Shown one piece after another: positions 1 through 64,000 of a stretch of 64,000 nucleotides of DNA; position 1 is the stretch's first letter, and each line of letters begins with the position of its first letter. Source of the stretch: Mucilaginibacter aquatilis. Its GTDB lineage: Bacteria > Bacteroidota > Bacteroidia > Sphingobacteriales > Sphingobacteriaceae. The position numbers were made by a program, and so were the translations under genes. The stretch lies in the NCBI RefSeq assembly GCF_009755275.1, contig NZ_WQLA01000007.1, positions 62,001-126,000 on the forward strand, written 5' to 3'. The notes below the pieces were generated by a model, which saw nothing but the letters and a program-made list of their open reading frames with translations, made no database searches and was not told where the DNA came from.

Positions 1-996
1 AGGAGCCTGACCTTGTTTAATGGTGATACCCTTGTCAAATATTCTAAACATTGGGAAGTTATCATACGGAGAACCATACACGCCCACAATACTAACCGTA
101 CCGCTGCGACGTACCGACTCAAAACACAGGTCGAGTATTTTCATACTGCCTACTTCAAAATTCACGGCCGATTTAATTTTATCCATTACGCCGCGCTCCG
201 GCTCAAAACCTACTGCATCAACACATACATCAGCGCCACGGCCGCCTGTCATTTGCCTAATGGCTTCAACAACATCTACTTTATGCGGATTTAAGGTTTC
301 AACATGGTTTACGGCTTTTGCCTTCTCCAGGCGGTAGTCAAGTACATCAATGGCAATTACACGTCCGGCACCATTAAGCCAGGCTGCCTTTTGTGCCATC
401 ATCCCAACAGGACCTGAGCCAAATATGGCCACAGTTTCGCCACCTTTAAGCTGCGCCCAATCAATGGCCGACCATCCGGTTGGAAAAATATCTGTTAAGA
501 ACAGTACCTGCTCATCCGTTAAATTATCAGGTACAATTCGCGGACTTATATCGGCATAGGGTACACGTACGTACTCTGCCTGGCCACCCGAGTAACCTCC
601 ATATAAATCGGTATAACCATAAAGGGCACCACCTTTTTTATCGGTTAAGTCGCCATCAGGACCGTAGTGTTCGTAATTTGAGTTTTCGCAATGAGGTGAT
701 GCACCATGTGTGCAAAAGAAACATTGACCGCAGGATATTGGGAAAGGAACTACAACGCGATCACCCTTTTTTAATTTGGTAACACCTGCGCCAACCTCTT
801 CAACAATACCCATAAACTCATGACCTAGTATAAGGTCTTTAGGTTGTGGTACGCCACCACTTAATATGTGTAAGTCAGAACCGCATATGGCTGTTGATGT
901 AACTTTTAAAATTACATCATTTGGATGCTGAATTTTGGGATCTTCAACGGTATCTACGCTGATATCTCCGGGTTTGTGAAATACTGCTGCTTTCAT
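1..996 (-). CDS. Zinc-dependent alcohol dehydrogenase, formaldehyde dehydrogenase-like (3' end cut by window)
   Basis: Medium-chain Zn- and NAD(P)-dependent dehydrogenase, read as 332 codons from the ATG at 996 and running off the left edge of the window without a stop. Catalytic zinc ligands are visible as Cys38 (ICGSDLH) and the GHEF motif near residue 66. A structural zinc lobe follows with four cysteines (CGQC, FFC and SPHC). The Rossmann glycine motif FGSGPVG sits near residue 191. The GGALYGY and GGQAEYVRVPYAD segments match the glutathione-independent formaldehyde dehydrogenase-like subfamily. The exact substrate (formaldehyde, a polyol or another alcohol) cannot be read from the sequence. 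The gene is monocistronic as far as visible, with a 150-bp gap to the GH25 gene upstream. Confidence 0.88.
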   Translation of the reverse strand, partial: MKAAVFHKPGDISVDTVEDPKIQHPNDVILKVTSTAICGSDLHILSGGVPQPKDLILGHEFMGIVEEVGAGVTKLKKGDRVVVPFPISCGQCFFCTHGASPHCENSNYEHYGPDGDLTDKKGGALYGYTDLYGGYSGGQAEYVRVPYADISPRIVPDNLTDEQVLFLTDIFPTGWSAIDWAQLKGGETVAIFGSGPVGMMAQKAAWLNGAGRVIAIDVLDYRLEKAKAVNHVETLNPHKVDVVEAIRQMTGGRGADVCVDAVGFEPERGVMDKIKSAVNFEVGSMKILDLCFESVRRSGTVSIVGVYGSPYDNFPMFRIFDKGITIKQGQAP

Positions 997-1146
997 AGGT
1001 AGTGTTAAGTAACTTTAATTTATAATTAAATCACATAACACTAACAGAAATACTAAAGACAGGTTTTTTCTAAATACTAAAAACCGACAACTACAGATTT
1101 TGAATTCGTCTAAATTTCAGCGTATTAAATTAAAACAAGATTGTAT

Positions 1147-2037
1147 TTATCTAATTAGCATCTGCTCAAACTGCAAGCTGTCACCCTTAAATGCGTTGAA
1201 ATCAACAGTATGATTTATACCAGTTATATGAGCAGTTTCTGAGTGCTGCCAAAACCACCAATTGGTATCTTTACCGGCTTTAAGTTCAGGCTTATTATAG
1301 TGTGCAATCCATAGGGGATATTCATCAAAGCCGCCTTCCAGGTAATCTTTATAAAAGCTGAGCCCGGTGTAGATAATGGGTTTGGTTTTCAACTTACTTT
1401 CAACGTGCTTTAAAAAAGTTTTTAATTGCTTTCGCATTTCCTGCGGTGGTACATTATCAAGGCGTTCAATGTCAACTACCGGCGGCAAATCACCGCTTTC
1501 AATATTTACGTTTTGCAGAAAAAAGCGGGCCTGCCATAAACCATCCTTATAAGGCCTGAAGAAATGGTAGGCCCCGCAGCGTATACCATTTTTGGCAGCT
1601 TCACGCCAGTTACGTTTAAAATAAGGATCAACAGTTAGCAAACCCTCCGTAGCTTTTATAAAGGCAAAGCTTATGCGCACGCTATCCTCTTCCATTGCCC
1701 GTACCTTTGGCCAGTCAATCTTTCCTTGTGCGTAAGAAACATCAATTCCATGAATTTTGTATCGCGTAGGAATATCTATACCAAAACTTTTATAATTGCG
1801 GTAATGCGGATTTTGTCCTATATTTTTTACCCACTGCCAGCTTGCCGAAAAAAAGCTTACAACGTACCCATAGTAAAATGGCGACAATAATACCAGTAAC
1901 GCTCCGATAACTACGGGCTTCCATGAAAATGTCTGGGTTTTCTTCTTAACGGGAGGTTTCCTGGCTGTTTTAGCACGCGGTTTTGCCGTTTGTACCTTTC
2001 GGGGCTTAATAGGTTTTAACTCTTTAGGGGTAGTCAC
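1147..2037 (-). CDS. Membrane-anchored GH25 lysozyme (muramidase)
   Basis: N-acetylmuramidase of glycoside hydrolase family 25, cleaving the MurNAc-GlcNAc bond of peptidoglycan. The 296-residue product begins with a very basic 40-residue tail (Lys/Arg/Pro-rich), then one membrane segment (about residues 42-63), then the GH25 barrel from about residue 94. Family acidic residues are present: Asp99 in GIDVS, Glu131 in KATEG, and Asp189/Glu191 in VVDIE. The domain ends with the aromatic WFWQHS stretch. The start codon is GTG at 2037; the next in-frame Met lies inside the catalytic domain. The topology suggests a cytoplasmic basic tail and a periplasmic catalytic domain, so a role in cell-wall remodelling rather than secretion is inferred. 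Confidence 0.88.
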   Translation of the reverse strand: MTTPKELKPIKPRKVQTAKPRAKTARKPPVKKKTQTFSWKPVVIGALLVLLSPFYYGYVVSFFSASWQWVKNIGQNPHYRNYKSFGIDIPTRYKIHGIDVSYAQGKIDWPKVRAMEEDSVRISFAFIKATEGLLTVDPYFKRNWREAAKNGIRCGAYHFFRPYKDGLWQARFFLQNVNIESGDLPPVVDIERLDNVPPQEMRKQLKTFLKHVESKLKTKPIIYTGLSFYKDYLEGGFDEYPLWIAHYNKPELKAGKDTNWWFWQHSETAHITGINHTVDFNAFKGDSLQFEQMLIR

Positions 2038-2109
2038 CCGGCAAAGTTACGCACTATATAAACACGTAAATTAATTTACTTAACAAATAATGTAAACACT
2101 TAAATGCAT

Positions 2110-2142
2110 AAAAAAAGCAACCATTTTCAGGTTGCTTTTTTT
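2110..2142 (-). terminator. Intrinsic terminator of the GH31 gene
   Basis: Inverted repeat AAAAAAGCAACC / GGTTGCTTTTTT around a 6-7 nt loop. It lies 14 bp after the GH31 stop and before the GH25 start. The A-run on one side and T-run on the other make it potentially bidirectional. Confidence 0.85.
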
Positions 2143-2156
2143 GCTCTATAAATTAA

Positions 2157-4628
2157 TTAAGCTATTTCAATTTGCTTAAAGTTTTTGGTGAATTTAAAGT
2201 CGAGAATCAACTTTTCGGCATCAAAAACAAAGTCGGTAACCTCTTTGCCATCAGCAATAATTTTTGATGGTTTAAAAGGCAAGCCAACCACATTGAAGTG
2301 ATAATTTTCGTAACGAGGTGTATATAACCCTTCCATGCTTTGCTGTAGCGTAAAACTTGTTGGCTTACCGCTTGCAACAAATTTTTTCTCAGAGTATATG
2401 TCCTGCTCGTAGGCAAAAGTTTCGCCATAATCTTCAAAAAAGAAAGAGTTAGCAGGTGCTTCGCTGTAGTAAACGTTAAGCTTAACCTCTTCAATTTCCT
2501 TTTCGCCCACGTATTGCATTACTGGGTATTCGGGTATTACCGAACCTGCTTTTACAAACAGCGGAATGGTTTCAAGTGGTGTTGCAACTTCAACCTCGCG
2601 GCCACCTTCTATTAATTCATTATCCCAGTAGCCAAACCAATTACCTTTAGGCAGGTAAACCTTCCGGCTTGTTTGGCCGGGTTCCATAACTGGGCAAACT
2701 AATATTTTATCACCGTAGGTGAATTCATCCTGGCGGGCCTGGTTGTTTATTTCGTCTTGTTCCTGCATTACAACCGGACGCAAAATTGGGAACCCGTAGC
2801 GGTGATGCTCCCAAAATGTAGAGTACAAGTAAGGTATAAGCTTATAACGAAGCTCGATAAATTTACGGTTAATGGCAGTATACGGCTCTCCAAAGCTCCA
2901 TGGCTCACGTTCTTTAGTGTCGCCGGCAGAGTGTGCACGCATAAACGGCGAGAATGTTCCCATTTGAATCCATCGGGTAAATAGTTCGCCATCAGGCTCG
3001 CCACTAAAGCCGCCAATATCTGTACCGCAAAACGGTATGCCCGACATTGACAAACGCTGGCATTGTACGTTGCCAAGGCGCAAATGCTCCCATGATGCCA
3101 CATTATCGCCCGTCCAAACAGAGGTAAAGCGTTGTACGCCCGAATACCCTGCACGGGTAATGGTAAAAGGACGCTTATTTTTCATAAGCTTACGCATACC
3201 TTCGTACGTAGCTCTTACCATTTGCATGCCGTACACGTTATGTGCCTTACGGTGCGATCCGCGGTAACCATCATACTGGTGACGTACATCATCAGGGAAG
3301 GTACCGGCGCCAAATACGGCAGGTTCGTTCATATCGTTCCAAACGCCCGCTACGCCTAATTGCACCAGCTCGTCAAACAATGTGCCCCACCATTCACGCA
3401 CCTCAGGGTTGGTAAAATCAGGAAATTGGCAACGCCCCGGCCATACGTGGCCTTCCATAAAATAATCATCGCATCTGCGACAGAAATAACGCTTTTCTTT
3501 GCCTTCTTTAAAAACCCAGTAATTGTCATCAACCCGTATACCCGGGTCAATAATAACCACAGTTTTAAATCCATCAGCCGCCAATTCCTTAATCATCTTT
3601 TTAGGATCAGGGAAATACTTACGGTTCCAGGTAAAGCAGCGGTACCCGTCCATATAATCTATGTCAAGGTAAATACCATCACACGGAATTTTATTTTCGC
3701 GGAAACCGTTAGCTACCTTTTTAACCTTTGATTCGGGGTAGTAGCTCCAACGGCACTGATGATAGCCAAGCGCCCATAACGGCGGCATTGGGTGAGTACC
3801 CGTTAATAAATGGTAACGTTTAACAACGTCCATCATATTTGGGCCATGTATGTAATAGTATTGCAGCTCTCCCCCGTCTGCCCAAAAACTTGTTTTATTG
3901 CGGTCTTCAGAACCAAAGTCAAAGTGAGCTTTAAAGGTATTATCGAAAAATATGCCGTGTGCAATACCCTCGTTAAGGCTTATGTAAAACGGTATACTGC
4001 GATATATAGGGTCCTGGTTCCAGGCAAATGAGTAAGCGTCGGTATTCCAGTTCACAAAGCGCTTACCGCGCAAGTTTAAGTCGGTAGGTTTATCACCCAA
4101 GCCATAAAAGGCTTCTTCAGGATGACAAACCTTTGTACCAAATACGTAGTAACCGCCAAACTGAACATTTTCTTCCCAATGCATTGGGGTTGCATCGGCA
4201 CTTGTTACATGATTTTGGCTATCAGAAAATGAAACCAGGAAGTCCTTTTTGCTGATGTGGCAGTTTACTGTACTTGTTGAAATACGGTATTCGTTTTCAT
4301 TTTCATGCAAATGAAATACCGATACCTTAACTTCAAGCTTAGGTACAGCATATGAAAACTCTTCTAAAAAAACACTGTGAGGTGCCATGCGCACCCTTAT
4401 TATTTCGTCGGTTACAATGGTTACTTCAACAGTAGCCTCAGTGTCGCGAAAGAAAAACTTGTTCCCCTTTTGCTCAACATTTTCCGGTGCGGTAAGGTAC
4501 TTTTTTACAATTGGCTTTAAACCAAGAACCGGGTTATTAACGTGCTGAAAAACTTCTTCTTCCTGTTCAATAAGTTTAACCGCCGGCGATTCAGGTATCG
4601 GATCGTTTGATGGATTGTTTTGTTCCAT
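2157..4628 (-). CDS. GH31 alpha-glucosidase
   Basis: Alpha-glucosidase of glycoside hydrolase family 31 (823 aa), releasing alpha-linked glucose from oligosaccharide ends. Order: N-terminal beta-sandwich, catalytic barrel (about residues 270-620), then C-terminal beta domains. The catalytic nucleophile is Asp432 in VWNDMNEP and the acid/base is Asp508 in VWTGDN; LDIDYMDGYR and the HSAGDTKEREPW segment are further family hallmarks. No signal peptide is evident: the N-terminus is polar and acidic, so the enzyme is probably cytoplasmic and could act on imported malto-oligosaccharides or on glycogen breakdown products. It lies divergent to glgB across a 487-bp gap, consistent with a shared role in alpha-glucan metabolism. 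Alternative related activities (alpha-xylosidase) are less likely but not excluded. Confidence 0.9.
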   Translation of the reverse strand: MEQNNPSNDPIPESPAVKLIEQEEEVFQHVNNPVLGLKPIVKKYLTAPENVEQKGNKFFFRDTEATVEVTIVTDEIIRVRMAPHSVFLEEFSYAVPKLEVKVSVFHLHENENEYRISTSTVNCHISKKDFLVSFSDSQNHVTSADATPMHWEENVQFGGYYVFGTKVCHPEEAFYGLGDKPTDLNLRGKRFVNWNTDAYSFAWNQDPIYRSIPFYISLNEGIAHGIFFDNTFKAHFDFGSEDRNKTSFWADGGELQYYYIHGPNMMDVVKRYHLLTGTHPMPPLWALGYHQCRWSYYPESKVKKVANGFRENKIPCDGIYLDIDYMDGYRCFTWNRKYFPDPKKMIKELAADGFKTVVIIDPGIRVDDNYWVFKEGKEKRYFCRRCDDYFMEGHVWPGRCQFPDFTNPEVREWWGTLFDELVQLGVAGVWNDMNEPAVFGAGTFPDDVRHQYDGYRGSHRKAHNVYGMQMVRATYEGMRKLMKNKRPFTITRAGYSGVQRFTSVWTGDNVASWEHLRLGNVQCQRLSMSGIPFCGTDIGGFSGEPDGELFTRWIQMGTFSPFMRAHSAGDTKEREPWSFGEPYTAINRKFIELRYKLIPYLYSTFWEHHRYGFPILRPVVMQEQDEINNQARQDEFTYGDKILVCPVMEPGQTSRKVYLPKGNWFGYWDNELIEGGREVEVATPLETIPLFVKAGSVIPEYPVMQYVGEKEIEEVKLNVYYSEAPANSFFFEDYGETFAYEQDIYSEKKFVASGKPTSFTLQQSMEGLYTPRYENYHFNVVGLPFKPSKIIADGKEVTDFVFDAEKLILDFKFTKNFKQIEIA

Positions 4629-5115
4629 TGAGTTAGTTAGTTCTGATTAATTAAGTATTGCTTTTTAAGGCAGGTATCAAACTAATTGTTCAATAACCAA
4701 GCCATGTTACACCATAAATGCAACCTGCGTTTACTTATACGTAATTACCGACCGAAAAGTAAAAAGAAATTTACCATTAGCCTAACTTAATTTGCTATTG
4801 GATGATTTAAATACGGTTTTTGGGGAAATATTAACTCAACTTTACCAGGCATTGTAAACATCATCCATGAAATTGGTTACCACAGCTTGTTTATAAATAA
4901 AAACACTGGCAACTCATCAGCCTGATCGTTAATTTCTTATAGTGCAAATAGCAGCTTATGTTAAATAAATTTTACTAGTATTGTGCACACAGGTAAAACA
5001 AGCAACAGGTAGCATATGTTGGACATATAAGGCATAATTTGCTTTCAACAAAATCTTTACCGATTGCTTAACGCATTCATCTTGATTTACCGTCGTTCTG
5101 AACAGACTATCTACC
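4629..5115. other. 487-bp intergenic region between divergent GH31 and glgB
   Basis: No convincing ORF, RNA gene or repeat. It must contain both divergent promoters, but I find no clean TAnnTTTG element. The sequence is AT-rich throughout. Confidence 0.5.
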
Positions 5116-7554
5116 ATGGCAAAAAAAACCGAGAAAACTAAACCTTTGAACATTGCAGAAGGTAATGAGGCTACTAACCTTTTATCTGATGATACCACTA
5201 CTACCAATGATGCATTGTTATTGAATGACAAGGCTAAGACAAAAGCAGATAAGGATAGAAAACCAAAGTCAACAAAAAAAGCTGATGATACTGATGCACC
5301 TGTCAAAGGTATAAAGGCCAAAAAAAGCAAGGCTGAAGATGCCGCCTCAATGGCTACATCCGCTGCAGAAACATTTCCGGAGTCGCAACCGGTGAAGGCA
5401 AAAAAAGCTTCACGCAAAACAGAAAGTGTGGCAGATGGCCAAACCTTTCCGGAATCGGTTCCTGTTAAGGCGGTAAAAAAATCTGGTGCCAAGGCTACAA
5501 AAAAACAACCATCTGGAGCAAGTGAAGCAGGTTTAACTAATGAGCCGAATGCCGTTACTGAACAATCTTCATCAACAAAAAACAACGACCTTAATGCGTT
5601 ACCGGTAATACACAGTTCTACGGAGAGCAATTTGCCAAGTGAGGAGTTTGAGGCAGTTGAAGCTTATAGCCGCTTTACCGATTTTGATATCGATCTGTTT
5701 AAAGGTGGCAAGCATTATAAGCTTTACGAAAAGTTGGGGTCGCATGTAGTTACTCATAAAAATGTAGTAGGCACTTACTTTGCCGTATGGGCACCAAATG
5801 CTCAATATGTATCGGTTATTGGTAATTTTAATGGTTGGAACAGGGGCAGTCATGCGTTATATCACCGCTGGGATGCCTCAGGCATATGGGAAGGTTTTAT
5901 ACCTCACGTTGGGCATGGCGAAATTTATAAATACTTTATACACTCACACAGTGGCGAAAAGCTTGAAAAAAGCGACCCGTATGCGCTACAAAGTGAGCAG
6001 CCGCCGCAAACGGCTTCCATTGTAAGCCACACTTATTATGAGTGGAAGGATGAAAACTGGATGCGTAACAGGTACGAGCACAATGCTTTGGACCGTCCAT
6101 ATTCAGTTTATGAGGTTCACCTGGGCTCGTGGGCGCGTAGCCCCGAGAGTCCGGACAGTTTCCTGACTTATAGCGAACTTGCAGATAAGCTGGTGCCTTA
6201 TGTAAAAGAGATGGGCTTTACACATGTGGAGTTCATGCCTGTAATGGAGCACCCGTTTTATCCGAGCTGGGGCTACCAGTTAACCGGTTACTTTGCCGCT
6301 ACCTCAAGATACGGTTCGCCTCAGCAGCTCATGGAGCTTATTGAGCGCTTTCACCTTGAAGGTATTGGCGTTATATTAGATTGGGTACCATCGCACTTTC
6401 CGGGAGACGGACATGCGTTGTACCGCTTTGATGGCACGCACCTTTACGAGCATGAAGATGTACGCAAAGGCTACCACCCCGACTGGACGTCATACATTTT
6501 TAATTACGGACGTAACGAAGTTAAAGCGTTTTTAATAAGCAGTGCCATGTTTTGGCTTGAGCGTTACCACGCCGATGGTATACGCGTAGACGGTGTAGCC
6601 TCAATGCTTTACCTTGATTACTCACGTAAGCAAGGCGAATGGGAACCTAATATGTATGGCAATAACTTCAACTTAGAAGCTATTGACTTTTTAAAGGAGT
6701 TTAACATGGCTGTTTATAGTCACTTCCCCGACGTTCAAACCATTGCCGAAGAATCTACTTCTTTTAACGGCGTAACCAAACCGGTTTACCTAGGCGGACT
6801 TGGTTTTGGCATGAAATGGATGATGGGTTGGATGCACGACAGTTTAAATTACTTTAAGCTTGACCCAGTACATCGCCAGTTTCATCATAATGAAATTACG
6901 TTCAGTCTTATTTACGCGTTTACGGAAAACTTTATGCTGCCGTTTTCACATGATGAGGTGGTTTACGGCAAGCACTCCATGCTATGCAAAATGCCTGGAG
7001 ACGAGTGGCAGCGCTACGCCAACCTGCGCTTACTTTACAGCTATATGTTTACCCACCCCGGAGCAAAACTGTTGTTCATGGGTGCCGAGTTTGGGCAAAA
7101 CGCTGAATGGGATTTTGGGAAGTCGTTAGACTGGTGGATTTCTCAATATGATTGCCACCTGGGTATGCAAGAAACGGTAAAAGCTCTTAACAAGCTATAT
7201 AAAAGCTACCCTGCATTATATGAAAAAGCATTTGGCAAAGACGGCTTTGAATGGATAGATGGCGGTAACAGCAAAGACTCCATTATAGTATATGCCCGTA
7301 AAGGCCACGATGCCGGAAATGATGTGGTGGTTATGCTTAATATGACGCCACTGGTTCATTATGACTTCCGTGTAGGTGTAACCCAGCAAGGCGAGTGGCG
7401 CGAAGTGTTCAATTCAGACGATAAGAACTTTTGGGGAACAGGGGTAAATAATCCGTACCCGCTTAAATCACAAAACAAAAAGTGGCACGGGCAAGAAAAC
7501 TCTATTGAAATTACCATACCACCGTTAAGTGCAGTGGTGTTTGCCCAAAAATAA
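5116..7554 (+). CDS. glgB: 1,4-alpha-glucan branching enzyme with long Lys/Ala-rich N-terminal extension
   Basis: Glycogen branching enzyme (GH13), forming alpha-1,6 branches by transferring cut alpha-1,4 chains. The 812-aa product has a conserved core from about residue 186: a CBM48-type N domain (YFAVWAPNA, VIGNFNGWN), then the barrel. GH13 regions are visible: DWVPSHFPGD (421-430), DGIRVDG with nucleophile Asp492, IAEESTSF with acid/base Glu545 or 546, and FSHDEVVYGK. Residues 1-185 are a low-complexity, probably disordered tail rich in Lys, Ala, Thr and Asp, containing two copies of TFPESxPVKA (86-95 and 110-119). That tail is unlike the usual family N-terminus. The ATG at 5116 is in frame with the whole tail, and no obvious internal start gives a standard-length protein. 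A strong convergent terminator follows. Confidence 0.93.
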   Translation: MAKKTEKTKPLNIAEGNEATNLLSDDTTTTNDALLLNDKAKTKADKDRKPKSTKKADDTDAPVKGIKAKKSKAEDAASMATSAAETFPESQPVKAKKASRKTESVADGQTFPESVPVKAVKKSGAKATKKQPSGASEAGLTNEPNAVTEQSSSTKNNDLNALPVIHSSTESNLPSEEFEAVEAYSRFTDFDIDLFKGGKHYKLYEKLGSHVVTHKNVVGTYFAVWAPNAQYVSVIGNFNGWNRGSHALYHRWDASGIWEGFIPHVGHGEIYKYFIHSHSGEKLEKSDPYALQSEQPPQTASIVSHTYYEWKDENWMRNRYEHNALDRPYSVYEVHLGSWARSPESPDSFLTYSELADKLVPYVKEMGFTHVEFMPVMEHPFYPSWGYQLTGYFAATSRYGSPQQLMELIERFHLEGIGVILDWVPSHFPGDGHALYRFDGTHLYEHEDVRKGYHPDWTSYIFNYGRNEVKAFLISSAMFWLERYHADGIRVDGVASMLYLDYSRKQGEWEPNMYGNNFNLEAIDFLKEFNMAVYSHFPDVQTIAEESTSFNGVTKPVYLGGLGFGMKWMMGWMHDSLNYFKLDPVHRQFHHNEITFSLIYAFTENFMLPFSHDEVVYGKHSMLCKMPGDEWQRYANLRLLYSYMFTHPGAKLLFMGAEFGQNAEWDFGKSLDWWISQYDCHLGMQETVKALNKLYKSYPALYEKAFGKDGFEWIDGGNSKDSIIVYARKGHDAGNDVVVMLNMTPLVHYDFRVGVTQQGEWREVFNSDDKNFWGTGVNNPYPLKSQNKKWHGQENSIEITIPPLSAVVFAQK

Positions 7555-7579
7555 CCTTAAATTTAATTAAAGCTTTAAA

Positions 7580-7634
7580 CCGGAAAATCAGATGCATGTT
7601 TGGCAATGCCTGCATCTGATTCTCCGGCTTTTTG
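7580..7634 (+). terminator. Terminator after glgB
   Basis: A 17-bp stem with one mismatch (7580-7596 pairs with 7611-7627) and a 14-nt loop, followed by CTTTTTG. It sits between the convergent glgB and TPR genes. Confidence 0.88.
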
Positions 7635-7635
7635 T

Positions 7636-8118
7636 TTATAACGTTGCCTTATATTCACAATTGCTGATTGCTCTTTTATAATCTTCAATTGAATCAAAGT
7701 TGAGGCAAAGTTTGATAGCCTTTTTATAAAATACTATTGCCTCATCAAAGTTTTGATTGTACTCCTCTAGTATACCTAAGCGGTAATTTATCAATGCCTT
7801 ATCAACCAATGGCCTGTGCAATGCAGTGGCGGCAATGTCACGTGCTTTGTCCCATTGCTCAAGGTTGGTATATAAAACTATTAAGTTTATATAAGCATGC
7901 GGGTATTGTGCGTTACTTTTAATGGCAGCTTTGTAATGGTTTTCGGCACGGGCATAATCGTCAAACTGTGTACGGTATAACCAGCCTAATGAGTTATGAG
8001 CCTGTGCTGTTGCAGGTTCTTCTAAAATTATATTTTCAAGCAGTTGTTTAGCCTGCAGGTAATTGGCGTTCCTAATTGCTTCTTCAGCCTCAAGATATAT
8101 ATCTTCCCAGTTATGCAT
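7636..8118 (-). CDS. Tetratricopeptide repeat protein
   Basis: About 160 residues made almost wholly of TPR helical hairpins. Typical units are AQAHNSLGWLYRTQFDDYAR, AENHYKAAIKSNAQYPHAYI and the segment around residue 115 (RLGILEEYNQNFDEAIVFYKKAI). TPRs mediate protein-protein contacts; no catalytic domain or signal peptide is present, so it is probably cytoplasmic. I chose the ATG at 8118 (protein begins MHNWEDIYLEAEEAI), because the longer reading frame to 8163 starts with TTG and adds a non-repeat segment. The partner is unknown. It is convergent with glgB, and no operon partner is evident. Confidence 0.8.
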   Translation of the reverse strand: MHNWEDIYLEAEEAIRNANYLQAKQLLENIILEEPATAQAHNSLGWLYRTQFDDYARAENHYKAAIKSNAQYPHAYINLIVLYTNLEQWDKARDIAATALHRPLVDKALINYRLGILEEYNQNFDEAIVFYKKAIKLCLNFDSIEDYKRAISNCEYKATL

Positions 8119-8242
8119 AGTAAAATTAATTGGGTAAAACTGCAAGATACGCAATAAATCCAACTCCTATTAGCATGCTAACGTCAAATAATAATGATTG
8201 ATGTTAGGTACTGTGTTAAATTCACGCTTAAGGCCTGGCAAC

Positions 8243-8267
8243 GAAAAAGGCCCTAAGTAAGGGCCTC
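8243..8267 (-). terminator. Terminator after the GH97 gene
   Basis: Read on the minus strand: AGGCCCTTACTTAGGGCCT followed by TTTT, 8-30 bp beyond the GH97 stop. Confidence 0.8.
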
Positions 8268-8274
8268 TCCTGGT

Positions 8275-10230
8275 TTAATTAGTTATGATCATTCCGCCGT
8301 CCGGCTGCATCTCCACAACCAGGTCGCCGGCTTTGCCCGCTTTCACTTTACTTAGCTGTGGCTTTCTTTCTTTAGAATCTGAATATAGGTTAAGATTCTG
8401 GTTAGCCAGCATAGGCAATTTCAACTTAAGCTTCTTCACTTCTTTGGTGGCATTTACACCGGTTACATACCAGCGGTTACCGTTACGGCGTGCCAACACA
8501 CAATATTTACCTGGGTAACCATCTATAAACACTGTCTCATCCCACGTGGTAGGAACAGTTTTTATGAAGTCTATCAGAAAGTTGGGACACTCGGTTAAGT
8601 TGTTAGGAGTAACTCCAAAGTTTTGCACTGATGTTTGAAACAACACGGTGGTAGCCAACTGAAAAATATCCGTTGTTTTACGGGTAGTTCCACTGTTATT
8701 ATTACGGTTATGGCGCTTATTTAACAGCAACGGACCAAAATCCATTGAACCTACGCTATTACGGATAAATGGGTGCAAACTGGCATTATAAGCTTCCATA
8801 TCATTTGCACGCTGTGTAAATATGAGATTTTCTGATGCCAACACAGCCTCGCTGCTCACAAAGTTAGGATACATGCGTTCCCAGCCGCGTGGTAGTGTAC
8901 ATCCATGAAATATTACTAATAACCCATAGTCGTTAGCATCCGAAAGTATGTCTTCATAAAGTTTCATGGTTTCTTGCTTGTCGCTGCCAAAAAAGTCTAC
9001 CTTAATGCCTTTTACACCCAGGCTCTTCATCCATGCCATTTCCTTTTTGCGCTCTACGGAGGTACTCATTTTATTTTTAGGACCTTGCGGGGCATCGTTC
9101 CAAAAGCCGTTAGAGTTATACCATAAAAAAGCGCCTACATTTTTAGATTGCGCATACTTTACAAGCTCCTCAATTTTAGCGTAACCAATTGTAGTATCCC
9201 ACCACCCATCAATCAAGGTAAACTCGTAACCCAACTGTGCCGATAAATTAATGAATGTTTTTTGATCGTTTAAGTTTATGCTGTTATCCTGCCATAACAG
9301 CCAGCTCCAGGTTGAGCGGCCAAACTGGTAGTTTATTGACGGCTTGTATAAGGGTTTAACCACATCAAAAGCAATAGTGCTTTCAACAACAGGCTTTAGG
9401 TTATCGCCTATAGTTATAGATCTCCAAGGCGTTTCGCCCGGAAGACTTATGGCAGGTTTAGCGCTTCCCAAACCATTATTTTCCCCTGCCTCCGGAAAAG
9501 CTACTGTATATAAACCGTCTTTTGATGCCTCGCTCAACTTGCTTGCACAATACAAACTACTTACCCCGGTTTCAGACACTAAAGCCCAATTGTTACCAAT
9601 ATGAAATAAAGATGGGAACGTATAGCCTATACCATATTTTGATTTTGTGCCTATGGCTTCATCGGCAACGTACTCTTCCTCGTAGCTTGGTTTGGTACGT
9701 TTCCATCCGCTCATTGGCGTAGCCTGTGGAGTTAAAAAGGTAGTTGTACCAGCCGGAAAGTCGAAGCCTGTTAGTTCTTTTTCAATAGTACAGCGCGCAG
9801 CTTCACCGGTTTGAGCAAGCTGATATTTGAATGCAATGTTGTCGTTGCTTACACGCATAACCAAACTTATTTTTCCTTTCTTAGCTGTTTGATAAGTAAA
9901 AATTACTTCGTTAGCCGTATAGTTGACTTTGCTTGTTTTAATACGCTTCTCTTCATAGCTTTCATTAATTGCAGTTGCCTTTTGTTCAACAAAGCGCAAA
10001 TCCTTACTAAAATCACTCACGTCGGTTACCAATCCTAAGGGTGAATTCTCTATAACCGTTTTACCGTTGTATGCTGCTGTATACTGCAAACCTTTAGCAG
10101 AGTTTAGTGATACTGTTACCACAAGCTTTTTATCGGGGCTGGTAACCACGCCATTGTTAGCCCCATCCTGTGCGCAAACAGCTAAAGCAAAAACTGTAAG
10201 TAAGGTGAAGAAGAGTATGAGCTTTCTCAT
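8275..10230 (-). CDS. GH97 family alpha-glycosidase, retaining-type
   Basis: Secreted glycoside hydrolase of family 97 (651 aa), a family of Ca-dependent alpha-glucosidases (SusB) and alpha-galactosidases. A signal peptide spans about residues 1-20 (ends VCAQ). An N-terminal beta-super-sandwich runs to about 290, followed by a barrel containing STWSWLLW, DGWWDTT, IKVDFFGSD (Asp412) and SSEAVLASE (Glu461), then a C-terminal beta domain. In the retaining branch of GH97 an Asp at the VDFFG position is the nucleophile with a Glu downstream as acid/base; both are present here, while SusB-type inverting enzymes lack that Asp. Alpha-galactosidase-like or other retaining activity is therefore inferred rather than SusB function. 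It is not next to a SusC/D pair. Confidence 0.88.
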   Translation of the reverse strand: MRKLILFFTLLTVFALAVCAQDGANNGVVTSPDKKLVVTVSLNSAKGLQYTAAYNGKTVIENSPLGLVTDVSDFSKDLRFVEQKATAINESYEEKRIKTSKVNYTANEVIFTYQTAKKGKISLVMRVSNDNIAFKYQLAQTGEAARCTIEKELTGFDFPAGTTTFLTPQATPMSGWKRTKPSYEEEYVADEAIGTKSKYGIGYTFPSLFHIGNNWALVSETGVSSLYCASKLSEASKDGLYTVAFPEAGENNGLGSAKPAISLPGETPWRSITIGDNLKPVVESTIAFDVVKPLYKPSINYQFGRSTWSWLLWQDNSINLNDQKTFINLSAQLGYEFTLIDGWWDTTIGYAKIEELVKYAQSKNVGAFLWYNSNGFWNDAPQGPKNKMSTSVERKKEMAWMKSLGVKGIKVDFFGSDKQETMKLYEDILSDANDYGLLVIFHGCTLPRGWERMYPNFVSSEAVLASENLIFTQRANDMEAYNASLHPFIRNSVGSMDFGPLLLNKRHNRNNNSGTTRKTTDIFQLATTVLFQTSVQNFGVTPNNLTECPNFLIDFIKTVPTTWDETVFIDGYPGKYCVLARRNGNRWYVTGVNATKEVKKLKLKLPMLANQNLNLYSDSKERKPQLSKVKAGKAGDLVVEMQPDGGMIITN

Positions 10231-10327
10231 TATTATGGATTTATTGGTTCATTAAAACTATTGGCAATTTTGTACAAGCCAGAGTTAATATGCTACAATA
10301 ATAAGTGTTAACAATACATTTATAAAA

Positions 10328-10335
10328 TAATTTTG
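10328..10335 (+). promoter_or_regulatory. Candidate -7 element for ruvB
   Basis: TAATTTTG matches the Bacteroidota TAnnTTTG consensus 83 bp before the preferred ruvB ATG. The upstream -33 match is poor (TGTTA). Confidence 0.35.
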
Positions 10336-10418
10336 CAGTAATGGCGGTTTACAAAACATCTGCATCAAAACAAGCTTGTTATTGCAGCCATTTAATATAA
10401 ATGCTAAATTTGTTGGCA

Positions 10419-11441
10419 ATGAACGAAAACTTAGATCCAAGCGCTGAAAAATTGACAACCACTGAACGTGATATTGAAAAAGTTTTGCGCCCGCAGGCTT
10501 TTGAAGATTTCACAGGCCAGGATAAAATCTTAGCCAATCTGCGGATTTTTGTTCAGGCTGCTCGACAGCGCGGCGAATCTTTGGATCATGTACTTCTTCA
10601 CGGGCCTCCGGGACTGGGTAAAACTACGCTATCGCACATTATTGCCAATGAAATGGGTGTTGGCATTAAAATCACATCCGGCCCTGTACTCGATAAACCT
10701 GGTGATTTAGCCGGTTTGTTAACCAACCTTGAACCGGGCGACATTTTATTTATTGATGAGATACATCGTTTAAGCCCGTTGGTTGAAGAGTATTTGTACT
10801 CGGCCATGGAAGATTTTAAAATTGATATCATGTTAGAGAGCGGACCTAACGCGCGCTCTGTACAGTTATCATTAAATCCTTTTACACTGGTTGGCGCCAC
10901 TACACGTTCAGGCCTCCTAACCGCTCCGCTAAGGGCACGCTTTGGCATAAATTCGAGGCTTGAATATTACGATGCCAAACTGCTAACCACAATTGTACTC
11001 CGTTCATCAGCCATTTTAAATACGCCTATTACTGATGAGGGTGCTTATGAAATTGCGCGCCGCAGCCGTGGTACACCGCGTATTGCTAATGCATTACTAC
11101 GCCGTACACGCGATTTTGCTCAAATAAAAGGTAATGGAAGTATTGATACCGCCATTGCAAAGTATGCCTTAAACGCACTTAATGTTGATGAGCATGGCCT
11201 TGATGAAATGGACAATAAAATATTGCTCACCATTATTGAGAAATTTAAGGGCGGACCGGTTGGCGTTAAAACTATTGCTACGGCTGTTGGTGAAGATGAG
11301 GGCACTATAGAGGAGGTTTATGAACCGTTTCTTATACAGGAAGGCTACCTCATGCGAACATCACGTGGACGTGAAGCCACTGAAAATGCCTACAAACACC
11401 TGGGCATTCATCGCCCGGGGCAACTACCAACTTTATTTTAA
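10419..11441 (+). CDS. ruvB: Holliday junction branch migration helicase RuvB
   Basis: AAA+ motor that drives branch migration of Holliday junctions with RuvA and RuvC. In the 340-residue form, Walker A is GPPGLGKTT (62-70), Walker B is LFIDEIHR (about 110-117), and sensor 1 is GATTRSG. The C-terminal winged helix contains [25 protein letters not shown] and ends in HLGIHRPGQ. The ATG at 10419 gives the N-terminus [13 protein letters not shown], normal for the family; the upstream in-frame ATG at 10401 would add six residues. No ruvA or ruvC neighbour is present, as is common in this phylum. Confidence 0.97.
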
Positions 11442-11472
11442 GAACGCGTTGGGCAACAAACCCTGCTATTCA

Positions 11473-12237
11473 TTAATTTTTAAGTGCTTTTAATATGGCA
11501 GTGCTCCACAATTTGGCCAGCACCTGTTCTCCTTGCGTGTTAGGGTGCAGGTAAAACGTACCCTGAGTTCCGTTTTCAGGTTTTAGGTAAGTAAGGTAAT
11601 TTTTCTCGAAGTATTTAAAGGATTTCCTATCACCTTCAAATACATGATGTGGATTGCTTTTTTTGTACTGCTTAACCAGCGCATGAATTTGCGGATGGTA
11701 TGACAGCACACGTTGTTGCCCCTCTTTTAAGTACGACGAACGATTATGGGTATTATCGCTGTACCACAAAGGGTAGTTGAATACAATCTTCGCCTTTGGA
11801 TAGGCAGCTAACAGACTATCTGCTATAGTTTTTAAGTTTGCCTGGTAGTTTTCGGGCGAAACGGGTGAACCATTAGGACCCTTTATAGCACTATCATTAG
11901 TACCCAACATTATTGAAAACACAAGCTGTGCCGTGCTGTCTGCATAAAAGTTGTTGGCAGCTGCCTTTACTTTTGGAAACATTTTTTTGGTTGCTGGTAA
12001 GAAATCTACCGTTGTAAAACCACTAACCCCTTGGTTTGATACCTGCACATTTGGCCCAAGCTTTTCTCTTAACAAATGACCGGTAAAAACCGGTGGCGAT
12101 TGATCTTTTGCTACCGTGCCGTGGGTTATGCTATCACCGATAAAAACTACGTTAACTTTTTGATTATCATTATAGATAAAAGCACTGCAAGCAATAAAAA
12201 CCAGCAGTAAGTAATAAGGCAGCTTGTTGAACTTCAT
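11473..12237 (-). CDS. Secreted SGNH/GDSL-type hydrolase
   Basis: Predicted exported esterase or lipase-like hydrolase of the SGNH fold, 254 residues from the ATG at 12237 (beginning MKFNKLPYYLLL, a signal peptide or membrane anchor). Block I is VVFIGDSITHG (nucleophile Ser), block II is SNQGVSGFT and block III is MLGTNDS. Block V reads FYLHPNTQG: the His is kept, but the usual Asp three residues before it is Phe. The frame extends upstream to 12285 only through TTG. The substrate is unknown; carbohydrate O-deacetylation is a common role for such proteins near glycosidases. It is divergent to the GH92 gene across 86 bp, so co-regulation is possible. Confidence 0.8.
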   Translation of the reverse strand: MKFNKLPYYLLLVFIACSAFIYNDNQKVNVVFIGDSITHGTVAKDQSPPVFTGHLLREKLGPNVQVSNQGVSGFTTVDFLPATKKMFPKVKAAANNFYADSTAQLVFSIMLGTNDSAIKGPNGSPVSPENYQANLKTIADSLLAAYPKAKIVFNYPLWYSDNTHNRSSYLKEGQQRVLSYHPQIHALVKQYKKSNPHHVFEGDRKSFKYFEKNYLTYLKPENGTQGTFYLHPNTQGEQVLAKLWSTAILKALKN

Positions 12238-12297
12238 AATTGTGATGGTAAACATAAGCATTTTGTGATTTATAGTGCAACGCAAGAGGCAATGCTA

Positions 12298-12305
12298 TAT
12301 ATTTG
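12298..12305 (+). promoter_or_regulatory. Candidate -7 element for the GH92 gene
   Basis: TATATTTG exactly fits TAnnTTTG, 18 bp before the GH92 ATG. There is no well-spaced TTTG upstream, and the implied leader would be very short. Confidence 0.3.
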
Positions 12306-12323
12306 TTTAACTAACTACTGCAG

Positions 12324-14618
12324 ATGAACAAAAATATCTGGCTCTCGCTTGTGGCTCTGTTATTTGGAGCTGCCGCTTGTGCCCAACAAGTAACCAGGGT
12401 AACCGACCCTGCCGAATGGGTTAACCCGTTAATGGGTACCGATTCAAAACCCGATTTATCTAACGGTAACACTTACCCGGCTATAGGCCTGCCATGGGGC
12501 ATGAACTATTGGTCGCCGCAAACAGGCACCATGGGTAACGGGTGGATGTATACTTATGCTGCTGATAAAATCAGAGGTTTTAAGCAAACGCACCAACCAT
12601 CGCCCTGGATGAATGATTATGGCCAGTTTGCCATTATGCCAGTAACCGGAAAAATGAAATTTGACCAGGACGCCCGCGCAAGCTGGTTTAGCCACAAAGC
12701 CGAAGTATCAAAACCTTATTATTACAGCGTTTACCTGGCCGACCACGATGTAAATGCCGAACTGACTACTACGGAACGTGCAGCTCAGTTTCAATTTAGT
12801 TATCCTAAAAGTGATAGCTCTTTTATAGTTATTGATGCGCTGGACAAAGGTTCATATATTAAGGTAATTCCCGCAGAAAATAAGATTATTGGTTATACCA
12901 CGCGTGCAGCACGCAGTAAGCCTGTAAACTTTAAAAACTACTTTGTAATTTATACAGATAAGGCCTTCTCAATTGCCAAAACGTGGCACGGCAAAACCTT
13001 AGCCGGCGGCGACTCATTAGAGCTCACCAATAATCATGCGGGTGCTATTATTGGGTTTAAAACTACACGTGGTGAAAAGGTACACTTACGCGTTGCTTCA
13101 TCCCTTATTAGTTTTGAGCAGGCCGAGTTAAATCTTAAAAGAGAATTGGGTACTGATAATTTCGAGACCACCAAACAAAAGGCACATACTGCCTGGAACA
13201 AAGTTTTAAGCCGCCTGCAAGTAGAAGGTGGCACGGTAGACCAAACCCGCACATTCTACTCATGCCTTTACCGTACGGTTATGTTCCCTAATAAGCTGTA
13301 TGAGATTGATGCACAAAACAAAGTAGTGCATTACAGCCCTTACACTGGCAAAACCATGCCCGGCTATAAATTTGCTGGTACCGGTTTTTGGGATACATTC
13401 CGTGCACTATATCCTTTTTTAAACCTGGTGTATCCATCTATTAACAAAGAGATGCAGCAGGGCCTTATCAGTGATTATGTAGAGGGCGGCTGGCTGCCCG
13501 AATGGAGCAGCCCGGGTTATGCCGATATAATGGTAGGCAACAACTCGGCATCAGTAGTTGCCGAAGCTTACCTGAAAGGTGCGCGTGGTTACGACATCAA
13601 CAAACTTTACGAGGCGTTGGTGCATGGAGCAAACAACGAAGGCCCGGTATCGGCTACAGGGCGTTATGGCGTTAAGTATTATAACGAGTTGGGTTATGTA
13701 CCTTATGATGTTAAGATAAATGAAAATGCTGCACGAACGCTGGAGTACGCCTATGACGACTTTGCCATTTACCAGTTGGCAAAAGCATTGAACCGCCCCC
13801 AGGCTGAAGTTGATTTATATAAAAAGCGCAGTCAAAACTATCGTAACCTGTTTGATAAGTCTACGGGATTTATGCGAGGCAAAAACAAGGACGGAAGTTT
13901 TCAATCACCTTTCTCCCCATTTAAATGGGGAGACGCATTTACAGAAGGTAACAGCTGGCATTACTCATGGTCGGTTTTTCATGATGTGCAGGGACTGATT
14001 AACCTTATGGGCGGCGAAAATAGGTTTGTAAACAAGTTAGACTCTGTGTTTAGCGTACCGCCAATATTTGATGATAGCTACTACGGTGGTGTAATTCATG
14101 AGATACGCGAAATGCAGATCATGAACATGGGCCAGTACGCTCACGGAAACCAGCCCATACAGCACATGATTTACTTGTATAACTATGCCGGCCAACCCTG
14201 GAAAACACAATACTGGGCGCGCGAGGTTATGAACCGCCTGTATAAAGCTACGCCTGATGGTTATTGCGGCGACGAGGATAACGGTCAAACATCGGCGTGG
14301 TACGTATTTAGTGCATTGGGCTTTTACCCGGTTTGCCCTGCGAGCGACCAGTATGTTTTAGGTGCTCCTTTATTTAAAAAGGTTACTTTAAACCTTGAGA
14401 ATGGAAAAACTGTAGTTATAAATGCGCCTGCCAACAGCGCATCTAATAAATACGTTAGCACACTAATGTACAACGGCAAGCCGCATAGCTATAATTGGCT
14501 AAGCCATAAAGCATTGTTAAACGGTGCCAAGCTTGATTTTAGCATGCAGGCTACACCCAATAAAACTAAAGGAACTAAGGCAACCGATTATCCGTTTTCT
14601 ATGTCGGCCCGCCAGTAG
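12324..14618 (+). CDS. GH92 alpha-mannosidase
   Basis: Secreted exo-alpha-mannosidase of family GH92 (764 aa), a Ca-dependent inverting family acting mainly on alpha-1,2/1,3-mannosides of N-glycans or mannans. The signal peptide (LLFGAAACAQQ) could be a lipoprotein signal with Cys19, though the lipobox is imperfect. The N-terminal beta-sandwich carries WVNPLMGT and NGNTYPAIGLPWG. The helical catalytic domain has GFWDTFRALYPFLNLVYP, HEIREMQIMNMGQYAHGNQP (near 590-609) and the general-base motif GDEDNGQ (near 648-654), followed by SAWYVFSALGFYPVCP. All these are GH92 signatures. The gene is monocistronic with a strong terminator behind it. Confidence 0.95.
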   Translation: MNKNIWLSLVALLFGAAACAQQVTRVTDPAEWVNPLMGTDSKPDLSNGNTYPAIGLPWGMNYWSPQTGTMGNGWMYTYAADKIRGFKQTHQPSPWMNDYGQFAIMPVTGKMKFDQDARASWFSHKAEVSKPYYYSVYLADHDVNAELTTTERAAQFQFSYPKSDSSFIVIDALDKGSYIKVIPAENKIIGYTTRAARSKPVNFKNYFVIYTDKAFSIAKTWHGKTLAGGDSLELTNNHAGAIIGFKTTRGEKVHLRVASSLISFEQAELNLKRELGTDNFETTKQKAHTAWNKVLSRLQVEGGTVDQTRTFYSCLYRTVMFPNKLYEIDAQNKVVHYSPYTGKTMPGYKFAGTGFWDTFRALYPFLNLVYPSINKEMQQGLISDYVEGGWLPEWSSPGYADIMVGNNSASVVAEAYLKGARGYDINKLYEALVHGANNEGPVSATGRYGVKYYNELGYVPYDVKINENAARTLEYAYDDFAIYQLAKALNRPQAEVDLYKKRSQNYRNLFDKSTGFMRGKNKDGSFQSPFSPFKWGDAFTEGNSWHYSWSVFHDVQGLINLMGGENRFVNKLDSVFSVPPIFDDSYYGGVIHEIREMQIMNMGQYAHGNQPIQHMIYLYNYAGQPWKTQYWAREVMNRLYKATPDGYCGDEDNGQTSAWYVFSALGFYPVCPASDQYVLGAPLFKKVTLNLENGKTVVINAPANSASNKYVSTLMYNGKPHSYNWLSHKALLNGAKLDFSMQATPNKTKGTKATDYPFSMSARQ

Positions 14619-14633
14619 TTAAATCTTAACAAT

Positions 14634-14679
14634 AAAAAAAGTGTGGTTTTTTGATGCACATCAAACCACACTTTTTTTG
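14634..14679 (+). terminator. Terminator after the GH92 gene
   Basis: A long A/T-flanked hairpin, AAAAAAGTGTGGTTT / AAACCACACTTTTTTT, with an inner TGATGCACATCA stem. Confidence 0.9.
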
Positions 14680-14738
14680 TTTAAGTCCTCTTATTTATTT
14701 TATTTTCGCTCGTTTTAACATTTTACCTTTTAAACCCC

Positions 14739-15599
14739 ATGCTTAAATTATACACGGCAGTTGCAGCCGCATTAGCCCTAAGTGTTATATCATGCCAATC
14801 GGGCAAAACCAGCACCGTAACCGATAGTACTTCTACAAAAACGGTGACTACAAGCACAACTACAGAGGTTGTAGCCAATGAGAAGCCTGGAAAGAAAGCT
14901 TCTAACGCAGAAATTATCGCACGCAAGCAGGTGCCAGTTTTATGCTACCACCAAATACGCGACTGGCGACCAAAAGATTCTAAAACGGCTAAAGATTACA
15001 TAGTTCCAATTGCCAGCTTTAAAGAAAAAATTAAAATGCTGGCTGATAGTGGTTATCACACTATACTGCCCGATCAGCTATACGCTTATCTTACAACAGG
15101 TGCAGCTTTACCCAGCAAGCCTATTATGCTAACGTTTGATGATACCGACCTTGACCAGTTTACCATTGCTAACCCTGAGCTAAAAAAGTATGGTTTTAAA
15201 GCCGTATACTTTATAATGACGGTATCAATTGGCAGACCTAATTACATGAACAAGGAGCAAATTAAACAGCTGGCTGATGAAGGTAACGTAATTGGCAGCC
15301 ACACCTGGGATCACCATAATTTCAAGAAATTTGCCGGCGACGACTGGAAGACACAAATAGATAAGCCAACCAAAAAACTGGAGGAAATTACCGGTAAAAA
15401 AATTGAATATTTTGCCTATCCTTTTGGTTTATGGAACGCGCAAGGATTACCTGAACTACATAGCCGCGGATTTAAGATGGCCTTCCAGTTAGCTGAAAAG
15501 CGCGATGCGAACGACCCCTTGATGACCGTGCGCCGTATATTAGACAGCGGTTACTGGAGCGCCAAAACGCTACGCAATAGTATCAAAAACAGTTTTTAA
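14739..15599 (+). CDS. Polysaccharide deacetylase (NodB domain) lipoprotein
   Basis: Predicted envelope-anchored carbohydrate esterase family 4 enzyme, removing N- or O-acetyl groups from a polysaccharide or peptidoglycan. Its 286 residues start with a lipoprotein signal (LALSVISCQS, lipid Cys20) and a Thr/Ser-rich linker to about residue 50. The NodB domain follows: VLCYHQI, then LTFDDTDLD (catalytic Asp and metal Asp near 132), GSHTWDHHN (metal-binding His residues near 187-192) and YFAYPFG. All metal ligands appear intact. The substrate cannot be assigned. It stands alone between two terminators. Confidence 0.9.
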   Translation: MLKLYTAVAAALALSVISCQSGKTSTVTDSTSTKTVTTSTTTEVVANEKPGKKASNAEIIARKQVPVLCYHQIRDWRPKDSKTAKDYIVPIASFKEKIKMLADSGYHTILPDQLYAYLTTGAALPSKPIMLTFDDTDLDQFTIANPELKKYGFKAVYFIMTVSIGRPNYMNKEQIKQLADEGNVIGSHTWDHHNFKKFAGDDWKTQIDKPTKKLEEITGKKIEYFAYPFGLWNAQGLPELHSRGFKMAFQLAEKRDANDPLMTVRRILDSGYWSAKTLRNSIKNSF

Positions 15600-15600
15600 T

Positions 15601-15639
15601 AAAAAAAGCCTTTCTCAATTAAGAGAAAGGTTTTTTTGT
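15601..15639. terminator. Bidirectional terminator
   Basis: Perfect stem CCTTTCTC / GAGAAAGG with A-run before and T-run after. It serves the deacetylase (+) and the acidic protein gene (-), which converge here. Confidence 0.88.
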
Positions 15640-15863
15640 TATAAATCTTCGTTGGCCGGACCTTCATTTTTGTTTGATGATTCCTCATCGCTAGGTGGTC
15701 CCGGTACGCCGCTATCGTTATCAGGCACAACGGTATCTACGCGATGCTCATCATCTTTAGTATGCTCAGTAGGCGTGTTGCCTTTTTCAAGTGATGAATC
15801 GCCCGTGTTTTCTCCTAATTGATCCTCATGCGGATCGGTATTTTTGTTTTCTTCGGTAGACAT
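15639..15863 (-). CDS. Small acidic, probably disordered hypothetical protein
   Basis: 74 residues dominated by Asp, Glu, Asn, Ser, Gly and Pro, with no hydrophobic core, signal peptide or Cys. I do not recognise a family. It begins MSTEENKNTDPHEDQLGE at an ATG and lies 29 bp downstream of the STAS-like gene on the same strand, so the two may be co-transcribed. Its stop lies at the edge of the shared terminator. Short acidic proteins of this kind are often stress-induced or act as flexible partners, but nothing here shows a function. Confidence 0.6.
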   Translation of the reverse strand: MSTEENKNTDPHEDQLGENTGDSSLEKGNTPTEHTKDDEHRVDTVVPDNDSGVPGPPSDEESSNKNEGPANEDL

Positions 15864-15892
15864 AGGTATTGTATTTATTAGTTGATATTTGA

Positions 15893-16261
15893 TTACTCTT
15901 CAGTCACCCACTTAACGGCTTCATCTAGCTGACCCAATGGAAATCCTTTTGACTGCCCGGGAGCCATAAATCTGAATACGTTACTGGTAAACCATTCCAC
16001 AGCTTTTTGATCGGTTACAATGGCAATTTTCTTCCATTTGGTAAAATGTTTAAGGCCAACCTTAATATCATCCCACCACGCCCCTGCTGTAAAGTTTTTT
16101 ACATCAGTTTCAAGCACGAGGATATAATGAATTTCACCCTGACGCTTAACCAAGTCATCAAGCTTAGGTATAAGCACCTTTTCAAGGTCATCTTTTGTAA
16201 CCTCACCAATGGCATGAATGCCTACAACATTATCTGGTAAATCATTTATGAATTGAAGCAT
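15893..16261 (-). CDS. STAS/SpoIIAA-like domain protein
   Basis: 122-residue protein matching the SpoIIAA-like/SEC14-type small alpha/beta family seen in many proteobacteria and Bacteroidota. Features are MLQFINDLPDNVVGIHAIGEV, ILVLETDVKNFTAGAWWDD and KIAIVTDQKAVEWF, ending in the FPLGQLDEAVKWV helix. The family has a STAS-like fold, probably for protein or lipid binding; a role in regulation or membrane-stress response is inferred only. The ATG at 16261 is preferred over the TTG at 16270. It probably forms an operon with the acidic 74-aa gene downstream. Confidence 0.75.
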   Translation of the reverse strand: MLQFINDLPDNVVGIHAIGEVTKDDLEKVLIPKLDDLVKRQGEIHYILVLETDVKNFTAGAWWDDIKVGLKHFTKWKKIAIVTDQKAVEWFTSNVFRFMAPGQSKGFPLGQLDEAVKWVTEE

Positions 16262-16511
16262 AATAGGCAAATTTTAGTTGATTATACAACGGTTATTGCC
16301 TTATACTGTTTTCCTTAAAGCATACAAATTTAGCCAGCAAGAAAAATAGCGGCTGTATTTTGCACCCGGTATTCCTTAATTTATACCAATTAATTCCTAA
16401 ATACCTAATAATGTACTTGACTGCTTTGCTCAGCAAACAGGCTCACTTTTTTGATAAGATAGAAAAGAAATTGACAGGTGAAGTTCCTGCTTTTTCAAAT
16501 AATAAGACTGC

Positions 16512-17246
16512 TCAATCACCTTCCGGATACTTTCTGAAAATGCTATTGATGCGCATTTGTATAACGCCAAAAAAAGCCTCGCGGAAAATACGGGTAGACA
16601 TCTTTGAAACGCCTTCGGTACGGTCGGTAAATATGATGGGAATTTCAACCACCTTAAAGCCATGTTTAATAGTGGTGTATTTCATTTCTATCTGAAAAGC
16701 GTAGCCAACGAACTTAATTTTATCAAGCCTAATGGTTTCAAGCACTTTGCGCTTGTAGCATACAAAACCTGCGGTAGCATCATGCAGGTTTATTCCTGTG
16801 ATAATGCGCACGTACATGGAGGCATAATAGCTCATTAAAACCCGGCTCATAGGCCAGTTTACAACGTTCACACCTCTTACATACCTCGAGCCAACCGACA
16901 TATCTGCCCCTTCAACACACGCTTCACGCAAGCGCAGCAAATCATTAGGATTGTGAGAGAAGTCAGCATCCATTTCAAAAATGTAATCGTACTTATGCGC
17001 TATACACCATTTAAAACCATGTATGTAAGCCGTACCTAGGCCCAACTTGCCTTTTCGTTCCTCGATGAACAACCTGCCTATAAACTCCGCTTGCAGACTT
17101 TTAACTATGTTACCGGTACCATCGGGCGAGCCATCGTCTATAATCAGTAAATGAAAATCATGCGGGAGCGAAAACACTTTGCGTATCATACGCTCAATAT
17201 TTTCCTTTTCGTTGTAGGTTGGTATAATGACTATGCTATCGGGCAC
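16512..17246 (-). CDS. Polyprenol-phosphate mannosyltransferase-like GT2 glycosyltransferase
   Basis: Family 2 glycosyltransferase of the dolichol-phosphate mannose synthase type (244 aa), transferring a sugar from an NDP-sugar to a polyprenol phosphate on the inner membrane face. Motifs: IIPTYNEKENIERMI at the N-terminus, IIDDGSPDGT (35-44), the metal-binding DAD at 93-95 (EMDADFSHNP), and the IIFTDRTEGVSKMS segment near the C-terminus. It lacks the C-terminal membrane helices of the longer ArnC/GtrB types, so it resembles the short soluble DPM1 class. The start codon is GTG at 17246. The lipid-linked sugar would feed protein or envelope glycosylation; the specific sugar is not determinable. 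Confidence 0.87.
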   Translation of the reverse strand: MPDSIVIIPTYNEKENIERMIRKVFSLPHDFHLLIIDDGSPDGTGNIVKSLQAEFIGRLFIEERKGKLGLGTAYIHGFKWCIAHKYDYIFEMDADFSHNPNDLLRLREACVEGADMSVGSRYVRGVNVVNWPMSRVLMSYYASMYVRIITGINLHDATAGFVCYKRKVLETIRLDKIKFVGYAFQIEMKYTTIKHGFKVVEIPIIFTDRTEGVSKMSTRIFREAFFGVIQMRINSIFRKYPEGD

Positions 17247-17308
17247 GTAGTTGCTGTTTCAAATAAAGTATGAGCGGGCAAAAGTACGCAATTCGGCCCT
17301 TAAAAAAC

Positions 17309-17340
17309 AAAAGCAGGATGATAACTATCACCCTGCTTTA
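17309..17340 (-). terminator. Terminator after the POT transporter gene
   Basis: Stem AAAGCAGG / CCTGCTTT with an inner TGAT/ATCA pair, followed on the minus strand by TGTTTTTT. It lies just beyond the transporter stop. Confidence 0.8.
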
Positions 17341-17361
17341 AGTTAAAAGTTGTTAAATAGG

Positions 17362-19080
17362 TTATCGTACGCCGTGCATCATTTTTTTGAGCAGGCCCGA
17401 TATTAAGAAAAGCAATACAGAAGCAACGCCAGACAGCGTTACAAACACCATAAAAAACTCATAAAGGTTATGAATGGTGAAGCCAACAAACGTAGGATAA
17501 TGCACATCAATCTTCTCTTGAGCTAATATTGCAAGCTGTGATGCACTAGCCTGAATTTTACCATCAAGCACGGCTTGCAAATCAATACCTTTTGAGGCAG
17601 CGAACTCAAACTTATCACCCGTAGGCGGAATAATGGCACCTAAGGTTCCTGCAAGAGCATAACCTGCAGCATTACCTATGAACCAAACTCCCATTAATAA
17701 CGATGAAAAACGCTTTGGAGCTAATTTAGAAACTAAAGATAAACCAATTGGTGACAAACAAAGCTCGCCCAAGGTATGAAACAAGTACATGATAATTAAC
17801 CATATAACCCCAATTTTACCTGACGTACCTATACCCTTAACCTGCATGGCAATTACATAGTAGCCGGTAGCCAGCAGCAATAAGCCAATAGCTTGCTTCA
17901 CCGGCGAAATTGGCTCAAGGTTACGTTTTTGTAATTTTAACCAAAGCCAGCTGAACGGAAAGGCAAAAACAATGATGAATAGCGAATTAGCATTTTGAAC
18001 AAAACTTGGAGGCAATTGAAAGCCAAACAGGTTTAAATCGGTTTGCTTATCGGCAACAAAAGTTAAAGATGACCCGGCCTGCTCAAATGCCGACCAAAAG
18101 AATATTACGAAAAATGCTACGGTATACAGTGCTAAAATCCGCTCACGCTCTATTTTGGTAATTGACTTATCGGTTAAAATAAGCACTGCCAAACTAATAC
18201 CCGAAGCATATATAAATGGATACACCCAGCTTTTTATTGGGTTAGGATCTGCAGATATGTAGTGAATACCGAAAAACAATACCACCATCAGCACAGCCAC
18301 ACCAATAATTGAGGCCGTAGAAAAGTTCGCCTTTTCGGCCTCACCGGTAGGGCTGAGTGTAGCTTTAGAAAAATCGGGTTTCGAACCTACGGCATTGCCT
18401 TCCGGGTCTGTTACGTATTTGTTTTTAAGGAAGATAAACAGAAGCACGCCTAACATCATACCTATACCTGCTGCCAGGAAACCCCACTTAAATGCCTCAA
18501 CAACGCGCACCTCTCCTACCTTAACATCGCCTAAAAACGGACAAATGCTCATACCCAAAAAGGCACCAACGTTTATACCCATGTAAAATATGGTGAATGC
18601 AGCATCTAACCGCGAATCTCCCTTTTTATACAACTGGCCAACCATTGATGAGATATTTGGCTTGAAGAAGCCGTTACCAAAAATGATAACCGCTAATGCC
18701 AGCCACATTATTCCTTTTGCAAGGTCAAGGTTACCGGCATAAGTGTAACCACTGGCAAAAAGCAAAAATTGCCCCAACGCCATTACCGAACCACCTAAAA
18801 TAATACAGTTACGATTACCCAGGTAACGGTCAGATATGTAACCGCCAAGCATTGGCGTTAAATACGACAAGCCTAAAAAGCCGCCATAAACCAGAGAAGC
18901 ATCCTTATCAGAAAAAGCAAGGGCATTTACCAGGAACAATGTAAGCAGGGCGCGCATACCATAAAAGTTGAAGCGCTCCCACATCTCTGTAGAAAATAAA
19001 ACATATAAACCTTTTGGATGACCTTTACCCTGCTGTGCGGCAAGAGACGAGTCTAAAGAAATTTCAGGTTCAGTACTCAT
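17362..19080 (-). CDS. POT/PTR2 family di-/tripeptide:proton symporter
   Basis: Proton-coupled oligopeptide transporter of the major facilitator superfamily (572 aa, inner membrane). The first-helix ExxERF motif is present (EMWERFNFYG), as is the loop motif GGYISDRYLGNRN and the PTR2 signature FYMGINVGAFLG. At least twelve hydrophobic segments are visible, plus a periplasmic or cytosolic insert around residues 475-510. It imports di- and tripeptides as nitrogen or carbon source. Start ATG at 19080; a good promoter match lies just upstream and a terminator downstream, so it is monocistronic. Confidence 0.93.
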   Translation of the reverse strand: MSTEPEISLDSSLAAQQGKGHPKGLYVLFSTEMWERFNFYGMRALLTLFLVNALAFSDKDASLVYGGFLGLSYLTPMLGGYISDRYLGNRNCIILGGSVMALGQFLLFASGYTYAGNLDLAKGIMWLALAVIIFGNGFFKPNISSMVGQLYKKGDSRLDAAFTIFYMGINVGAFLGMSICPFLGDVKVGEVRVVEAFKWGFLAAGIGMMLGVLLFIFLKNKYVTDPEGNAVGSKPDFSKATLSPTGEAEKANFSTASIIGVAVLMVVLFFGIHYISADPNPIKSWVYPFIYASGISLAVLILTDKSITKIERERILALYTVAFFVIFFWSAFEQAGSSLTFVADKQTDLNLFGFQLPPSFVQNANSLFIIVFAFPFSWLWLKLQKRNLEPISPVKQAIGLLLLATGYYVIAMQVKGIGTSGKIGVIWLIIMYLFHTLGELCLSPIGLSLVSKLAPKRFSSLLMGVWFIGNAAGYALAGTLGAIIPPTGDKFEFAASKGIDLQAVLDGKIQASASQLAILAQEKIDVHYPTFVGFTIHNLYEFFMVFVTLSGVASVLLFLISGLLKKMMHGVR

Positions 19081-19435
19081 AGTTTAAATTAAAATTATCT
19101 AAAAATAGGCATTCTCCATTAATGTCAAATGTTGTGTTGAAATCTTTTAGGACTGCAACATTAAAAGCGGCTAAGATACATATAACTCGCACTTGCCAAA
19201 TAAATTTTGGCACAATATGAAAATACTATGTTGATTTACAACCTTATGAGCTTATCAAATATAAACTCCTATTCTGCATTGGAGAATTAAATTTGCGTCA
19301 ATGAACAATTTTTCGCAATCATCAAGGCGTAGCTTTAAATCGAAAAAAACTCAGTATTCTAAATCAATTACTTTTCTTGGATTTGTCTTACTCCCCCTCT
19401 ACTAACCGCTTTTAAAGCGGTGTAAATTTGAATAA
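19081..19435. other. 355-bp gene-free region upstream of the POT gene
   Basis: Contains the likely POT promoter near its left end and a small palindrome ACCGCTT-TTA-AAGCGGT at 19405-19421, just beyond the stop of the unknown secreted protein gene. That may be a weak terminator. No ORF is evident. Confidence 0.5.
19100..19129 (-). promoter_or_regulatory. Candidate promoter of the POT gene
   Basis: On the minus strand: TTTG, 18 bp spacer, TATTTTTA (7 of 8 with TAnnTTTG), 20 bp before the ATG. It fits the Bacteroidota -33/-7 layout. Confidence 0.45.
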
Positions 19436-20353
19436 TTAGTTTCTTTTCAATGGAACAAGGCTTCTGTCTTTAAGCGCTTGTTTTTTAGGATCAATAATAT
19501 CAACATCATCTGGTGCGGGAATGTTACGCATGTCAAGATTGTCTTTGTACATCCATTTTCCGTTACTTAGTTTGTAACCATCATACGTTAAATCCGGTCC
19601 GTATGTGTCGCGTTGGTCTTTTAGCTTATCATCGGGCGGTGCCAGGTGATCAAACACAATCAAATCTTGATCGGGTATATAACGCAGCAGCATAGAGGTT
19701 TGCCTGTTATACTCAAATACTACCCTGTTTCGTGTTTTTTTGTTGCCTTGAAAAACCGGCATACCAAATACAGGTTCACCCTTTTTAAACGACAGTACAT
19801 CGATAACTTTTTTGGTAGATTTCACGGTATTGCCTTTCCAGCCAAGCAACACATAGTAAGGGTTAGCTGTACCAACCGGTATAATTTTATAATACTGTGC
19901 ACCAAACCATTTATGGTTGTTCACCACAGAGTCTTCGGGGTTTTTAAGCAATGGCGAATAATCTTCAAGCGGATGAAGCAGCAATTTACCGCCGGTGTTT
20001 ACCTGAATGGTGCCAAAAAAACGATAACTGCCATCCTCATTCATTATAAACCAGCTCAGTAATCTGAATTTATTATCGGGCGAGCGTAGTATGCTGATAG
20101 TTTTCAGCGAATCGAAATTGAAGGCATAAGAGTTTGGCACCTTAAGGGCCTTAACTAGCGTACGTATAAAAGAGTAATTAGCGTTTTTGCGTTCTAAGTC
20201 GTTTTCGTTATTAAACATCTGGCGGCCAAGCTTTACCAAACTATCTTGCAATGGGCGCAACTGGTTAAGCTGATCGGGGGTGTTAAAGCGTTGTGCGTTA
20301 ACCCTGCCAACTATGCAGGCAATAAGCAATAAAATAATGCTTAAACGTTTCAT
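19436..20353 (-). CDS. Conserved-looking secreted protein of unknown function
   Basis: 305 residues from the ATG at 20353 (MKRLSIILLLIACIVGRVNAQ, a clear signal peptide cleaved after NAQ). The mature protein is mixed alpha/beta with many aromatic residues and a basic, Pro-containing C-terminus. I recognise no domain and see no catalytic motif or Cys pair. Stretches such as FRLLSWFIMNEDGSYRFFGT and YYVLLGWKGN suggest a beta-rich fold. It is divergent to the pgpH-like gene, with 145 bp between them. The extended frame to 20362 would need a TTG start. Confidence 0.65.
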   Translation of the reverse strand: MKRLSIILLLIACIVGRVNAQRFNTPDQLNQLRPLQDSLVKLGRQMFNNENDLERKNANYSFIRTLVKALKVPNSYAFNFDSLKTISILRSPDNKFRLLSWFIMNEDGSYRFFGTIQVNTGGKLLLHPLEDYSPLLKNPEDSVVNNHKWFGAQYYKIIPVGTANPYYVLLGWKGNTVKSTKKVIDVLSFKKGEPVFGMPVFQGNKKTRNRVVFEYNRQTSMLLRYIPDQDLIVFDHLAPPDDKLKDQRDTYGPDLTYDGYKLSNGKWMYKDNLDMRNIPAPDDVDIIDPKKQALKDRSLVPLKRN

Positions 20354-20498
20354 ATTCTTCAAAAAAGCAAATTACAGCGCTACGCCAAATTATTTAAACA
20401 AACGCTTAGGCTGTATAATTGTTGCAATTTACAGTATTATTGCAGCTATTAGCCGTTGGCGGTTCAAAATACGGTTATGTTTGATTTAAAGAGTTTTA

Positions 20499-22562
20499 AT
20501 GGCAAAATTTAGTATATCGCGTCAAAAAGCTTTATTGCGTAAATACGCTGTTTGGGTAAAGTTTATCATGATAGTGGGCAGTGTGTTCCTTATTATACTG
20601 GCCCTGCCCAAGCAAACCAAATTCAGGTACGAATTTGAAAAAGGCAGGGTATGGAACCAAAAAGAACTGATAGCTCCTCATAGTTTTGCTATACTTAAAA
20701 CACCGGCCGAGCTTGAGCGCGACCAGGCCGATGCGCTTAAAAATGTTTCGCCTGTTTACCAGCTTAAAGCCGATGTGCAAAACCAGCAGGTTTTGGGCTT
20801 TGTTGATGATTTAAACTTAAAATGGACTACCGCCGGAATACCCGAAAAATTTAAGGCACGTTACATTGAAACCGGCAAGGTTTTACTTAACAAAGTTTAT
20901 AGCGTTGGACTGCTCACCCCGGGTATAAAAGACCAGCCTGCCGATGAAAACTACAACATTACGGTAGTTAACAATAACGTAGCTACCAACAAAAACACAT
21001 CAGGCCTTTACACTAAAGAAAAAGCAATTAGCTTTTTTGAAAAGGAGCTTGCATTGTATAATCTTGACCGTGCCTTTTTGCTTGATTTACTGCAAAACCG
21101 GCTGTTGAATAATTTAGTATATGACGATAAGTTAACCAGCCGCCTAAAGCACGATGCCCTTGACAACATATCGCTCACGTTGGGCATGGTGCAAAAGGAT
21201 GAGGTGATTATTACCAAAGGTGCCGTGATTAATGATGAGGTATATCAAAAGCTCTTGTCATACAAAAAGTACTTTGAAGACAGTGCGCGCTTAAACGGCG
21301 ACCGTAAGCTGGTTTCACTAGGTCAGTTTTTACTAGTGGGGTTAACGCTTACATTACTCATTGTATTTCTTTACCTCTTCCGTAAAGACATCTATTATGA
21401 CAACCGCTTGGTAGGCCTTATTCTACTGGTAATTACGGCTATGCTGGCTACCCTATCATGGGCTATTAAAATACAGCTGCCAAACCTTTACTACATTCCG
21501 TACTGTATTGTTCCAATCATTATACGAATACTGTTTGATACCAGGCTGGCTTTAAATATACACTTGTTGGTGATTATGATAGCGGGATTTTATGTTCCCA
21601 ACAGCTTTGAGTTTGCCTTTTATGAGATAACGGCTGGTATGGTTTCTATTTACAGCATTAAAAACCTGCTGCGCCGTGGCCAGTTCCTTACGTCGGCCTT
21701 AATTATAACACTTACCTACCTTGCAACCTTCTTAGGTATATCGTTTATACGCGAGGGTGATATCAATACCATTGAATGGGCCGAATTCTTCCCGTTTGTT
21801 GTGAGCGTGCTGCTAACCCTGCTGGCATACCCGTTAATTTACGCATTTGAAAAGGCCTTCCGTATAACATCTGATTTAACACTTATTGAGCTTACCAACA
21901 CTAACGCAGCTTTGTTACGCGAAATGGCGTTTAAGGCTCCCGGAACGTTTCAGCACTCGTTACAGGTAGCCAACCTTGCCGAAAACGCCATTTACAGCAT
22001 TGGTGGCAATGCCTTGCTGGTGAGAGCTGGTGCATTGTATCATGACATTGGCAAGATGGAAAACCCGCTTTACTTTATTGAAAACCAAACAGCGGGTTTT
22101 AACCCGCATGATAAGCTTTCATATGAAGAAAGTGCTCAAATCATTATCAGCCATGTGCGCAAGGGGGTTGACATGGCCCAAAAGGCCAACCTCCCCGAAA
22201 CAATCATCAATTTTATTCGTACGCATCATGGCAATACAAGGGTTGATTATTTTTATCAGTCGTTTTTAAAAAATTTCCCTGAAAAATTCATCGACGAAAA
22301 CATTTTTCGCTACCCCGGGCCTATTCCTTTTTCAAAAGAAACCGGAGTTTTGATGCTTGCCGACTCAGTTGAAGCAGCTTCGCGCTCACTTAAAGAACCC
22401 GACGCCCAATCAATAAGCGACCTGGTTGACCGCATTGTAAATTACAAGCTCAATCAAAACCAATTGAAAGACAGCGACATAACACTCAAAGATTTAGAAA
22501 CTATTAAAAGTATATTTAAACGAATGCTGATGAGCATTTATCACGTTAGAATAGATTATTAA
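20499..22562 (+). CDS. pgpH: PgpH-type 7TM-HD phosphodiesterase (cyclic-di-AMP hydrolase family)
   Basis: Membrane HD-domain protein (687 aa) of the 7TMR-HDED family; characterised relatives hydrolyse the second messenger cyclic di-AMP. Layout: N-terminal membrane helix (about 20-37), a large extracytoplasmic domain (about 40-270), seven transmembrane helices (about 275-460), then the cytoplasmic HD domain. HD metal ligands are visible: His in FQHSLQVANLAE (near 485), HDIGK (near 515), the HV in IIISHVRKG and THHG. A predicted role in osmotic and cell-wall homeostasis follows from the family, not from the neighbours. It is followed within 80 bp by tRNA-Ser, which has its own promoter. Confidence 0.92.
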   Translation: MAKFSISRQKALLRKYAVWVKFIMIVGSVFLIILALPKQTKFRYEFEKGRVWNQKELIAPHSFAILKTPAELERDQADALKNVSPVYQLKADVQNQQVLGFVDDLNLKWTTAGIPEKFKARYIETGKVLLNKVYSVGLLTPGIKDQPADENYNITVVNNNVATNKNTSGLYTKEKAISFFEKELALYNLDRAFLLDLLQNRLLNNLVYDDKLTSRLKHDALDNISLTLGMVQKDEVIITKGAVINDEVYQKLLSYKKYFEDSARLNGDRKLVSLGQFLLVGLTLTLLIVFLYLFRKDIYYDNRLVGLILLVITAMLATLSWAIKIQLPNLYYIPYCIVPIIIRILFDTRLALNIHLLVIMIAGFYVPNSFEFAFYEITAGMVSIYSIKNLLRRGQFLTSALIITLTYLATFLGISFIREGDINTIEWAEFFPFVVSVLLTLLAYPLIYAFEKAFRITSDLTLIELTNTNAALLREMAFKAPGTFQHSLQVANLAENAIYSIGGNALLVRAGALYHDIGKMENPLYFIENQTAGFNPHDKLSYEESAQIIISHVRKGVDMAQKANLPETIINFIRTHHGNTRVDYFYQSFLKNFPEKFIDENIFRYPGPIPFSKETGVLMLADSVEAASRSLKEPDAQSISDLVDRIVNYKLNQNQLKDSDITLKDLETIKSIFKRMLMSIYHVRIDY

Positions 22563-22579
22563 AATACCTGAAATATTTT

Positions 22580-22609
22580 TTTGACGAGATTGTTGAATTA
22601 CTATATTTG
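22580..22609 (+). promoter_or_regulatory. Promoter of tRNA-Ser
   Basis: TTTG (22580-22583), 18-bp spacer and TATATTTG (22602-22609) exactly match the Bacteroidota consensus, 33 bp before the mature tRNA. Confidence 0.75.
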
Positions 22610-22642
22610 CAGTCCCAAACGGGACACATATTGTAAACAACC

Positions 22643-22729
22643 GGTGAGGTGCCTGAGAGGCCGAAAGGATCAGTTTGCTAAACTGACGTACGGGAAACTG
22701 TACCGAGGGTTCGAATCCCTCCCTCACCG
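22643..22729 (+). tRNA. tRNA-Ser (anticodon GCT)
   Basis: An 87-nt type II tRNA: acceptor stem GGTGAGG/CCTCACC with discriminator G. The D arm contains GCCTGAGAGGCCGAAAGG. The anticodon stem TCAGT/ACTGA encloses TTGCTAA (anticodon GCT, reading AGC/AGU). A long variable arm (GTACGGGAAACTGTAC) and the T arm GAGGG-TTCGAAT-CCCTC follow. CCA is not encoded. Confidence 0.97.
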
Positions 22730-22738
22730 CTCTAACTT

Positions 22739-22770
22739 TAAAGCCTGTAACAAACGTTACGGGCTTTTCT
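22739..22770 (+). terminator. Terminator after tRNA-Ser
   Basis: Stem AAAGCCTGTAAC / GTTACGGGCTTT (one G-U pair) with an AAAC loop, followed by TTCT. Confidence 0.85.
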
Positions 22771-23056
22771 ATTATTAAGTGTTTTTATGCACCTATTTAA
22801 CTTCTAAAAGCAGCAAAATGCGGCCTAAGCCTTTTATTTTAGCAATACATAGCCGGTAAGTTAAATCTTGTGATATATTTGCGCTTTTTCTGATCTATTA
22901 CAACCTGAAGCTATAGTTTATTATCAGGTTTACAAATGTTGCCAGTTCAATCACAATATCTTTATTAAATTGAACAAAATAACTTTTGGGCGGTCTTTTC
23001 AATAGCCGATACTCTTTGACCGAAAATCATTTGAAATTGGGTAAAGATTAAGAACA
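22771..23056. other. Gene-free region before the response regulator
   Basis: No ORF. An exact TAnnTTTG match (TATATTTG, 22874-22881) may be the -7 element of the response-regulator promoter with a leader of about 170 nt, but no well-spaced TTTG precedes it. Confidence 0.35.
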
Positions 23057-23707
23057 ATGGTTGATATTATAATTGCTGAAGATCACAGCATCGTTAGACA
23101 CGGACTTCGTTCGTTATTACAAATGGTGCCTGACCTAACCGTGGTAGCTGAAGCAAAAAATGGTGCAGAAGCCATTTCGCTATTAACGGAAGGCCTTCAG
23201 GCAAATCTTCTTTTAACTGATTTGAATATGCCGGTTATGGACGGCATTGCGCTAACCAAACAGGTAAGTGCCCAGTTTCCACAAGTAAAATCTATAGTAC
23301 TTAGCGCTCTTGATCATGAACGCTACGTAGTGCAAAGCTTTAACGCAGGCGCTCACGGCTTTATTTTAAAAAATACAAGTGCCGATGAACTTGTTTTTGC
23401 TATAAAACATGTATCGGCAGGCAATCAATATATCTGCTCTGAATTAACTACACGATTTCTGAACAGAATGATGACCTCCTCAGAACCTGTTGATACAGAA
23501 GAAACAAATGAAATCAGATTTTCGGCACGCGAAACAGAGGTTTTAAACTACCTGGCTGATGGCATGACCAACCAGGAAATTGCTGATAAGCTGTTTACAA
23601 GCAAGCGCACGGTTGAAGGCTATCGTGAAAGTATGATTACCCGTACAGGTGTGCGTAACACAGTGGCACTTATACGCTTTGCTATGCGCTACGGGGTAAT
23701 AAATTAA
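23057..23707 (+). CDS. NarL/FixJ-family response regulator
   Basis: Two-component response regulator (216 aa). The receiver domain (1-120) has the acidic pocket EDH (residues 8-10) and the phosphoacceptor Asp55 in LLLTDLNMPVMDG. The conserved Lys appears in GFILKNTS. The LuxR-type helix-turn-helix (about 152-212) reads SARETEVLNYLADGMTNQEI and ends with KRTVEGYRESMITRTG. No histidine kinase lies nearby, so it is an orphan and its signal is unknown. Start ATG at 23057. It is followed by a 246-bp gap and a small SSB gene. Confidence 0.92.
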   Translation: MVDIIIAEDHSIVRHGLRSLLQMVPDLTVVAEAKNGAEAISLLTEGLQANLLLTDLNMPVMDGIALTKQVSAQFPQVKSIVLSALDHERYVVQSFNAGAHGFILKNTSADELVFAIKHVSAGNQYICSELTTRFLNRMMTSSEPVDTEETNEIRFSARETEVLNYLADGMTNQEIADKLFTSKRTVEGYRESMITRTGVRNTVALIRFAMRYGVIN

Positions 23708-23953
23708 TTAATTACCGTTAATAATAATTAAGCCAATTAATCTTAGCGATAAATAACGTATTTATACGATGCATGATTACGTATTTATACGCTGATTTGA
23801 ACGTTTCGGTTAATTTAATTTTACCCTAAATAATGATTGATGTACTTAGCATAAGGCTTTTATTGCTAAAGGCATCGACATTATTTTTCCCTTAATAATT
23901 AAACAAAAATTATCAGTTAACACACTCAACAACAGAATTGATTTTTTCTTTAC

Positions 23954-24286
23954 ATGCATAACAACTCAGGCGTTAATAAGGTATTTCTAATAGGCCACAT
24001 TAAAACAGAACCACGACGACACAAACTTCAAAATAAACCCGATACTATTTGCTTTAACCTTGTTACCAATGAGCATTTTCGCAAGGGCGATCAAACTTCA
24101 GCTCATGAAGAGCACCATTCAATAATTGTTTGTCCAGAAACAACCGACGTTAAGGAAACAGAATTGTTTATAGGAAGGCTTATACACGTTACAGGTAAGC
24201 TGCAAACCAAAAGCTGGATTGATGAAAACCGTATAAAAAGATACAAAACCGAGGTTATGGTAATTCATCTGGAACTTTTGAACTAG
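23954..24286 (+). CDS. Short single-stranded DNA-binding protein (SSB paralogue)
   Basis: 110-residue OB-fold protein of the SSB family. It has VFLIGHIKTEPRRHKL (first strands), CFNLVTNEHF and LIHVTGKLQTKSWIDENRIKRY (last core strands). It lacks the flexible Gly/Pro-rich linker and the acidic C-terminal tip that recruits partner proteins in housekeeping SSB, so it is probably an accessory paralogue, perhaps for repair, recombination or competence. Start ATG at 23954. It is monocistronic and ends before a strong terminator. Confidence 0.82.
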   Translation: MHNNSGVNKVFLIGHIKTEPRRHKLQNKPDTICFNLVTNEHFRKGDQTSAHEEHHSIIVCPETTDVKETELFIGRLIHVTGKLQTKSWIDENRIKRYKTEVMVIHLELLN

Positions 24287-24320
24287 TAATAGTTCTATTC
24301 TCATCTTTGAATTTAAGTCA

Positions 24321-24366
24321 TATAAAAACATCAACAGCTCTTCAATGAGCTGTTGGTGTTTTTATA
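24321..24366. terminator. Bidirectional terminator between SSB and SDR genes
   Basis: 20-bp stem with one G-U/A-C position, TATAAAAACATCAACAGCTC / GAGCTGTTGGTGTTTTTATA, with a 6-nt loop, between convergent genes. Confidence 0.88.
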
Positions 24367-24383
24367 TAGGCCATTTGAACCTT

Positions 24384-25139
24384 CTATATAATTTGTAAGT
24401 GAGGCCGTATTTTAATCTCCACTACATCACTGCGCTGCGGCTGAGTAATAGCATAAATTACAGCTTGGGCAATGTCTTCGGCCTTGAGCATTTCTAAATT
24501 TTCAATATTCTTTTGCTGATCAGGAACTGAGACCGGTTGCATATCAGTACCTACAGCACCTGGCTCAATTAAGGTAACTTTTATGCCTAGTTCATTTACT
24601 TCCTTACGTAAGCTTTCTGAAAAAGCTTGCACTGCTCCCTTTGTGGCCACATACACTGAGCTATCTTTTTCCCTCACATCGGCACTCATCGAACCAATAT
24701 TTACAATATGTCCACCTTTTGCCTCCTTCATGCGTTTAACAGCGTAATTTGATAGCGCAAGGTAAGCAAGCACATTGGTATTCACTATCTTTGCCCACTC
24801 CGCATAATTACCATCACTTATACCCTGATATGCCAATGCAGCGCAATTAATTAAAACATGCAAGGTATCAAGTTCTGCATTGCCAGCGTTTGTTACTGCG
24901 TTAATACCATCCTCAACGGACATATCTGCAATTAAGCTTTTGATTTTATTTGATATACCCGCCTTTTCGGCATCGCTTAAAACATCTTGCAAATGTTGCG
25001 GATCTTGCCCAACAATTAAAACGTTTGCGCCGGCAGCGGCCAAGGCCAAAGCTGTGGCCCGGCCTATGCCGGTTGTACCGCCGGTAATAAGAATATTTTT
25101 ACCTTCCAGTGTTTGAGTGTCAGTTTGAAAATTAGCCAT
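24384..25139 (-). CDS. Short-chain dehydrogenase/reductase
   Basis: Classical SDR oxidoreductase (251 aa). The NAD(P) glycine motif is GGTTGIGRA near the N-terminus. The structural motif reads LINCAAL in place of NNAG. The catalytic Ser is in NIGSMSAD, and Tyr/Lys are in SSVYVATKGAV. The segment VTLIEPGAVGTDM follows. It resembles NADP-dependent YdfG-type enzymes acting on hydroxy acids or small carbonyls; the substrate is undefined. Monocistronic, ATG at 25139. A second SDR sits 2.7 kb away next to an AraC regulator. Confidence 0.88.
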   Translation of the reverse strand: MANFQTDTQTLEGKNILITGGTTGIGRATALALAAAGANVLIVGQDPQHLQDVLSDAEKAGISNKIKSLIADMSVEDGINAVTNAGNAELDTLHVLINCAALAYQGISDGNYAEWAKIVNTNVLAYLALSNYAVKRMKEAKGGHIVNIGSMSADVREKDSSVYVATKGAVQAFSESLRKEVNELGIKVTLIEPGAVGTDMQPVSVPDQQKNIENLEMLKAEDIAQAVIYAITQPQRSDVVEIKIRPHLQII

Positions 25140-25341
25140 TCTGAGTGTTGATTAATTAATGTTTATATTTTGGCAAGCTTAAATTGCCATCAGCTATTAA
25201 ACACTCAGGTTGTAATGATGGTTTTAATTATAAATTAATTAATATAATCAAACATAGAATTTAGCGGTTAATATCACGCCCAACATTATTGCGATACTTC
25301 AACATAAATAATGATAATTATAAGCACTTTTGCATTTCAAA

Positions 25342-26721
25342 ATGAATCATTTAACGCACGATACTATAGTAGCCCTAGCTACGCCAAACGGTACTGGAGC
25401 AATTGGTGTAATCAGGCTTTCAGGTCCTGATGCTGTTGTTATTGCAAACAGTGTATTTAAGGGGAAGAATTTAACTAAGCAAGCATCCCACACTATCCAC
25501 TTTGGTACCATTACCGACGGCGACCTGGTACTTGACGAGGTCTTGGTTTCACTATTTGTTGGTCCGCGTTCATACACCCGTGAAAACGTGGTGGAGATAT
25601 CATGCCATGGTTCAAATTATATCATTCAAAGCATTATCAAATTACTCATTAGGCAGGGTGCGCGGTCGGCCAAACCCGGAGAGTTCACACTCAGGGCATT
25701 TCTCAACGGTCAGTTTGACCTTTCGCAGGCCGAGGCAGTAGCTGATTTGATTGCTTCAGATTCTAAAGCTTCACAACAGGTTGCTTTACAGCAATTACGA
25801 GGTGGCTACAGTTCTGAATTAAAAGATTTGCGTGAGCAACTTGTGCACTTTGCTTCAATGATTGAACTTGAACTTGATTTTTCGGAAGAAGATGTAGAGT
25901 TTGCTAATCGTGGGCAATTAAAACAGCTTATACATGATTTAACGCGTGTTATAGGCAAGCTTATACAGTCGTTTGAGTTAGGGAATGCTGTTAAGCAAGG
26001 CATTAACACTGTTATAGCAGGCCGTCCAAATGCTGGTAAATCAACACTGCTTAACGCACTTTTAAATGAGGAGCGGGCAATTGTAAGTCACATTGCCGGT
26101 ACCACACGTGATACCATTGAGGAAACGTTGAATATAAACGGCATAAATTTCCGTTTAATTGATACGGCGGGCATACGCGAAGCAACTGATGCTATTGAAC
26201 AAATAGGCGTGCAAAAAACTATGGAGAAGATAAGCCAGTCGGCATTGCTTCTTTATGTGTTTGATGTGGAATCAATCACTCCTGACGAGTTAAGTCAGGA
26301 TATTCAAAACCTTTACAAACCCGGACTCCCTACCCTGCTGGTTGCTAATAAAATAGATATAGTACCTGATTATAAACAAAGGTATAGCCCAGCTTTACCC
26401 GAAGGTGTAACTCTTGTGGCCATATCAGCAAAGGAGAAACTACACATTTCGCAACTGAAGCAGTTGGTTTATGACACCACCATTCAAGGCCGCTTAAATG
26501 GCAATGAAACGCTTGTAACTAATATTCGTCATCTTGAAGCATTGCAAAAAACTGAGCAGGCCCTCATCAAAACCTTAAGCGGTATTGACATGCAGGTAAC
26601 GTCAGACTTTTTAGCCATGGACATTAAGCAAGCCTTGCACTACTTGGGCGAAATTACAGGCACCGTTACCACCGACGATTTACTGGATAATATTTTTTCT
26701 AAGTTCTGTATCGGGAAGTAA
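25342..26721 (+). CDS. mnmE: tRNA uridine-5-carboxymethylaminomethyl modification GTPase MnmE
   Basis: GTPase that with MnmG installs the cmnm5 group on wobble U34 of tRNAs. From the ATG at 25342 the protein is 459 aa: N-terminal tetrahydrofolate-binding domain (TIVALATPNGTGAIGVIRLSG; SYTGEN-like SYTRENVVEISCHG), helical domain, then the inserted G domain. In the G domain, G1 is GRPNAGKST (near 227), G3 is DTAGIR and G4 is ANKID. The C-terminus is FCIGK, the family's FC(I/V)GK motif with the catalytic Cys. The ATG at 25330 would add four residues. Housekeeping gene, monocistronic. Confidence 0.97.
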   Translation: MNHLTHDTIVALATPNGTGAIGVIRLSGPDAVVIANSVFKGKNLTKQASHTIHFGTITDGDLVLDEVLVSLFVGPRSYTRENVVEISCHGSNYIIQSIIKLLIRQGARSAKPGEFTLRAFLNGQFDLSQAEAVADLIASDSKASQQVALQQLRGGYSSELKDLREQLVHFASMIELELDFSEEDVEFANRGQLKQLIHDLTRVIGKLIQSFELGNAVKQGINTVIAGRPNAGKSTLLNALLNEERAIVSHIAGTTRDTIEETLNINGINFRLIDTAGIREATDAIEQIGVQKTMEKISQSALLLYVFDVESITPDELSQDIQNLYKPGLPTLLVANKIDIVPDYKQRYSPALPEGVTLVAISAKEKLHISQLKQLVYDTTIQGRLNGNETLVTNIRHLEALQKTEQALIKTLSGIDMQVTSDFLAMDIKQALHYLGEITGTVTTDDLLDNIFSKFCIGK

Positions 26722-26852
26722 TATATAATGACCGTCAGTAAATGACACACGATCATCAATAGCTTTCTTTGATTTGCCTTCGCATTCTTACAATAACCAG
26801 CGTTTTATATATTCAGTGAGGTGTAAGAACTTGTTAAGGAAATGTAAATAGT

Positions 26853-27758
26853 TTAATTATCCTGAAGCTGCCCCCGCCGGTATTGTACCGGTGACACATT
26901 AGTGCGCTGCTTAAAAAGCTTATTGAATGATTGCGGGTGCTCAAAACCTAAATAATAAGCAATTTCAGCAGTAGTAAGGTTGGTTTGATTTAACAGCGCT
27001 TTTGCTTTATCTATCAATGCCAAATGAATATGTTGCTGCGTGGTTTTCCCGGTGAGAGACCTAAGCATATCAGAGAGGTAACGCTGGGAAACATTCAAAT
27101 GATTTGCCAAATCATGTGGTGAGGGCAATCCGCCTAAGATTGCCTTATCAAACTGCCCCGTTAGCCACTCCTCCATCTTTACAATCAGCTCATGGTGCAT
27201 GTTTTTTCGGGTTTGGAACTGCCTGTTATAAAACCGGTTGCTATGATTTAGTAATAGCTCCAATTGTGAAATCAATACATCCGTGCTGAACTGATCGATT
27301 GTATTATTCAATTCAGTATCAATTGCCTGAAATAGTGCTTCCATCGTATGCTTTTCTTTAGCTGATAAAAACAAAGCTTCGGCTACAGTATAATCAAAAA
27401 AGCCATAGTGATAAATGCGCTGCGAAAGAGGATGATTTATCAGTAAATTGGGATGGAAGTATAGAGCATAACCTTGATAATCTCCCGGGTCGGGCGTCAT
27501 TCTTACAGCCTGACCGGGAGCAAGAAACGCCATGCCTCCTTCTTTGAAGTCATATGTGCCCGGCCCGTATTTAACGCTGCCTTTGAAACCTCTTTTAAAG
27601 GTTATTTTATAAAAGTCAAGCATAACCCAGCAGCCCGCATCACGCAAATCAATCTCTTCTTCATCATAGTTCACCAGCGTAATCATAGGATGGGCAGGTG
27701 CTTTCAAATGAAGGCGGCTCATCAAATCACTTATTGTTTCAAACTTTAGTGTACTCAC
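26853..27758 (-). CDS. AraC-family transcriptional regulator
   Basis: 301-residue regulator with an N-terminal cupin-like sensing domain (about 1-170; GSVKYGPGTYDFKEGGMAFL) and a C-terminal double helix-turn-helix (about 200-298). The second HTH reads TTAEIAYYLGFEHPQSFNKL, followed by KQRTNVSPVQYRR. The apparent start is GTG at 27758; the next Met is residue 13. It lies 40 bp downstream of an SDR gene on the same strand and probably shares its transcript, a common arrangement in which the regulator controls the SDR. The ligand is unknown. Confidence 0.9.
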   Translation of the reverse strand: MSTLKFETISDLMSRLHLKAPAHPMITLVNYDEEEIDLRDAGCWVMLDFYKITFKRGFKGSVKYGPGTYDFKEGGMAFLAPGQAVRMTPDPGDYQGYALYFHPNLLINHPLSQRIYHYGFFDYTVAEALFLSAKEKHTMEALFQAIDTELNNTIDQFSTDVLISQLELLLNHSNRFYNRQFQTRKNMHHELIVKMEEWLTGQFDKAILGGLPSPHDLANHLNVSQRYLSDMLRSLTGKTTQQHIHLALIDKAKALLNQTNLTTAEIAYYLGFEHPQSFNKLFKQRTNVSPVQYRRGQLQDN

Positions 27759-27798
27759 TGGTTGGTACTATTGATATGCTAATTATAAATTGACTTTT

Positions 27799-28539
27799 TT
27801 AGCCCTGAGCGGTTGGCCGGATAACAATATCACCTACATCCACATTATGAGGCTGACTTATAGCGTACGCAACAGCTTGTGCAATGGACTCAGGAGTAAT
27901 GGATATTTTATCAGCAGTATCCTGACTGGCTGAACGTATGGCGTCGTTCTTAATATTACTTACAAACTCCGTTGCTACATACCCTGGTGAAATGCCTGTT
28001 ACCCGCCAGCGCCCCTGAGATTCCTGACGTAGTGCTTCACTAATTGTGCGTACTGCATTTTTTGTACCTGCATAAACACCCATAGTAGGCACAATTGCAA
28101 TACCTGCCGTAGAAATTATATTAACAAAGTGCCCTGATCCATTCTTTAAAAATTCCGGCATTGCAGCCCCTATACCATAAAGTGTACCCTTAATGTTCAC
28201 ATCAATCATTTGTTCCCAGCCTGCTATGTCTGTTTCTTCCATTGGGTTCAACTGCGCTATACCGGCATTGTTTACTATAACATCCAATTGGCCATATTGC
28301 TTTACAGCCAATGCTACCAATAACTTCAAATCTTTACAGTTGGTTACATCTGTTTCTGCATATGCAGCATCGCCTCCGTTGTTTCGAATTGATTGCACAA
28401 TGTTTTCCAATCTTTCAGCACGACGAGCGCCTAAAACAACTTTTGCACCCTGAGCTGCTAATAATTCTGCTGTGGCTTTACCAATACCACTGCTGGCACC
28501 GGTAATTACAACTACTTTTCCTGCTATTACGTTTTCCAT
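27799..28539 (-). CDS. Short-chain dehydrogenase/reductase upstream of AraC regulator
   Basis: Classical SDR of 246 aa from the ATG at 28539 (MENVIAGKVVVITGASSGIG). The cofactor motif is GASSGIG, followed by NNAG (VIVNNAGIAQLN), catalytic Ser in NIISTAGI, and YAGTKNAV with Tyr and Lys. The sequence type is close to the YdfG/serine 3-dehydrogenase-like group. The frame runs on to 28587 only via TTG. The 40-bp spacing to the AraC-type regulator suggests a two-gene operon; the physiological substrate is unknown. Confidence 0.9.
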   Translation of the reverse strand: MENVIAGKVVVITGASSGIGKATAELLAAQGAKVVLGARRAERLENIVQSIRNNGGDAAYAETDVTNCKDLKLLVALAVKQYGQLDVIVNNAGIAQLNPMEETDIAGWEQMIDVNIKGTLYGIGAAMPEFLKNGSGHFVNIISTAGIAIVPTMGVYAGTKNAVRTISEALRQESQGRWRVTGISPGYVATEFVSNIKNDAIRSASQDTADKISITPESIAQAVAYAISQPHNVDVGDIVIRPTAQG

Positions 28540-28724
28540 ATATTGACTTTTTGATATACAAAGGTCATGATACCTGATGGCTTGCAAGTAGCCAAAACAG
28601 TTGGATGTGTAGCAATTTTGGTAAACTTTTGTTTACTACCGTATTGCTAAATAGCCGCAGGGCTTGGTATGTAATTTTATCTATACGTAACAATCACTTA
28701 AAACGTCACATGTAGGTTTGGGGC

Positions 28725-29324
28725 GTGAAAAGCAACGAGCCTTCGGATATCAAATTGTTAAGCCAAATGCAGGACAATAATCAAAAGGCACTACTTTCTC
28801 TCATGAAAAAGTATGACCGAATGCTATTCAGATATATTGATGTCCGCATAAACTCACCTGAGAACGCACAGGAAGCCATACAGGATATTTTCCTGACCTT
28901 ATGGAATAACCGTTACGGCGTTAATATAACAGATACTCTTGCTCCTTACTTATATAAAGCGGCCAAAAACAAGGTGGTTGATTACTACCTGGCTGCAAAC
29001 CGTGAAATTGTAAACTACCAGGCTTTATTACCTGAATACGAGGCAGAAGTTGCACCTGCGGCAGACGAAAGCATACTGGCTGCTGAACTGCAGGACTGGT
29101 TTAGCAACGAGGTTGACAAAATGCCCGAAACTATAAAGAATGTTTTTACACTTAGCCGCAATGAGCAACTACCCGTACGGGATATTGCCGCCCGCCTGTC
29201 ACTATCGGAGCAAACCGTAAAAAACAATCTAACCATTGCTCTAAAGCGCCTGCAAGTGCGCTTTAATCGTATGCAAAGTATCTCTTTACTATTAGTAGTA
29301 TTAAGAATATGCTTTTTCCGTTAG
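28725..29324 (+). CDS. ECF RNA polymerase sigma factor (FecI-like, Bacteroidota type)
   Basis: Extracytoplasmic-function sigma factor (199 aa) starting at GTG 28725. Region 2 spans about residues 25-90 (YDRMLFRYIDVRINSPENAQ, then QDIFLTLWNNRY). Region 4 spans about 125-180 (MPETIKNVFTLSRNEQLPVR, then DIAARLSLSEQTVKNNLTIA). It is followed by FecR, SusC and SusD, the standard trans-envelope signalling order: occupied SusC signals through FecR to release this sigma factor, which then transcribes the locus. The C-terminal hydrophobic tail (SLLLVVLRICFF) is common in this phylum. An internal ATG at residue 15 is an alternative start. Confidence 0.93.
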   Translation: MKSNEPSDIKLLSQMQDNNQKALLSLMKKYDRMLFRYIDVRINSPENAQEAIQDIFLTLWNNRYGVNITDTLAPYLYKAAKNKVVDYYLAANREIVNYQALLPEYEAEVAPAADESILAAELQDWFSNEVDKMPETIKNVFTLSRNEQLPVRDIAARLSLSEQTVKNNLTIALKRLQVRFNRMQSISLLLVVLRICFFR

Positions 29325-29404
29325 CATCACCTGTTTTTAAGTTAACAGATTTTTGATGATTATTTAACGGTACTTTTTGGCTCAACGCCCGATTATAGGT
29401 GCAG

Positions 29405-30379
29405 ATGAACAACAAAAAATCGGCACTGATTAACGTTTTGTTACAAAAATACCGTGAAGGAAAAAGTACAGTAAATGAAACGCAACAGGTAGAGCAATGG
29501 CTGCATACTCTTGGCAAAGGTGCTTCGGATGCCGTAAACAACAGTGAAGAAAAATTTGTTAGAGTGACACGCAAACACGTGTTAAAAAATATTGCTCCTC
29601 AACGCAGTGTTTATAAAGTTATGCGCCCATACATGCGCGTAGCCGCGGCTCTACTACTCCTGCCCCTGGTATATTTAATATATAGCAACCAACCAAAACA
29701 GGTTGTTGTAGCTAAGCAAGAATTCAGCACTTTAGCCGGAGAACGGAAAATTATCAGGTTACCTGATAGTACAGAGGTTGTCCTTAACGCATCATCGGCA
29801 CTAACTATCAGCACCGATTTTAATCAAAAGTTCCGCAACGTAAAGCTTTCAGGAGAGGCTTACTTCAGGGTTGCACACGATAGCACAAGACCATTTATAG
29901 TAAGCACAGGTAAACTTAAAACCCGGGTATTAGGTACCGAATTTAACGTGCATGCTTATCAAAACGAAAGCAGCATTAAAGTGGCTGTAGTTGATGGCAG
30001 AGTACGCGTAAGTGAGTATAAGCAAAATGGCACCAGCAAACCATTAGGCGATATACTCACCCACAACCTTATGCTTACCTACAATGTGAGCAGCCAACGT
30101 TATAAAACCGCAAATGCAGACGCACAAAAGATTGCCTCATGGCAAAATGGTGGGTTATACTTTGAGGATGCAGACATACAAGAAATAGTAATGGCTTTAT
30201 CACGTCATTACAACCGTAATATTCAGCTTGCCGATAAGCCTGTAGGAAAATGCAGTTACACCATCAGTTTTTTGCACGAGCCCCTGCCCAAGGTACTTGG
30301 AGTACTTAGCCAGCTAACCGGCATCACTTACCAAACTGCCCAAAACAAAATCATCATACACTCAAAAAACTGTCATTAA
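29405..30379 (+). CDS. FecR-type anti-sigma factor
   Basis: Inner-membrane anti-sigma regulator (324 aa from the ATG at 29405; the upstream frame starts at GTG 29399). It has a cytoplasmic N-terminal domain that would bind the ECF sigma factor, one transmembrane helix (about 76-92, VAAALLLLPLVYLIY), and a FecR domain (about 110-205; LPDSTEVVLNASSALTISTD, LGTEFNVHAY). A C-terminal DUF4974-type domain follows (about 250-322), which contacts the STN domain of the partner SusC. It sits 80 bp after the sigma gene and 129 bp before susC. Confidence 0.93.
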   Translation: MNNKKSALINVLLQKYREGKSTVNETQQVEQWLHTLGKGASDAVNNSEEKFVRVTRKHVLKNIAPQRSVYKVMRPYMRVAAALLLLPLVYLIYSNQPKQVVVAKQEFSTLAGERKIIRLPDSTEVVLNASSALTISTDFNQKFRNVKLSGEAYFRVAHDSTRPFIVSTGKLKTRVLGTEFNVHAYQNESSIKVAVVDGRVRVSEYKQNGTSKPLGDILTHNLMLTYNVSSQRYKTANADAQKIASWQNGGLYFEDADIQEIVMALSRHYNRNIQLADKPVGKCSYTISFLHEPLPKVLGVLSQLTGITYQTAQNKIIIHSKNCH

Positions 30380-30440
30380 ACATGATGTAATATTCTTAAA
30401 AACGAAAACAGGCTGATGCCTTGAGAACACCTGCCTGTTG

Positions 30441-30464
30441 ATGGCTGCTGAAGCAGCAGGCCAT
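30441..30464 (+). other. Hairpin in the fecR-susC gap
   Basis: ATGG/CCAT outer and CTGCTG/CAGCAG inner pairing with a one-base bulge around GAAG. It lies 45 bp before the susC ATG and is not followed by a U-tract. It could be a processing or stability element rather than a terminator. Confidence 0.4.
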
Positions 30465-30508
30465 GTCATTTCAACGATTCCTAAATCATAGTAATAACAT
30501 TAGTAAAA

Positions 30509-33500
30509 ATGAGAAATCTTTATCAATATTTTTCAATCAAAAGCAATTTCAGGAAAATTCCTGCTTTCCTGGGCATATTGCTTATTTTAATTACCTCCAC
30601 AACACCGTCTTATTCTGCCGATGGTCAAACCATGAACACGTTGCGCATCAGCGTGTCGGTAAAAAATGAGCCTATTAAAAATGTCTTCAAATTAATTGAA
30701 CAAAGAACACCTTTTAAAATAGGTTATAATTCAAATGTTTTTGATTCCAATAAATCCATCAGCCTGAATGTAAATAATGAGTTAGTAATTAACGTCCTTA
30801 AACAACTGTTATCAGGTTACCAGGGATCAGTTCAGCAGGTTGATGACGAACATATCTTACTAAAGGTAGAGAAACAGAAACCTGTGGCTATTGTACCTGC
30901 AAAGCAAGTAAGTAATGCCGCCCCTACACGTATTTCAGGTACAGTAAAAGATGAGCAGGGCGAAGCGCTGCCAGGTGCTACTGTGCTTGTTAAAGAGCTT
31001 AACAAAGCAACAATGGTAGGACCGGACGGCACTTTTGAAATAAGCGTTCCGGCGGGTACTTACAATTTAACCGTAAGCTTCGTATCCTACGTAACTTTAA
31101 ATTTAAGTAAGGTAACCGTGAAAGATGGCGAAAATGCGCCGTTAAATATTACTTTAAAAGCCGAGACCGGTAGTTTGAATGAAGTAATTGTAGTAGGTTA
31201 TGGAACCCAAAAAAGAGCCAATGCTACCGGCGCTGTTGACCAGATAACTGCAAAAAACCTCGAAAACAGGCCCATTACCAACTTAACCCAGGGCCTGCAA
31301 GGTTTGTTACCCAACCTTAACCTCAGAATGCTGGACGGAAAACCAACACAATCGCCCAGCTATAACATCAGGGGAACTACATCTATAGGGCAAGGAGGAA
31401 GCGCACTTGTATTGATTGATGGTTTTGAAGGTGATCCAAGTTTGCTGAATCCTAATGATATTGAAACCGTATCAATTTTGAAAGATGCTGCATCTGCCGC
31501 CATTTACGGGGCAAGAGGTGTGTTTGGTGTTGTATTAATCACTACCAAGAAAGGTCAGAAAGGACAAACCAACGTTACTTACAGTACCAATTTCGCTTTT
31601 AAAGCTCCTGTTACCAGGCCCGATTATGTAACCGATGGTTACACCTGGGCAAAAATGTTTGCAGAAGCTTTTGTTAACGGTGATGGGGCCTTTCCTCAAA
31701 ATGCCAACAAAACGCAAAAGTTTTCACAGGCATATCTTGATGAATTTAAAAGAAGAGTAGAATCCGGCCAGCCCTACAATGAAGTTGAGGTAAATCCAAC
31801 TACCGGCGAGTACACATATTATGGCAGTACAGATTATTATAAAGCCTTATACAAAGATCATAATACTGCATATGAAAATAACCTTTCGGTTAGTGGCGGC
31901 AGTGATAAGGCAACCTATTTAGTATCGGGCCGCATGCTGAACCAAACCGGCTTGTTCAGGTATAACAGTGATGATTATAACATGAAAAACTTGCGGGCAA
32001 GAGGTTCAGTACAAGTATTTCCATGGCTGAGTTTTGAGAACAATACCGACTATTCGGCAATGAAGTATCACAACCCTATAAACGTTGGTGAAGGTGGCGG
32101 TATCTGGAGAAACATTGCCGATGAGGGTAAACCAACTATGCCCCTCTTTAACCCTGATGGATCATTAACCTTTGCATCTGCTTATACCGTGGGTGACTTT
32201 ATTTACGGTAAAAATGGTTTGGATACCCGACGCGAAGTCCTTAGAAACATAGCCAGCTTAAGAAGCAAGTTCTTTAATAACAAGTTTCGCATTAACGCCG
32301 ATTTTACGTTTCGCAATACCAATGAAGACCGCAACCAAAGACGAGTACAGGTGCCTTACAGTAACTCAAAAGGGGTAACAGGTTATGTTGGTACCACTAC
32401 CAATGATTTGCTGTTTGACACCCGCAAAACGCGTTACCTGGCAACTAATATTTATACAGAATACGAAAACCGCTTTGGTAACGACCATTATTTCAAAGCA
32501 ATGGTAGGTTATAACTATGAGCAATCTACCTACAACAGGGTTGCCGTGCAACGCAATGGGATTTTGTTTGAAGATGCCATGGATCCGAATCTTACCGTTG
32601 GCCAGTACATTACCCCTACCGGCGGCACAGGTGGTTACGAACGTTGGGTTATTTCGGGAGGGTTTTCAAGATTAAATTATTCCTTTAAAGACCGGTACCT
32701 GCTGGAAGTAAACGCACGTTATGACGGTTCGTCTAAATTTCCATCATATCAGCGGTTTGGTTTCTTTCCGTCAGTTTCTGCGGGATGGAGAATCAATAAC
32801 GAACCGTTTTGGAAAGTTTCAGAAAAACTGGTATCTGATTTAAAGCTGCGCGCCTCATACGGCTCATTAGGCAACGGTAATATACCCTCTTACCGTTTTG
32901 TTGAGAACTTTCTCATCAATCAATCGGGCGTAATTCTGAATGGTACACGTCCGGCCACTACCCGTTTGGAGTTTGTATTGCCTGATGGCTTAACCTGGGA
33001 AACGTCAACCACAACAAACGTTGGTTTGGACCTGGCTATGCTTGCAGGCCGATTAAGCTTTAGCGGTGACATTTACTCACGTAAAACAACTGATATGTTT
33101 ACCTCGGCCATTACGCCTCCGGCTGTTTTCGGAGCCGATGCGCCAAAAGGTAACTATGCCAACTTAACCACACGCGGCTGGGAATTGTCATTAGCGTGGA
33201 ACGACCGTATTGGTACCGGTAAAAACCCTTTCAGCTACAATGTGAGGCTTACCCTTGCTGATAATAAGACAAAAATTGATAAATACAACAACCCCGATAA
33301 GCTGTTAAGCGATTACTACGAAGGGCAGACTTTAGGGGAAATTTGGGGTTATGAAACCGAGGGCTTTTTTATAGATGCAGCTGATATAGCATCGCACGCC
33401 AAGCAAGACCCTCAAATGCGTGCTTCCCCTTCAGGCCTGTGGTTTCCGGGCGATATTAAACTCCGCGATCTGAACGGCGACGGCCTCATCAACGTTGGCG

Positions 33501-34102
33501 AAAACAAGGTAGGCAAATCAGGCGACAGAAGAATTATAGGCAACTCGGCCCCAAGGTATACGTATGGTATTAATTTGGGTGCAAACTGGCATAATTTCTC
33601 TTTCTCAACCTTCTTTCAAGGTGTGGGCAAGCAACAATGGTATCCAAGTACCGAAACTGAAATGTTTTGGGGGCAGTACAACCGCCCGTACAATAACATT
33701 CCCAAATTTCATTTAGGCAATATGTGGACGCCTGAAAACACCAACGCTTACTTTCCACGCACCATGTCGCGCGCGGCCTCAAGCAACACTAACCGCACTT
33801 TGGGCGTGGCACAAACCCGCTACCTGCAAAATGTTGCTTATTTGCGTATGAAAAACCTGCAAATAGGCTACACCCTGCCTGCTAAATGGTTAAGCCGCAT
33901 TGGTGCACGCAGTGCAAAAGTTTTCTTCTCGGGAGAGAACCTCTTCACTTATTCGCCTATGTACAAAATTGTTAAAAACACTATAGATGTTGAAAACGCG
34001 GTACCGGTTGACCAGGATTTAAATCCTAATGCTACCAACGGCGATGGCTATAATTACCCGATTTTAAAAAGTTACTCCTTAGGCTTAAATATTGGCTTTT
34101 AA
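30509..34102 (+). CDS. SusC-family TonB-dependent receptor with STN signalling domain
   Basis: Outer-membrane TonB-dependent transporter (1197 aa). Order: signal peptide (1-36), STN/secretin-TonB N-terminal domain (about 44-118), carboxypeptidase-D regulatory-like beta-sandwich (about 140-225; ISGTVKDEQGEALPGATVLV), TonB-box-like EVIVVGYGTQKR, plug (about 240-360; LVLIDGFEGD, SILKDAASAAIYGARG) and the 22-strand barrel. The STN domain marks it as a signal transducer to FecR. With SusD it forms the import complex for a ligand that cannot be named, since the locus encodes no glycoside hydrolase. Start ATG at 30509. Confidence 0.95.
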   Translation: MRNLYQYFSIKSNFRKIPAFLGILLILITSTTPSYSADGQTMNTLRISVSVKNEPIKNVFKLIEQRTPFKIGYNSNVFDSNKSISLNVNNELVINVLKQLLSGYQGSVQQVDDEHILLKVEKQKPVAIVPAKQVSNAAPTRISGTVKDEQGEALPGATVLVKELNKATMVGPDGTFEISVPAGTYNLTVSFVSYVTLNLSKVTVKDGENAPLNITLKAETGSLNEVIVVGYGTQKRANATGAVDQITAKNLENRPITNLTQGLQGLLPNLNLRMLDGKPTQSPSYNIRGTTSIGQGGSALVLIDGFEGDPSLLNPNDIETVSILKDAASAAIYGARGVFGVVLITTKKGQKGQTNVTYSTNFAFKAPVTRPDYVTDGYTWAKMFAEAFVNGDGAFPQNANKTQKFSQAYLDEFKRRVESGQPYNEVEVNPTTGEYTYYGSTDYYKALYKDHNTAYENNLSVSGGSDKATYLVSGRMLNQTGLFRYNSDDYNMKNLRARGSVQVFPWLSFENNTDYSAMKYHNPINVGEGGGIWRNIADEGKPTMPLFNPDGSLTFASAYTVGDFIYGKNGLDTRREVLRNIASLRSKFFNNKFRINADFTFRNTNEDRNQRRVQVPYSNSKGVTGYVGTTTNDLLFDTRKTRYLATNIYTEYENRFGNDHYFKAMVGYNYEQSTYNRVAVQRNGILFEDAMDPNLTVGQYITPTGGTGGYERWVISGGFSRLNYSFKDRYLLEVNARYDGSSKFPSYQRFGFFPSVSAGWRINNEPFWKVSEKLVSDLKLRASYGSLGNGNIPSYRFVENFLINQSGVILNGTRPATTRLEFVLPDGLTWETSTTTNVGLDLAMLAGRLSFSGDIYSRKTTDMFTSAITPPAVFGADAPKGNYANLTTRGWELSLAWNDRIGTGKNPFSYNVRLTLADNKTKIDKYNNPDKLLSDYYEGQTLGEIWGYETEGFFIDAADIASHAKQDPQMRASPSGLWFPGDIKLRDLNGDGLINVGENKVGKSGDRRIIGNSAPRYTYGINLGANWHNFSFSTFFQGVGKQQWYPSTETEMFWGQYNRPYNNIPKFHLGNMWTPENTNAYFPRTMSRAASSNTNRTLGVAQTRYLQNVAYLRMKNLQIGYTLPAKWLSRIGARSAKVFFSGENLFTYSPMYKIVKNTIDVENAVPVDQDLNPNATNGDGYNYPILKSYSLGLNIGF

Positions 34103-34126
34103 GCAGCAAACAAATACCAGATCAAA

Positions 34127-35911
34127 ATGAAAAGAAAACATATTATCCTGATCTTATTAGCTTGTATAAGCTTTGCCGCCTGCGAAAAATTAGATCAGCA
34201 ACCTCAGTCCACTCCTTCTAAAGAAATTGTGTTTGGTACAGAAAGCGGCCTTAGAATAGCTACCAATGCTTTTTACAGTCTTGATTTTCTTCCTAAAAAC
34301 TCAACCAGTCAGGATGCCATGTCAGACTATCTTGCTGTGAAAGCCGTACCCGACTTTATTCGCCCCGGCGCATTCGGCGCAAATAACAGTTCGGGCTGGG
34401 TTTGGCGAGACCTCAGGCAGATCAATTACTTTATTGAAAACTGCAACAATCCCGCGGTGCCCGTTGCTGTACGCAAAAACTACCTTGGAATTGCACGCTA
34501 TTTTAGAGCGTATTTTTACATGGAAAAGGTAAAACGTTTTGGCGATGTGCCCTGGATCAATAAGGCCTTAAACGCCGATGACCCGGCACTTACTGCCGGC
34601 AGAGATAGCCGTGCAATGGTAATGGATTCGGTATTGGCCGATTTAGATTATGCCTGCACCAACATTCAGGCTACTAATGACCCAAGCCGCACTACCGTTA
34701 CCAAATGGGTAGCTTACGCTTATAAATCAAGGGTTTGTTTGTTTGAAGGTACATTTAGAAAGTACCACACTAACCTGGGCCTTACCGCTACTGCCGACCG
34801 ATGGTTAAACGAGGCGGTATCGGCGGCAGACCAGATTATGAAAAATGGCGGATTTTCGCTTAACACAACGGGCGGCCCCGGAGCATCATACCGCCAGGTA
34901 TTTACCAGCAGTGCTCCAAATAGCCAGGAAGTGTTACAAGCCGCTGTTGCTGATGCAAGCCTGGGCATACTCAATGAGGCTAACTGGTGGTGGACCAGCG
35001 GAACTTACGGAGCCAAGGCAAGCTTTATTCGTACATTCATAAACACCTATTTAAAAATAGATGGTACCCCTTTCACTAACGACCCGGCATATCGTACAAC
35101 CTTATTTAAAGATGAGGTAAAAAATCGCGACCTGCGCCTAAACCAAACTATCCGTATGGGTGATTACAAGCGGTTACGCAACGGGCAATTAGTTCCTGCG
35201 CCTCCGGTGTTTTCTTACACTTTTACCGGCTACCAGCCCATTAAATGGACTTTGGACGACGAAAGCCTCGATGCCGGTGCGCTGAATACCAACGCCGTTT
35301 CCTTATTCAGATATGCCGAAGTGTTATTGAACTTTGCAGAGGCAAAAGCCGAGTTGGGTACCTTAACAAACGCCGAATGGGCTGCCACTATAGGAGCATT
35401 ACGCGCCAGGGCAGGTATTACCGGTGGCCTTGCTAATAAACCTACCGTTGTCGACCAATACCTTGTTGATAATTATTTTCCCGGTATTACCGATCCAACA
35501 ATACTGGAAATACGCCGGGAGCGTGGTATTGAGTTAAGTTTGGAAGGATTCCGCTTTTCTGACCTGTTAAGATGGAAAAGAGGCCAGCTAATGGAACAGG
35601 AATGGAACGGTTTCTATGTACCATCATTAAATACTCCTATGGATTTGAACGAAGACGGTATACTTGACGTTGCTTTTTACCAGGGAACTCAACCTGCTGC
35701 TGTAGCAGGTGTTACTTATGTTAACGTTTCGCCAAGAATAGGGACTGCTAACGCCGTAAATTCACAGTTATTAAAGAATGGCACCTCGGGTGAATTAATA
35801 TGGATGAATGAAATACCGAGGAAATGGGACGAACGTAATTACTATTATCCTATTCCACTTGCCGACCTGCAACGCAATCCTAACTTAAAACAAAACCAGG
35901 GCTGGCAATAA
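34127..35911 (+). CDS. SusD-family surface lipoprotein
   Basis: Cell-surface lipoprotein that caps the cognate SusC and binds the nutrient (594 aa). Lipoprotein signal LLACISFAACEKL with lipid Cys20. The SusD fold is evident from the TPR-like helices (RAYFYMEKVKRFGDVPWINK) and the C-terminal ILEIRRERGIELSLEGFRFS followed by DLLRWKRG. The protein ends with the usual YPIPLADLQRNPNLKQNQGW. It starts 24 bp after susC, co-transcribed, and precedes a secreted EEP enzyme by 21 bp. Confidence 0.95.
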   Translation: MKRKHIILILLACISFAACEKLDQQPQSTPSKEIVFGTESGLRIATNAFYSLDFLPKNSTSQDAMSDYLAVKAVPDFIRPGAFGANNSSGWVWRDLRQINYFIENCNNPAVPVAVRKNYLGIARYFRAYFYMEKVKRFGDVPWINKALNADDPALTAGRDSRAMVMDSVLADLDYACTNIQATNDPSRTTVTKWVAYAYKSRVCLFEGTFRKYHTNLGLTATADRWLNEAVSAADQIMKNGGFSLNTTGGPGASYRQVFTSSAPNSQEVLQAAVADASLGILNEANWWWTSGTYGAKASFIRTFINTYLKIDGTPFTNDPAYRTTLFKDEVKNRDLRLNQTIRMGDYKRLRNGQLVPAPPVFSYTFTGYQPIKWTLDDESLDAGALNTNAVSLFRYAEVLLNFAEAKAELGTLTNAEWAATIGALRARAGITGGLANKPTVVDQYLVDNYFPGITDPTILEIRRERGIELSLEGFRFSDLLRWKRGQLMEQEWNGFYVPSLNTPMDLNEDGILDVAFYQGTQPAAVAGVTYVNVSPRIGTANAVNSQLLKNGTSGELIWMNEIPRKWDERNYYYPIPLADLQRNPNLKQNQGWQ

Positions 35912-35932
35912 TTAACTATCAAAATATATAAA

Positions 35933-36772
35933 ATGAAAATAAAAATTTGGTTCGTAGCCGCTATCATTCTAACTGCAACGCATTTAGTAAGCGCACAACA
36001 ACTAACAGTTGGCACATTTAATATTCGGTTTGATAATCCGCGCGACACTGGCAACCTCTGGGTAAACCGTGCACCGGTGGTTTCTAATCTTATCCGCTTT
36101 CATGGGTTTGATGTTTTAGGTATACAAGAAGGGCTTAAAAATCAATTAAATGATATGAGCGCCGCGCTACCTGAATATGCCCGCTATGGTATAGGCCGCG
36201 ATGACGGCAAAGAGGGTGGCGAGCACTCTGCTATATTTTACAAAAAAAGCCGGTTTAAACTATTAAAAAGCGGCGACTTTTGGCTGTCTGAAACGCCTGA
36301 CAAACCAGGTTTAGGCTGGGATGCAACCTGCTGTAACCGCATATGCTCATGGGTTTATCTTCAGGACCTGAAAACTAAAAAGCAATTTTATTTCTTCAAT
36401 GTGCATTTTGACCATCAGGGTGTAGTTGCCCGTAGGGAAAGCAGCAAATTAATACTGAAAAAGATTGGTGAGATAGCAGGTAACACGCCCGCAATTTTAA
36501 CCGGTGACCTAAACGGTGACAGAAACAGCGAATGGTATAAGCAACTGGCCGAGTCGAGCCTGTTGGCAGATGCTTATGCTAAAGTCAAATATCCTTACGC
36601 TAACAATTCTTCTTTCAATAGCTTTAAAGCGCCACGCAGCCAGGCAGTAATTGATCATATATTTATGACCAAATCATTTACCGCAAACAAGTGGGGAATT
36701 TTAACAGATACTTACTACGGTAAGTTCCCGTCAGACCATTTTCCGGTTCTAGCAGAAGTGGAGTTGAAATAA
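35933..36772 (+). CDS. Secreted endonuclease/exonuclease/phosphatase (EEP) family hydrolase
   Basis: 279-residue metal-dependent phosphohydrolase of the EEP (DNase I-like) fold with signal peptide (ends VSAQQ). Active-site motifs are complete: FNIRFD (Asn), GIQEG (metal Glu), NVHFDHQG (catalytic His), TGDLNGD (Asp and Asn), and the C-terminal IDHIF and SDHFPV (Asp-His pair). Family members cleave phosphodiester or phosphate monoester bonds in nucleic acids, sphingomyelin or inositol phosphates. Its place as the last gene of a SusCD operon, 21 bp after susD, suggests it processes the imported ligand, which may therefore be phosphorylated. That is inference. Confidence 0.88.
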   Translation: MKIKIWFVAAIILTATHLVSAQQLTVGTFNIRFDNPRDTGNLWVNRAPVVSNLIRFHGFDVLGIQEGLKNQLNDMSAALPEYARYGIGRDDGKEGGEHSAIFYKKSRFKLLKSGDFWLSETPDKPGLGWDATCCNRICSWVYLQDLKTKKQFYFFNVHFDHQGVVARRESSKLILKKIGEIAGNTPAILTGDLNGDRNSEWYKQLAESSLLADAYAKVKYPYANNSSFNSFKAPRSQAVIDHIFMTKSFTANKWGILTDTYYGKFPSDHFPVLAEVELK

Positions 36773-36786
36773 AATAGCATTAATTG

Positions 36787-36832
36787 TGCTAATTAAGCGC
36801 AGGTTTCTTTTGAAACCTGCGCTTAATTAGCA
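36787..36832. repeat. Perfect 21-bp inverted repeat (intergenic hairpin)
   Basis: 36787-36807 pairs perfectly with 36812-36832 around a TTTT loop. It lies 15 bp after the EEP stop, at the end of the ECF/SusCD operon. There is no T-run after it, so it is either a factor-assisted terminator or a 3'-end stabiliser. Confidence 0.8.
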
Positions 36833-36936
36833 TCCCAGAATAAATCTTGTAATCATCGGCGGAGCAATTATCGGTCATTAAGAAGGATATTCGGGCTTAT
36901 CTCAAAGCCTTTTTCCCTGCCTAATTATGTAAATAA

Positions 36937-37875
36937 TTACAAGTGGTTTATAGCCTCAATCAAACTGCGTGTATCTTGCTGAACTGATCTTACGCTTGCC
37001 TGTAGTTGATTGTGCATATCAGCCAGGTGTTGCACATCTTCTTCAGAAAAGTATCCACCCTCTTTAAAAAATCTGAGTTGGTCTTCAGCTTCTACCTTAC
37101 CGTTAAATACAAATAACTCCCATCTTCTTTTCAACGTTTGAATTAATGAGAGCTCACCACTGTTACTGAAAGTCTTATCGGTCATAACACGCCACAGCGC
37201 CGGCGGGAATGCCATCTCGGTATTGGTTTCGTTCCATACATTGGTTAATAAGCCTTTACCGGTCTTTAAAGCAACTTTTTTACCCTTTGGATTAAGCAAC
37301 ATAAATCCTAATCCGGCACCGGCAATGCCACCACCAATGTTAATTCCTTTGTCTAGTTTTTCGTTTTTAACAAGTGCTGTGGATATGGACACCACTGCTG
37401 CAGTTAAGATGGAAGCTACCGTTAAGCGAATGATGGTATGGTTGTTCTTATCATCAAGGTAACGTGCTAGTTGGTCAAAACGCTCTCCATTGCAATCCAA
37501 CTCGGCAACAATCGCTTCTGTTTGAGTATTAAAAAGTAATATTCTTTCAATTAATTGCTGTTTACTTGCAAGCTTTTCAACCGGGACTGAGCTATGTAAG
37601 TAGCTTGATAACAATGTTGTAAGACCAAGATGTGATGCCAGATAAATGTCGTGTTGGTTTAATTTCGCCTTAATTAACGGGTCTATTGTTTGAACCTCAT
37701 TTAAAGATGCGCTATCATCTTGCTGGTACTTGACAGTTGGAGCGCAGTAATCATTTTTTAAAGCAGTAAGCTTTGAAGATTCGTTAAGCGTTGAGCAGGA
37801 TGAAAGCCATACCGCTGCAAATAAAGGCACTGCTGCGAGGTGTGCCATTTTAAAGAAACTGCTTGTAAAACTCAT
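36937..37875 (-). CDS. Hypothetical lipoprotein with glycine-zipper segment
   Basis: 312 residues, not recognised. A lipoprotein signal is likely (LFAAVWLSSCSTL, lipid Cys27). The middle contains two hydrophobic stretches, IIRLTVASILTAAVVSISTA (about 148-167) and a Gly-rich zipper INIGGGIAGAGLGFMLL (about 178-194), which could insert in a membrane. The flanks are helical and polar, with a C-terminal coiled-coil-like tail (DMHNQLQASVRSVQQDTRSL). It is followed on the same strand by nothing close; the DIFGN-repeat gene lies 117 bp upstream. No function can be assigned. Confidence 0.65.
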   Translation of the reverse strand: MSFTSSFFKMAHLAAVPLFAAVWLSSCSTLNESSKLTALKNDYCAPTVKYQQDDSASLNEVQTIDPLIKAKLNQHDIYLASHLGLTTLLSSYLHSSVPVEKLASKQQLIERILLFNTQTEAIVAELDCNGERFDQLARYLDDKNNHTIIRLTVASILTAAVVSISTALVKNEKLDKGINIGGGIAGAGLGFMLLNPKGKKVALKTGKGLLTNVWNETNTEMAFPPALWRVMTDKTFSNSGELSLIQTLKRRWELFVFNGKVEAEDQLRFFKEGGYFSEEDVQHLADMHNQLQASVRSVQQDTRSLIEAINHL

Positions 37876-37992
37876 TGCTGTTACGGTATCTGCTAATATG
37901 AGTTAAAGATACTAATAGCGATGACTTGAAGAAACAGCGACGAGGAATTGGTAATTTAAAGTTATAAGTGCGCCGGAATTACATAAGTAACG

Positions 37993-38835
37993 TCAAAACT
38001 TTCCGTCTATCAAACGCATATAAAAAGCTTGTTGTTCGGGTGTAAGGCCACTATTCTTTATATCAAACTTATCTCCAAACGCATCTTTAACAAGTTTAAT
38101 ATTAAGGACTTCGGCACCATAATTATTGGTTATAGTTTTGGTTAAATTCTCAAATATATCCCTGGAAGTTTTTATAGTGGCAATAGTTTGACCACCGCTT
38201 TCTGACACCTCCATAATTTGGTTTCCAAAAATATCTGACCTGCTTTTAACGGTCATTTTTGATCCGTTGTATCCAATTATCTCTTTACTCTCATTACCAA
38301 AAATGTCTTTAGCCGTTTTAAGCGTAAGCGTATTTCCGTTAGCCTGAATAGTTTTAATACTATTGCCAAATATATCGGTAGAATTTTTAATGGTTGTGGT
38401 GTTACCACTTTTCTCAATTGTTTTCACACGGTTGCCAAAAATATCAGTGGAGTTTTTAATAGTGGCTACTGGTTGTCCATTTTCAGAAATTGATATTACT
38501 TTATTTCCAAATATATCAGTAGAACTTTTAACCACCTTAACATCATTAAGGTCGCCGCTTCTACTCTTCAATATTTTGTTGCCAAATATATCTGTCGACT
38601 GCTCTAGATTACTGATCTCTTTCCCATTGCGGTCTAATGTGGTTATAGTTCGCTTTCCAAAAATGTCAGTCTTTTTTGTAACCGTATGGTTGATGTTTCC
38701 ATAATCATCGGTGTAAACCGTTGTGGTGTCACCAAAGATGTTCACACTAGTTTTACCCGAATAGTTTTGGCCATAAACGTTGGCAAACCCTAAAAGCAAC
38801 AAAAAAAGCGTTGGCCTAAAAAGAGCGTAAATCAT
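37993..38835 (-). CDS. Secreted tandem-repeat protein with ten DIFGN-type repeats
   Basis: 280 residues with a signal peptide (FLLLLGFANVYGQ). The mature chain is nearly all tandem repeats of 23-26 residues, each centred on D-I-F-G-N: positions 32, 57, 82, 107, 131, 154, 177, 201, 227 and 251. The first and last are degenerate (NIFGD, DIFEN, DAFGD). The unit is roughly T-x-K-x-S-T-D-I-F-G-N-x-(hydrophobic)-x-x-I-x-x-x-G-N, alternating polar and hydrophobic as in a beta-strand. The spacing and D-x-x-G-N/G-N pattern recall RHS/YD repeats, so a beta-solenoid or spiral is plausible, but no known family is recognised. A short non-repeat C-terminus (LTPEQQAFYMRLIDGKF) closes it. Confidence 0.7.
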   Translation of the reverse strand: MIYALFRPTLFLLLLGFANVYGQNYSGKTSVNIFGDTTTVYTDDYGNINHTVTKKTDIFGKRTITTLDRNGKEISNLEQSTDIFGNKILKSRSGDLNDVKVVKSSTDIFGNKVISISENGQPVATIKNSTDIFGNRVKTIEKSGNTTTIKNSTDIFGNSIKTIQANGNTLTLKTAKDIFGNESKEIIGYNGSKMTVKSRSDIFGNQIMEVSESGGQTIATIKTSRDIFENLTKTITNNYGAEVLNIKLVKDAFGDKFDIKNSGLTPEQQAFYMRLIDGKF

Positions 38836-38914
38836 GAGGCATAAGTTTCATGTGTGACTACACGCGTTTGACATGGTTTAATCAATACCTTCATAATCTT
38901 CATCGGCTATTAAT

Positions 38915-38946
38915 ACAAATGCCCGGTGCTTACACCGGGCATTTGT
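38915..38946. repeat. Perfect 14-bp hairpin
   Basis: ACAAATGCCCGGTG, loop CTTA, CACCGGGCATTTGT, with no U-tract. It sits 63 bp beyond the SGNH stop and before the DIFGN gene start, probably marking the end of the SusC-SusD-DUF5017-SGNH transcript. Confidence 0.75.
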
Positions 38947-39009
38947 GAACATAAAACTACGTTTATCTATAAACATACCTCCATTGAGTAACAGTAAATA
39001 GATAAGCAA

Positions 39010-39681
39010 CTATTCTTTTGACCGTATTAATAATGGCTCAAGTGCCCGTTCCCATATTTTATACCCGGCAGCGGTCATGTGTAATTTATCTTCCTTATAT
39101 AATTGTGGCCGCATATTGCCTCTAGCATCTAGCATAAGGCTATAAACATCTAAAAATTTGATGCTAGCTTGGGTGCTTATAAAGGTTTCAATTTGTTTAT
39201 TAGCCTCTATCAGCTTGCCTACATATTTTGCCCGGCTTGGGCTTGGTTTCATGGATATATAAACGATGGGAACCTGAGGCAACTTCGAACGAATGATAGT
39301 ATAGAGCTCTTTAAAACGATTCAATATGCTATCGGCGGTCAATCGCTGATCAGGTACATCATTTTCACCTACGTAAATTACAATTTGTGACGGTTGGTAA
39401 GGGAACACAATTTCATCTGCGTAACGCAATACATCGTTTATACGCGACCCGCCAAAACTTCTGTTTAAGACAGTCCTATCGGGGTATGCCTTGCTTAAGC
39501 CAGACCAGTACCGTACCGACGAGCTGCCAATGAATAAAATTGGCTTTTGCGGTGGTAAATATATCCTGTCGTACCGCTTAATTGCTTGTATATCATCCCA
39601 AAAAGCTGGTTTGGGTTGCGCTTTTAAAACATTTGTAAGTAATAAGCTAAGCAATACAAAGCCTGTAAAAATCTTTTTCAT
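39010..39681 (-). CDS. Secreted SGNH/GDSL hydrolase, last gene of the SusC/D operon
   Basis: 223-residue exported hydrolase (signal peptide LLSLLLTNVLKAQ). SGNH blocks are complete: ILFIGSSSVRYW (nucleophile Ser), NRSFGGSRINDV (Gly), IYVGENDV (Asn) and DKLHMTAAGY (Asp-x-x-His). Such enzymes remove acetyl or other acyl esters from glycans. It is 46 bp downstream of the DUF5017 gene, with a small hairpin in the gap, and on the same strand as SusC/SusD, so it probably trims the substrate of this PUL. Confidence 0.87.
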   Translation of the reverse strand: MKKIFTGFVLLSLLLTNVLKAQPKPAFWDDIQAIKRYDRIYLPPQKPILFIGSSSVRYWSGLSKAYPDRTVLNRSFGGSRINDVLRYADEIVFPYQPSQIVIYVGENDVPDQRLTADSILNRFKELYTIIRSKLPQVPIVYISMKPSPSRAKYVGKLIEANKQIETFISTQASIKFLDVYSLMLDARGNMRPQLYKEDKLHMTAAGYKIWERALEPLLIRSKE

Positions 39682-39697
39682 TATTAGAACGAGATAC

Positions 39698-39719
39698 CAA
39701 TACCGGCTAACCGGTATTG
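39698..39719. repeat. Perfect 9-bp hairpin between DUF5017 and SGNH genes
   Basis: CAATACCGG, loop CTAA, CCGGTATTG, within the 46-bp intercistronic gap. No U-tract follows in either direction. Confidence 0.65.
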
Positions 39720-39727
39720 ATCAATAT

Positions 39728-40627
39728 TTAGTTGACAATTGTAATATCCATTTCCTTAACTACCTCTTTAGCACCCTTCAACCTTACATTTGAAGCAACA
39801 AACACTACATGATAGTTTCCGGGTGTATTGAATGTATAAGGGTAGCTGTCCAAGCGGGCATCAACAGATTTTACACCTGTACCCCTATCGGGGTTTATGG
39901 CATTTGGATACAACACTTTTGTAATTATCCAATCTTCATTTTCGGGTGTATTGATGTTACCGCCGCCAATAGTAAGCGCCGTTGCTGATGCATTCCATTT
40001 ATAAGTTGGGTTAAGCACATCTACTGCAGCCCAGCCGGCATTAGCCAAAGTAGCCACGTTGAAAGTGCTGTTATCAGTAGTTTGGTAATCAACACTAAAC
40101 GACCGTATAGTCCAGGCGCGCGGCTTAAGTAACGCGCTGTTTTCATCGCGCTTTTTGAAAGCAAAATATACAGGCTTACCGTTAGGTGCAACGTCTGATA
40201 CATCAATTACGCCCGAAGCCACATTGTCGGCACCGGTTGATAAAACAGCTCTTGATGTGATGTCTGTCCAGGTAGCTGCCTTTATACCATCAACATTGTA
40301 GGCTCCTTTAAAGTCATTTGATGCTAAAACGGTTAAGGAGTTAAGTTGCGCGCCGCTGTTTTGTGCAAAGCTTGAAAACTGCAGCGTTGCCTTACCTTCA
40401 ACACTGTTTCGGTTCCTGTTTTCATATTTGCGGTTTGCTTCGCCCGAGTAAAACGTAATAACATCGGGGTTGCCGTTGAATGAAAAGATTACAGGTTGCC
40501 CGGCCTTGAAATTAGAGGCTGAGGACACCGAAACATCAAAATCCGGCGTAGAGGCATCCTCCTTAGTACATGCGGTAAATAACCCCACTAACAGCAGCAA
40601 CGGCAGAATATTTTTTATAATTTTCAT
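39728..40627 (-). CDS. DUF5017-type surface lipoprotein
   Basis: 299-residue lipoprotein (LVGLFTACTKED, lipid Cys20) with the layout of DUF5017 proteins found after SusD in PULs. An N-terminal PKD/Ig-like strand domain (DFDVSVSSASNFKAGQPVIF, then SFNGNPDVITFYSGE) is followed by a beta-sandwich ending in YPYTFNTPGNYHVVFVASN. It has no catalytic motif. By position it is a surface glycan-binding protein analogous to SusE/SusF. It begins 18 bp after susD. Confidence 0.82.
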   Translation of the reverse strand: MKIIKNILPLLLLVGLFTACTKEDASTPDFDVSVSSASNFKAGQPVIFSFNGNPDVITFYSGEANRKYENRNRNSVEGKATLQFSSFAQNSGAQLNSLTVLASNDFKGAYNVDGIKAATWTDITSRAVLSTGADNVASGVIDVSDVAPNGKPVYFAFKKRDENSALLKPRAWTIRSFSVDYQTTDNSTFNVATLANAGWAAVDVLNPTYKWNASATALTIGGGNINTPENEDWIITKVLYPNAINPDRGTGVKSVDARLDSYPYTFNTPGNYHVVFVASNVRLKGAKEVVKEMDITIVN

Positions 40628-40645
40628 TTTTGATTCAGGTTTAAG

Positions 40646-42259
40646 TTACCAGCCTTGGTTTTGTTTTATTGCCTTATTCAATGAAATTTCGCGGCTTGGA
40701 ATTGGGTAAAACAAGTGACGATCCTGTATATTATCACCTATAATAGCCGTGAACTTGCGGTTAGCCGGTGCATTTAATTTAATGTCGGCTGCAAACTCTT
40801 TTAAGGTTGACTGTAGCAAGCCCCAACGCTTCAAATCATGATTTCGCAAACACTCAAACGCTAATTCGCGCATACGTTCGGCATTGATGGCATTAAAAAA
40901 GGTGGTTTTATCAAGTCCGGTTAAATCGGCTTCGGTTACGTTAGTTGCTCCTGCTTTAAGCTTTCCATACGCACGACGGCGTACCTGGTTCAGCGCATTT
41001 AACGCGGCAACTGTAGGGCCGTTAATTTCGTTTTCAGCTTCCGCAAACATCAGCAGTACATCTGAGTAGCGCAGTAACGGAAAGTTCACACCACTATAAT
41101 TTTTATTTCGTGGCAAATTAGTCTCTAAATCACGGCGCCATTTACCCGGAAAACGATCATACGTAGCCGTAACAGCTAAAAATGTTTTGGTTTTGGTGGC
41201 ATCATTCCAAGTGTAAGGAGATACTACCCAATCGCGACGTTCATCAGGCGAAAATTCAACTTTTGTGGTTGCATTAATACGAGATTCGTATGATTTATAA
41301 AGCTTGGACGTAGCATATAAAAATGCATAGCCATAACCCGGAAAGTCGATATTGTTAGAGGCGATGCCATTCCGGTTGCCCACATAGCCTACCTCATTGT
41401 AAGCATCGGCTTTAACACCGTAAAACTCAACTTCCCACATACTTTCTTTTACGTCATATTTATCCTGGCAATGATTAATAAACACCTGCGAATAATCAGC
41501 ATTTAGTTGATTGAAGCCCATATCAATTACTTTTTTCGACCACTTAAGCGCGTCGGCATACCGTGCTTTATCATTAACCGGAGAACCTGCCATAGTTAAG
41601 TAAACACGTGCCAGTATACCCGCTGCCGTATTCTTAGAAACGCGGCCTCCCGAATTTGGCCCCCATTGCTCTGCCGTGGGCAGCAGGGCTTCTGCTGTTT
41701 CCATATCCTTTACTACCTGTTTGTAAACATCGGCCACCGGGGTTGCTGGCAAATCAACGTCCTCAGCACTTTGAGCTGCGGTTAGGCGCAGTGGCACTCC
41801 GCCCCAATTATCTGCCAAGACGAAGTAATAATAGGCTCGCAAAAACAGTGCTTGTGCCAGTATAACATCCCGTGTTGCTGTAGCTACAGCCGTGGCTTTA
41901 TCAATGTTATCCAGCAGTAAGTTGGCTCGGCCAATGCCGGTGTAAGCAGCAGTCCACAAATTGTTGATGTTGGCTTCAGAGGGGTCATAATTATAAACCA
42001 TTGGCCCCGTTACCTGGCCAGATGCGCGCCAAACACCTTCATCGTTACCATAAGAAAGATAAGTAAGCAAGCCGTTGGCATACATCGACTCCAAGCCCAA
42101 AGGATCGTAAACACCATTTAAGGCATTGTTTAATTGCCCCTCGGTTTGGTAATAATTAACCGGGCTTATAAAATCTTTGGGTATTGTATTTAACTGCTTA
42201 TTGCAACCCAAGGTGCAAAAAGCAGCTATTATAAATGTGAATGATAAATTTCTTTTCAT
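40646..42259 (-). CDS. SusD-family surface glycan-binding lipoprotein (PUL 2)
   Basis: 537 residues from the ATG at 42259 (MKRNLSFTFIIAAFCTLGCNKQ, lipid Cys19). Contains the SusD/RagB helical repeat region (AQALFLRAYYYFVLADNWGG, VPLRLT) and the C-terminal LNQVRRRAYGK, RMRELAFECLRNHDLKRWG and YPIPSREISLNKAIKQNQGW. It pairs with the SusC 12 bp upstream to capture and import an oligosaccharide. The extended frame to 42268 starts with TTG and is not preferred. Confidence 0.95.
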   Translation of the reverse strand: MKRNLSFTFIIAAFCTLGCNKQLNTIPKDFISPVNYYQTEGQLNNALNGVYDPLGLESMYANGLLTYLSYGNDEGVWRASGQVTGPMVYNYDPSEANINNLWTAAYTGIGRANLLLDNIDKATAVATATRDVILAQALFLRAYYYFVLADNWGGVPLRLTAAQSAEDVDLPATPVADVYKQVVKDMETAEALLPTAEQWGPNSGGRVSKNTAAGILARVYLTMAGSPVNDKARYADALKWSKKVIDMGFNQLNADYSQVFINHCQDKYDVKESMWEVEFYGVKADAYNEVGYVGNRNGIASNNIDFPGYGYAFLYATSKLYKSYESRINATTKVEFSPDERRDWVVSPYTWNDATKTKTFLAVTATYDRFPGKWRRDLETNLPRNKNYSGVNFPLLRYSDVLLMFAEAENEINGPTVAALNALNQVRRRAYGKLKAGATNVTEADLTGLDKTTFFNAINAERMRELAFECLRNHDLKRWGLLQSTLKEFAADIKLNAPANRKFTAIIGDNIQDRHLFYPIPSREISLNKAIKQNQGW

Positions 42260-42271
42260 GGGAAACAATTG

Positions 42272-45200
42272 TTAGAGGGAAAGGCTTAAACCAAATACTA
42301 CTGTTTTTGCACGGGGATATGCCGCAAAATCGAACCCAGGCGTAAGCGCCGAATTTTTAGTGGACACTTCAGGATCCAGGCCACTGTAATTAGTAAACGT
42401 TAACAGATTTTGTGCAGAGGCATAAACTCTAACGCTGCGCATTTTGGTTTTTTTAAGCCACTTGGCGGGTAGTGTATAGCCTAAAGCAACTGTTTTTACC
42501 CTTATGTAAGATGCATCTTCAATTATGCGCGATGAATACGCTGTGGGCCCGTATCCTTTAGTACGAAAGTATTCATTGTTTGGGTTTTCGGGAGTCCATC
42601 TATCGGCATAACTGGCAAACTGATTAAGGCTTAACCGGTTAGTACCTTCAAAAACCAGGCGATTAGCATTTAAGGCATCATTACCGAAAGACCATTGGAG
42701 GAAAACATTGAGGTCGAAACCTTTATAGGTAAAGTTATTTGAAAAACCACCAATAAAATCAGGGTTTGGATTACCTATTACCATGCGGTCGGAAGCATTC
42801 ACCGTACCATCTCCATTGATATCTTCATACTTGATATCGCCCGGCTGTACAGCGGTGCGGCCGCTACCGTTGTCTGGCACGGTTGATTTAAGTACATAAC
42901 GTCCATCGGGCTGCTGATCAAAGTCACTGTACTGGTAATTGCCAAGCCATTTGTAGCCATAAAGCAGCCCAATTGGATTTCCTATTTTTGCTATGTAAGC
43001 GGGAATGTTGTTATAACCGGTTTCCCAGGCTAACGCTGTACCAATACTTTCCTGATTGCGGGTTAACTCCAAAACCTTGTTACGGTTAAAAGTTATGTTA
43101 AAGGACGAGTTCCATTGAAAATCTTTTTTAGCAATGTTAACTGTACTCAATTCAAACTCCCAGCCGGTATTACTTACCTTACCAATATTTTGGAAGCCGC
43201 TTTGATAACCCGTTGATACAGGTAACTGGGCGTTTAGTAGTAAGTCGTAGGTATTCTTATTATAATAATCTACCGTGAGGTTTATACGGCTGCTAAATAA
43301 AGATATGTCAACACCTGCATCAATTTGACGGGTTGTTTCCCATTTCAAATTTTTATTGCCAAGGCTTGTTGGTATAGCCCCAGTATAATAACCATTTTCG
43401 AAAGTATAGTTACCGGAGATAGGAAAGGTAATTGTAGGTAGGTATGCAAAATCTGACACACGATTATTGCCTGTTACACCTATACTGGTACGTAGTTTGG
43501 CACTGCTCAGAAACTGATACTTCTTCAAAAATTTTTCATCGCTTATGCGCCATGCAAATGCACCCGACGGAAAATAGCTCCAGTGGTTATCGCTTGCAAA
43601 TTTCGATGAACCATCGGCACGTATTGATGCCGTTAAAAGGTATTTGGATTTATAACTGTAATTAACGCGGCTTAAGTAAGATACTAACAGGTTATTGGTT
43701 TTGGCTGAAGTGGCGTTCACCAGCACCCCTTCTTCAAGTCCGCTTACACCCAGGCTTTCATTGGGTAACCTGTTTGACTGGTAACCAAATGTTTGGTTAT
43801 CCTGCTTTTGCATGGTAAACCCTGCCAGCGCTGTAATGGTATGAGCTTTGTTTATTGTCTTTTTATAAGTTAGTGTATTTTCGTTCAGGTAATCGTTACG
43901 CTCAAAATTATATAAGCGGCCATTGGCGCCATTTGAACCTTGTGCGCTGCGCGGGTCGCCGTATTTGGTTAGCGTATTATAAAAAATTTCCTGCTTTCTT
44001 GCTTCGCGGGTTACACCGCCGCTTATTCTTAAAGTCAAATCTTTAAATAAAGGTATTTGAGCGTAAGCATTGGCTATCAGGGTATTGTTGTATAACAAGT
44101 TAACCTCGTTTTGGGCAGATAGGATTGGGTTGTAGCGGTAATCGCCAGTGCCGTCTACTCCCGGGTCGAGCGGAAGTTCGAGCAGGTCTTCATTAGGTAG
44201 CACGCCGCCTATAATTGGACGGTAACCCCATACACTGTAAAGTAAGCTTAATGAGTTGCTGGTGCCATTGTAAGTTGACGGTGTTGCACCATTGGTTTTG
44301 GTATTTGAGAAATTTACGTTTACCCCAACCTTAATATTATTTTTCAACGTCTGATCTAACGACAGACGTCCCTGGTATCTTTTAAAACCTGAGTTGATAA
44401 TCACACCATCCTGGCCTAACACCGAGCCTGAAAAGGAATACAAGGTTTGATTGTTGCCACCACGCATAGCAAAATTATGACTTTGCATAGGTGCGGTTCT
44501 GAACACCTGCTTTTGCCAGTCAATTCCCTGTACATTGCGGTAACTATCCAATGTTGTACCATCAGGTGTATACACACCGGTATAGCTAACAGGATCAAGC
44601 TCCAACTGGTACCTAACAAATTCATATGGACTCATTAGCTTGGCTTCCTTAATTGTGTTTTGAAAACCGTAGTATCCATCGTAAGTAATTACAGGTGCGC
44701 CCGTTTTACCTTTTTTAGTGGTAATAATAATTACACCGTTTGCACCCCTCGCGCCATAAATGGCAGTAGCCGACGCATCCTTTAATACCTCTAACGATTC
44801 TATTTCTGATGGGTTGATAACGTTATTGTTAGGATTTTCTATCGGGAAACCATCAATAACATATAGCGGCGAATTATCCTGAGTAATGGAGCTATTACCA
44901 CGTATAACAATATTACTGGCGTTACCGGGCTGCCCTTCGGGCGAACTTACCTGTACACCCGCCACTCGTCCAGCCAAGGCCTCTTCAAATGACCTCACCG
45001 GCGCTTTTTGAAGGTCTTCTACCTTCACCTGGCTTACTGAACCTGTTAAATCGCCTTTGCGAACGGTACCATAGCCAATTACTACTACATCGTTAAGTGC
45101 ATTATTCTGTTCTTCCAGGGTAACCCTTATTAGTGTGCGTTTATTCACAGGTTCTTCATGTGAATTGAAACCAACATATGTAAACACTAATGTTGCTTCC

Positions 45201-45406
45201 CCCGAAGGCACAACAATTGTATAGTTACCCTGCGCATTGCTAACCGTACTTTTTTGCAGGTTCTTAATTTTAATGTTTACTCCTGGTAAGGGCTCTCCTT
45301 TCCTGTCAGTAATGGTGCCTTTTACAGTAATGCTAGTTTGGCCAAATGCTGTAATACAACAGAGCATTAGAACAAGCAATAAATTAAAGCGTAATTGTTT
45401 TTCCAT
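42272..45406 (-). CDS. SusC-family TonB-dependent outer-membrane transporter (PUL 2)
   Basis: 1044 residues from the ATG at 45406. Signal peptide (LLLVLMLCCITAFGQ), carboxypeptidase-D-like domain (about 25-105; VKGTITDRKGEPLPGVNIKI), TonB-box-like DVVVIGYGTVRKGD, plug (LYVIDGFPIENPNNNVI; EVLKDASATAIYGARGANGV) and barrel ending in KTVVFGLSLSL. Unlike the SusC at 30.5 kb it has no STN domain, so it does not signal through an anti-sigma factor; control fits the HTCS regulator instead. First gene of SusC-SusD-DUF5017-SGNH; the candidate HTCS site at 45630 lies about 220 bp upstream. Confidence 0.95.
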   Translation of the reverse strand: MEKQLRFNLLLVLMLCCITAFGQTSITVKGTITDRKGEPLPGVNIKIKNLQKSTVSNAQGNYTIVVPSGEATLVFTYVGFNSHEEPVNKRTLIRVTLEEQNNALNDVVVIGYGTVRKGDLTGSVSQVKVEDLQKAPVRSFEEALAGRVAGVQVSSPEGQPGNASNIVIRGNSSITQDNSPLYVIDGFPIENPNNNVINPSEIESLEVLKDASATAIYGARGANGVIIITTKKGKTGAPVITYDGYYGFQNTIKEAKLMSPYEFVRYQLELDPVSYTGVYTPDGTTLDSYRNVQGIDWQKQVFRTAPMQSHNFAMRGGNNQTLYSFSGSVLGQDGVIINSGFKRYQGRLSLDQTLKNNIKVGVNVNFSNTKTNGATPSTYNGTSNSLSLLYSVWGYRPIIGGVLPNEDLLELPLDPGVDGTGDYRYNPILSAQNEVNLLYNNTLIANAYAQIPLFKDLTLRISGGVTREARKQEIFYNTLTKYGDPRSAQGSNGANGRLYNFERNDYLNENTLTYKKTINKAHTITALAGFTMQKQDNQTFGYQSNRLPNESLGVSGLEEGVLVNATSAKTNNLLVSYLSRVNYSYKSKYLLTASIRADGSSKFASDNHWSYFPSGAFAWRISDEKFLKKYQFLSSAKLRTSIGVTGNNRVSDFAYLPTITFPISGNYTFENGYYTGAIPTSLGNKNLKWETTRQIDAGVDISLFSSRINLTVDYYNKNTYDLLLNAQLPVSTGYQSGFQNIGKVSNTGWEFELSTVNIAKKDFQWNSSFNITFNRNKVLELTRNQESIGTALAWETGYNNIPAYIAKIGNPIGLLYGYKWLGNYQYSDFDQQPDGRYVLKSTVPDNGSGRTAVQPGDIKYEDINGDGTVNASDRMVIGNPNPDFIGGFSNNFTYKGFDLNVFLQWSFGNDALNANRLVFEGTNRLSLNQFASYADRWTPENPNNEYFRTKGYGPTAYSSRIIEDASYIRVKTVALGYTLPAKWLKKTKMRSVRVYASAQNLLTFTNYSGLDPEVSTKNSALTPGFDFAAYPRAKTVVFGLSLSL

Positions 45407-45596
45407 ATACGCCAAGTTAAATAGATGATAAATTAGGCTTTACAGTTAAACCTTGGTAAAGGCTGCAAGGCAATGCATTTTGCAAAACAAGAGCATGAGT
45501 TACTCTTTGCACGTAACAATTCTTCAACATAAATTAAATAGGTTCTAAAAGGTTAGAATAATTGGTTAAAAACGCAGTGGCGTTGTGAGTACTAAG

Positions 45597-45614
45597 GTGA
45601 GCTTATAAGCTTAC
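45597..45614. repeat. Palindrome GTGAGCTTATAAGCTTAC
   Basis: Perfect 12-bp core AGCTTATAAGCT with wobble-tolerant flanks, 183 bp upstream of susC and 16 bp from the candidate HTCS site. Its function is unknown; it may be part of the promoter-operator region or a weak terminator for the upstream SASA gene. Confidence 0.4.
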
Positions 45615-45629
45615 TTAACGGTATTGTTG

Positions 45630-45657
45630 ATGTTGCAATTGATAACGCAAATGTCTC
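45630..45657. promoter_or_regulatory. Candidate HTCS operator, copy A (upstream of susC)
   Basis: ATGTTGCA, 10 bp, CAAATGTCTC. The half-sites ATGTTGCA (45630) and ATGTCTCA (45651) are 21 bp apart in direct orientation. The same element with identical spacing recurs at 51774 and 58045. Confidence 0.55.
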
Positions 45658-45693
45658 AAACACTATTTAAGCACCATCAGCGCACTTTATTTA

Positions 45694-47676
45694 TCAAAAT
45701 TCGGTAAACTTATCAGTGCGGAATGGTACTGCGGGCAACCCTTGTTTATTATAAAAGTTTATTTTAGCTGGACTGCTCTCAAATGCATAACGCACATGCA
45801 ATGGTTTACTTACCTGAGGACAGCTTACCACAACCCGGTTGCCCTCAACTTTAGCTTCTGCCCGGTAAAACTTATTATCGTTACCACAAATAGCAAAGCC
45901 TTCAAGTTGGCTACCACCGCCTTTCACCTGTATCCCGCCATCAACATTATCAAAAGTAAGTACCATACTGCTTTGCTGTGTACTTACTGATTTTAAGACA
46001 GACCCCCGAGCAACTTCGCCTGCATAGCCATACGCTTTTTCTAGCGCAACCAGCGCCAGCCGCCTGCCTACCTCCTGTTTGTTTGTGGGATGCACATCTA
46101 ACGCGTTACCTACGTCGTTGGTTATAGCAATACCGCTGTTTGCTACAGTGTTGCTAACCTTGGTTTGCGCCTCTTGTACAACCGCCCACGGTGAGGCCTT
46201 GGGTTGAACGTTTACTGGCCCGTAATTAGCTATTTGTACCATATAGAATGGCAACGTAACATCTTTGAATGACTTTCTCCATGAGTTAATGAGGCTGTTT
46301 AATAAAGCCTCATATTCAAAGCATGATTTCATAGTTGCATTAGCTTCGCCCTGGTACCACAAGCATCCCTTTACCGCATAATTAAAAAATGGATGTATAA
46401 TAGCATTATAAGCTAATACAGGATAGCCATGTTCAAAATCAAGAGTTACAACCGGGCCAAGAGCTCCTGCTTTATCAAATACTTTACCTTGCTTATAAAG
46501 CCATTCGCCACTTAAAACTATGGTTTGAGTGCCAATAGTTATTTGCTGTTTAGCTATAGGCCTGAAGCCAGTTTTATCGCTATCGTTGTAACCGCATACA
46601 AGCACTTCATTCTTACCTTCCTTTAATAACCCGGCAGGCAGTTTAAACTTGGCATTATAATAAGGATTAGGTTGTATGCCTATATATACTCCATTAACAT
46701 AGGTAAAACTTGCAAAATTAATACGCCCTAGATCAATGGTTGCCATAGAAGATGGAGTTCCTGCTATGGTAAATTCCTTTTTATACCAGCTGATACCTTT
46801 TTTTACCGCAATACCCTGATCATCAATAAAGCCAGGAATATTTACCACCTTCCAGCTATCATCAGTATTAAAAAACTCCGCTTTGCGATTAAGATCGCGT
46901 TTTGCATCAATGTATTCGGCTGCATCAGCAAAATTTTGCTCCCACTGCTTTATCATGTCAGTATGGGCTTGCTTTGTGGCTTGTATAAAACCTGGTTTTA
47001 TGCTTTGTACTTTGGCAGAAGCCGAAGGAAAATCCTTTAATGCCTCGGGGCTCATAAAGGTTTCAATAGGCGAGCCTCCCCATGATGCATTAATTAAGCC
47101 AATAGGTACTTTCGTTGCTTTGTAAACGTTTTTTGCAAACTGAAATGCAACTGCCGAAAAATTATCAACGGTTTGCGGACTGGCAACCAGCCAGTTTGAT
47201 TTGAGCACATCTTTTTGTGGCTCTTCGGCACCTATCAATGGAACATTAAATGTCCTTATCAGCGGGTAATTGGCATCTGCCAGCTCTTTGTCGTGGTCCA
47301 TTATTTGCCTCATGCGGAAGTTCATGTTACTTTGACCACCGCAAAACCAAACGTCTCCAAAATAAACATCGTTTAAACCAAGACTATCTGCCCCTGATTG
47401 CGCTGTTATTGTGTAAGGCCCGCCTTCTTTCATTATAGGGAGCATTACCGTCCATAGGCTATCGTTACCCGCACGGGTATTAAATTGCCGCCCATTAAAC
47501 TTTATGGCAACGTTTTTACCCGGCTCCGTCCAACCCCAAAACTTAACCGGCTTATTGCGCTGCAATATCATATGATGGGTATAGTAATGCGGCAAACGGA
47601 GCTGGCCAAAGCTTGTTAAGCAGTTAAAGCTAAGCAGTAGTGCAATATACCAGCGAACATGTTTTATAGCTGTCAT
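45694..47676 (-). CDS. Sialate O-acetylesterase (SASA)-family carbohydrate esterase
   Basis: Secreted acetylesterase (660 aa) of the 9-O-acetyl-sialate esterase family, whose Bacteroidota members also de-acetylate xylan and other plant glycans. Signal peptide ends LTSFGQ. The first catalytic half has WFCGGQSNMNFRM (nucleophile Ser) and INASWGGSPIETFMS. A jelly-roll insertion (about 270-400; SWYKKEFTI, VNGVYIG) separates it from the second half with WYQGEANAT and the late DVGNALDVHPTNKQEVGRR (catalytic Asp/His). The start ATG overlaps the GH3 stop (TAATG), so translation is coupled. Together with GH3 and the beta-helix protein it forms an operon. Confidence 0.9.
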   Translation of the reverse strand: MTAIKHVRWYIALLLSFNCLTSFGQLRLPHYYTHHMILQRNKPVKFWGWTEPGKNVAIKFNGRQFNTRAGNDSLWTVMLPIMKEGGPYTITAQSGADSLGLNDVYFGDVWFCGGQSNMNFRMRQIMDHDKELADANYPLIRTFNVPLIGAEEPQKDVLKSNWLVASPQTVDNFSAVAFQFAKNVYKATKVPIGLINASWGGSPIETFMSPEALKDFPSASAKVQSIKPGFIQATKQAHTDMIKQWEQNFADAAEYIDAKRDLNRKAEFFNTDDSWKVVNIPGFIDDQGIAVKKGISWYKKEFTIAGTPSSMATIDLGRINFASFTYVNGVYIGIQPNPYYNAKFKLPAGLLKEGKNEVLVCGYNDSDKTGFRPIAKQQITIGTQTIVLSGEWLYKQGKVFDKAGALGPVVTLDFEHGYPVLAYNAIIHPFFNYAVKGCLWYQGEANATMKSCFEYEALLNSLINSWRKSFKDVTLPFYMVQIANYGPVNVQPKASPWAVVQEAQTKVSNTVANSGIAITNDVGNALDVHPTNKQEVGRRLALVALEKAYGYAGEVARGSVLKSVSTQQSSMVLTFDNVDGGIQVKGGGSQLEGFAICGNDNKFYRAEAKVEGNRVVVSCPQVSKPLHVRYAFESSPAKINFYNKQGLPAVPFRTDKFTEF

Positions 47677-49397
47677 TATTCAATAGTACTATATTTTTTA
47701 AAAGCGTTGTTTTGCAAATTAACCGGCGATGTTCCGTTGGCTTTGGCCTCACCCGTTAAAACTTTAATTACCGCATTATGCATCTCTTCGTTATTGCTGT
47801 AAGCATTTATACAGGTGTTGACCCGTTCAAAATATTCATTTAAAATGTATGGGCTTCCAAACGAAATTACGATAACCTTTGATTTAGGCATAGCATTAAC
47901 CGCCCAGGCCGATTGTGCCTCATCATCATACAACTGCAACGGACCAAAGGGGGTATGCGGCTGCCTCACCACGGCAAAAATAACTTTATCATATTGCTTT
48001 GATACCTGCTCATCCCAACCCTGATTTTCATAGAGCAGGTTGTGTTGAAAATCAACATGGTAGCCCTTTTGCCCAAGCTGGGTTGCAAAGTTCTTTAATA
48101 CGGCCAAACCACCATCCCCGCCCTTACGGCTTTGCGGTACAACACCTACCACTAATATTTTTTTAACGTTCTTGCTAAGCGGTAGAGATTTGTCCCGATC
48201 GCGTACTAAAGTTACTGCTGCAGCACAAATACTATCTGATGTTGCCCGTGCGAATGCCTTATCACCTATACTCATAGGTTTAATAAGTTGGCGTTTAGCT
48301 GTTGCAGCATTGTATCTTACCTTCATTGCCCATATACGGCTTACGGCATCATCCAATCGCGACATTGGTATTTCATTGCGCTTTATACGGGCTTCTAATG
48401 TATCCATAAAGGAATATGAAGGCCACAGCAGTACGTCAACCCCGGCTTTAAAGCTCGCTATTTCGCCTTCAAGCTGATTAGGGAACCATCCCCTGAAACC
48501 TCCCATGGTCATGGCGTCTGATATAATTACGCCTTTAAAATGCATTTCATTTTTCAACAAACCAGTTAGCAATTCATGCGAGAGCGTTGCCGGAGGCAAA
48601 AAGCCGTTTAACTTTTGTTTTTGATAAGCTGGTAAGGTAATATGGCCCGGCATAATAGCCGCAACGCCACTATCAATAAGCGCTTGAAACACTTTACCAT
48701 GGTAACGGTACCACTCACTCATGGTTAGTGAATTTGTTGTGGTTGTAAGATGCTGATCGCGGTAATCAACCCCGTCTCCCGGAAAATGCTTGATTGTGGC
48801 AGCTACGCCGTTATATTGCAAACCTTTAACCTGACGGCTTAATAACCTAATGGCCCTATCCGGATCGTCGGAAATACCGCGCACATTGACTATTGGATTT
48901 AAGGGATTTAAGTTTAAGTCGGCCATGGGATGCAGCACCCACTGTATGCCAACCGAGCGCGATTCCATGGCAAGCGTTTTACCATAATTATAAGTAAGCT
49001 GCGGAGAATTAGCCGCCCCTATAGCCATTTCATAAGGCATACCGGTCATTCCAGGCAAGGCAACGCCATGCTCATAATCTTGCTGAAAAATTAACGGTTG
49101 CGTACTTGCTTGCTGATAAGCTGTAGCGGCTTGCTTTATAAAGCTGATTTTGTCTTTTGTATCTACGCCCTGAAACAATTTCCATCCCATAAAGAAACCG
49201 GTTACCGGGTAACGTTTAAAAAAACCTGGCAAACTGCCGTTACCTAACTGCAACTCCATTTTTCTGTCGGGCAGCATAATCATGGTTTGACCTATCTTTT
49301 CTCTTAAGGTAAGCTTTTTCCAACCATCAACACTGGCAACCTGCGCGCGCAGGCTCACGCCCGACAGCAGTATTGCAGCCAAGATTTTGTATTTCAT
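47676..49397 (-). CDS. GH3 beta-N-acetylhexosaminidase-like (NagZ-type) glycosidase
   Basis: Secreted family 3 glycosidase (573 aa, signal peptide MKYKILAAILLSGVSLRAQ). Order: (beta/alpha)8 barrel (about 20-370) then a Rossmann-like domain. The barrel loop KHFPGDGVDYRDQH carries the Asp-x-His dyad characteristic of NagZ-type GH3 enzymes, where the His serves as acid/base. The nucleophile Asp is in VIISDAMTMGG (near 294). N-acetyl-beta-glucosaminidase activity is therefore more likely than plain beta-glucosidase or xylosidase; GH3 specificity is hard to call without biochemistry. It starts 21 bp after the beta-helix gene and overlaps SASA by one base. Confidence 0.88.
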   Translation of the reverse strand: MKYKILAAILLSGVSLRAQVASVDGWKKLTLREKIGQTMIMLPDRKMELQLGNGSLPGFFKRYPVTGFFMGWKLFQGVDTKDKISFIKQAATAYQQASTQPLIFQQDYEHGVALPGMTGMPYEMAIGAANSPQLTYNYGKTLAMESRSVGIQWVLHPMADLNLNPLNPIVNVRGISDDPDRAIRLLSRQVKGLQYNGVAATIKHFPGDGVDYRDQHLTTTTNSLTMSEWYRYHGKVFQALIDSGVAAIMPGHITLPAYQKQKLNGFLPPATLSHELLTGLLKNEMHFKGVIISDAMTMGGFRGWFPNQLEGEIASFKAGVDVLLWPSYSFMDTLEARIKRNEIPMSRLDDAVSRIWAMKVRYNAATAKRQLIKPMSIGDKAFARATSDSICAAAVTLVRDRDKSLPLSKNVKKILVVGVVPQSRKGGDGGLAVLKNFATQLGQKGYHVDFQHNLLYENQGWDEQVSKQYDKVIFAVVRQPHTPFGPLQLYDDEAQSAWAVNAMPKSKVIVISFGSPYILNEYFERVNTCINAYSNNEEMHNAVIKVLTGEAKANGTSPVNLQNNAFKKYSTIE

Positions 49398-49418
49398 TAT
49401 GTGTAGTGAGTAATTTAG

Positions 49419-51710
49419 TTAATCTACAAACTGATCTTCGTTCCATGCATCGCCAGCCTTGGCTCTGTTCACCAAGCCTCCGGTTTCCTTTCGGGTAGGT
49501 ACACGTAACCTGTATTGGTCTTTAATGAGTCCCATAGATACAAACACCTTATTTAAGTTAGGGAACGTGCGTAATATGGCCTTGCTGCCCGTTCGCAGAT
49601 CCATGCCGGGGTAATTGCGAAATAAGGCATCTTTAACTAAAGGCAAACGGGCATTGTTTGTTATGGTAACATCACCGTGCTCGGGTTTTGTGAATGGACC
49701 ACTCTCAATGGCAATGTTATCAATCATGGCACATCCATTAGGCAAATCGGGGCGCCAGGCAGGGTTTAACACGTCGCTCCACAAGGAATGCCGCAGGCCA
49801 TATTGCTTTTGGATAATTTTGCCGTATGATTTCCATGGTTCCTTAAACGGCTCCATGTCTTGCAACCGCTCTTCATAAGCTGTACCAAGTTTATAGTTAC
49901 GGCTTGTGCCCCTGTCATCTATAACCTGATTTTTAGTTTTTATAAATACATTGTTATGTGCAATATTATCATGTCCGCCTCCAAACTTTATGGCATCAAT
50001 GGCATCATGTACAATGTTATTGTAAAACATGTCGCCGCTATCGCCATCATCACAGTAGAAGCCGTTTGAGCGATTTACATGGTGAACAAAATTGTATCTG
50101 AAAATATTGCCATAAGTAGACCATCCTCCGTAATTGTAAAACGCTCCGTTATCAGCCTCTTTTAAGGCAATGTTATGTACCTCGTTATACTCAAACACAC
50201 AGTTGTTTATCAAATCGGTGCGTACTGCGCTTTTGGGCACATCATGTATAAGATTATGAGCAATGGTTAATCCCACACACTCTCTTAACTGAATTGCCTC
50301 CTTAAAAGATATACGCGCAATATGATGGATATGATTGTTGATTAACTTGCTACGGGTAGCTATCAGTTTTTTGCGATTACCTGTTGTTTGCACTTCAATG
50401 CCGCTGCCACCTGTATCAAATATATTATTGCTTTGGATTGTAACATCATCTCCTCCATTCACCCAAATACCCGTATTACCAACATTACTGATATTGCAGC
50501 CTGCAATTTTTATATGGTGTGAATTGGTTATTTCAAAACCATTACTTAGCGTACCACTAACATTGATGCTTTGAAACTGAATATTTGATGCGCCCCTAAG
50601 CGTAAGTAAAGGTTTGTCTGAATCAGCTATGCTCACCTGCATCTTGTTCAATGGTGCAGGTGGATAGTAATATATCTTGTTGTCTTTAACATCTAAGGCC
50701 CATTCACCTGACGTGTCAATTTCTTCAAGAAGGTTTAGGGCCATCCATTTTTCTTTGCCATTGCCTACTCGCCATAAAGGGCTTTGGTTAGCAATTTCAG
50801 AATATTTTGACCCCATGCCTCCTGGCGGCTCTTCGATAAAGCTGATGGTGTGCTGTTGCACGTCGAGCTTTTTTACCTTGGAAGTATAAGGACCCCATGG
50901 CACTCGCCAAAACCCTTTAAGCCACAAATCATGGCCATTGGCCATCATGGCGCTCCATCGTTCTGACCGGTTGGTGCGATCAAGGTCAACCTCGTTCACC
51001 TCGTCCTTATCCTCTGGCTTGCCGCCGTTTGCATAGTAAAATGTGTAATTATCCTTGGCCCCGTTGCAGGTTACCCAACCGGCATCATTAATGTTTCTGA
51101 TGCTTTCATTTTGGTTAGGCCATTGTGATAAAGGTTGACGCTTGTTACTAGCAAACAGATCGATAATATACCATTTGTCTTCAAACTGATTTACCGGCGC
51201 AAACTGCTTTACATGTGATAAATTAAGTCCTGTTAAATCGAGTTCCTTAATATCAGCGGCATTAGTTTTGGGATGAACCCGCTTTAGCGCATCGGCACTT
51301 AAAGGTTTCCATTTATCACCACTGATACTTATTAGTCCGGATAGGGTAACCTCCTCGTTAGGATAACCACGGTAAATTACAGGCTGATGCGGTGTGCCCG
51401 AGTCCTCCTCATTAAACATGAGGGGTTCGGTTAATGAATAGGTTCCGCCCATGATCCATATTACCACACCATGCTTGCTTTTAACAATTTGGCGTGCTGC
51501 TTTCTGGGCTTTACCCAAAGTTGCAAAAGGAGCCTTTAAGGTTCCCGCCCACGCATCGTTGCCGGCTTTGGAGACGTAAAGATTAACCGTCTGGCTTTTT
51601 TTCGCAGCAGGTTGAGCAATGGTCTTTTCAGAAAGACAAAGCAAACACAATACTGTGATGAGGTTTAGGTTTAGCGTTAGTTTATAACCAAACGGTGTAA
51701 TACTATTCAT
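49419..51710 (-). CDS. Secreted right-handed beta-helix protein, GH141/GH120-like
   Basis: 763 residues from the ATG at 51710, with a signal peptide (about 1-33). The N-terminal region NLYVSKAGNDAWAGTLKAPF, then YRGYPNEEVTLSG is the pattern seen in beta-helix CAZymes such as GH141 and GH120. A classical Asn/Gly-rich right-handed beta-helix follows (about 370-620; NVGNTGIWVNGGDDVTIQ, DTGGSGIEV). No unambiguous catalytic residue can be named. Its first place in an operon with GH3 and SASA supports a glycan-cleaving role. Candidate HTCS site B lies 64 bp upstream. A paralogue occurs at 58134. Confidence 0.82.
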   Translation of the reverse strand: MNSITPFGYKLTLNLNLITVLCLLCLSEKTIAQPAAKKSQTVNLYVSKAGNDAWAGTLKAPFATLGKAQKAARQIVKSKHGVVIWIMGGTYSLTEPLMFNEEDSGTPHQPVIYRGYPNEEVTLSGLISISGDKWKPLSADALKRVHPKTNAADIKELDLTGLNLSHVKQFAPVNQFEDKWYIIDLFASNKRQPLSQWPNQNESIRNINDAGWVTCNGAKDNYTFYYANGGKPEDKDEVNEVDLDRTNRSERWSAMMANGHDLWLKGFWRVPWGPYTSKVKKLDVQQHTISFIEEPPGGMGSKYSEIANQSPLWRVGNGKEKWMALNLLEEIDTSGEWALDVKDNKIYYYPPAPLNKMQVSIADSDKPLLTLRGASNIQFQSINVSGTLSNGFEITNSHHIKIAGCNISNVGNTGIWVNGGDDVTIQSNNIFDTGGSGIEVQTTGNRKKLIATRSKLINNHIHHIARISFKEAIQLRECVGLTIAHNLIHDVPKSAVRTDLINNCVFEYNEVHNIALKEADNGAFYNYGGWSTYGNIFRYNFVHHVNRSNGFYCDDGDSGDMFYNNIVHDAIDAIKFGGGHDNIAHNNVFIKTKNQVIDDRGTSRNYKLGTAYEERLQDMEPFKEPWKSYGKIIQKQYGLRHSLWSDVLNPAWRPDLPNGCAMIDNIAIESGPFTKPEHGDVTITNNARLPLVKDALFRNYPGMDLRTGSKAILRTFPNLNKVFVSMGLIKDQYRLRVPTRKETGGLVNRAKAGDAWNEDQFVD

Positions 51711-51773
51711 CAAAAAAATGGTTGTAATTGGTGATGTAAATAACCGCTTTTTAAATGGCCGCTAATGATGTGA

Positions 51774-51801
51774 ATGTTGCATAATATGATGGCAATGTCT
51801 C
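51774..51801. promoter_or_regulatory. Candidate HTCS operator, copy B (upstream of the beta-helix-GH3-SASA operon)
   Basis: ATGTTGCA, 10 bp, GCAATGTCTC; half-sites at 51774 and 51795 (21 bp apart). It lies in the 117-bp gap between the HTCS gene's stop and the beta-helix gene. Confidence 0.55.
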
Positions 51802-51827
51802 AAAAAGCAAACTAAGGCAATGTTAAT

Positions 51828-54800
51828 TCAATTTGCATTCTCTATTATGCTGTTTAAATACTCAGACGGCGTTTTGCCAAACTGTTTTTTAAACGAGGCA
51901 GTAAACGATGAAGGATTTTTAAATCCAACCTCATATGATATTTGCGATACATTAAGCTTGCGTTGTAATAGCAACTCGGCCGCATGTTTTAACCGTATAC
52001 TACTAATTACCTCAAGCGGGTTTTGACCGGTAATGGCCTTGAGTTTTCTAAACAAATGGCTGCGGCTCATACAAACAATGTTGCCTAAATCTTCTACGCC
52101 AAACTCATCATTACTCATATTAGCCTGCACCGCTGCAATTACTTTATTTAAAAACTCTTCATCAAGCGGGTTCTTGGTAATGTTTTTTGGCACCATCACT
52201 CCATCAGATTGGTATTTGGCAATCAGCCTTTTTTGCGATTCAATCAAATTGCTTACTCTAGTTTTCAGCAATTCGGGGTGGAAAGGCTTAGCTATATATT
52301 CGTCGGCACCGGTTCGAAAACCTTCAATCCGATGTTGCACTTCGGCTTTAGCGGTAAGTAAAACAACCGGAATATGGCTGGTTGCTACATTTTGCTTTAT
52401 GTTTAAGCACAACTCCACGCCGTCCATTTCGGGCATCATAACATCACTCAAAATAAGCGCTGGTTCACGGCTTTCAATTATACCTAAAGCAAGTTTGCCG
52501 TTTTCTGCTTTTAATACCTCGTAGCTATTAACAAATAATTTTTCGAGGTACTCCAGCACATCAGGGTTGTCTTCTACTATCAGCAGCACCTCTTTATGAA
52601 TATCAGGTTTTAAATCCTGAGCCTGATCAACATCCGTCAGTCCGCCTGCAATTGATGTGTTGAAGTCATATTCGGGCTGATAAGCTGATTGCGGTACAAT
52701 TAAGCCGGCTTGGTTTACATAAGCATTATTAACGGGCAACAAAATTGTAAAGGTGGTTTTGACGCCTGGGTCACTTTCTGCCACCACTATGCCCTGATGA
52801 AGCTCGACCAAACTTTTGGTTAACGAAAGACCAACGCCGGTACCTTTAATATGAGTATCGGAAAAGAAACGCTCGAACAAGTGCTTAAACTCTTCGTTAC
52901 TTATTCCCTTTCCGTTATCTTCAACGGTAATGGAAATCCATTTACTTACCTTTGCCTGCACTTGTTGCTTTAGCTGGCTCGATGCAAGCTCCGCTACCTT
53001 GACAGCTACCTTCCCCCCTGCAGGCGCAAACTTAAATGCATTAATGAGTAAATTATTGATGGCCATTTCTATTTTGCCTGGATCAAAATCAATAATGAAA
53101 TTACTCACCTCACTCTCTATAAAAAAATGAACACTGCTCTTTTCAGCAAGCGGTTCAAAATTTTGACATATTTCTTTGACAAAATCAACCACATCAACAT
53201 CCCGCTTATGCAACTTAAGCATGCCCTGTTCCATTTTTTGGAACGTCATCAACTCGTCGACCAAATACAGCAGTTTTTTACAGTTTCGGTACACCATTTG
53301 CATTTTTTGACGCAAAGGACTATTTAAGTCATCTGAAGAAAGCATTTCATCAACCGGACCTATAATTAAAGATAGCGGCGTTCTGAACTCATGTGATACG
53401 TTGGTAAAAAACTCAACCTTCATTTGGTTAAGTTTTCTCAACTGATCTTTCTCCAGTTTTTCAAAGTGTAAAAGGCTGCGATGACGGCTTTGTGCAAGTA
53501 AGTATTTTACAAATACATACAGCATAACATTGAATATGATGATATATAGCACAATTGCCCACCATGTTTTCCATGGCGGCGGCAAAATAGTTACTTTAAG
53601 CCTTATAGGATTATTACTCCATTTACCTGCATAGTTTGCAGCTTTAACCTTAAACCAATAAGTACCGTGGTTAAGGTTGGTATATGTGGCACTACGGTTA
53701 TCGGCTCCAACGTTTATCCATTCCTTATCAAACCCCTCCATTTTATAAGCGTATGCATTTAGCTCGGGGTTTGAAAAGTGCAAGGCTGTAAAGCCTATAG
53801 TAAATACATTGTTATGATAGTTTAGGGTTATTGCCCGCGTGTTGGTAATAGGCTTGGTTAAAATAACCTGATCATTCAGCGTATCATTAACGTTAACCGT
53901 TTTGTTAAACAGTTTTAATTCGGTTAAATGCAATCGAGGCGTAGCCGTGTTGCTGTTTACCAGTAACGGATTGAAGCTTAAAAAGCCATCATCGGTACCA
54001 AACAAGAATTGTGATTTACTTACGCGGCAACTACTTACGGCGCTAAAATCAATACCCGAAATAATATTATTAAACTGTTTTGTTTTGAGATTAAATTTTA
54101 CTAATCCTTTAATAGTGGCTATCCACAAGTTGCCGGCATCATCGGCAAGTAAACCGTTAATTGATTTATCAGGCAAGCCATCACTTTCGAAATAGGTTTT
54201 TACCTCCTTCACTATAGGACCCGGCTCATTGCCCGATAACTGGATTTGATTAAGGCCCGACTCAGACCCGGCCCAGATAACATTATGCGGGTACTCAACG
54301 ATCGACAAAAAGTTGCTGCCATACACTTTAGTGCCATGTCCGTCAGATTCAACAGTGGTAAACTTTGCGGTAACCGGATTTATGTATCCAACCTTTCCGT
54401 TTTCAAAGCCAAGCCATATCCTGCCTGCATGATCTTCATAAACAGTTCGTAAAAAGCCTGATCGTAGAAGCTGATGTGCCGAAGGTTGCTCTGCGAAGTT
54501 AATTTGCTTACCCAATTCATTAATGTAAATAACACCCGAGTTTGTACCAATCCAGGTGTTTGCTTTACTATCTTTAAGTACCGCAAATACTGCTTTACCT
54601 TGCAGCACCTGCGTTAAGCTGTTTGTATTGTTGACACTGAATTTGGTTAACCCGGCTAGGCTGCCCGCCCAAACTTGGTTATTTATTATACTTAACGAAC
54701 GGTTATTACGATAGGCGTTTGTTGTACCTGCCGGTGCTTTAGTGAGGGTATTGTTAACCAAGTTATACTTGTACACGCCGGTATTTGAGGTACCAAACCA

Positions 54801-55961
54801 TACATCATTACCATTAGTTGAAAACAAGCCTCTTACCCTATCTTTAATGTTTTTATTAGTAAAAGTGTAGTACTGTAAGGGTAGTAAGTTTAAATCAACC
54901 TTGTTAAGGCCGGCCTCTGTACCACACCATAACACGGCGTTCCTATCAACCATTACCTTATACACAATATTGCTGCTAATGCTTTTATTGCTTATGGCAT
55001 TATGCCGGTAAATGGTAAGCCTAGCATTGGGCGATGCTATATTTTCTATTTTGGCTAAACCATATTCGGTTGCCAGCCATACATCGCCCAATGGCGATTT
55101 AGTTATATCAAATATTTGGTAATTTTTAAGTCCGGTTGGGCTTTGCTTAAATGTGTTTACATATTCATACGGCATATATCTGCCATCTTCAGCGTTATAA
55201 GGTAATCTGATGAGGCCGTCTCCTCCTGTTCCTATATACAAGTCATTGCCATACAACATCAAACTCCAAAACTTATCGCCGTATGGGTTTGGCTTTACAG
55301 GCATACGATAAAGCTGATGCTGCCCGTTTTTAGTATTGAAACGAACTATTCCATCGCGTGCTGCTATCCAAAGCGAACTATTGCCACCTTCAATAATCTT
55401 TACAATGCCGGTCAAAGAAGCTTGATTAAACTTTTTGTAAGATCCTGTTTGAGGATCAAACGACATTATTCCTTCTGACGTTCCAATCCATAATCGGCCT
55501 GTTGATGCTTCGGCATGTAAAGCATTAATCTGCCTGTTTAAAAAAGGGTAAGCTTGCTTTTTATTGACCGGATAATTGGTGAACCGTTCCGTTTGTAGAT
55601 TAAAGCAACTCAAACCCGCTTCTGTGCCAAACCATAAGTTGCCTCTTTTATCTTCGCATATGGCATGAGCCCAATTACCCGATATACTGCTTAGCCTGTT
55701 GTTTTTGTAATACTTTATAAAGTTATAACCATCAAACTTACATAAGCCGTTCATGGTACCTACCCACAAAAAGCCTTTACTGTCTTGAAATAAATTCCTG
55801 ATGCGAACATCGGGCAGGCCATCATTACTGTTATAAGCCTTAAATACCGGGGTTAAGCTTATGCCGCTGTCGTCATTTGATGTGTAGGTTGATTGCCCGG
55901 CATTAACCGTTGCAATGCCATACAATATTGCCGCAGTGAATGAGAGCAGGTACTTAAGCAT
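51828..55961 (-). CDS. Hybrid two-component system regulator (HTCS), one-protein sensor/kinase/AraC regulator
   Basis: 1377-residue inner-membrane sensor-regulator controlling a PUL. Order: signal or first TM (1-22); periplasmic Reg_prop beta-propeller repeats (about 35-700; motifs such as GFLWVGTMNGLCKFDG and DRNAVLWCGTEAGLNKVD); Y_Y_Y domain (about 735-815; NAYAYKMEGFDKEWI); TM (about 818-842); HisKA with phospho-His in NVSHEFRTPLSLIIGP (near 857); HATPase; receiver with Asp near 1173 (LILSDVMMPEMDG); and C-terminal AraC-type HTH (VSQISYEVGFKNPSSFTASF). All catalytic sites appear intact. It lies inside the PUL and is the natural candidate to bind the three repeated 28-bp elements. Confidence 0.96.
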   Translation of the reverse strand: MLKYLLSFTAAILYGIATVNAGQSTYTSNDDSGISLTPVFKAYNSNDGLPDVRIRNLFQDSKGFLWVGTMNGLCKFDGYNFIKYYKNNRLSSISGNWAHAICEDKRGNLWFGTEAGLSCFNLQTERFTNYPVNKKQAYPFLNRQINALHAEASTGRLWIGTSEGIMSFDPQTGSYKKFNQASLTGIVKIIEGGNSSLWIAARDGIVRFNTKNGQHQLYRMPVKPNPYGDKFWSLMLYGNDLYIGTGGDGLIRLPYNAEDGRYMPYEYVNTFKQSPTGLKNYQIFDITKSPLGDVWLATEYGLAKIENIASPNARLTIYRHNAISNKSISSNIVYKVMVDRNAVLWCGTEAGLNKVDLNLLPLQYYTFTNKNIKDRVRGLFSTNGNDVWFGTSNTGVYKYNLVNNTLTKAPAGTTNAYRNNRSLSIINNQVWAGSLAGLTKFSVNNTNSLTQVLQGKAVFAVLKDSKANTWIGTNSGVIYINELGKQINFAEQPSAHQLLRSGFLRTVYEDHAGRIWLGFENGKVGYINPVTAKFTTVESDGHGTKVYGSNFLSIVEYPHNVIWAGSESGLNQIQLSGNEPGPIVKEVKTYFESDGLPDKSINGLLADDAGNLWIATIKGLVKFNLKTKQFNNIISGIDFSAVSSCRVSKSQFLFGTDDGFLSFNPLLVNSNTATPRLHLTELKLFNKTVNVNDTLNDQVILTKPITNTRAITLNYHNNVFTIGFTALHFSNPELNAYAYKMEGFDKEWINVGADNRSATYTNLNHGTYWFKVKAANYAGKWSNNPIRLKVTILPPPWKTWWAIVLYIIIFNVMLYVFVKYLLAQSRHRSLLHFEKLEKDQLRKLNQMKVEFFTNVSHEFRTPLSLIIGPVDEMLSSDDLNSPLRQKMQMVYRNCKKLLYLVDELMTFQKMEQGMLKLHKRDVDVVDFVKEICQNFEPLAEKSSVHFFIESEVSNFIIDFDPGKIEMAINNLLINAFKFAPAGGKVAVKVAELASSQLKQQVQAKVSKWISITVEDNGKGISNEEFKHLFERFFSDTHIKGTGVGLSLTKSLVELHQGIVVAESDPGVKTTFTILLPVNNAYVNQAGLIVPQSAYQPEYDFNTSIAGGLTDVDQAQDLKPDIHKEVLLIVEDNPDVLEYLEKLFVNSYEVLKAENGKLALGIIESREPALILSDVMMPEMDGVELCLNIKQNVATSHIPVVLLTAKAEVQHRIEGFRTGADEYIAKPFHPELLKTRVSNLIESQKRLIAKYQSDGVMVPKNITKNPLDEEFLNKVIAAVQANMSNDEFGVEDLGNIVCMSRSHLFRKLKAITGQNPLEVISSIRLKHAAELLLQRKLNVSQISYEVGFKNPSSFTASFKKQFGKTPSEYLNSIIENAN

Positions 55962-55978
55962 AAACGTTTACATTGGTT

Positions 55979-56014
55979 TTAACAGCACTCAATTATTGAA
56001 ATAAGGGCTGTTAA
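55979..56014. repeat. Inverted repeat upstream of the HTCS gene
   Basis: TTAACAGC (55979-55986) and GCTGTTAA (56007-56014) separated by 20 bp, 18-53 bp before the HTCS ATG. It is a possible operator for control of the HTCS gene itself, unlike the direct-repeat elements of the target operons. Confidence 0.35.
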
Positions 56015-56126
56015 TTTTGAAGTAACTATAATAGATATAATATAGCACATATAATAACAATTATCATGAAGCAGTAAGTAACAGCCAGTACTAACCAGCT
56101 TTTGACTTGTTTTGTGAGCATAAAGG

Positions 56127-57896
56127 TTAATTGAAGGCAATTTGTCGGTACTTGTTAACTGAAGCCGCCATTCCTAACTCCTTATGGTAAGTTGGAGCTT
56201 TATAAACGAAAGCATACGGCTTGTACAAGGTTGCACACATTGGGTTACTTGCCTTAAGCCTCTGATAGGCAAGCCATAAATCATCATATCTTTTTATAGC
56301 GGCTTTAAGTTTAACTTTATCGTAAGTGGATGTTTTATCGCCTTCAAACCCTATAGCCATTATGTTCCACCCTTGGGCTATTATACTGTACAGCAGGCGC
56401 CCGTAAGTGCTTGACACGCGTATGTACTCTTCATCGCTTTTATTGCGCATTTTTATCTTCTCACTTAAGCTGGCAATGGTATCCCACATACGCGCGGCTT
56501 CAAACTTCTCCTCAACAGCAGCCTTTAGTAGCCCTTTTTGATAATACTCCGTGAATTGCCTGTACAACGTACCTTCAGAATCAAATGCGGTAGAATCCTT
56601 ATTAAGATCAGAACCAGCTAAAAATTCGTCGCGCATCCACCATACCCATTCACTATTAAACGTTGGCATGGCCGAGTCATGCCCCCGAAGCACAGCCTTG
56701 GCTGATAGCAGGCATAGCTGGCGAAAAGCGGATTGTGACGATTGGCTTATACCGTTTTCGATCATAAATTGCTTGAGCACCTGCTCTTCGGTTTGGCTGG
56801 TATTGCCGGCCCAGTGACTAAGTACATAGGCATTCAGCCTGCACCAAAACTCATTGCTAATGTACGGGCCTACCCACCCTCCTCCGCGCGACCACGACCA
56901 TACTCCGGCAAAATTCGGATGATGCTTAATATCATTCAAACTTTTGAATCCTTTTTGCGGCCTTTTACCATTGTATTCCTCAAAGCCATTAATTACGCCA
57001 TTCATTACATAATTAGGGTAAGCACCTTTACCCTCATACTCGCGCTGGCATTGTACTTCTACTACTTGTTTATGCCGGCCCTGCATAAGCGTTGGGTTGA
57101 AGTCAAAGGTGCGGTGATAGTCGCCTTTGGTGTGCTTAACCATAAACACCAAGTTGGGATGGGTACTGATTTGATTTACCACATTAAGATAATATTGCGG
57201 ATCGTCATGCATACCACCAAATGACCAGGTGCGGTAAAAAATCTTTTTGTGCCGCTTAACACATACTTCCTCTCTCAGTAATTTAAGTAACTTAACATGA
57301 CTGGCTTCCCCTTGGGTTATGGGATTGTTGCCGGTGTGATAAGGCACATTATTTAAATACGTTTCACCGGTGCGGATAACCAAACCATCCAAATCAGGAA
57401 AGGTATCAAAGAGTTCGTTAAGCATCAACCGGTGTATTTCAATTGTTTTCGGGCGCTCAAATGAAATCTTGCCGTTTGCATCGCAAATATCATTTCTATA
57501 TAACTCAACCAGTTTTTTGGGCAGCACAATAATATCTGTGAAATAATAAGCCTTCATACCGGCCTTGTGCGCTTTCTGAATATTTGCCTTAACCTTATTT
57601 GCTGCATCGTTAACCCACTTTCGGCCTTTACTGCCAACCGGAAATATATCGGAGTTTAACTTATCAAAAGTGAGGGCCGCATGGGCAAAAGCAAAATCGT
57701 TAAATACTTGGCCGTTGTAGCCGTTTTTTTGCAGGTAAGCAGCGTCGTTGAATGCCGATACGGTAAGCGCCTCGCCCGGGTTGTTATGTACCATATCTAA
57801 TATATACTGGGCTTTAGATGGCTGGGCTGTTGTACGAAGGGTGCAAACCATCCATAAAATGAACAGCAGATATAGCGAAGCTTTTATTTTGAACAC
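56127..57896 (-). CDS. Secreted GH67-like (alpha-glucuronidase-like) putative glycosidase
   Basis: About 589 residues if started at the GTG at 57896, which gives a clean signal peptide (KIKASLYLLFILW, cleavage after TTAQ). The frame continues to another GTG at 57983 with an unlikely N-terminus. The body is a TIM-barrel-like hydrolase whose landmarks resemble GH67: DLDGLVIRTGETYLNN, KIFYRTWSFGG, LVFMVKHTKGDYHR, VVEVQCQREYEGKGAYPNYV and GVWSWSRGGGW. The helical C-terminal half also fits. Candidate acidic residues are the Glu in RTGE and the Glu in QREYEGKG. The assignment rests on these resemblances only; an uncharacterised related family is quite possible. HTCS site C lies 149 bp upstream of the preferred start. 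Confidence 0.6.
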   Translation of the reverse strand: MFKIKASLYLLFILWMVCTLRTTAQPSKAQYILDMVHNNPGEALTVSAFNDAAYLQKNGYNGQVFNDFAFAHAALTFDKLNSDIFPVGSKGRKWVNDAANKVKANIQKAHKAGMKAYYFTDIIVLPKKLVELYRNDICDANGKISFERPKTIEIHRLMLNELFDTFPDLDGLVIRTGETYLNNVPYHTGNNPITQGEASHVKLLKLLREEVCVKRHKKIFYRTWSFGGMHDDPQYYLNVVNQISTHPNLVFMVKHTKGDYHRTFDFNPTLMQGRHKQVVEVQCQREYEGKGAYPNYVMNGVINGFEEYNGKRPQKGFKSLNDIKHHPNFAGVWSWSRGGGWVGPYISNEFWCRLNAYVLSHWAGNTSQTEEQVLKQFMIENGISQSSQSAFRQLCLLSAKAVLRGHDSAMPTFNSEWVWWMRDEFLAGSDLNKDSTAFDSEGTLYRQFTEYYQKGLLKAAVEEKFEAARMWDTIASLSEKIKMRNKSDEEYIRVSSTYGRLLYSIIAQGWNIMAIGFEGDKTSTYDKVKLKAAIKRYDDLWLAYQRLKASNPMCATLYKPYAFVYKAPTYHKELGMAASVNKYRQIAFN

Positions 57897-58044
57897 GGGT
57901 TTATAATTTAGGTATAAAAAGTAAGCCGATACTGCCCGTAAGCGGTATCGGCCATTGCAATCAAACTCAAGTACAACCAACACTTATTTTGATAGGCAGA
58001 GCCTGTGCTAAGGTCGTAACCTATCCCATAATTTACTTACCCGC

Positions 58045-58072
58045 ATGTTGCAGGCGCTAATGCAAATGTTTC
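58045..58072. promoter_or_regulatory. Candidate HTCS operator, copy C (upstream of the GH67-like gene)
   Basis: ATGTTGCA, 10 bp, CAAATGTTTC; half-sites at 58045 and 58066 (21 bp apart), in the gap between the second beta-helix gene and the GH67-like gene. Confidence 0.5.
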
Positions 58073-58133
58073 TAGAATGTGTGTAACAGTGCCCTAAAAC
58101 TCATCTCAGTTGCCTTTGAAGGAACTAACAAGC

Positions 58134-60335
58134 TTAGTGTTCAGAAAATACCTTATTGGTGCTTTGCATTAGCTCATCAAAGGATGCCAGTTTGGCTTTA
58201 GATAGTTTTGCTTTATCTAACCATTCTTTGGTGCCATACACGCCTGCTTTGTTATAATCAAATTGCTTAAACCCAATTTGCTTAATTACCGCTGTGTTGC
58301 GTATGTGAAAATTGTAGTGCTCAGCATCAACAAAACCTGGATCAGCAATGGATGAGTGTTGATCATGACCAGACTTTCTCCATTCTTCCAATCCTCCGAA
58401 AGGGAAATTAGGTTGCCTGGCTGAGGCATTCCAGTAAATGTTGGAGTCTACAACAGTAACAGCGTTTTCCCAATATTTTTTTGGGTTAGTTTTAAATAAC
58501 TCGCCTTGCTTGTAATAGATGATATTTCGTTTAAAGGTAAAAGATTGATGCGTTTCTACCCGGCTCATTTGCAACTGCGATTCAATACCCTTAGCAAAAA
58601 TATTATTTCGAACTATGTTGTTTTTGCCGTAGTGCTGATGAAAACCGGCACTTTTGGTTTCATAAACTAAATTATTCTCTAATAGAATATCGCTCGATCC
58701 TTCGTCAGTATACAATCCCCAACCGCCATAGGTGCGGGAGTAAATATGATGAATTACATTATTGGTTATTTGCGTACCGGGCGATGGGCCAAGCGTGTAA
58801 ATGCCACCCATATCACTCAACTCTCCCCAACCTAAATGATGTATATGGTTATAACTTATTGTATTGTGATGAGTTACGCTGGGTTTGTAACCCCATACCC
58901 ATCCTACTGATATGCCGCTGTACCTGAAATCGGCAATATCGTTATGGGTAATCGTATTTCTAAATGCATGAAAGACAGCTATACCTGCAGCACAAGGGAA
59001 TGTATAACCACCTGAATTGATAATATTATTATCGATAGTAATATGATTTGTTATTTCTGCAGTGTCGGCACCGAACTTTAGAGCGCCTAACTTAATACCA
59101 CCTGCTCCTAAATCGTGTAAATAACAACCACTTATTGTGCTATTACTGCACCCTTCCCTGTACCATATGCCATTTGCGCCGGTATTAGCAATTTCGCAGT
59201 TTTTAAAATTGACATGGTTGGCATAATCTATTATAATAGCAGCTGCAACAGGAGCTGCCGCCTGAACCGGTTCCTGGCCTAATGCCGGTAACTGATAACC
59301 TGTAACTTTGAAAGCAATGTTTTCAAAATTGATGAAACTTACGTTTTGTGCTGCGGATGCACCTTTAACAACTAATAACTGCTGAGTCACCGGCGCCAAT
59401 ACTGTTGTGTTTTGAATGGTTTGTCCAGGTAAGGGTTTGTAATATAAGGTACCCGGCTGCTCTAAGAACCATTCACCGGCGGTATCCAAAGCTGCTTTAA
59501 AGTTTTCAGCAATATATTGTGTTTTATCATTTAGTGGGTTCCATGACTTCATGCCTTGTCCCCTTACCGTAACGCTGGAATCAGTCAAGTTGAGACTATC
59601 GATGTACTTGCGGGTATTGTCCCATTTGTGGTAAAACGTGAGGACTACTTTATTAATCTCTTCCTTTTTAACGGCTTTGAGCCATCCGGCATCATTTCCA
59701 TTTATATACACTTTTTGGGTGGCCTTAGCCGCTACCCTATCACTACCTTTTTCAATTACCGTTTCAACAACCTTTTCGGGAGCGAAGAAACCATTATTGG
59801 GTGATTTTGCCCTAACAGCACGCTCACCATTAACGTATAATTGCTCAAAACCCTGTTTGGCTAACAAAGCGGGCAACCTGGCGACCCATAAACCGTTTTT
59901 AACTTGAAAATTACTAACGGGCATTCCGCACATAAAAACAGCACCCGTACCTATTGACTTATAAACAACCGGTGCCGTTGCCGTACCTGAATCTTCGGGA
60001 AGCAATACAAAGGGTTCGGTCAAATAATATGTTCCTGCCGCTATTTCAACTGTGAAGGATTCGGTGGGCTTACTTTGCCTCATTTTTCTGATTGCGTTAC
60101 GCGCGGCTGTCAATGTTGCGAAAGGCCCATCAGTATTCTGTGCGTTTGGATGAGCCAATTTGCCTGAAAACTTATCGCTGCCATTGGTTGCTACATAAAA
60201 TGTAAATGCCGAAACGGATGTGACGGACAAGAGTAAACAAGCAATACTTAGCATTGCAAATTTGAGGGTAATCCTCAGGTAAGCATTGGCAGAATTTGAT
60301 AGTTGGTTTTCAAAATTTATAAAAGAATAAATCAT
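58134..60335 (-). CDS. Secreted right-handed beta-helix protein, second paralogue
   Basis: 733 residues from the ATG at 60335; an alternative ATG at 60254 (MLSIACLLLSVTSVSAF) gives a tighter signal peptide. Same design as the protein at 49419: N-terminal FTFYVATNGSDKFSGKLAHP and YYLTEPFVLLPEDSGTAT, then beta-helix rungs rich in Asn, Gly and His (ITHNDIADFRYSGISVGWVW; NVIHHIYSRTYGGWGLYTDE). GH141/GH120-like activity is plausible, but no catalytic residue is secure. No clear copy of the 28-bp element lies upstream. It shares the strand with the rest of the PUL and is probably its last functional gene. Confidence 0.82.
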   Translation of the reverse strand: MIYSFINFENQLSNSANAYLRITLKFAMLSIACLLLSVTSVSAFTFYVATNGSDKFSGKLAHPNAQNTDGPFATLTAARNAIRKMRQSKPTESFTVEIAAGTYYLTEPFVLLPEDSGTATAPVVYKSIGTGAVFMCGMPVSNFQVKNGLWVARLPALLAKQGFEQLYVNGERAVRAKSPNNGFFAPEKVVETVIEKGSDRVAAKATQKVYINGNDAGWLKAVKKEEINKVVLTFYHKWDNTRKYIDSLNLTDSSVTVRGQGMKSWNPLNDKTQYIAENFKAALDTAGEWFLEQPGTLYYKPLPGQTIQNTTVLAPVTQQLLVVKGASAAQNVSFINFENIAFKVTGYQLPALGQEPVQAAAPVAAAIIIDYANHVNFKNCEIANTGANGIWYREGCSNSTISGCYLHDLGAGGIKLGALKFGADTAEITNHITIDNNIINSGGYTFPCAAGIAVFHAFRNTITHNDIADFRYSGISVGWVWGYKPSVTHHNTISYNHIHHLGWGELSDMGGIYTLGPSPGTQITNNVIHHIYSRTYGGWGLYTDEGSSDILLENNLVYETKSAGFHQHYGKNNIVRNNIFAKGIESQLQMSRVETHQSFTFKRNIIYYKQGELFKTNPKKYWENAVTVVDSNIYWNASARQPNFPFGGLEEWRKSGHDQHSSIADPGFVDAEHYNFHIRNTAVIKQIGFKQFDYNKAGVYGTKEWLDKAKLSKAKLASFDELMQSTNKVFSEH

Positions 60336-60487
60336 AAGTGTGCAATTAGCGTCAAACAGAATACAGCTTGAGGAGTAAAGTAAATGATAATAACATTTAT
60401 AAACCTTACGCCGGTGTTGTATTTATCTATTTAAACAGACCATTTTAACAGTTACACTTATACCAGGCCACCAAAGGGCTAATGTGA

Positions 60488-61057
60488 TCAGGCTATGTAT
60501 TCCAACAGTTTTTGCGCAATGGCTTTAGGTTCCAAAACATGATCGGGGTGATCATTTGCTATCAAACTTTGCGGCATTAGGGGAAATTGTGCAGTAATGG
60601 GATCTTGCACTATCACTAAACCATTCTCATCTTCAATTGCTTTTGCACCCTCTAACCCATCATAACCGGCGCCACTTAAAATAACGCCGATACTTTTATT
60701 TTTAGCTTCAGTAGCCATGCTTTTAAAACAATGATCTATGGTTCGGTTAATCTTACTTTCGGAGGTACGCTCTTCTACAGATATATAACCGTCATTAATT
60801 TTAAATTGCTTTCCTTCGGCCATAACGTATATTTTTCTCGGCTCCAAAAGCTCTGCGTTTTGTACAGCAATAACATCGAGCGGTGTTATGCGTTGTAAAA
60901 TATGATTAAGATTACTTGGCTTTTGAGCCGGAATATGCTGTATCACAATCACAGCCGCTTTAACATCAGTAGTTAATGCTTTAACAATCTCTTTCAAAGG
61001 ATCAAAACCACCGGCTGATGAACCTATCCCAATCAAATAAAAATCATATTCTGCCAT
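60488..61057 (-). CDS. CheB-type protein-glutamate methylesterase, stand-alone catalytic domain
   Basis: 189 residues from the ATG at 61057 (MAEYDFYLIGIGSSAGG). The catalytic triad is visible: Ser in GIGSSAGG, His in IVIQHIPAQ and Asp in ILSGAGYDG. In chemotaxis CheB removes methyl groups from receptors, but here there is no receiver domain and no CheR, CheA or receptor gene nearby. In Bacteroidota such free-standing CheB proteins often work with CheR-like or hybrid kinases in stress sensing. The longer frame to 61096 starts at a non-ATG codon and adds an atypical Cys-containing stretch. Confidence 0.87.
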   Translation of the reverse strand: MAEYDFYLIGIGSSAGGFDPLKEIVKALTTDVKAAVIVIQHIPAQKPSNLNHILQRITPLDVIAVQNAELLEPRKIYVMAEGKQFKINDGYISVEERTSESKINRTIDHCFKSMATEAKNKSIGVILSGAGYDGLEGAKAIEDENGLVIVQDPITAQFPLMPQSLIANDHPDHVLEPKAIAQKLLEYIA

Positions 61058-61186
61058 ATAATCACAAGTTTTACATCTCAGCAAAACAGGTAGCAACGCC
61101 GTAGCACACTATATTTGTTAAGCCAATAAACAAACTACATACACTGCGGGTAATTGTTCGCCTAAAACAGTTCGATTACAAAAACA

Positions 61187-61215
61187 AAAGGGGGACTCAA
61201 CTAAGTCCCCCTTTT
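61187..61215 (-). terminator. Terminator of the outer-membrane protein operon
   Basis: AAAAGGGGGACT / AGTCCCCCTTTT stem with a CAACTA loop, followed on the minus strand by GTTTTTG. It lies 21 bp beyond the FadL-like stop. Confidence 0.88.
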
Positions 61216-61235
61216 AATTCGTTATATGCGTTTAA

Positions 61236-62708
61236 TTAAAACCTTACACCTAAAGTAAGGTAAACGTTGCTGAAACGATTATTTAAATTTGCTATTGGCG
61301 TTGCTGGTCCTATATCATAAGGACGTACAGTGCCTGATGTTTTTACGTGAGTATAAGTTGCATCCAAAGAATAGTTTTGGAAACGGTAACCTAAACCACC
61401 ACTAACGGTATTCATATCTGCACCGCCATTTTTCAAAGGGTTACCCATAAATCCGTATCCACCACGTAAAAAGAAACTATCAGCCAAACGAGCCTCGGCG
61501 CCAACCCTTGAGTTTACTACCGATTTATAATCTCTTCTTATCTCTGTGTTATCATCTCTATCACCATTAAATGATAGCTTGGCACTTGAATAATCAACGT
61601 ACTCCACATCACCACTAATGAAACCGTACTTACCAAAGAAGTAAGCCAACCCACCTGCAAGTTTTAAAGGTGTACGCAGGTTGTACGAAAAGTCGTAGTT
61701 CTGCCTGTCACTCACGGGGCGGATGTTATCAAATTGTGTACTGATACCCTCTGAGTAACTATCATCAATGTTGTACCATGTAGGCGATGTAAATAATGCA
61801 CCTATTCTTAACGATTCAACCGGTCTTAAAATCATACCCAGTTTTACATTGATACCGCTACCGCTTGTACTTTGATCGCGTATAAAATCAGAAGTAAAGT
61901 TTCTGTTTACATCATTACCGTTTTCAAATAATGAAGCTGTTCCGGTTTCGGTGAATGTATTTATAGAGTTATAACGGAGGCTGCTTATACCAACCGAACC
62001 ACCAATATATACTTTGTTGCTGCTATTTAAACCAAAGGCCAGGTTAAACTCTGATTGACCGCCTGTGCGCATGGTGTTTGATAATTGTGCAACAGAACCT
62101 CTCACGTTACTTTGATAACTATTGCTTGAATTATATAAATCAATCAAACGTTGATCATAAGCTATGCCTTGAAGTGTACCTTCCTGAGGCAGCTCCTCTT
62201 TAGGAACGCTATTTGCGTTAGCTAGGTTGGCATAGTAATTTGCAACAGAATTACCGCCGTTTTGACCGCCGTAAGTTATGTTTTCGTAAAAGTTATTGGT
62301 ACGGTTATAGCCTACCCCAAAATTGAAGCTTAAAAGGCCTTTGCTTTTATCTGCTCCGCGAGCCGAATTTACACGCGAGTGAAATACAATAGATGCATTA
62401 CTTAGATTAACAGCACTGCGTTTATCGCTCATGTTGTTACCAAGATAACTTGATTTCACATTTGAACCATTGTACTCGGGCGTAAAACTAAATTCAGAAC
62501 GGGTGAAGAAACCCAAGCCTGCCGGGTTATTTCCTATGGAGCTCAAATCTCCACCAACGGCAGTACCTGCGTTGCCTATACCTCTAATGCGTGCTGTAGC
62601 GCCCGGCTGAAAGGTTGAAAACCTCAGCGCGTCTTGCGCGTACTGTGCAAAGCTATTTTGAGCAAATGCTACTGTAGCAAGTGCGCTTAATAAATATTTG
62701 ATTTTCAT
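61236..62708 (-). CDS. FadL/OmpP1-like outer-membrane beta-barrel protein
   Basis: 490 residues with a signal peptide (LLSALATVAFAQNSFAQ). The N-terminal FQPGATARIRGIGNAGTAVG, then NNPAGLGFF is typical of the OmpP1/FadL/TodX family, which forms 14-stranded barrels for hydrophobic or aromatic compounds. It ends in a beta-strand with C-terminal Phe (NVYLTLGVRF), the usual outer-membrane insertion signal. The ligand is unknown. It lies 23 bp downstream of the Gly/Tyr-rich lipoprotein gene and probably forms an operon with it. Confidence 0.85.
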   Translation of the reverse strand: MKIKYLLSALATVAFAQNSFAQYAQDALRFSTFQPGATARIRGIGNAGTAVGGDLSSIGNNPAGLGFFTRSEFSFTPEYNGSNVKSSYLGNNMSDKRSAVNLSNASIVFHSRVNSARGADKSKGLLSFNFGVGYNRTNNFYENITYGGQNGGNSVANYYANLANANSVPKEELPQEGTLQGIAYDQRLIDLYNSSNSYQSNVRGSVAQLSNTMRTGGQSEFNLAFGLNSSNKVYIGGSVGISSLRYNSINTFTETGTASLFENGNDVNRNFTSDFIRDQSTSGSGINVKLGMILRPVESLRIGALFTSPTWYNIDDSYSEGISTQFDNIRPVSDRQNYDFSYNLRTPLKLAGGLAYFFGKYGFISGDVEYVDYSSAKLSFNGDRDDNTEIRRDYKSVVNSRVGAEARLADSFFLRGGYGFMGNPLKNGGADMNTVSGGLGYRFQNYSLDATYTHVKTSGTVRPYDIGPATPIANLNNRFSNVYLTLGVRF

Positions 62709-62731
62709 ATGTTAAATGTGCAATAAGATGT

Positions 62732-63625
62732 TTATGGTCTTGATGGACGTGCGCCGCCACCGCCGCCTCCTCCACCTGAGTAACCGCCGCCGCCACCTCT
62801 GCTACCGCCGCTGTTACCTGGGTTGTAAGTAGGTCTTTCAACAGTAGTTGGGCGATAAACAGGTTGAGGATTTGATTCGCCACGGGCACCGCGTGATACA
62901 CGGCCACCATAACTTCCGTTTGCTCCTGAATTGCCGTTACCGTTTACACTGTTAGTACCTCTTCTGCCCGGATAGTTACCTGCGTTTGGATAATTGCCGC
63001 TGTAACCAACCCTCCGGCCGCTTGTGCTGCCGTAAGAGCCTGATCCGTTAAAGTTACGATTAGGTCTGCTGCGGTAATTTGGATTGTTGTAGGCCGAGTA
63101 GCCTCCCCAATAACCACCACCATAACCCAAGCCGGTTCCCCAGAAAGAATATGGTGAGCCCCAGCCGCCGTAGCCATAACCCCACGGACTGTAGCCTAAG
63201 CCACCGCCCCAGCCCCAGCCGCCACCATAGCCGTAACCAAGGCCAACGCCCAGTCCCCAGCCACTGTAGCCGCCCCAGCCATTACCATACCCATAAGGGC
63301 TGGCAAATGCACTATATGCGTACGGGTTGTTATAACCATAATAGTAATCGCCATAATAATCAAACGGCGAGTTATAACCAAAACGATTTATGCGCGAGGC
63401 ATAACTGTCATAATAATAGTAATCATCATCGTCGCCACTGGTGGCCACGTAACGTTCATCATCACTTATAGCCTGACGATAAACAGGTGCATCACCGGCT
63501 TCTGCTTTGCTGAAGTACACATCGTCATCCTGTTTTGCGTTGGATGCCAACTGACTGGTGGTTGAGCAGGAAGCAAAGGCTAATGCACTTACAAGAATGG
63601 CTGCGTGCAAAAAGTTCCTTTTCAT
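62732..63625 (-). CDS. Gly/Tyr/Trp-rich lipoprotein
   Basis: 297 residues with a lipoprotein signal (LVSALAFASCSTT, lipid Cys20). After an acidic section with DDDDYYYYD (65-73) comes a long low-complexity stretch of Gly, Tyr, Trp, Ser and Pro (about 85-180; for example YGYGGGWGWGGGLGYSPWGY). An Asn/Arg/Ser/Gly tail follows, ending in SRGGGGGYSGGGGGGGGARP. It has no catalytic domain. The composition suggests a flexible, adhesive or structural surface protein. It is 23 bp upstream of the FadL-like gene and divergent from proS, an arrangement that may be conserved in relatives (inference). Start ATG at 63625. Confidence 0.75.
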   Translation of the reverse strand: MKRNFLHAAILVSALAFASCSTTSQLASNAKQDDDVYFSKAEAGDAPVYRQAISDDERYVATSGDDDDYYYYDSYASRINRFGYNSPFDYYGDYYYGYNNPYAYSAFASPYGYGNGWGGYSGWGLGVGLGYGYGGGWGWGGGLGYSPWGYGYGGWGSPYSFWGTGLGYGGGYWGGYSAYNNPNYRSRPNRNFNGSGSYGSTSGRRVGYSGNYPNAGNYPGRRGTNSVNGNGNSGANGSYGGRVSRGARGESNPQPVYRPTTVERPTYNPGNSGGSRGGGGGYSGGGGGGGGARPSRP

Positions 63626-63672
63626 TTTATAGGGTATATTTAAAGTTGAAGATTAAAAACATAATTAATTTA

Positions 63673-63680
63673 TAAATTTG
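63673..63680 (+). promoter_or_regulatory. Candidate -7 element of proS
   Basis: TAAATTTG exactly fits TAnnTTTG, 50 bp before the proS ATG. The nearest upstream TTG is spaced too far for a confident -33. Confidence 0.4.
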
Positions 63681-63730
63681 GCAGCAAACTTACATATTTC
63701 AATAGTCAAAATTCATTCCACAAAGTACAT

Positions 63731-64000
63731 ATGAGCAAGGGGATTATAAGTAAAGACGAAGATTACTCGCAATGGTTTAATGACCTTGTAATAAAAGCTG
63801 ATCTTGCCGAATACTCACCGGTAAGAGGTTGCATGATCATTAAGCCGTACGGCTACTCCATATGGGAAAAAATGCAGGCCGCGCTTGATAAGATGTTTAA
63901 AGATACCGGGCACAGCAACGCATATTTTCCGCTGTTAATACCAAAATCCTTCTTCTCAAAAGAGGCAAGTCACGTTGAGGGGTTTGCTAAAGAATGTGCG
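63731..64000 (+). CDS. proS: Prolyl-tRNA synthetase (5' part, cut by window)
   Basis: The first 90 codons of a class II prolyl-tRNA synthetase, charging tRNA-Pro with proline. It begins [20 protein letters not shown], then [20 protein letters not shown], typical of the archaeal/eukaryote-like ProS form without the bacterial editing insertion. Motif 1 region [20 protein letters not shown] and [13 protein letters not shown] are visible, followed by [10 protein letters not shown] at the edge. ATG at 63731. The rest lies outside the window. Confidence 0.93.

Follow-up and report, generated by a model that had tools for sequence, protein, structure and literature searches.

The 64,000-nt stretch of the Mucilaginibacter aquatilis genome analysed here (the window) contains a PUL whose genes, as far as they concern us, lie on the minus strand behind three intergenic repeat elements. 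Behind the first element are genes for SusC (42272..45415), SusD (40646..42268) and, by Pfam, a DUF5017 protein and a GDSL lipase/acylhydrolase (together 39010..40627). Behind the second are genes for beta-helix protein A (49419..51713), a GH3 enzyme (47676..49397) and a SASA-type carbohydrate esterase (45694..47676) that is similar to PDB entries 9ega, 9h4u and 7kmm. The beta-helix proteins of the PUL, protein A among them, resemble BT_1002, which we take to be a GH141 enzyme. A search for orthologs of beta-helix protein A across the family and order returned the loci already known as the real ones, with weak beta-helix similarity in the rest. From the esterases, our guess is that the target glycan is an acetylated plant polysaccharide.

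The first gene behind the third element (56127..57896; minus strand) encodes a predicted TIM-barrel glycoside hydrolase-like protein of 589 amino acids if translation starts at the GTG at 57896, or 618 amino acids in its longest open reading frame, hence the 618-aa protein. An earlier note on this DNA had labelled the gene GH67-like, a label that we have dropped, as the protein had no family match in Pfam, NCBIfam or PDB sequence searches and support from its fold is loose. In the structural model (pLDDT 69), strands and helices alternate as in a TIM barrel and are followed by a helical C-terminus; its distant fold matches are to GH138, GH67 and GH84, with GH138 ranking ahead of the GH67 structure 1l8n. 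Membership of GH67 was not supported, with neither family models nor PDB sequences matching. Because sequence matches are absent and the fold matches are distant, we term the protein unassigned and hydrolase-like rather than GH67.

The element upstream of each of these three gene groups is 28 bp long and has the form ATGTTGCA-N10-SMAATGTYTC, which occurs exactly (0 mismatches) at 45630, 51774 and 58045, as the earlier note claimed. Read in gene sense on the minus strand, copy A (45630..45658) is TGAGACAT-N13-TGCAACAT and precedes the susC/susD/DUF5017/GDSL operon; copy B (51774..51802) is likewise TGAGACAT-N13-TGCAACAT and precedes the beta-helix/GH3/SASA operon; and copy C (58045..58073) is AGAAACAT-N13-TGCAACAT and precedes the 618-aa gene and the gene for an HTCS. 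The three copies are indeed intergenic, each upstream of a separate minus-strand PUL unit, and in all of them the half-sites are in direct orientation at an offset of 21 bp, both as described before. The claim that other genes of the window lack a copy held for the second beta-helix gene and the ECF/SusCD locus, but it needs qualifying for the HTCS gene, which has no copy directly before it yet follows the 618-aa gene at a distance of 165 bp. The two genes are on the same strand, and the copy-C promoter may serve the HTCS gene as well.

The element is confined to this PUL. Within the 64,000-nt window there was no further match at up to three mismatches, with 0.52 matches expected from shuffles and none of 100 shuffles reaching three, and the second-best matrix score was 11.7 as against 27–30 at copies A, B and C. 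Any pair of an 8-mer and a 7-mer common to the three gaps was found in 3 of 2,000 shuffles of the PUL gaps. A mismatch pattern search of the 4.33-Mb genome, run in place of a matrix scan, returned copies A, B and C as the sole matches at 0–1 mismatch. Three matches were found at 2 mismatches and 28 at 3, bringing the total including copies A, B and C to 34; as a reversed control pattern gave 38 genome matches, we regard the matches at 2–3 mismatches as background. Of 17 other genome matches inspected, 16 lie inside open reading frames. Extra regulon members were found in the genome neither at 0–1 mismatch nor with a pattern that included the −7 core described below. The many equally good matches elsewhere that the earlier note had named as counting against an operator did not appear in the genome.

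Between copies B and C lies the gene for the HTCS, a 1,377-aa protein (51828..55961; minus strand; identified by Pfam) and presumed to be the regulator that binds the elements. The HTCS is complete: its single chain comprises Reg_prop, Y_Y_Y, HisKA, HATPase_c, Response_reg and HTH_18 domains, all above Pfam cut-offs, the last of these confirming the AraC-type C-terminal domain that had been reported from sequence. Close structural relatives in the PDB are 4a2l, an HTCS sensor, and 12aw, a receiver–HTH structure. The protein also carries the S/CHIP-D/K receiver–HTH contact motif, as TSHIP at residues 1194–1198 with the D and K in LDEEFLNK (their exact register judged by eye); this motif of most HTCSs has been linked to phosphorylation-gated DNA binding (PMC11253607). 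Among the other AraC/HTCS DNA-binding domains of the genome, the closest shares only 44% identity with that of this HTCS.

Orthologous PULs with an orthologous HTCS have kept both the half-sites and the 21-bp period. Four other genomes have copies in the corresponding gaps: a Mucilaginibacter metagenome-assembled genome (MAG), Desertivirga arenae, D. xinjiangensis and Pedobacter puniceum, all of which encode an orthologous HTCS. The Mucilaginibacter MAG (G310/L063) is the nearest relative, with an HTCS that is 87% identical and three sites, with 0 mismatches, in the same gaps; copy A is exact there, and at copy B the halves are identical with most of the spacer diverged. In the two Desertivirga species, whose HTCSs are around 50% identical, sites precede susC and the beta-helix gene. 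In P. puniceum they precede the 618-aa ortholog, follow directly on the HTCS and also precede susC. The copy A site has orthologs in both Desertivirga species and P. puniceum, and the copy C site has one in P. puniceum. No site is present at the Desertivirga hydrolase gene, which sits close behind another gene, as expected of a gene inside an operon. In four loci that had played no part in defining the motif, pairs of ATGTTGCA and a following ATGTYKCA (up to two mismatches, offsets 10 to 40) numbered 6 at offset 21 and likewise 6 at the 30 other offsets taken together, so the 21-bp period is specifically conserved. The matrix used to scan orthologs included some ortholog sites; the conservation of sites in orthologous loci and the spacing test are independent of it.

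No comparable site was found in G029, G041, G118, G243 and G031b, which have an ortholog of the 618-aa gene and no orthologous HTCS; G031b is a paralogous HTCS locus, and the Mucilaginibacter paralog L080 likewise has no such sites. The motif was weak or not found in the distant HTCS orthologs of Larkinella, Spirosoma, Chitinophaga and Pedobacter sp. MC2016-15. The phylogenetic footprint covers four genomes of the same family and is weak or absent beyond it. Wherever a genome keeps the motif, its HTCS has an unchanged second HTH recognition region, NPSSFT; this region is altered in Rudanella, Larkinella and Spirosoma, whose motif is changed, weak or absent. This distribution bears on whether the sites might instead be operators of a different regulator, either some other HTCS or a one-component AraC protein whose gene lies elsewhere, that co-regulates the PUL. 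Two dozen AraC-type domains are encoded in the genome, and several besides that of this HTCS belong to proteins of HTCS size, but the sites are found in this PUL only and, in related genomes, only in loci with an orthologous HTCS; moreover, the four loci G029, G041, G118 and G243, which have the 618-aa ortholog and no such HTCS, are without them. We consider a different regulator very improbable.

The elements also stand at a near-constant distance from a candidate promoter core. In 11 of 11 aligned sites (3 in the window and 8 in Desertivirga and Pedobacter), a YTTR sequence lies 34 ± 1 nt downstream of the operator end in gene sense; none of 2,000 random rotations was as good, a test that overstates independence because the 11 promoters are partly orthologous. 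The core is TTTR in 9 of the 11 and CTTA at window copies A and C. The candidate −7 cores of the window, all on the minus strand, are CTTA at 45593..45596 (34–37 nt downstream of operator A; a weak match to TTTG), TTTA at 51737..51740 (34–37 nt downstream of operator B) and CTTA at 58009..58012 (33–36 nt downstream of operator C; again a weak match). The Desertivirga promoters orthologous to that of copy B have TACATTTG at the same distance, and a Rudanella site that falls outside the 11 (GTGTTGCA-N13-GTGTTGCA, on the other strand) has TTTG there. Bacteroidota sigma-ABfr promoters have TTTG near −33 and TAnnTTTG at −7 (PMC7366714), and YTTR matches the core of this −7 element. If the YTTR sequence is the −7 core, the operator would occupy roughly −70 to −42 from the expected start, just upstream of the promoter core, a position from which an activator could touch RNA polymerase. 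Scans for E. coli-type sigma-70 promoters and terminators gave fewer matches than shuffles, and an Rfam search on the PUL gave no matches.

This geometry also argues against the HTCS binding the sites as a repressor that blocks polymerase near the promoter until the ligand appears. Some HTCSs with a deviating receiver–HTH contact motif do repress, BT2391 for example (PMC11253607), but the HTCS of this PUL has the consensus SHIP and the D and K residues of phosphorylation-gated HTCSs, its sites lie upstream of the −7 core rather than over it, and the cores of copies A and C (CTTA) are weak compared with TAnnTTTG, all of which makes repression very improbable. Hardly credible, finally, is that the repeats are chance matches or remnants of duplicated promoter DNA that serve no regulator: three copies in one locus could come from duplication, but, as the earlier note had argued from the differing spacers, spacers and flanks differ among copies A, B and C and the halves alone are kept between species, common flanks were looked for among the three copies and none was seen, and both the specific 21-bp offset and the rarity of a shared pair in shuffled gaps speak against it.

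We read the three elements as predicted operators of the PUL's own HTCS, with this PUL as the regulon and activation as the effect (a probability of about 0.9), because they are unique, lie before three operons, are conserved together with an orthologous HTCS, keep a 21-bp period and are followed by a −7-like core at a fixed distance. The operator interpretation of the earlier note is thereby supported, chiefly by uniqueness in the genome and by halves and period that persist with the orthologous HTCS. Judged from sequence, it is very probable that the HTCS, whose gene lies among the sites, docks at them, and the HTCS possibly regulates itself through them.

In the mechanism that we propose, an oligosaccharide of the target glycan would bind the periplasmic sensor and lead to autophosphorylation of the HTCS, and phosphorylation would relieve the inhibition that the receiver domain exerts on the AraC-type domains. 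In an HTCS dimer, the pair of AraC-type domains would then occupy the half-sites TGARACAT and TGCAACAT, which are two turns apart on one DNA face. The site would end around 33 nt before the −7 core, at roughly −42 to −70, where a −33 box would otherwise help; lying just upstream of the core in the region of that box, the bound HTCS would therefore recruit polymerase. Recruitment of a sigma-ABfr-type RNA polymerase would switch on susCD import, the esterase, GH3 and beta-helix enzymes and the 618-aa hydrolase, and read-through from copy C may add to expression of the HTCS gene.

An HTCS operator upstream of its own PUL is a known, ordinary phenomenon. In Ravcheev et al. 2013, predicted Bacteroides HTCS motifs are described as direct repeats with a mean distance of 21 bp, and HTCS dimers are proposed to bind on one DNA face (PMC3878776). 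In around 50 other HTCS loci from diverse Bacteroidota, we found 21 bp to be the peak offset of 8-mer direct repeats upstream of genes, which extends the 2013 rule beyond Bacteroides. A repeat followed by TAnnTTTG within 18–42 nt occurred in 10 regions at offset 21, as against 0–4 (about 1) at other offsets, with overlaps merged. A strict fixed distance was not apparent in paralogous HTCS loci, where TTTG lies a variable 25–43 nt from the repeat end. With slightly less than even confidence, we suggest that HTCS-driven promoters might in general combine a repeat of 21-bp period with a TTTG core at a set distance (around 33 nt in this HTCS family), the HTCS replacing the missing −33 box. For one HTCS of Mucilaginibacter and relatives, the analysis supplies a testable operator sequence and regulon; by a literature search, HTCS operators in these bacteria appear little studied. 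The rule of a 21-bp repeat with a fixed distance to the −7 core could help to find HTCS operators in soil- and plant-associated Bacteroidota and thereby connect HTCSs with their PULs.

The closest known counterparts of the operators predicted here are those of HTCS_Rgu-1, HTCS_Hep and HTCS_Man, which in the 2013 study likewise consist of two direct half-sites with a non-conserved spacer and a mean distance of 21 bp (PMC3878776). As described there, the Bacteroides operators also lie upstream of the susCD and enzyme operons of their own PUL, and the same dimer is proposed (PMC3878776). Those reported here come from different genera (Mucilaginibacter, Desertivirga and Pedobacter), and their half-site is TGMRACAT. 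The HTCSs BT4124 and BT4663 bind susCD promoters in a phosphorylation-dependent manner, as shown by EMSA (PMC11253607). The HTCS of the window shares their S/CHIP-D/K contact motif (PMC11253607); binding is experimental for those proteins and predicted for this one, and both the HTCS and the target glycan are different. As in sigma-ABfr promoters, a TTTR core is found at a position compatible with −7 (PMC7366714), but there is no conserved −33 box, the operator instead filling the adjoining upstream DNA, and CTTA replaces TTTG at two of the three promoters in the window. What is added here is the operator sequence itself and its fixed distance to the −7 element, a distance that we describe for these operators and that the passages on the Bacteroides operators do not give (PMC3878776).

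The first gene behind operator C, the predicted HTCS direct-repeat site at 58045, encodes a 618-aa protein (minus strand, 56127-57896; 589 aa if read from the GTG at 57896) that has no sequence relative in Pfam, NCBIfam or the PDB. The protein is well conserved, with 64-66% identity across several genera, and may represent a TIM-barrel family of glycoside hydrolases that has not yet been described.

Between operator C and the beginning of this gene, the leader (minus strand, 57915-57975) contains a hairpin with a 9-bp stem, GGCCGAUAC...GUAUCGGCU, and after it a U-run. Around 130 nt surrounding the hairpin are nearly identical in G310, the Mucilaginibacter MAG that is the nearest relative, and the leader has a fold z-score of -2.4. 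An Rfam search of the PUL returned no match for this leader. The hairpin is a possible attenuator or leader element. The susC leader (minus strand, 45535-45600) likewise carries two hairpins, one of them short (AACGC-CACU-GCGUU) and accompanied by a U-run; both are kept in G310.

The second beta-helix gene is preceded by a gap (minus strand, 60336-60487) that is strongly conserved in G310 but contains no operator copy. The ECF sigma factor/FecR/SusCD locus (plus strand, 28725-36772), which neighbours the PUL in the opposite orientation, also lacks an operator copy and is therefore probably controlled separately from the operator-bearing PUL.

Among the other HTCS loci compared, L067 has a 21-bp direct repeat (9791-9819) followed by a TTTG core of the -7 promoter element, and the same arrangement occurs in L069, L075, L102, L168 and L169. 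These repeats are candidate operators of the respective HTCSs.
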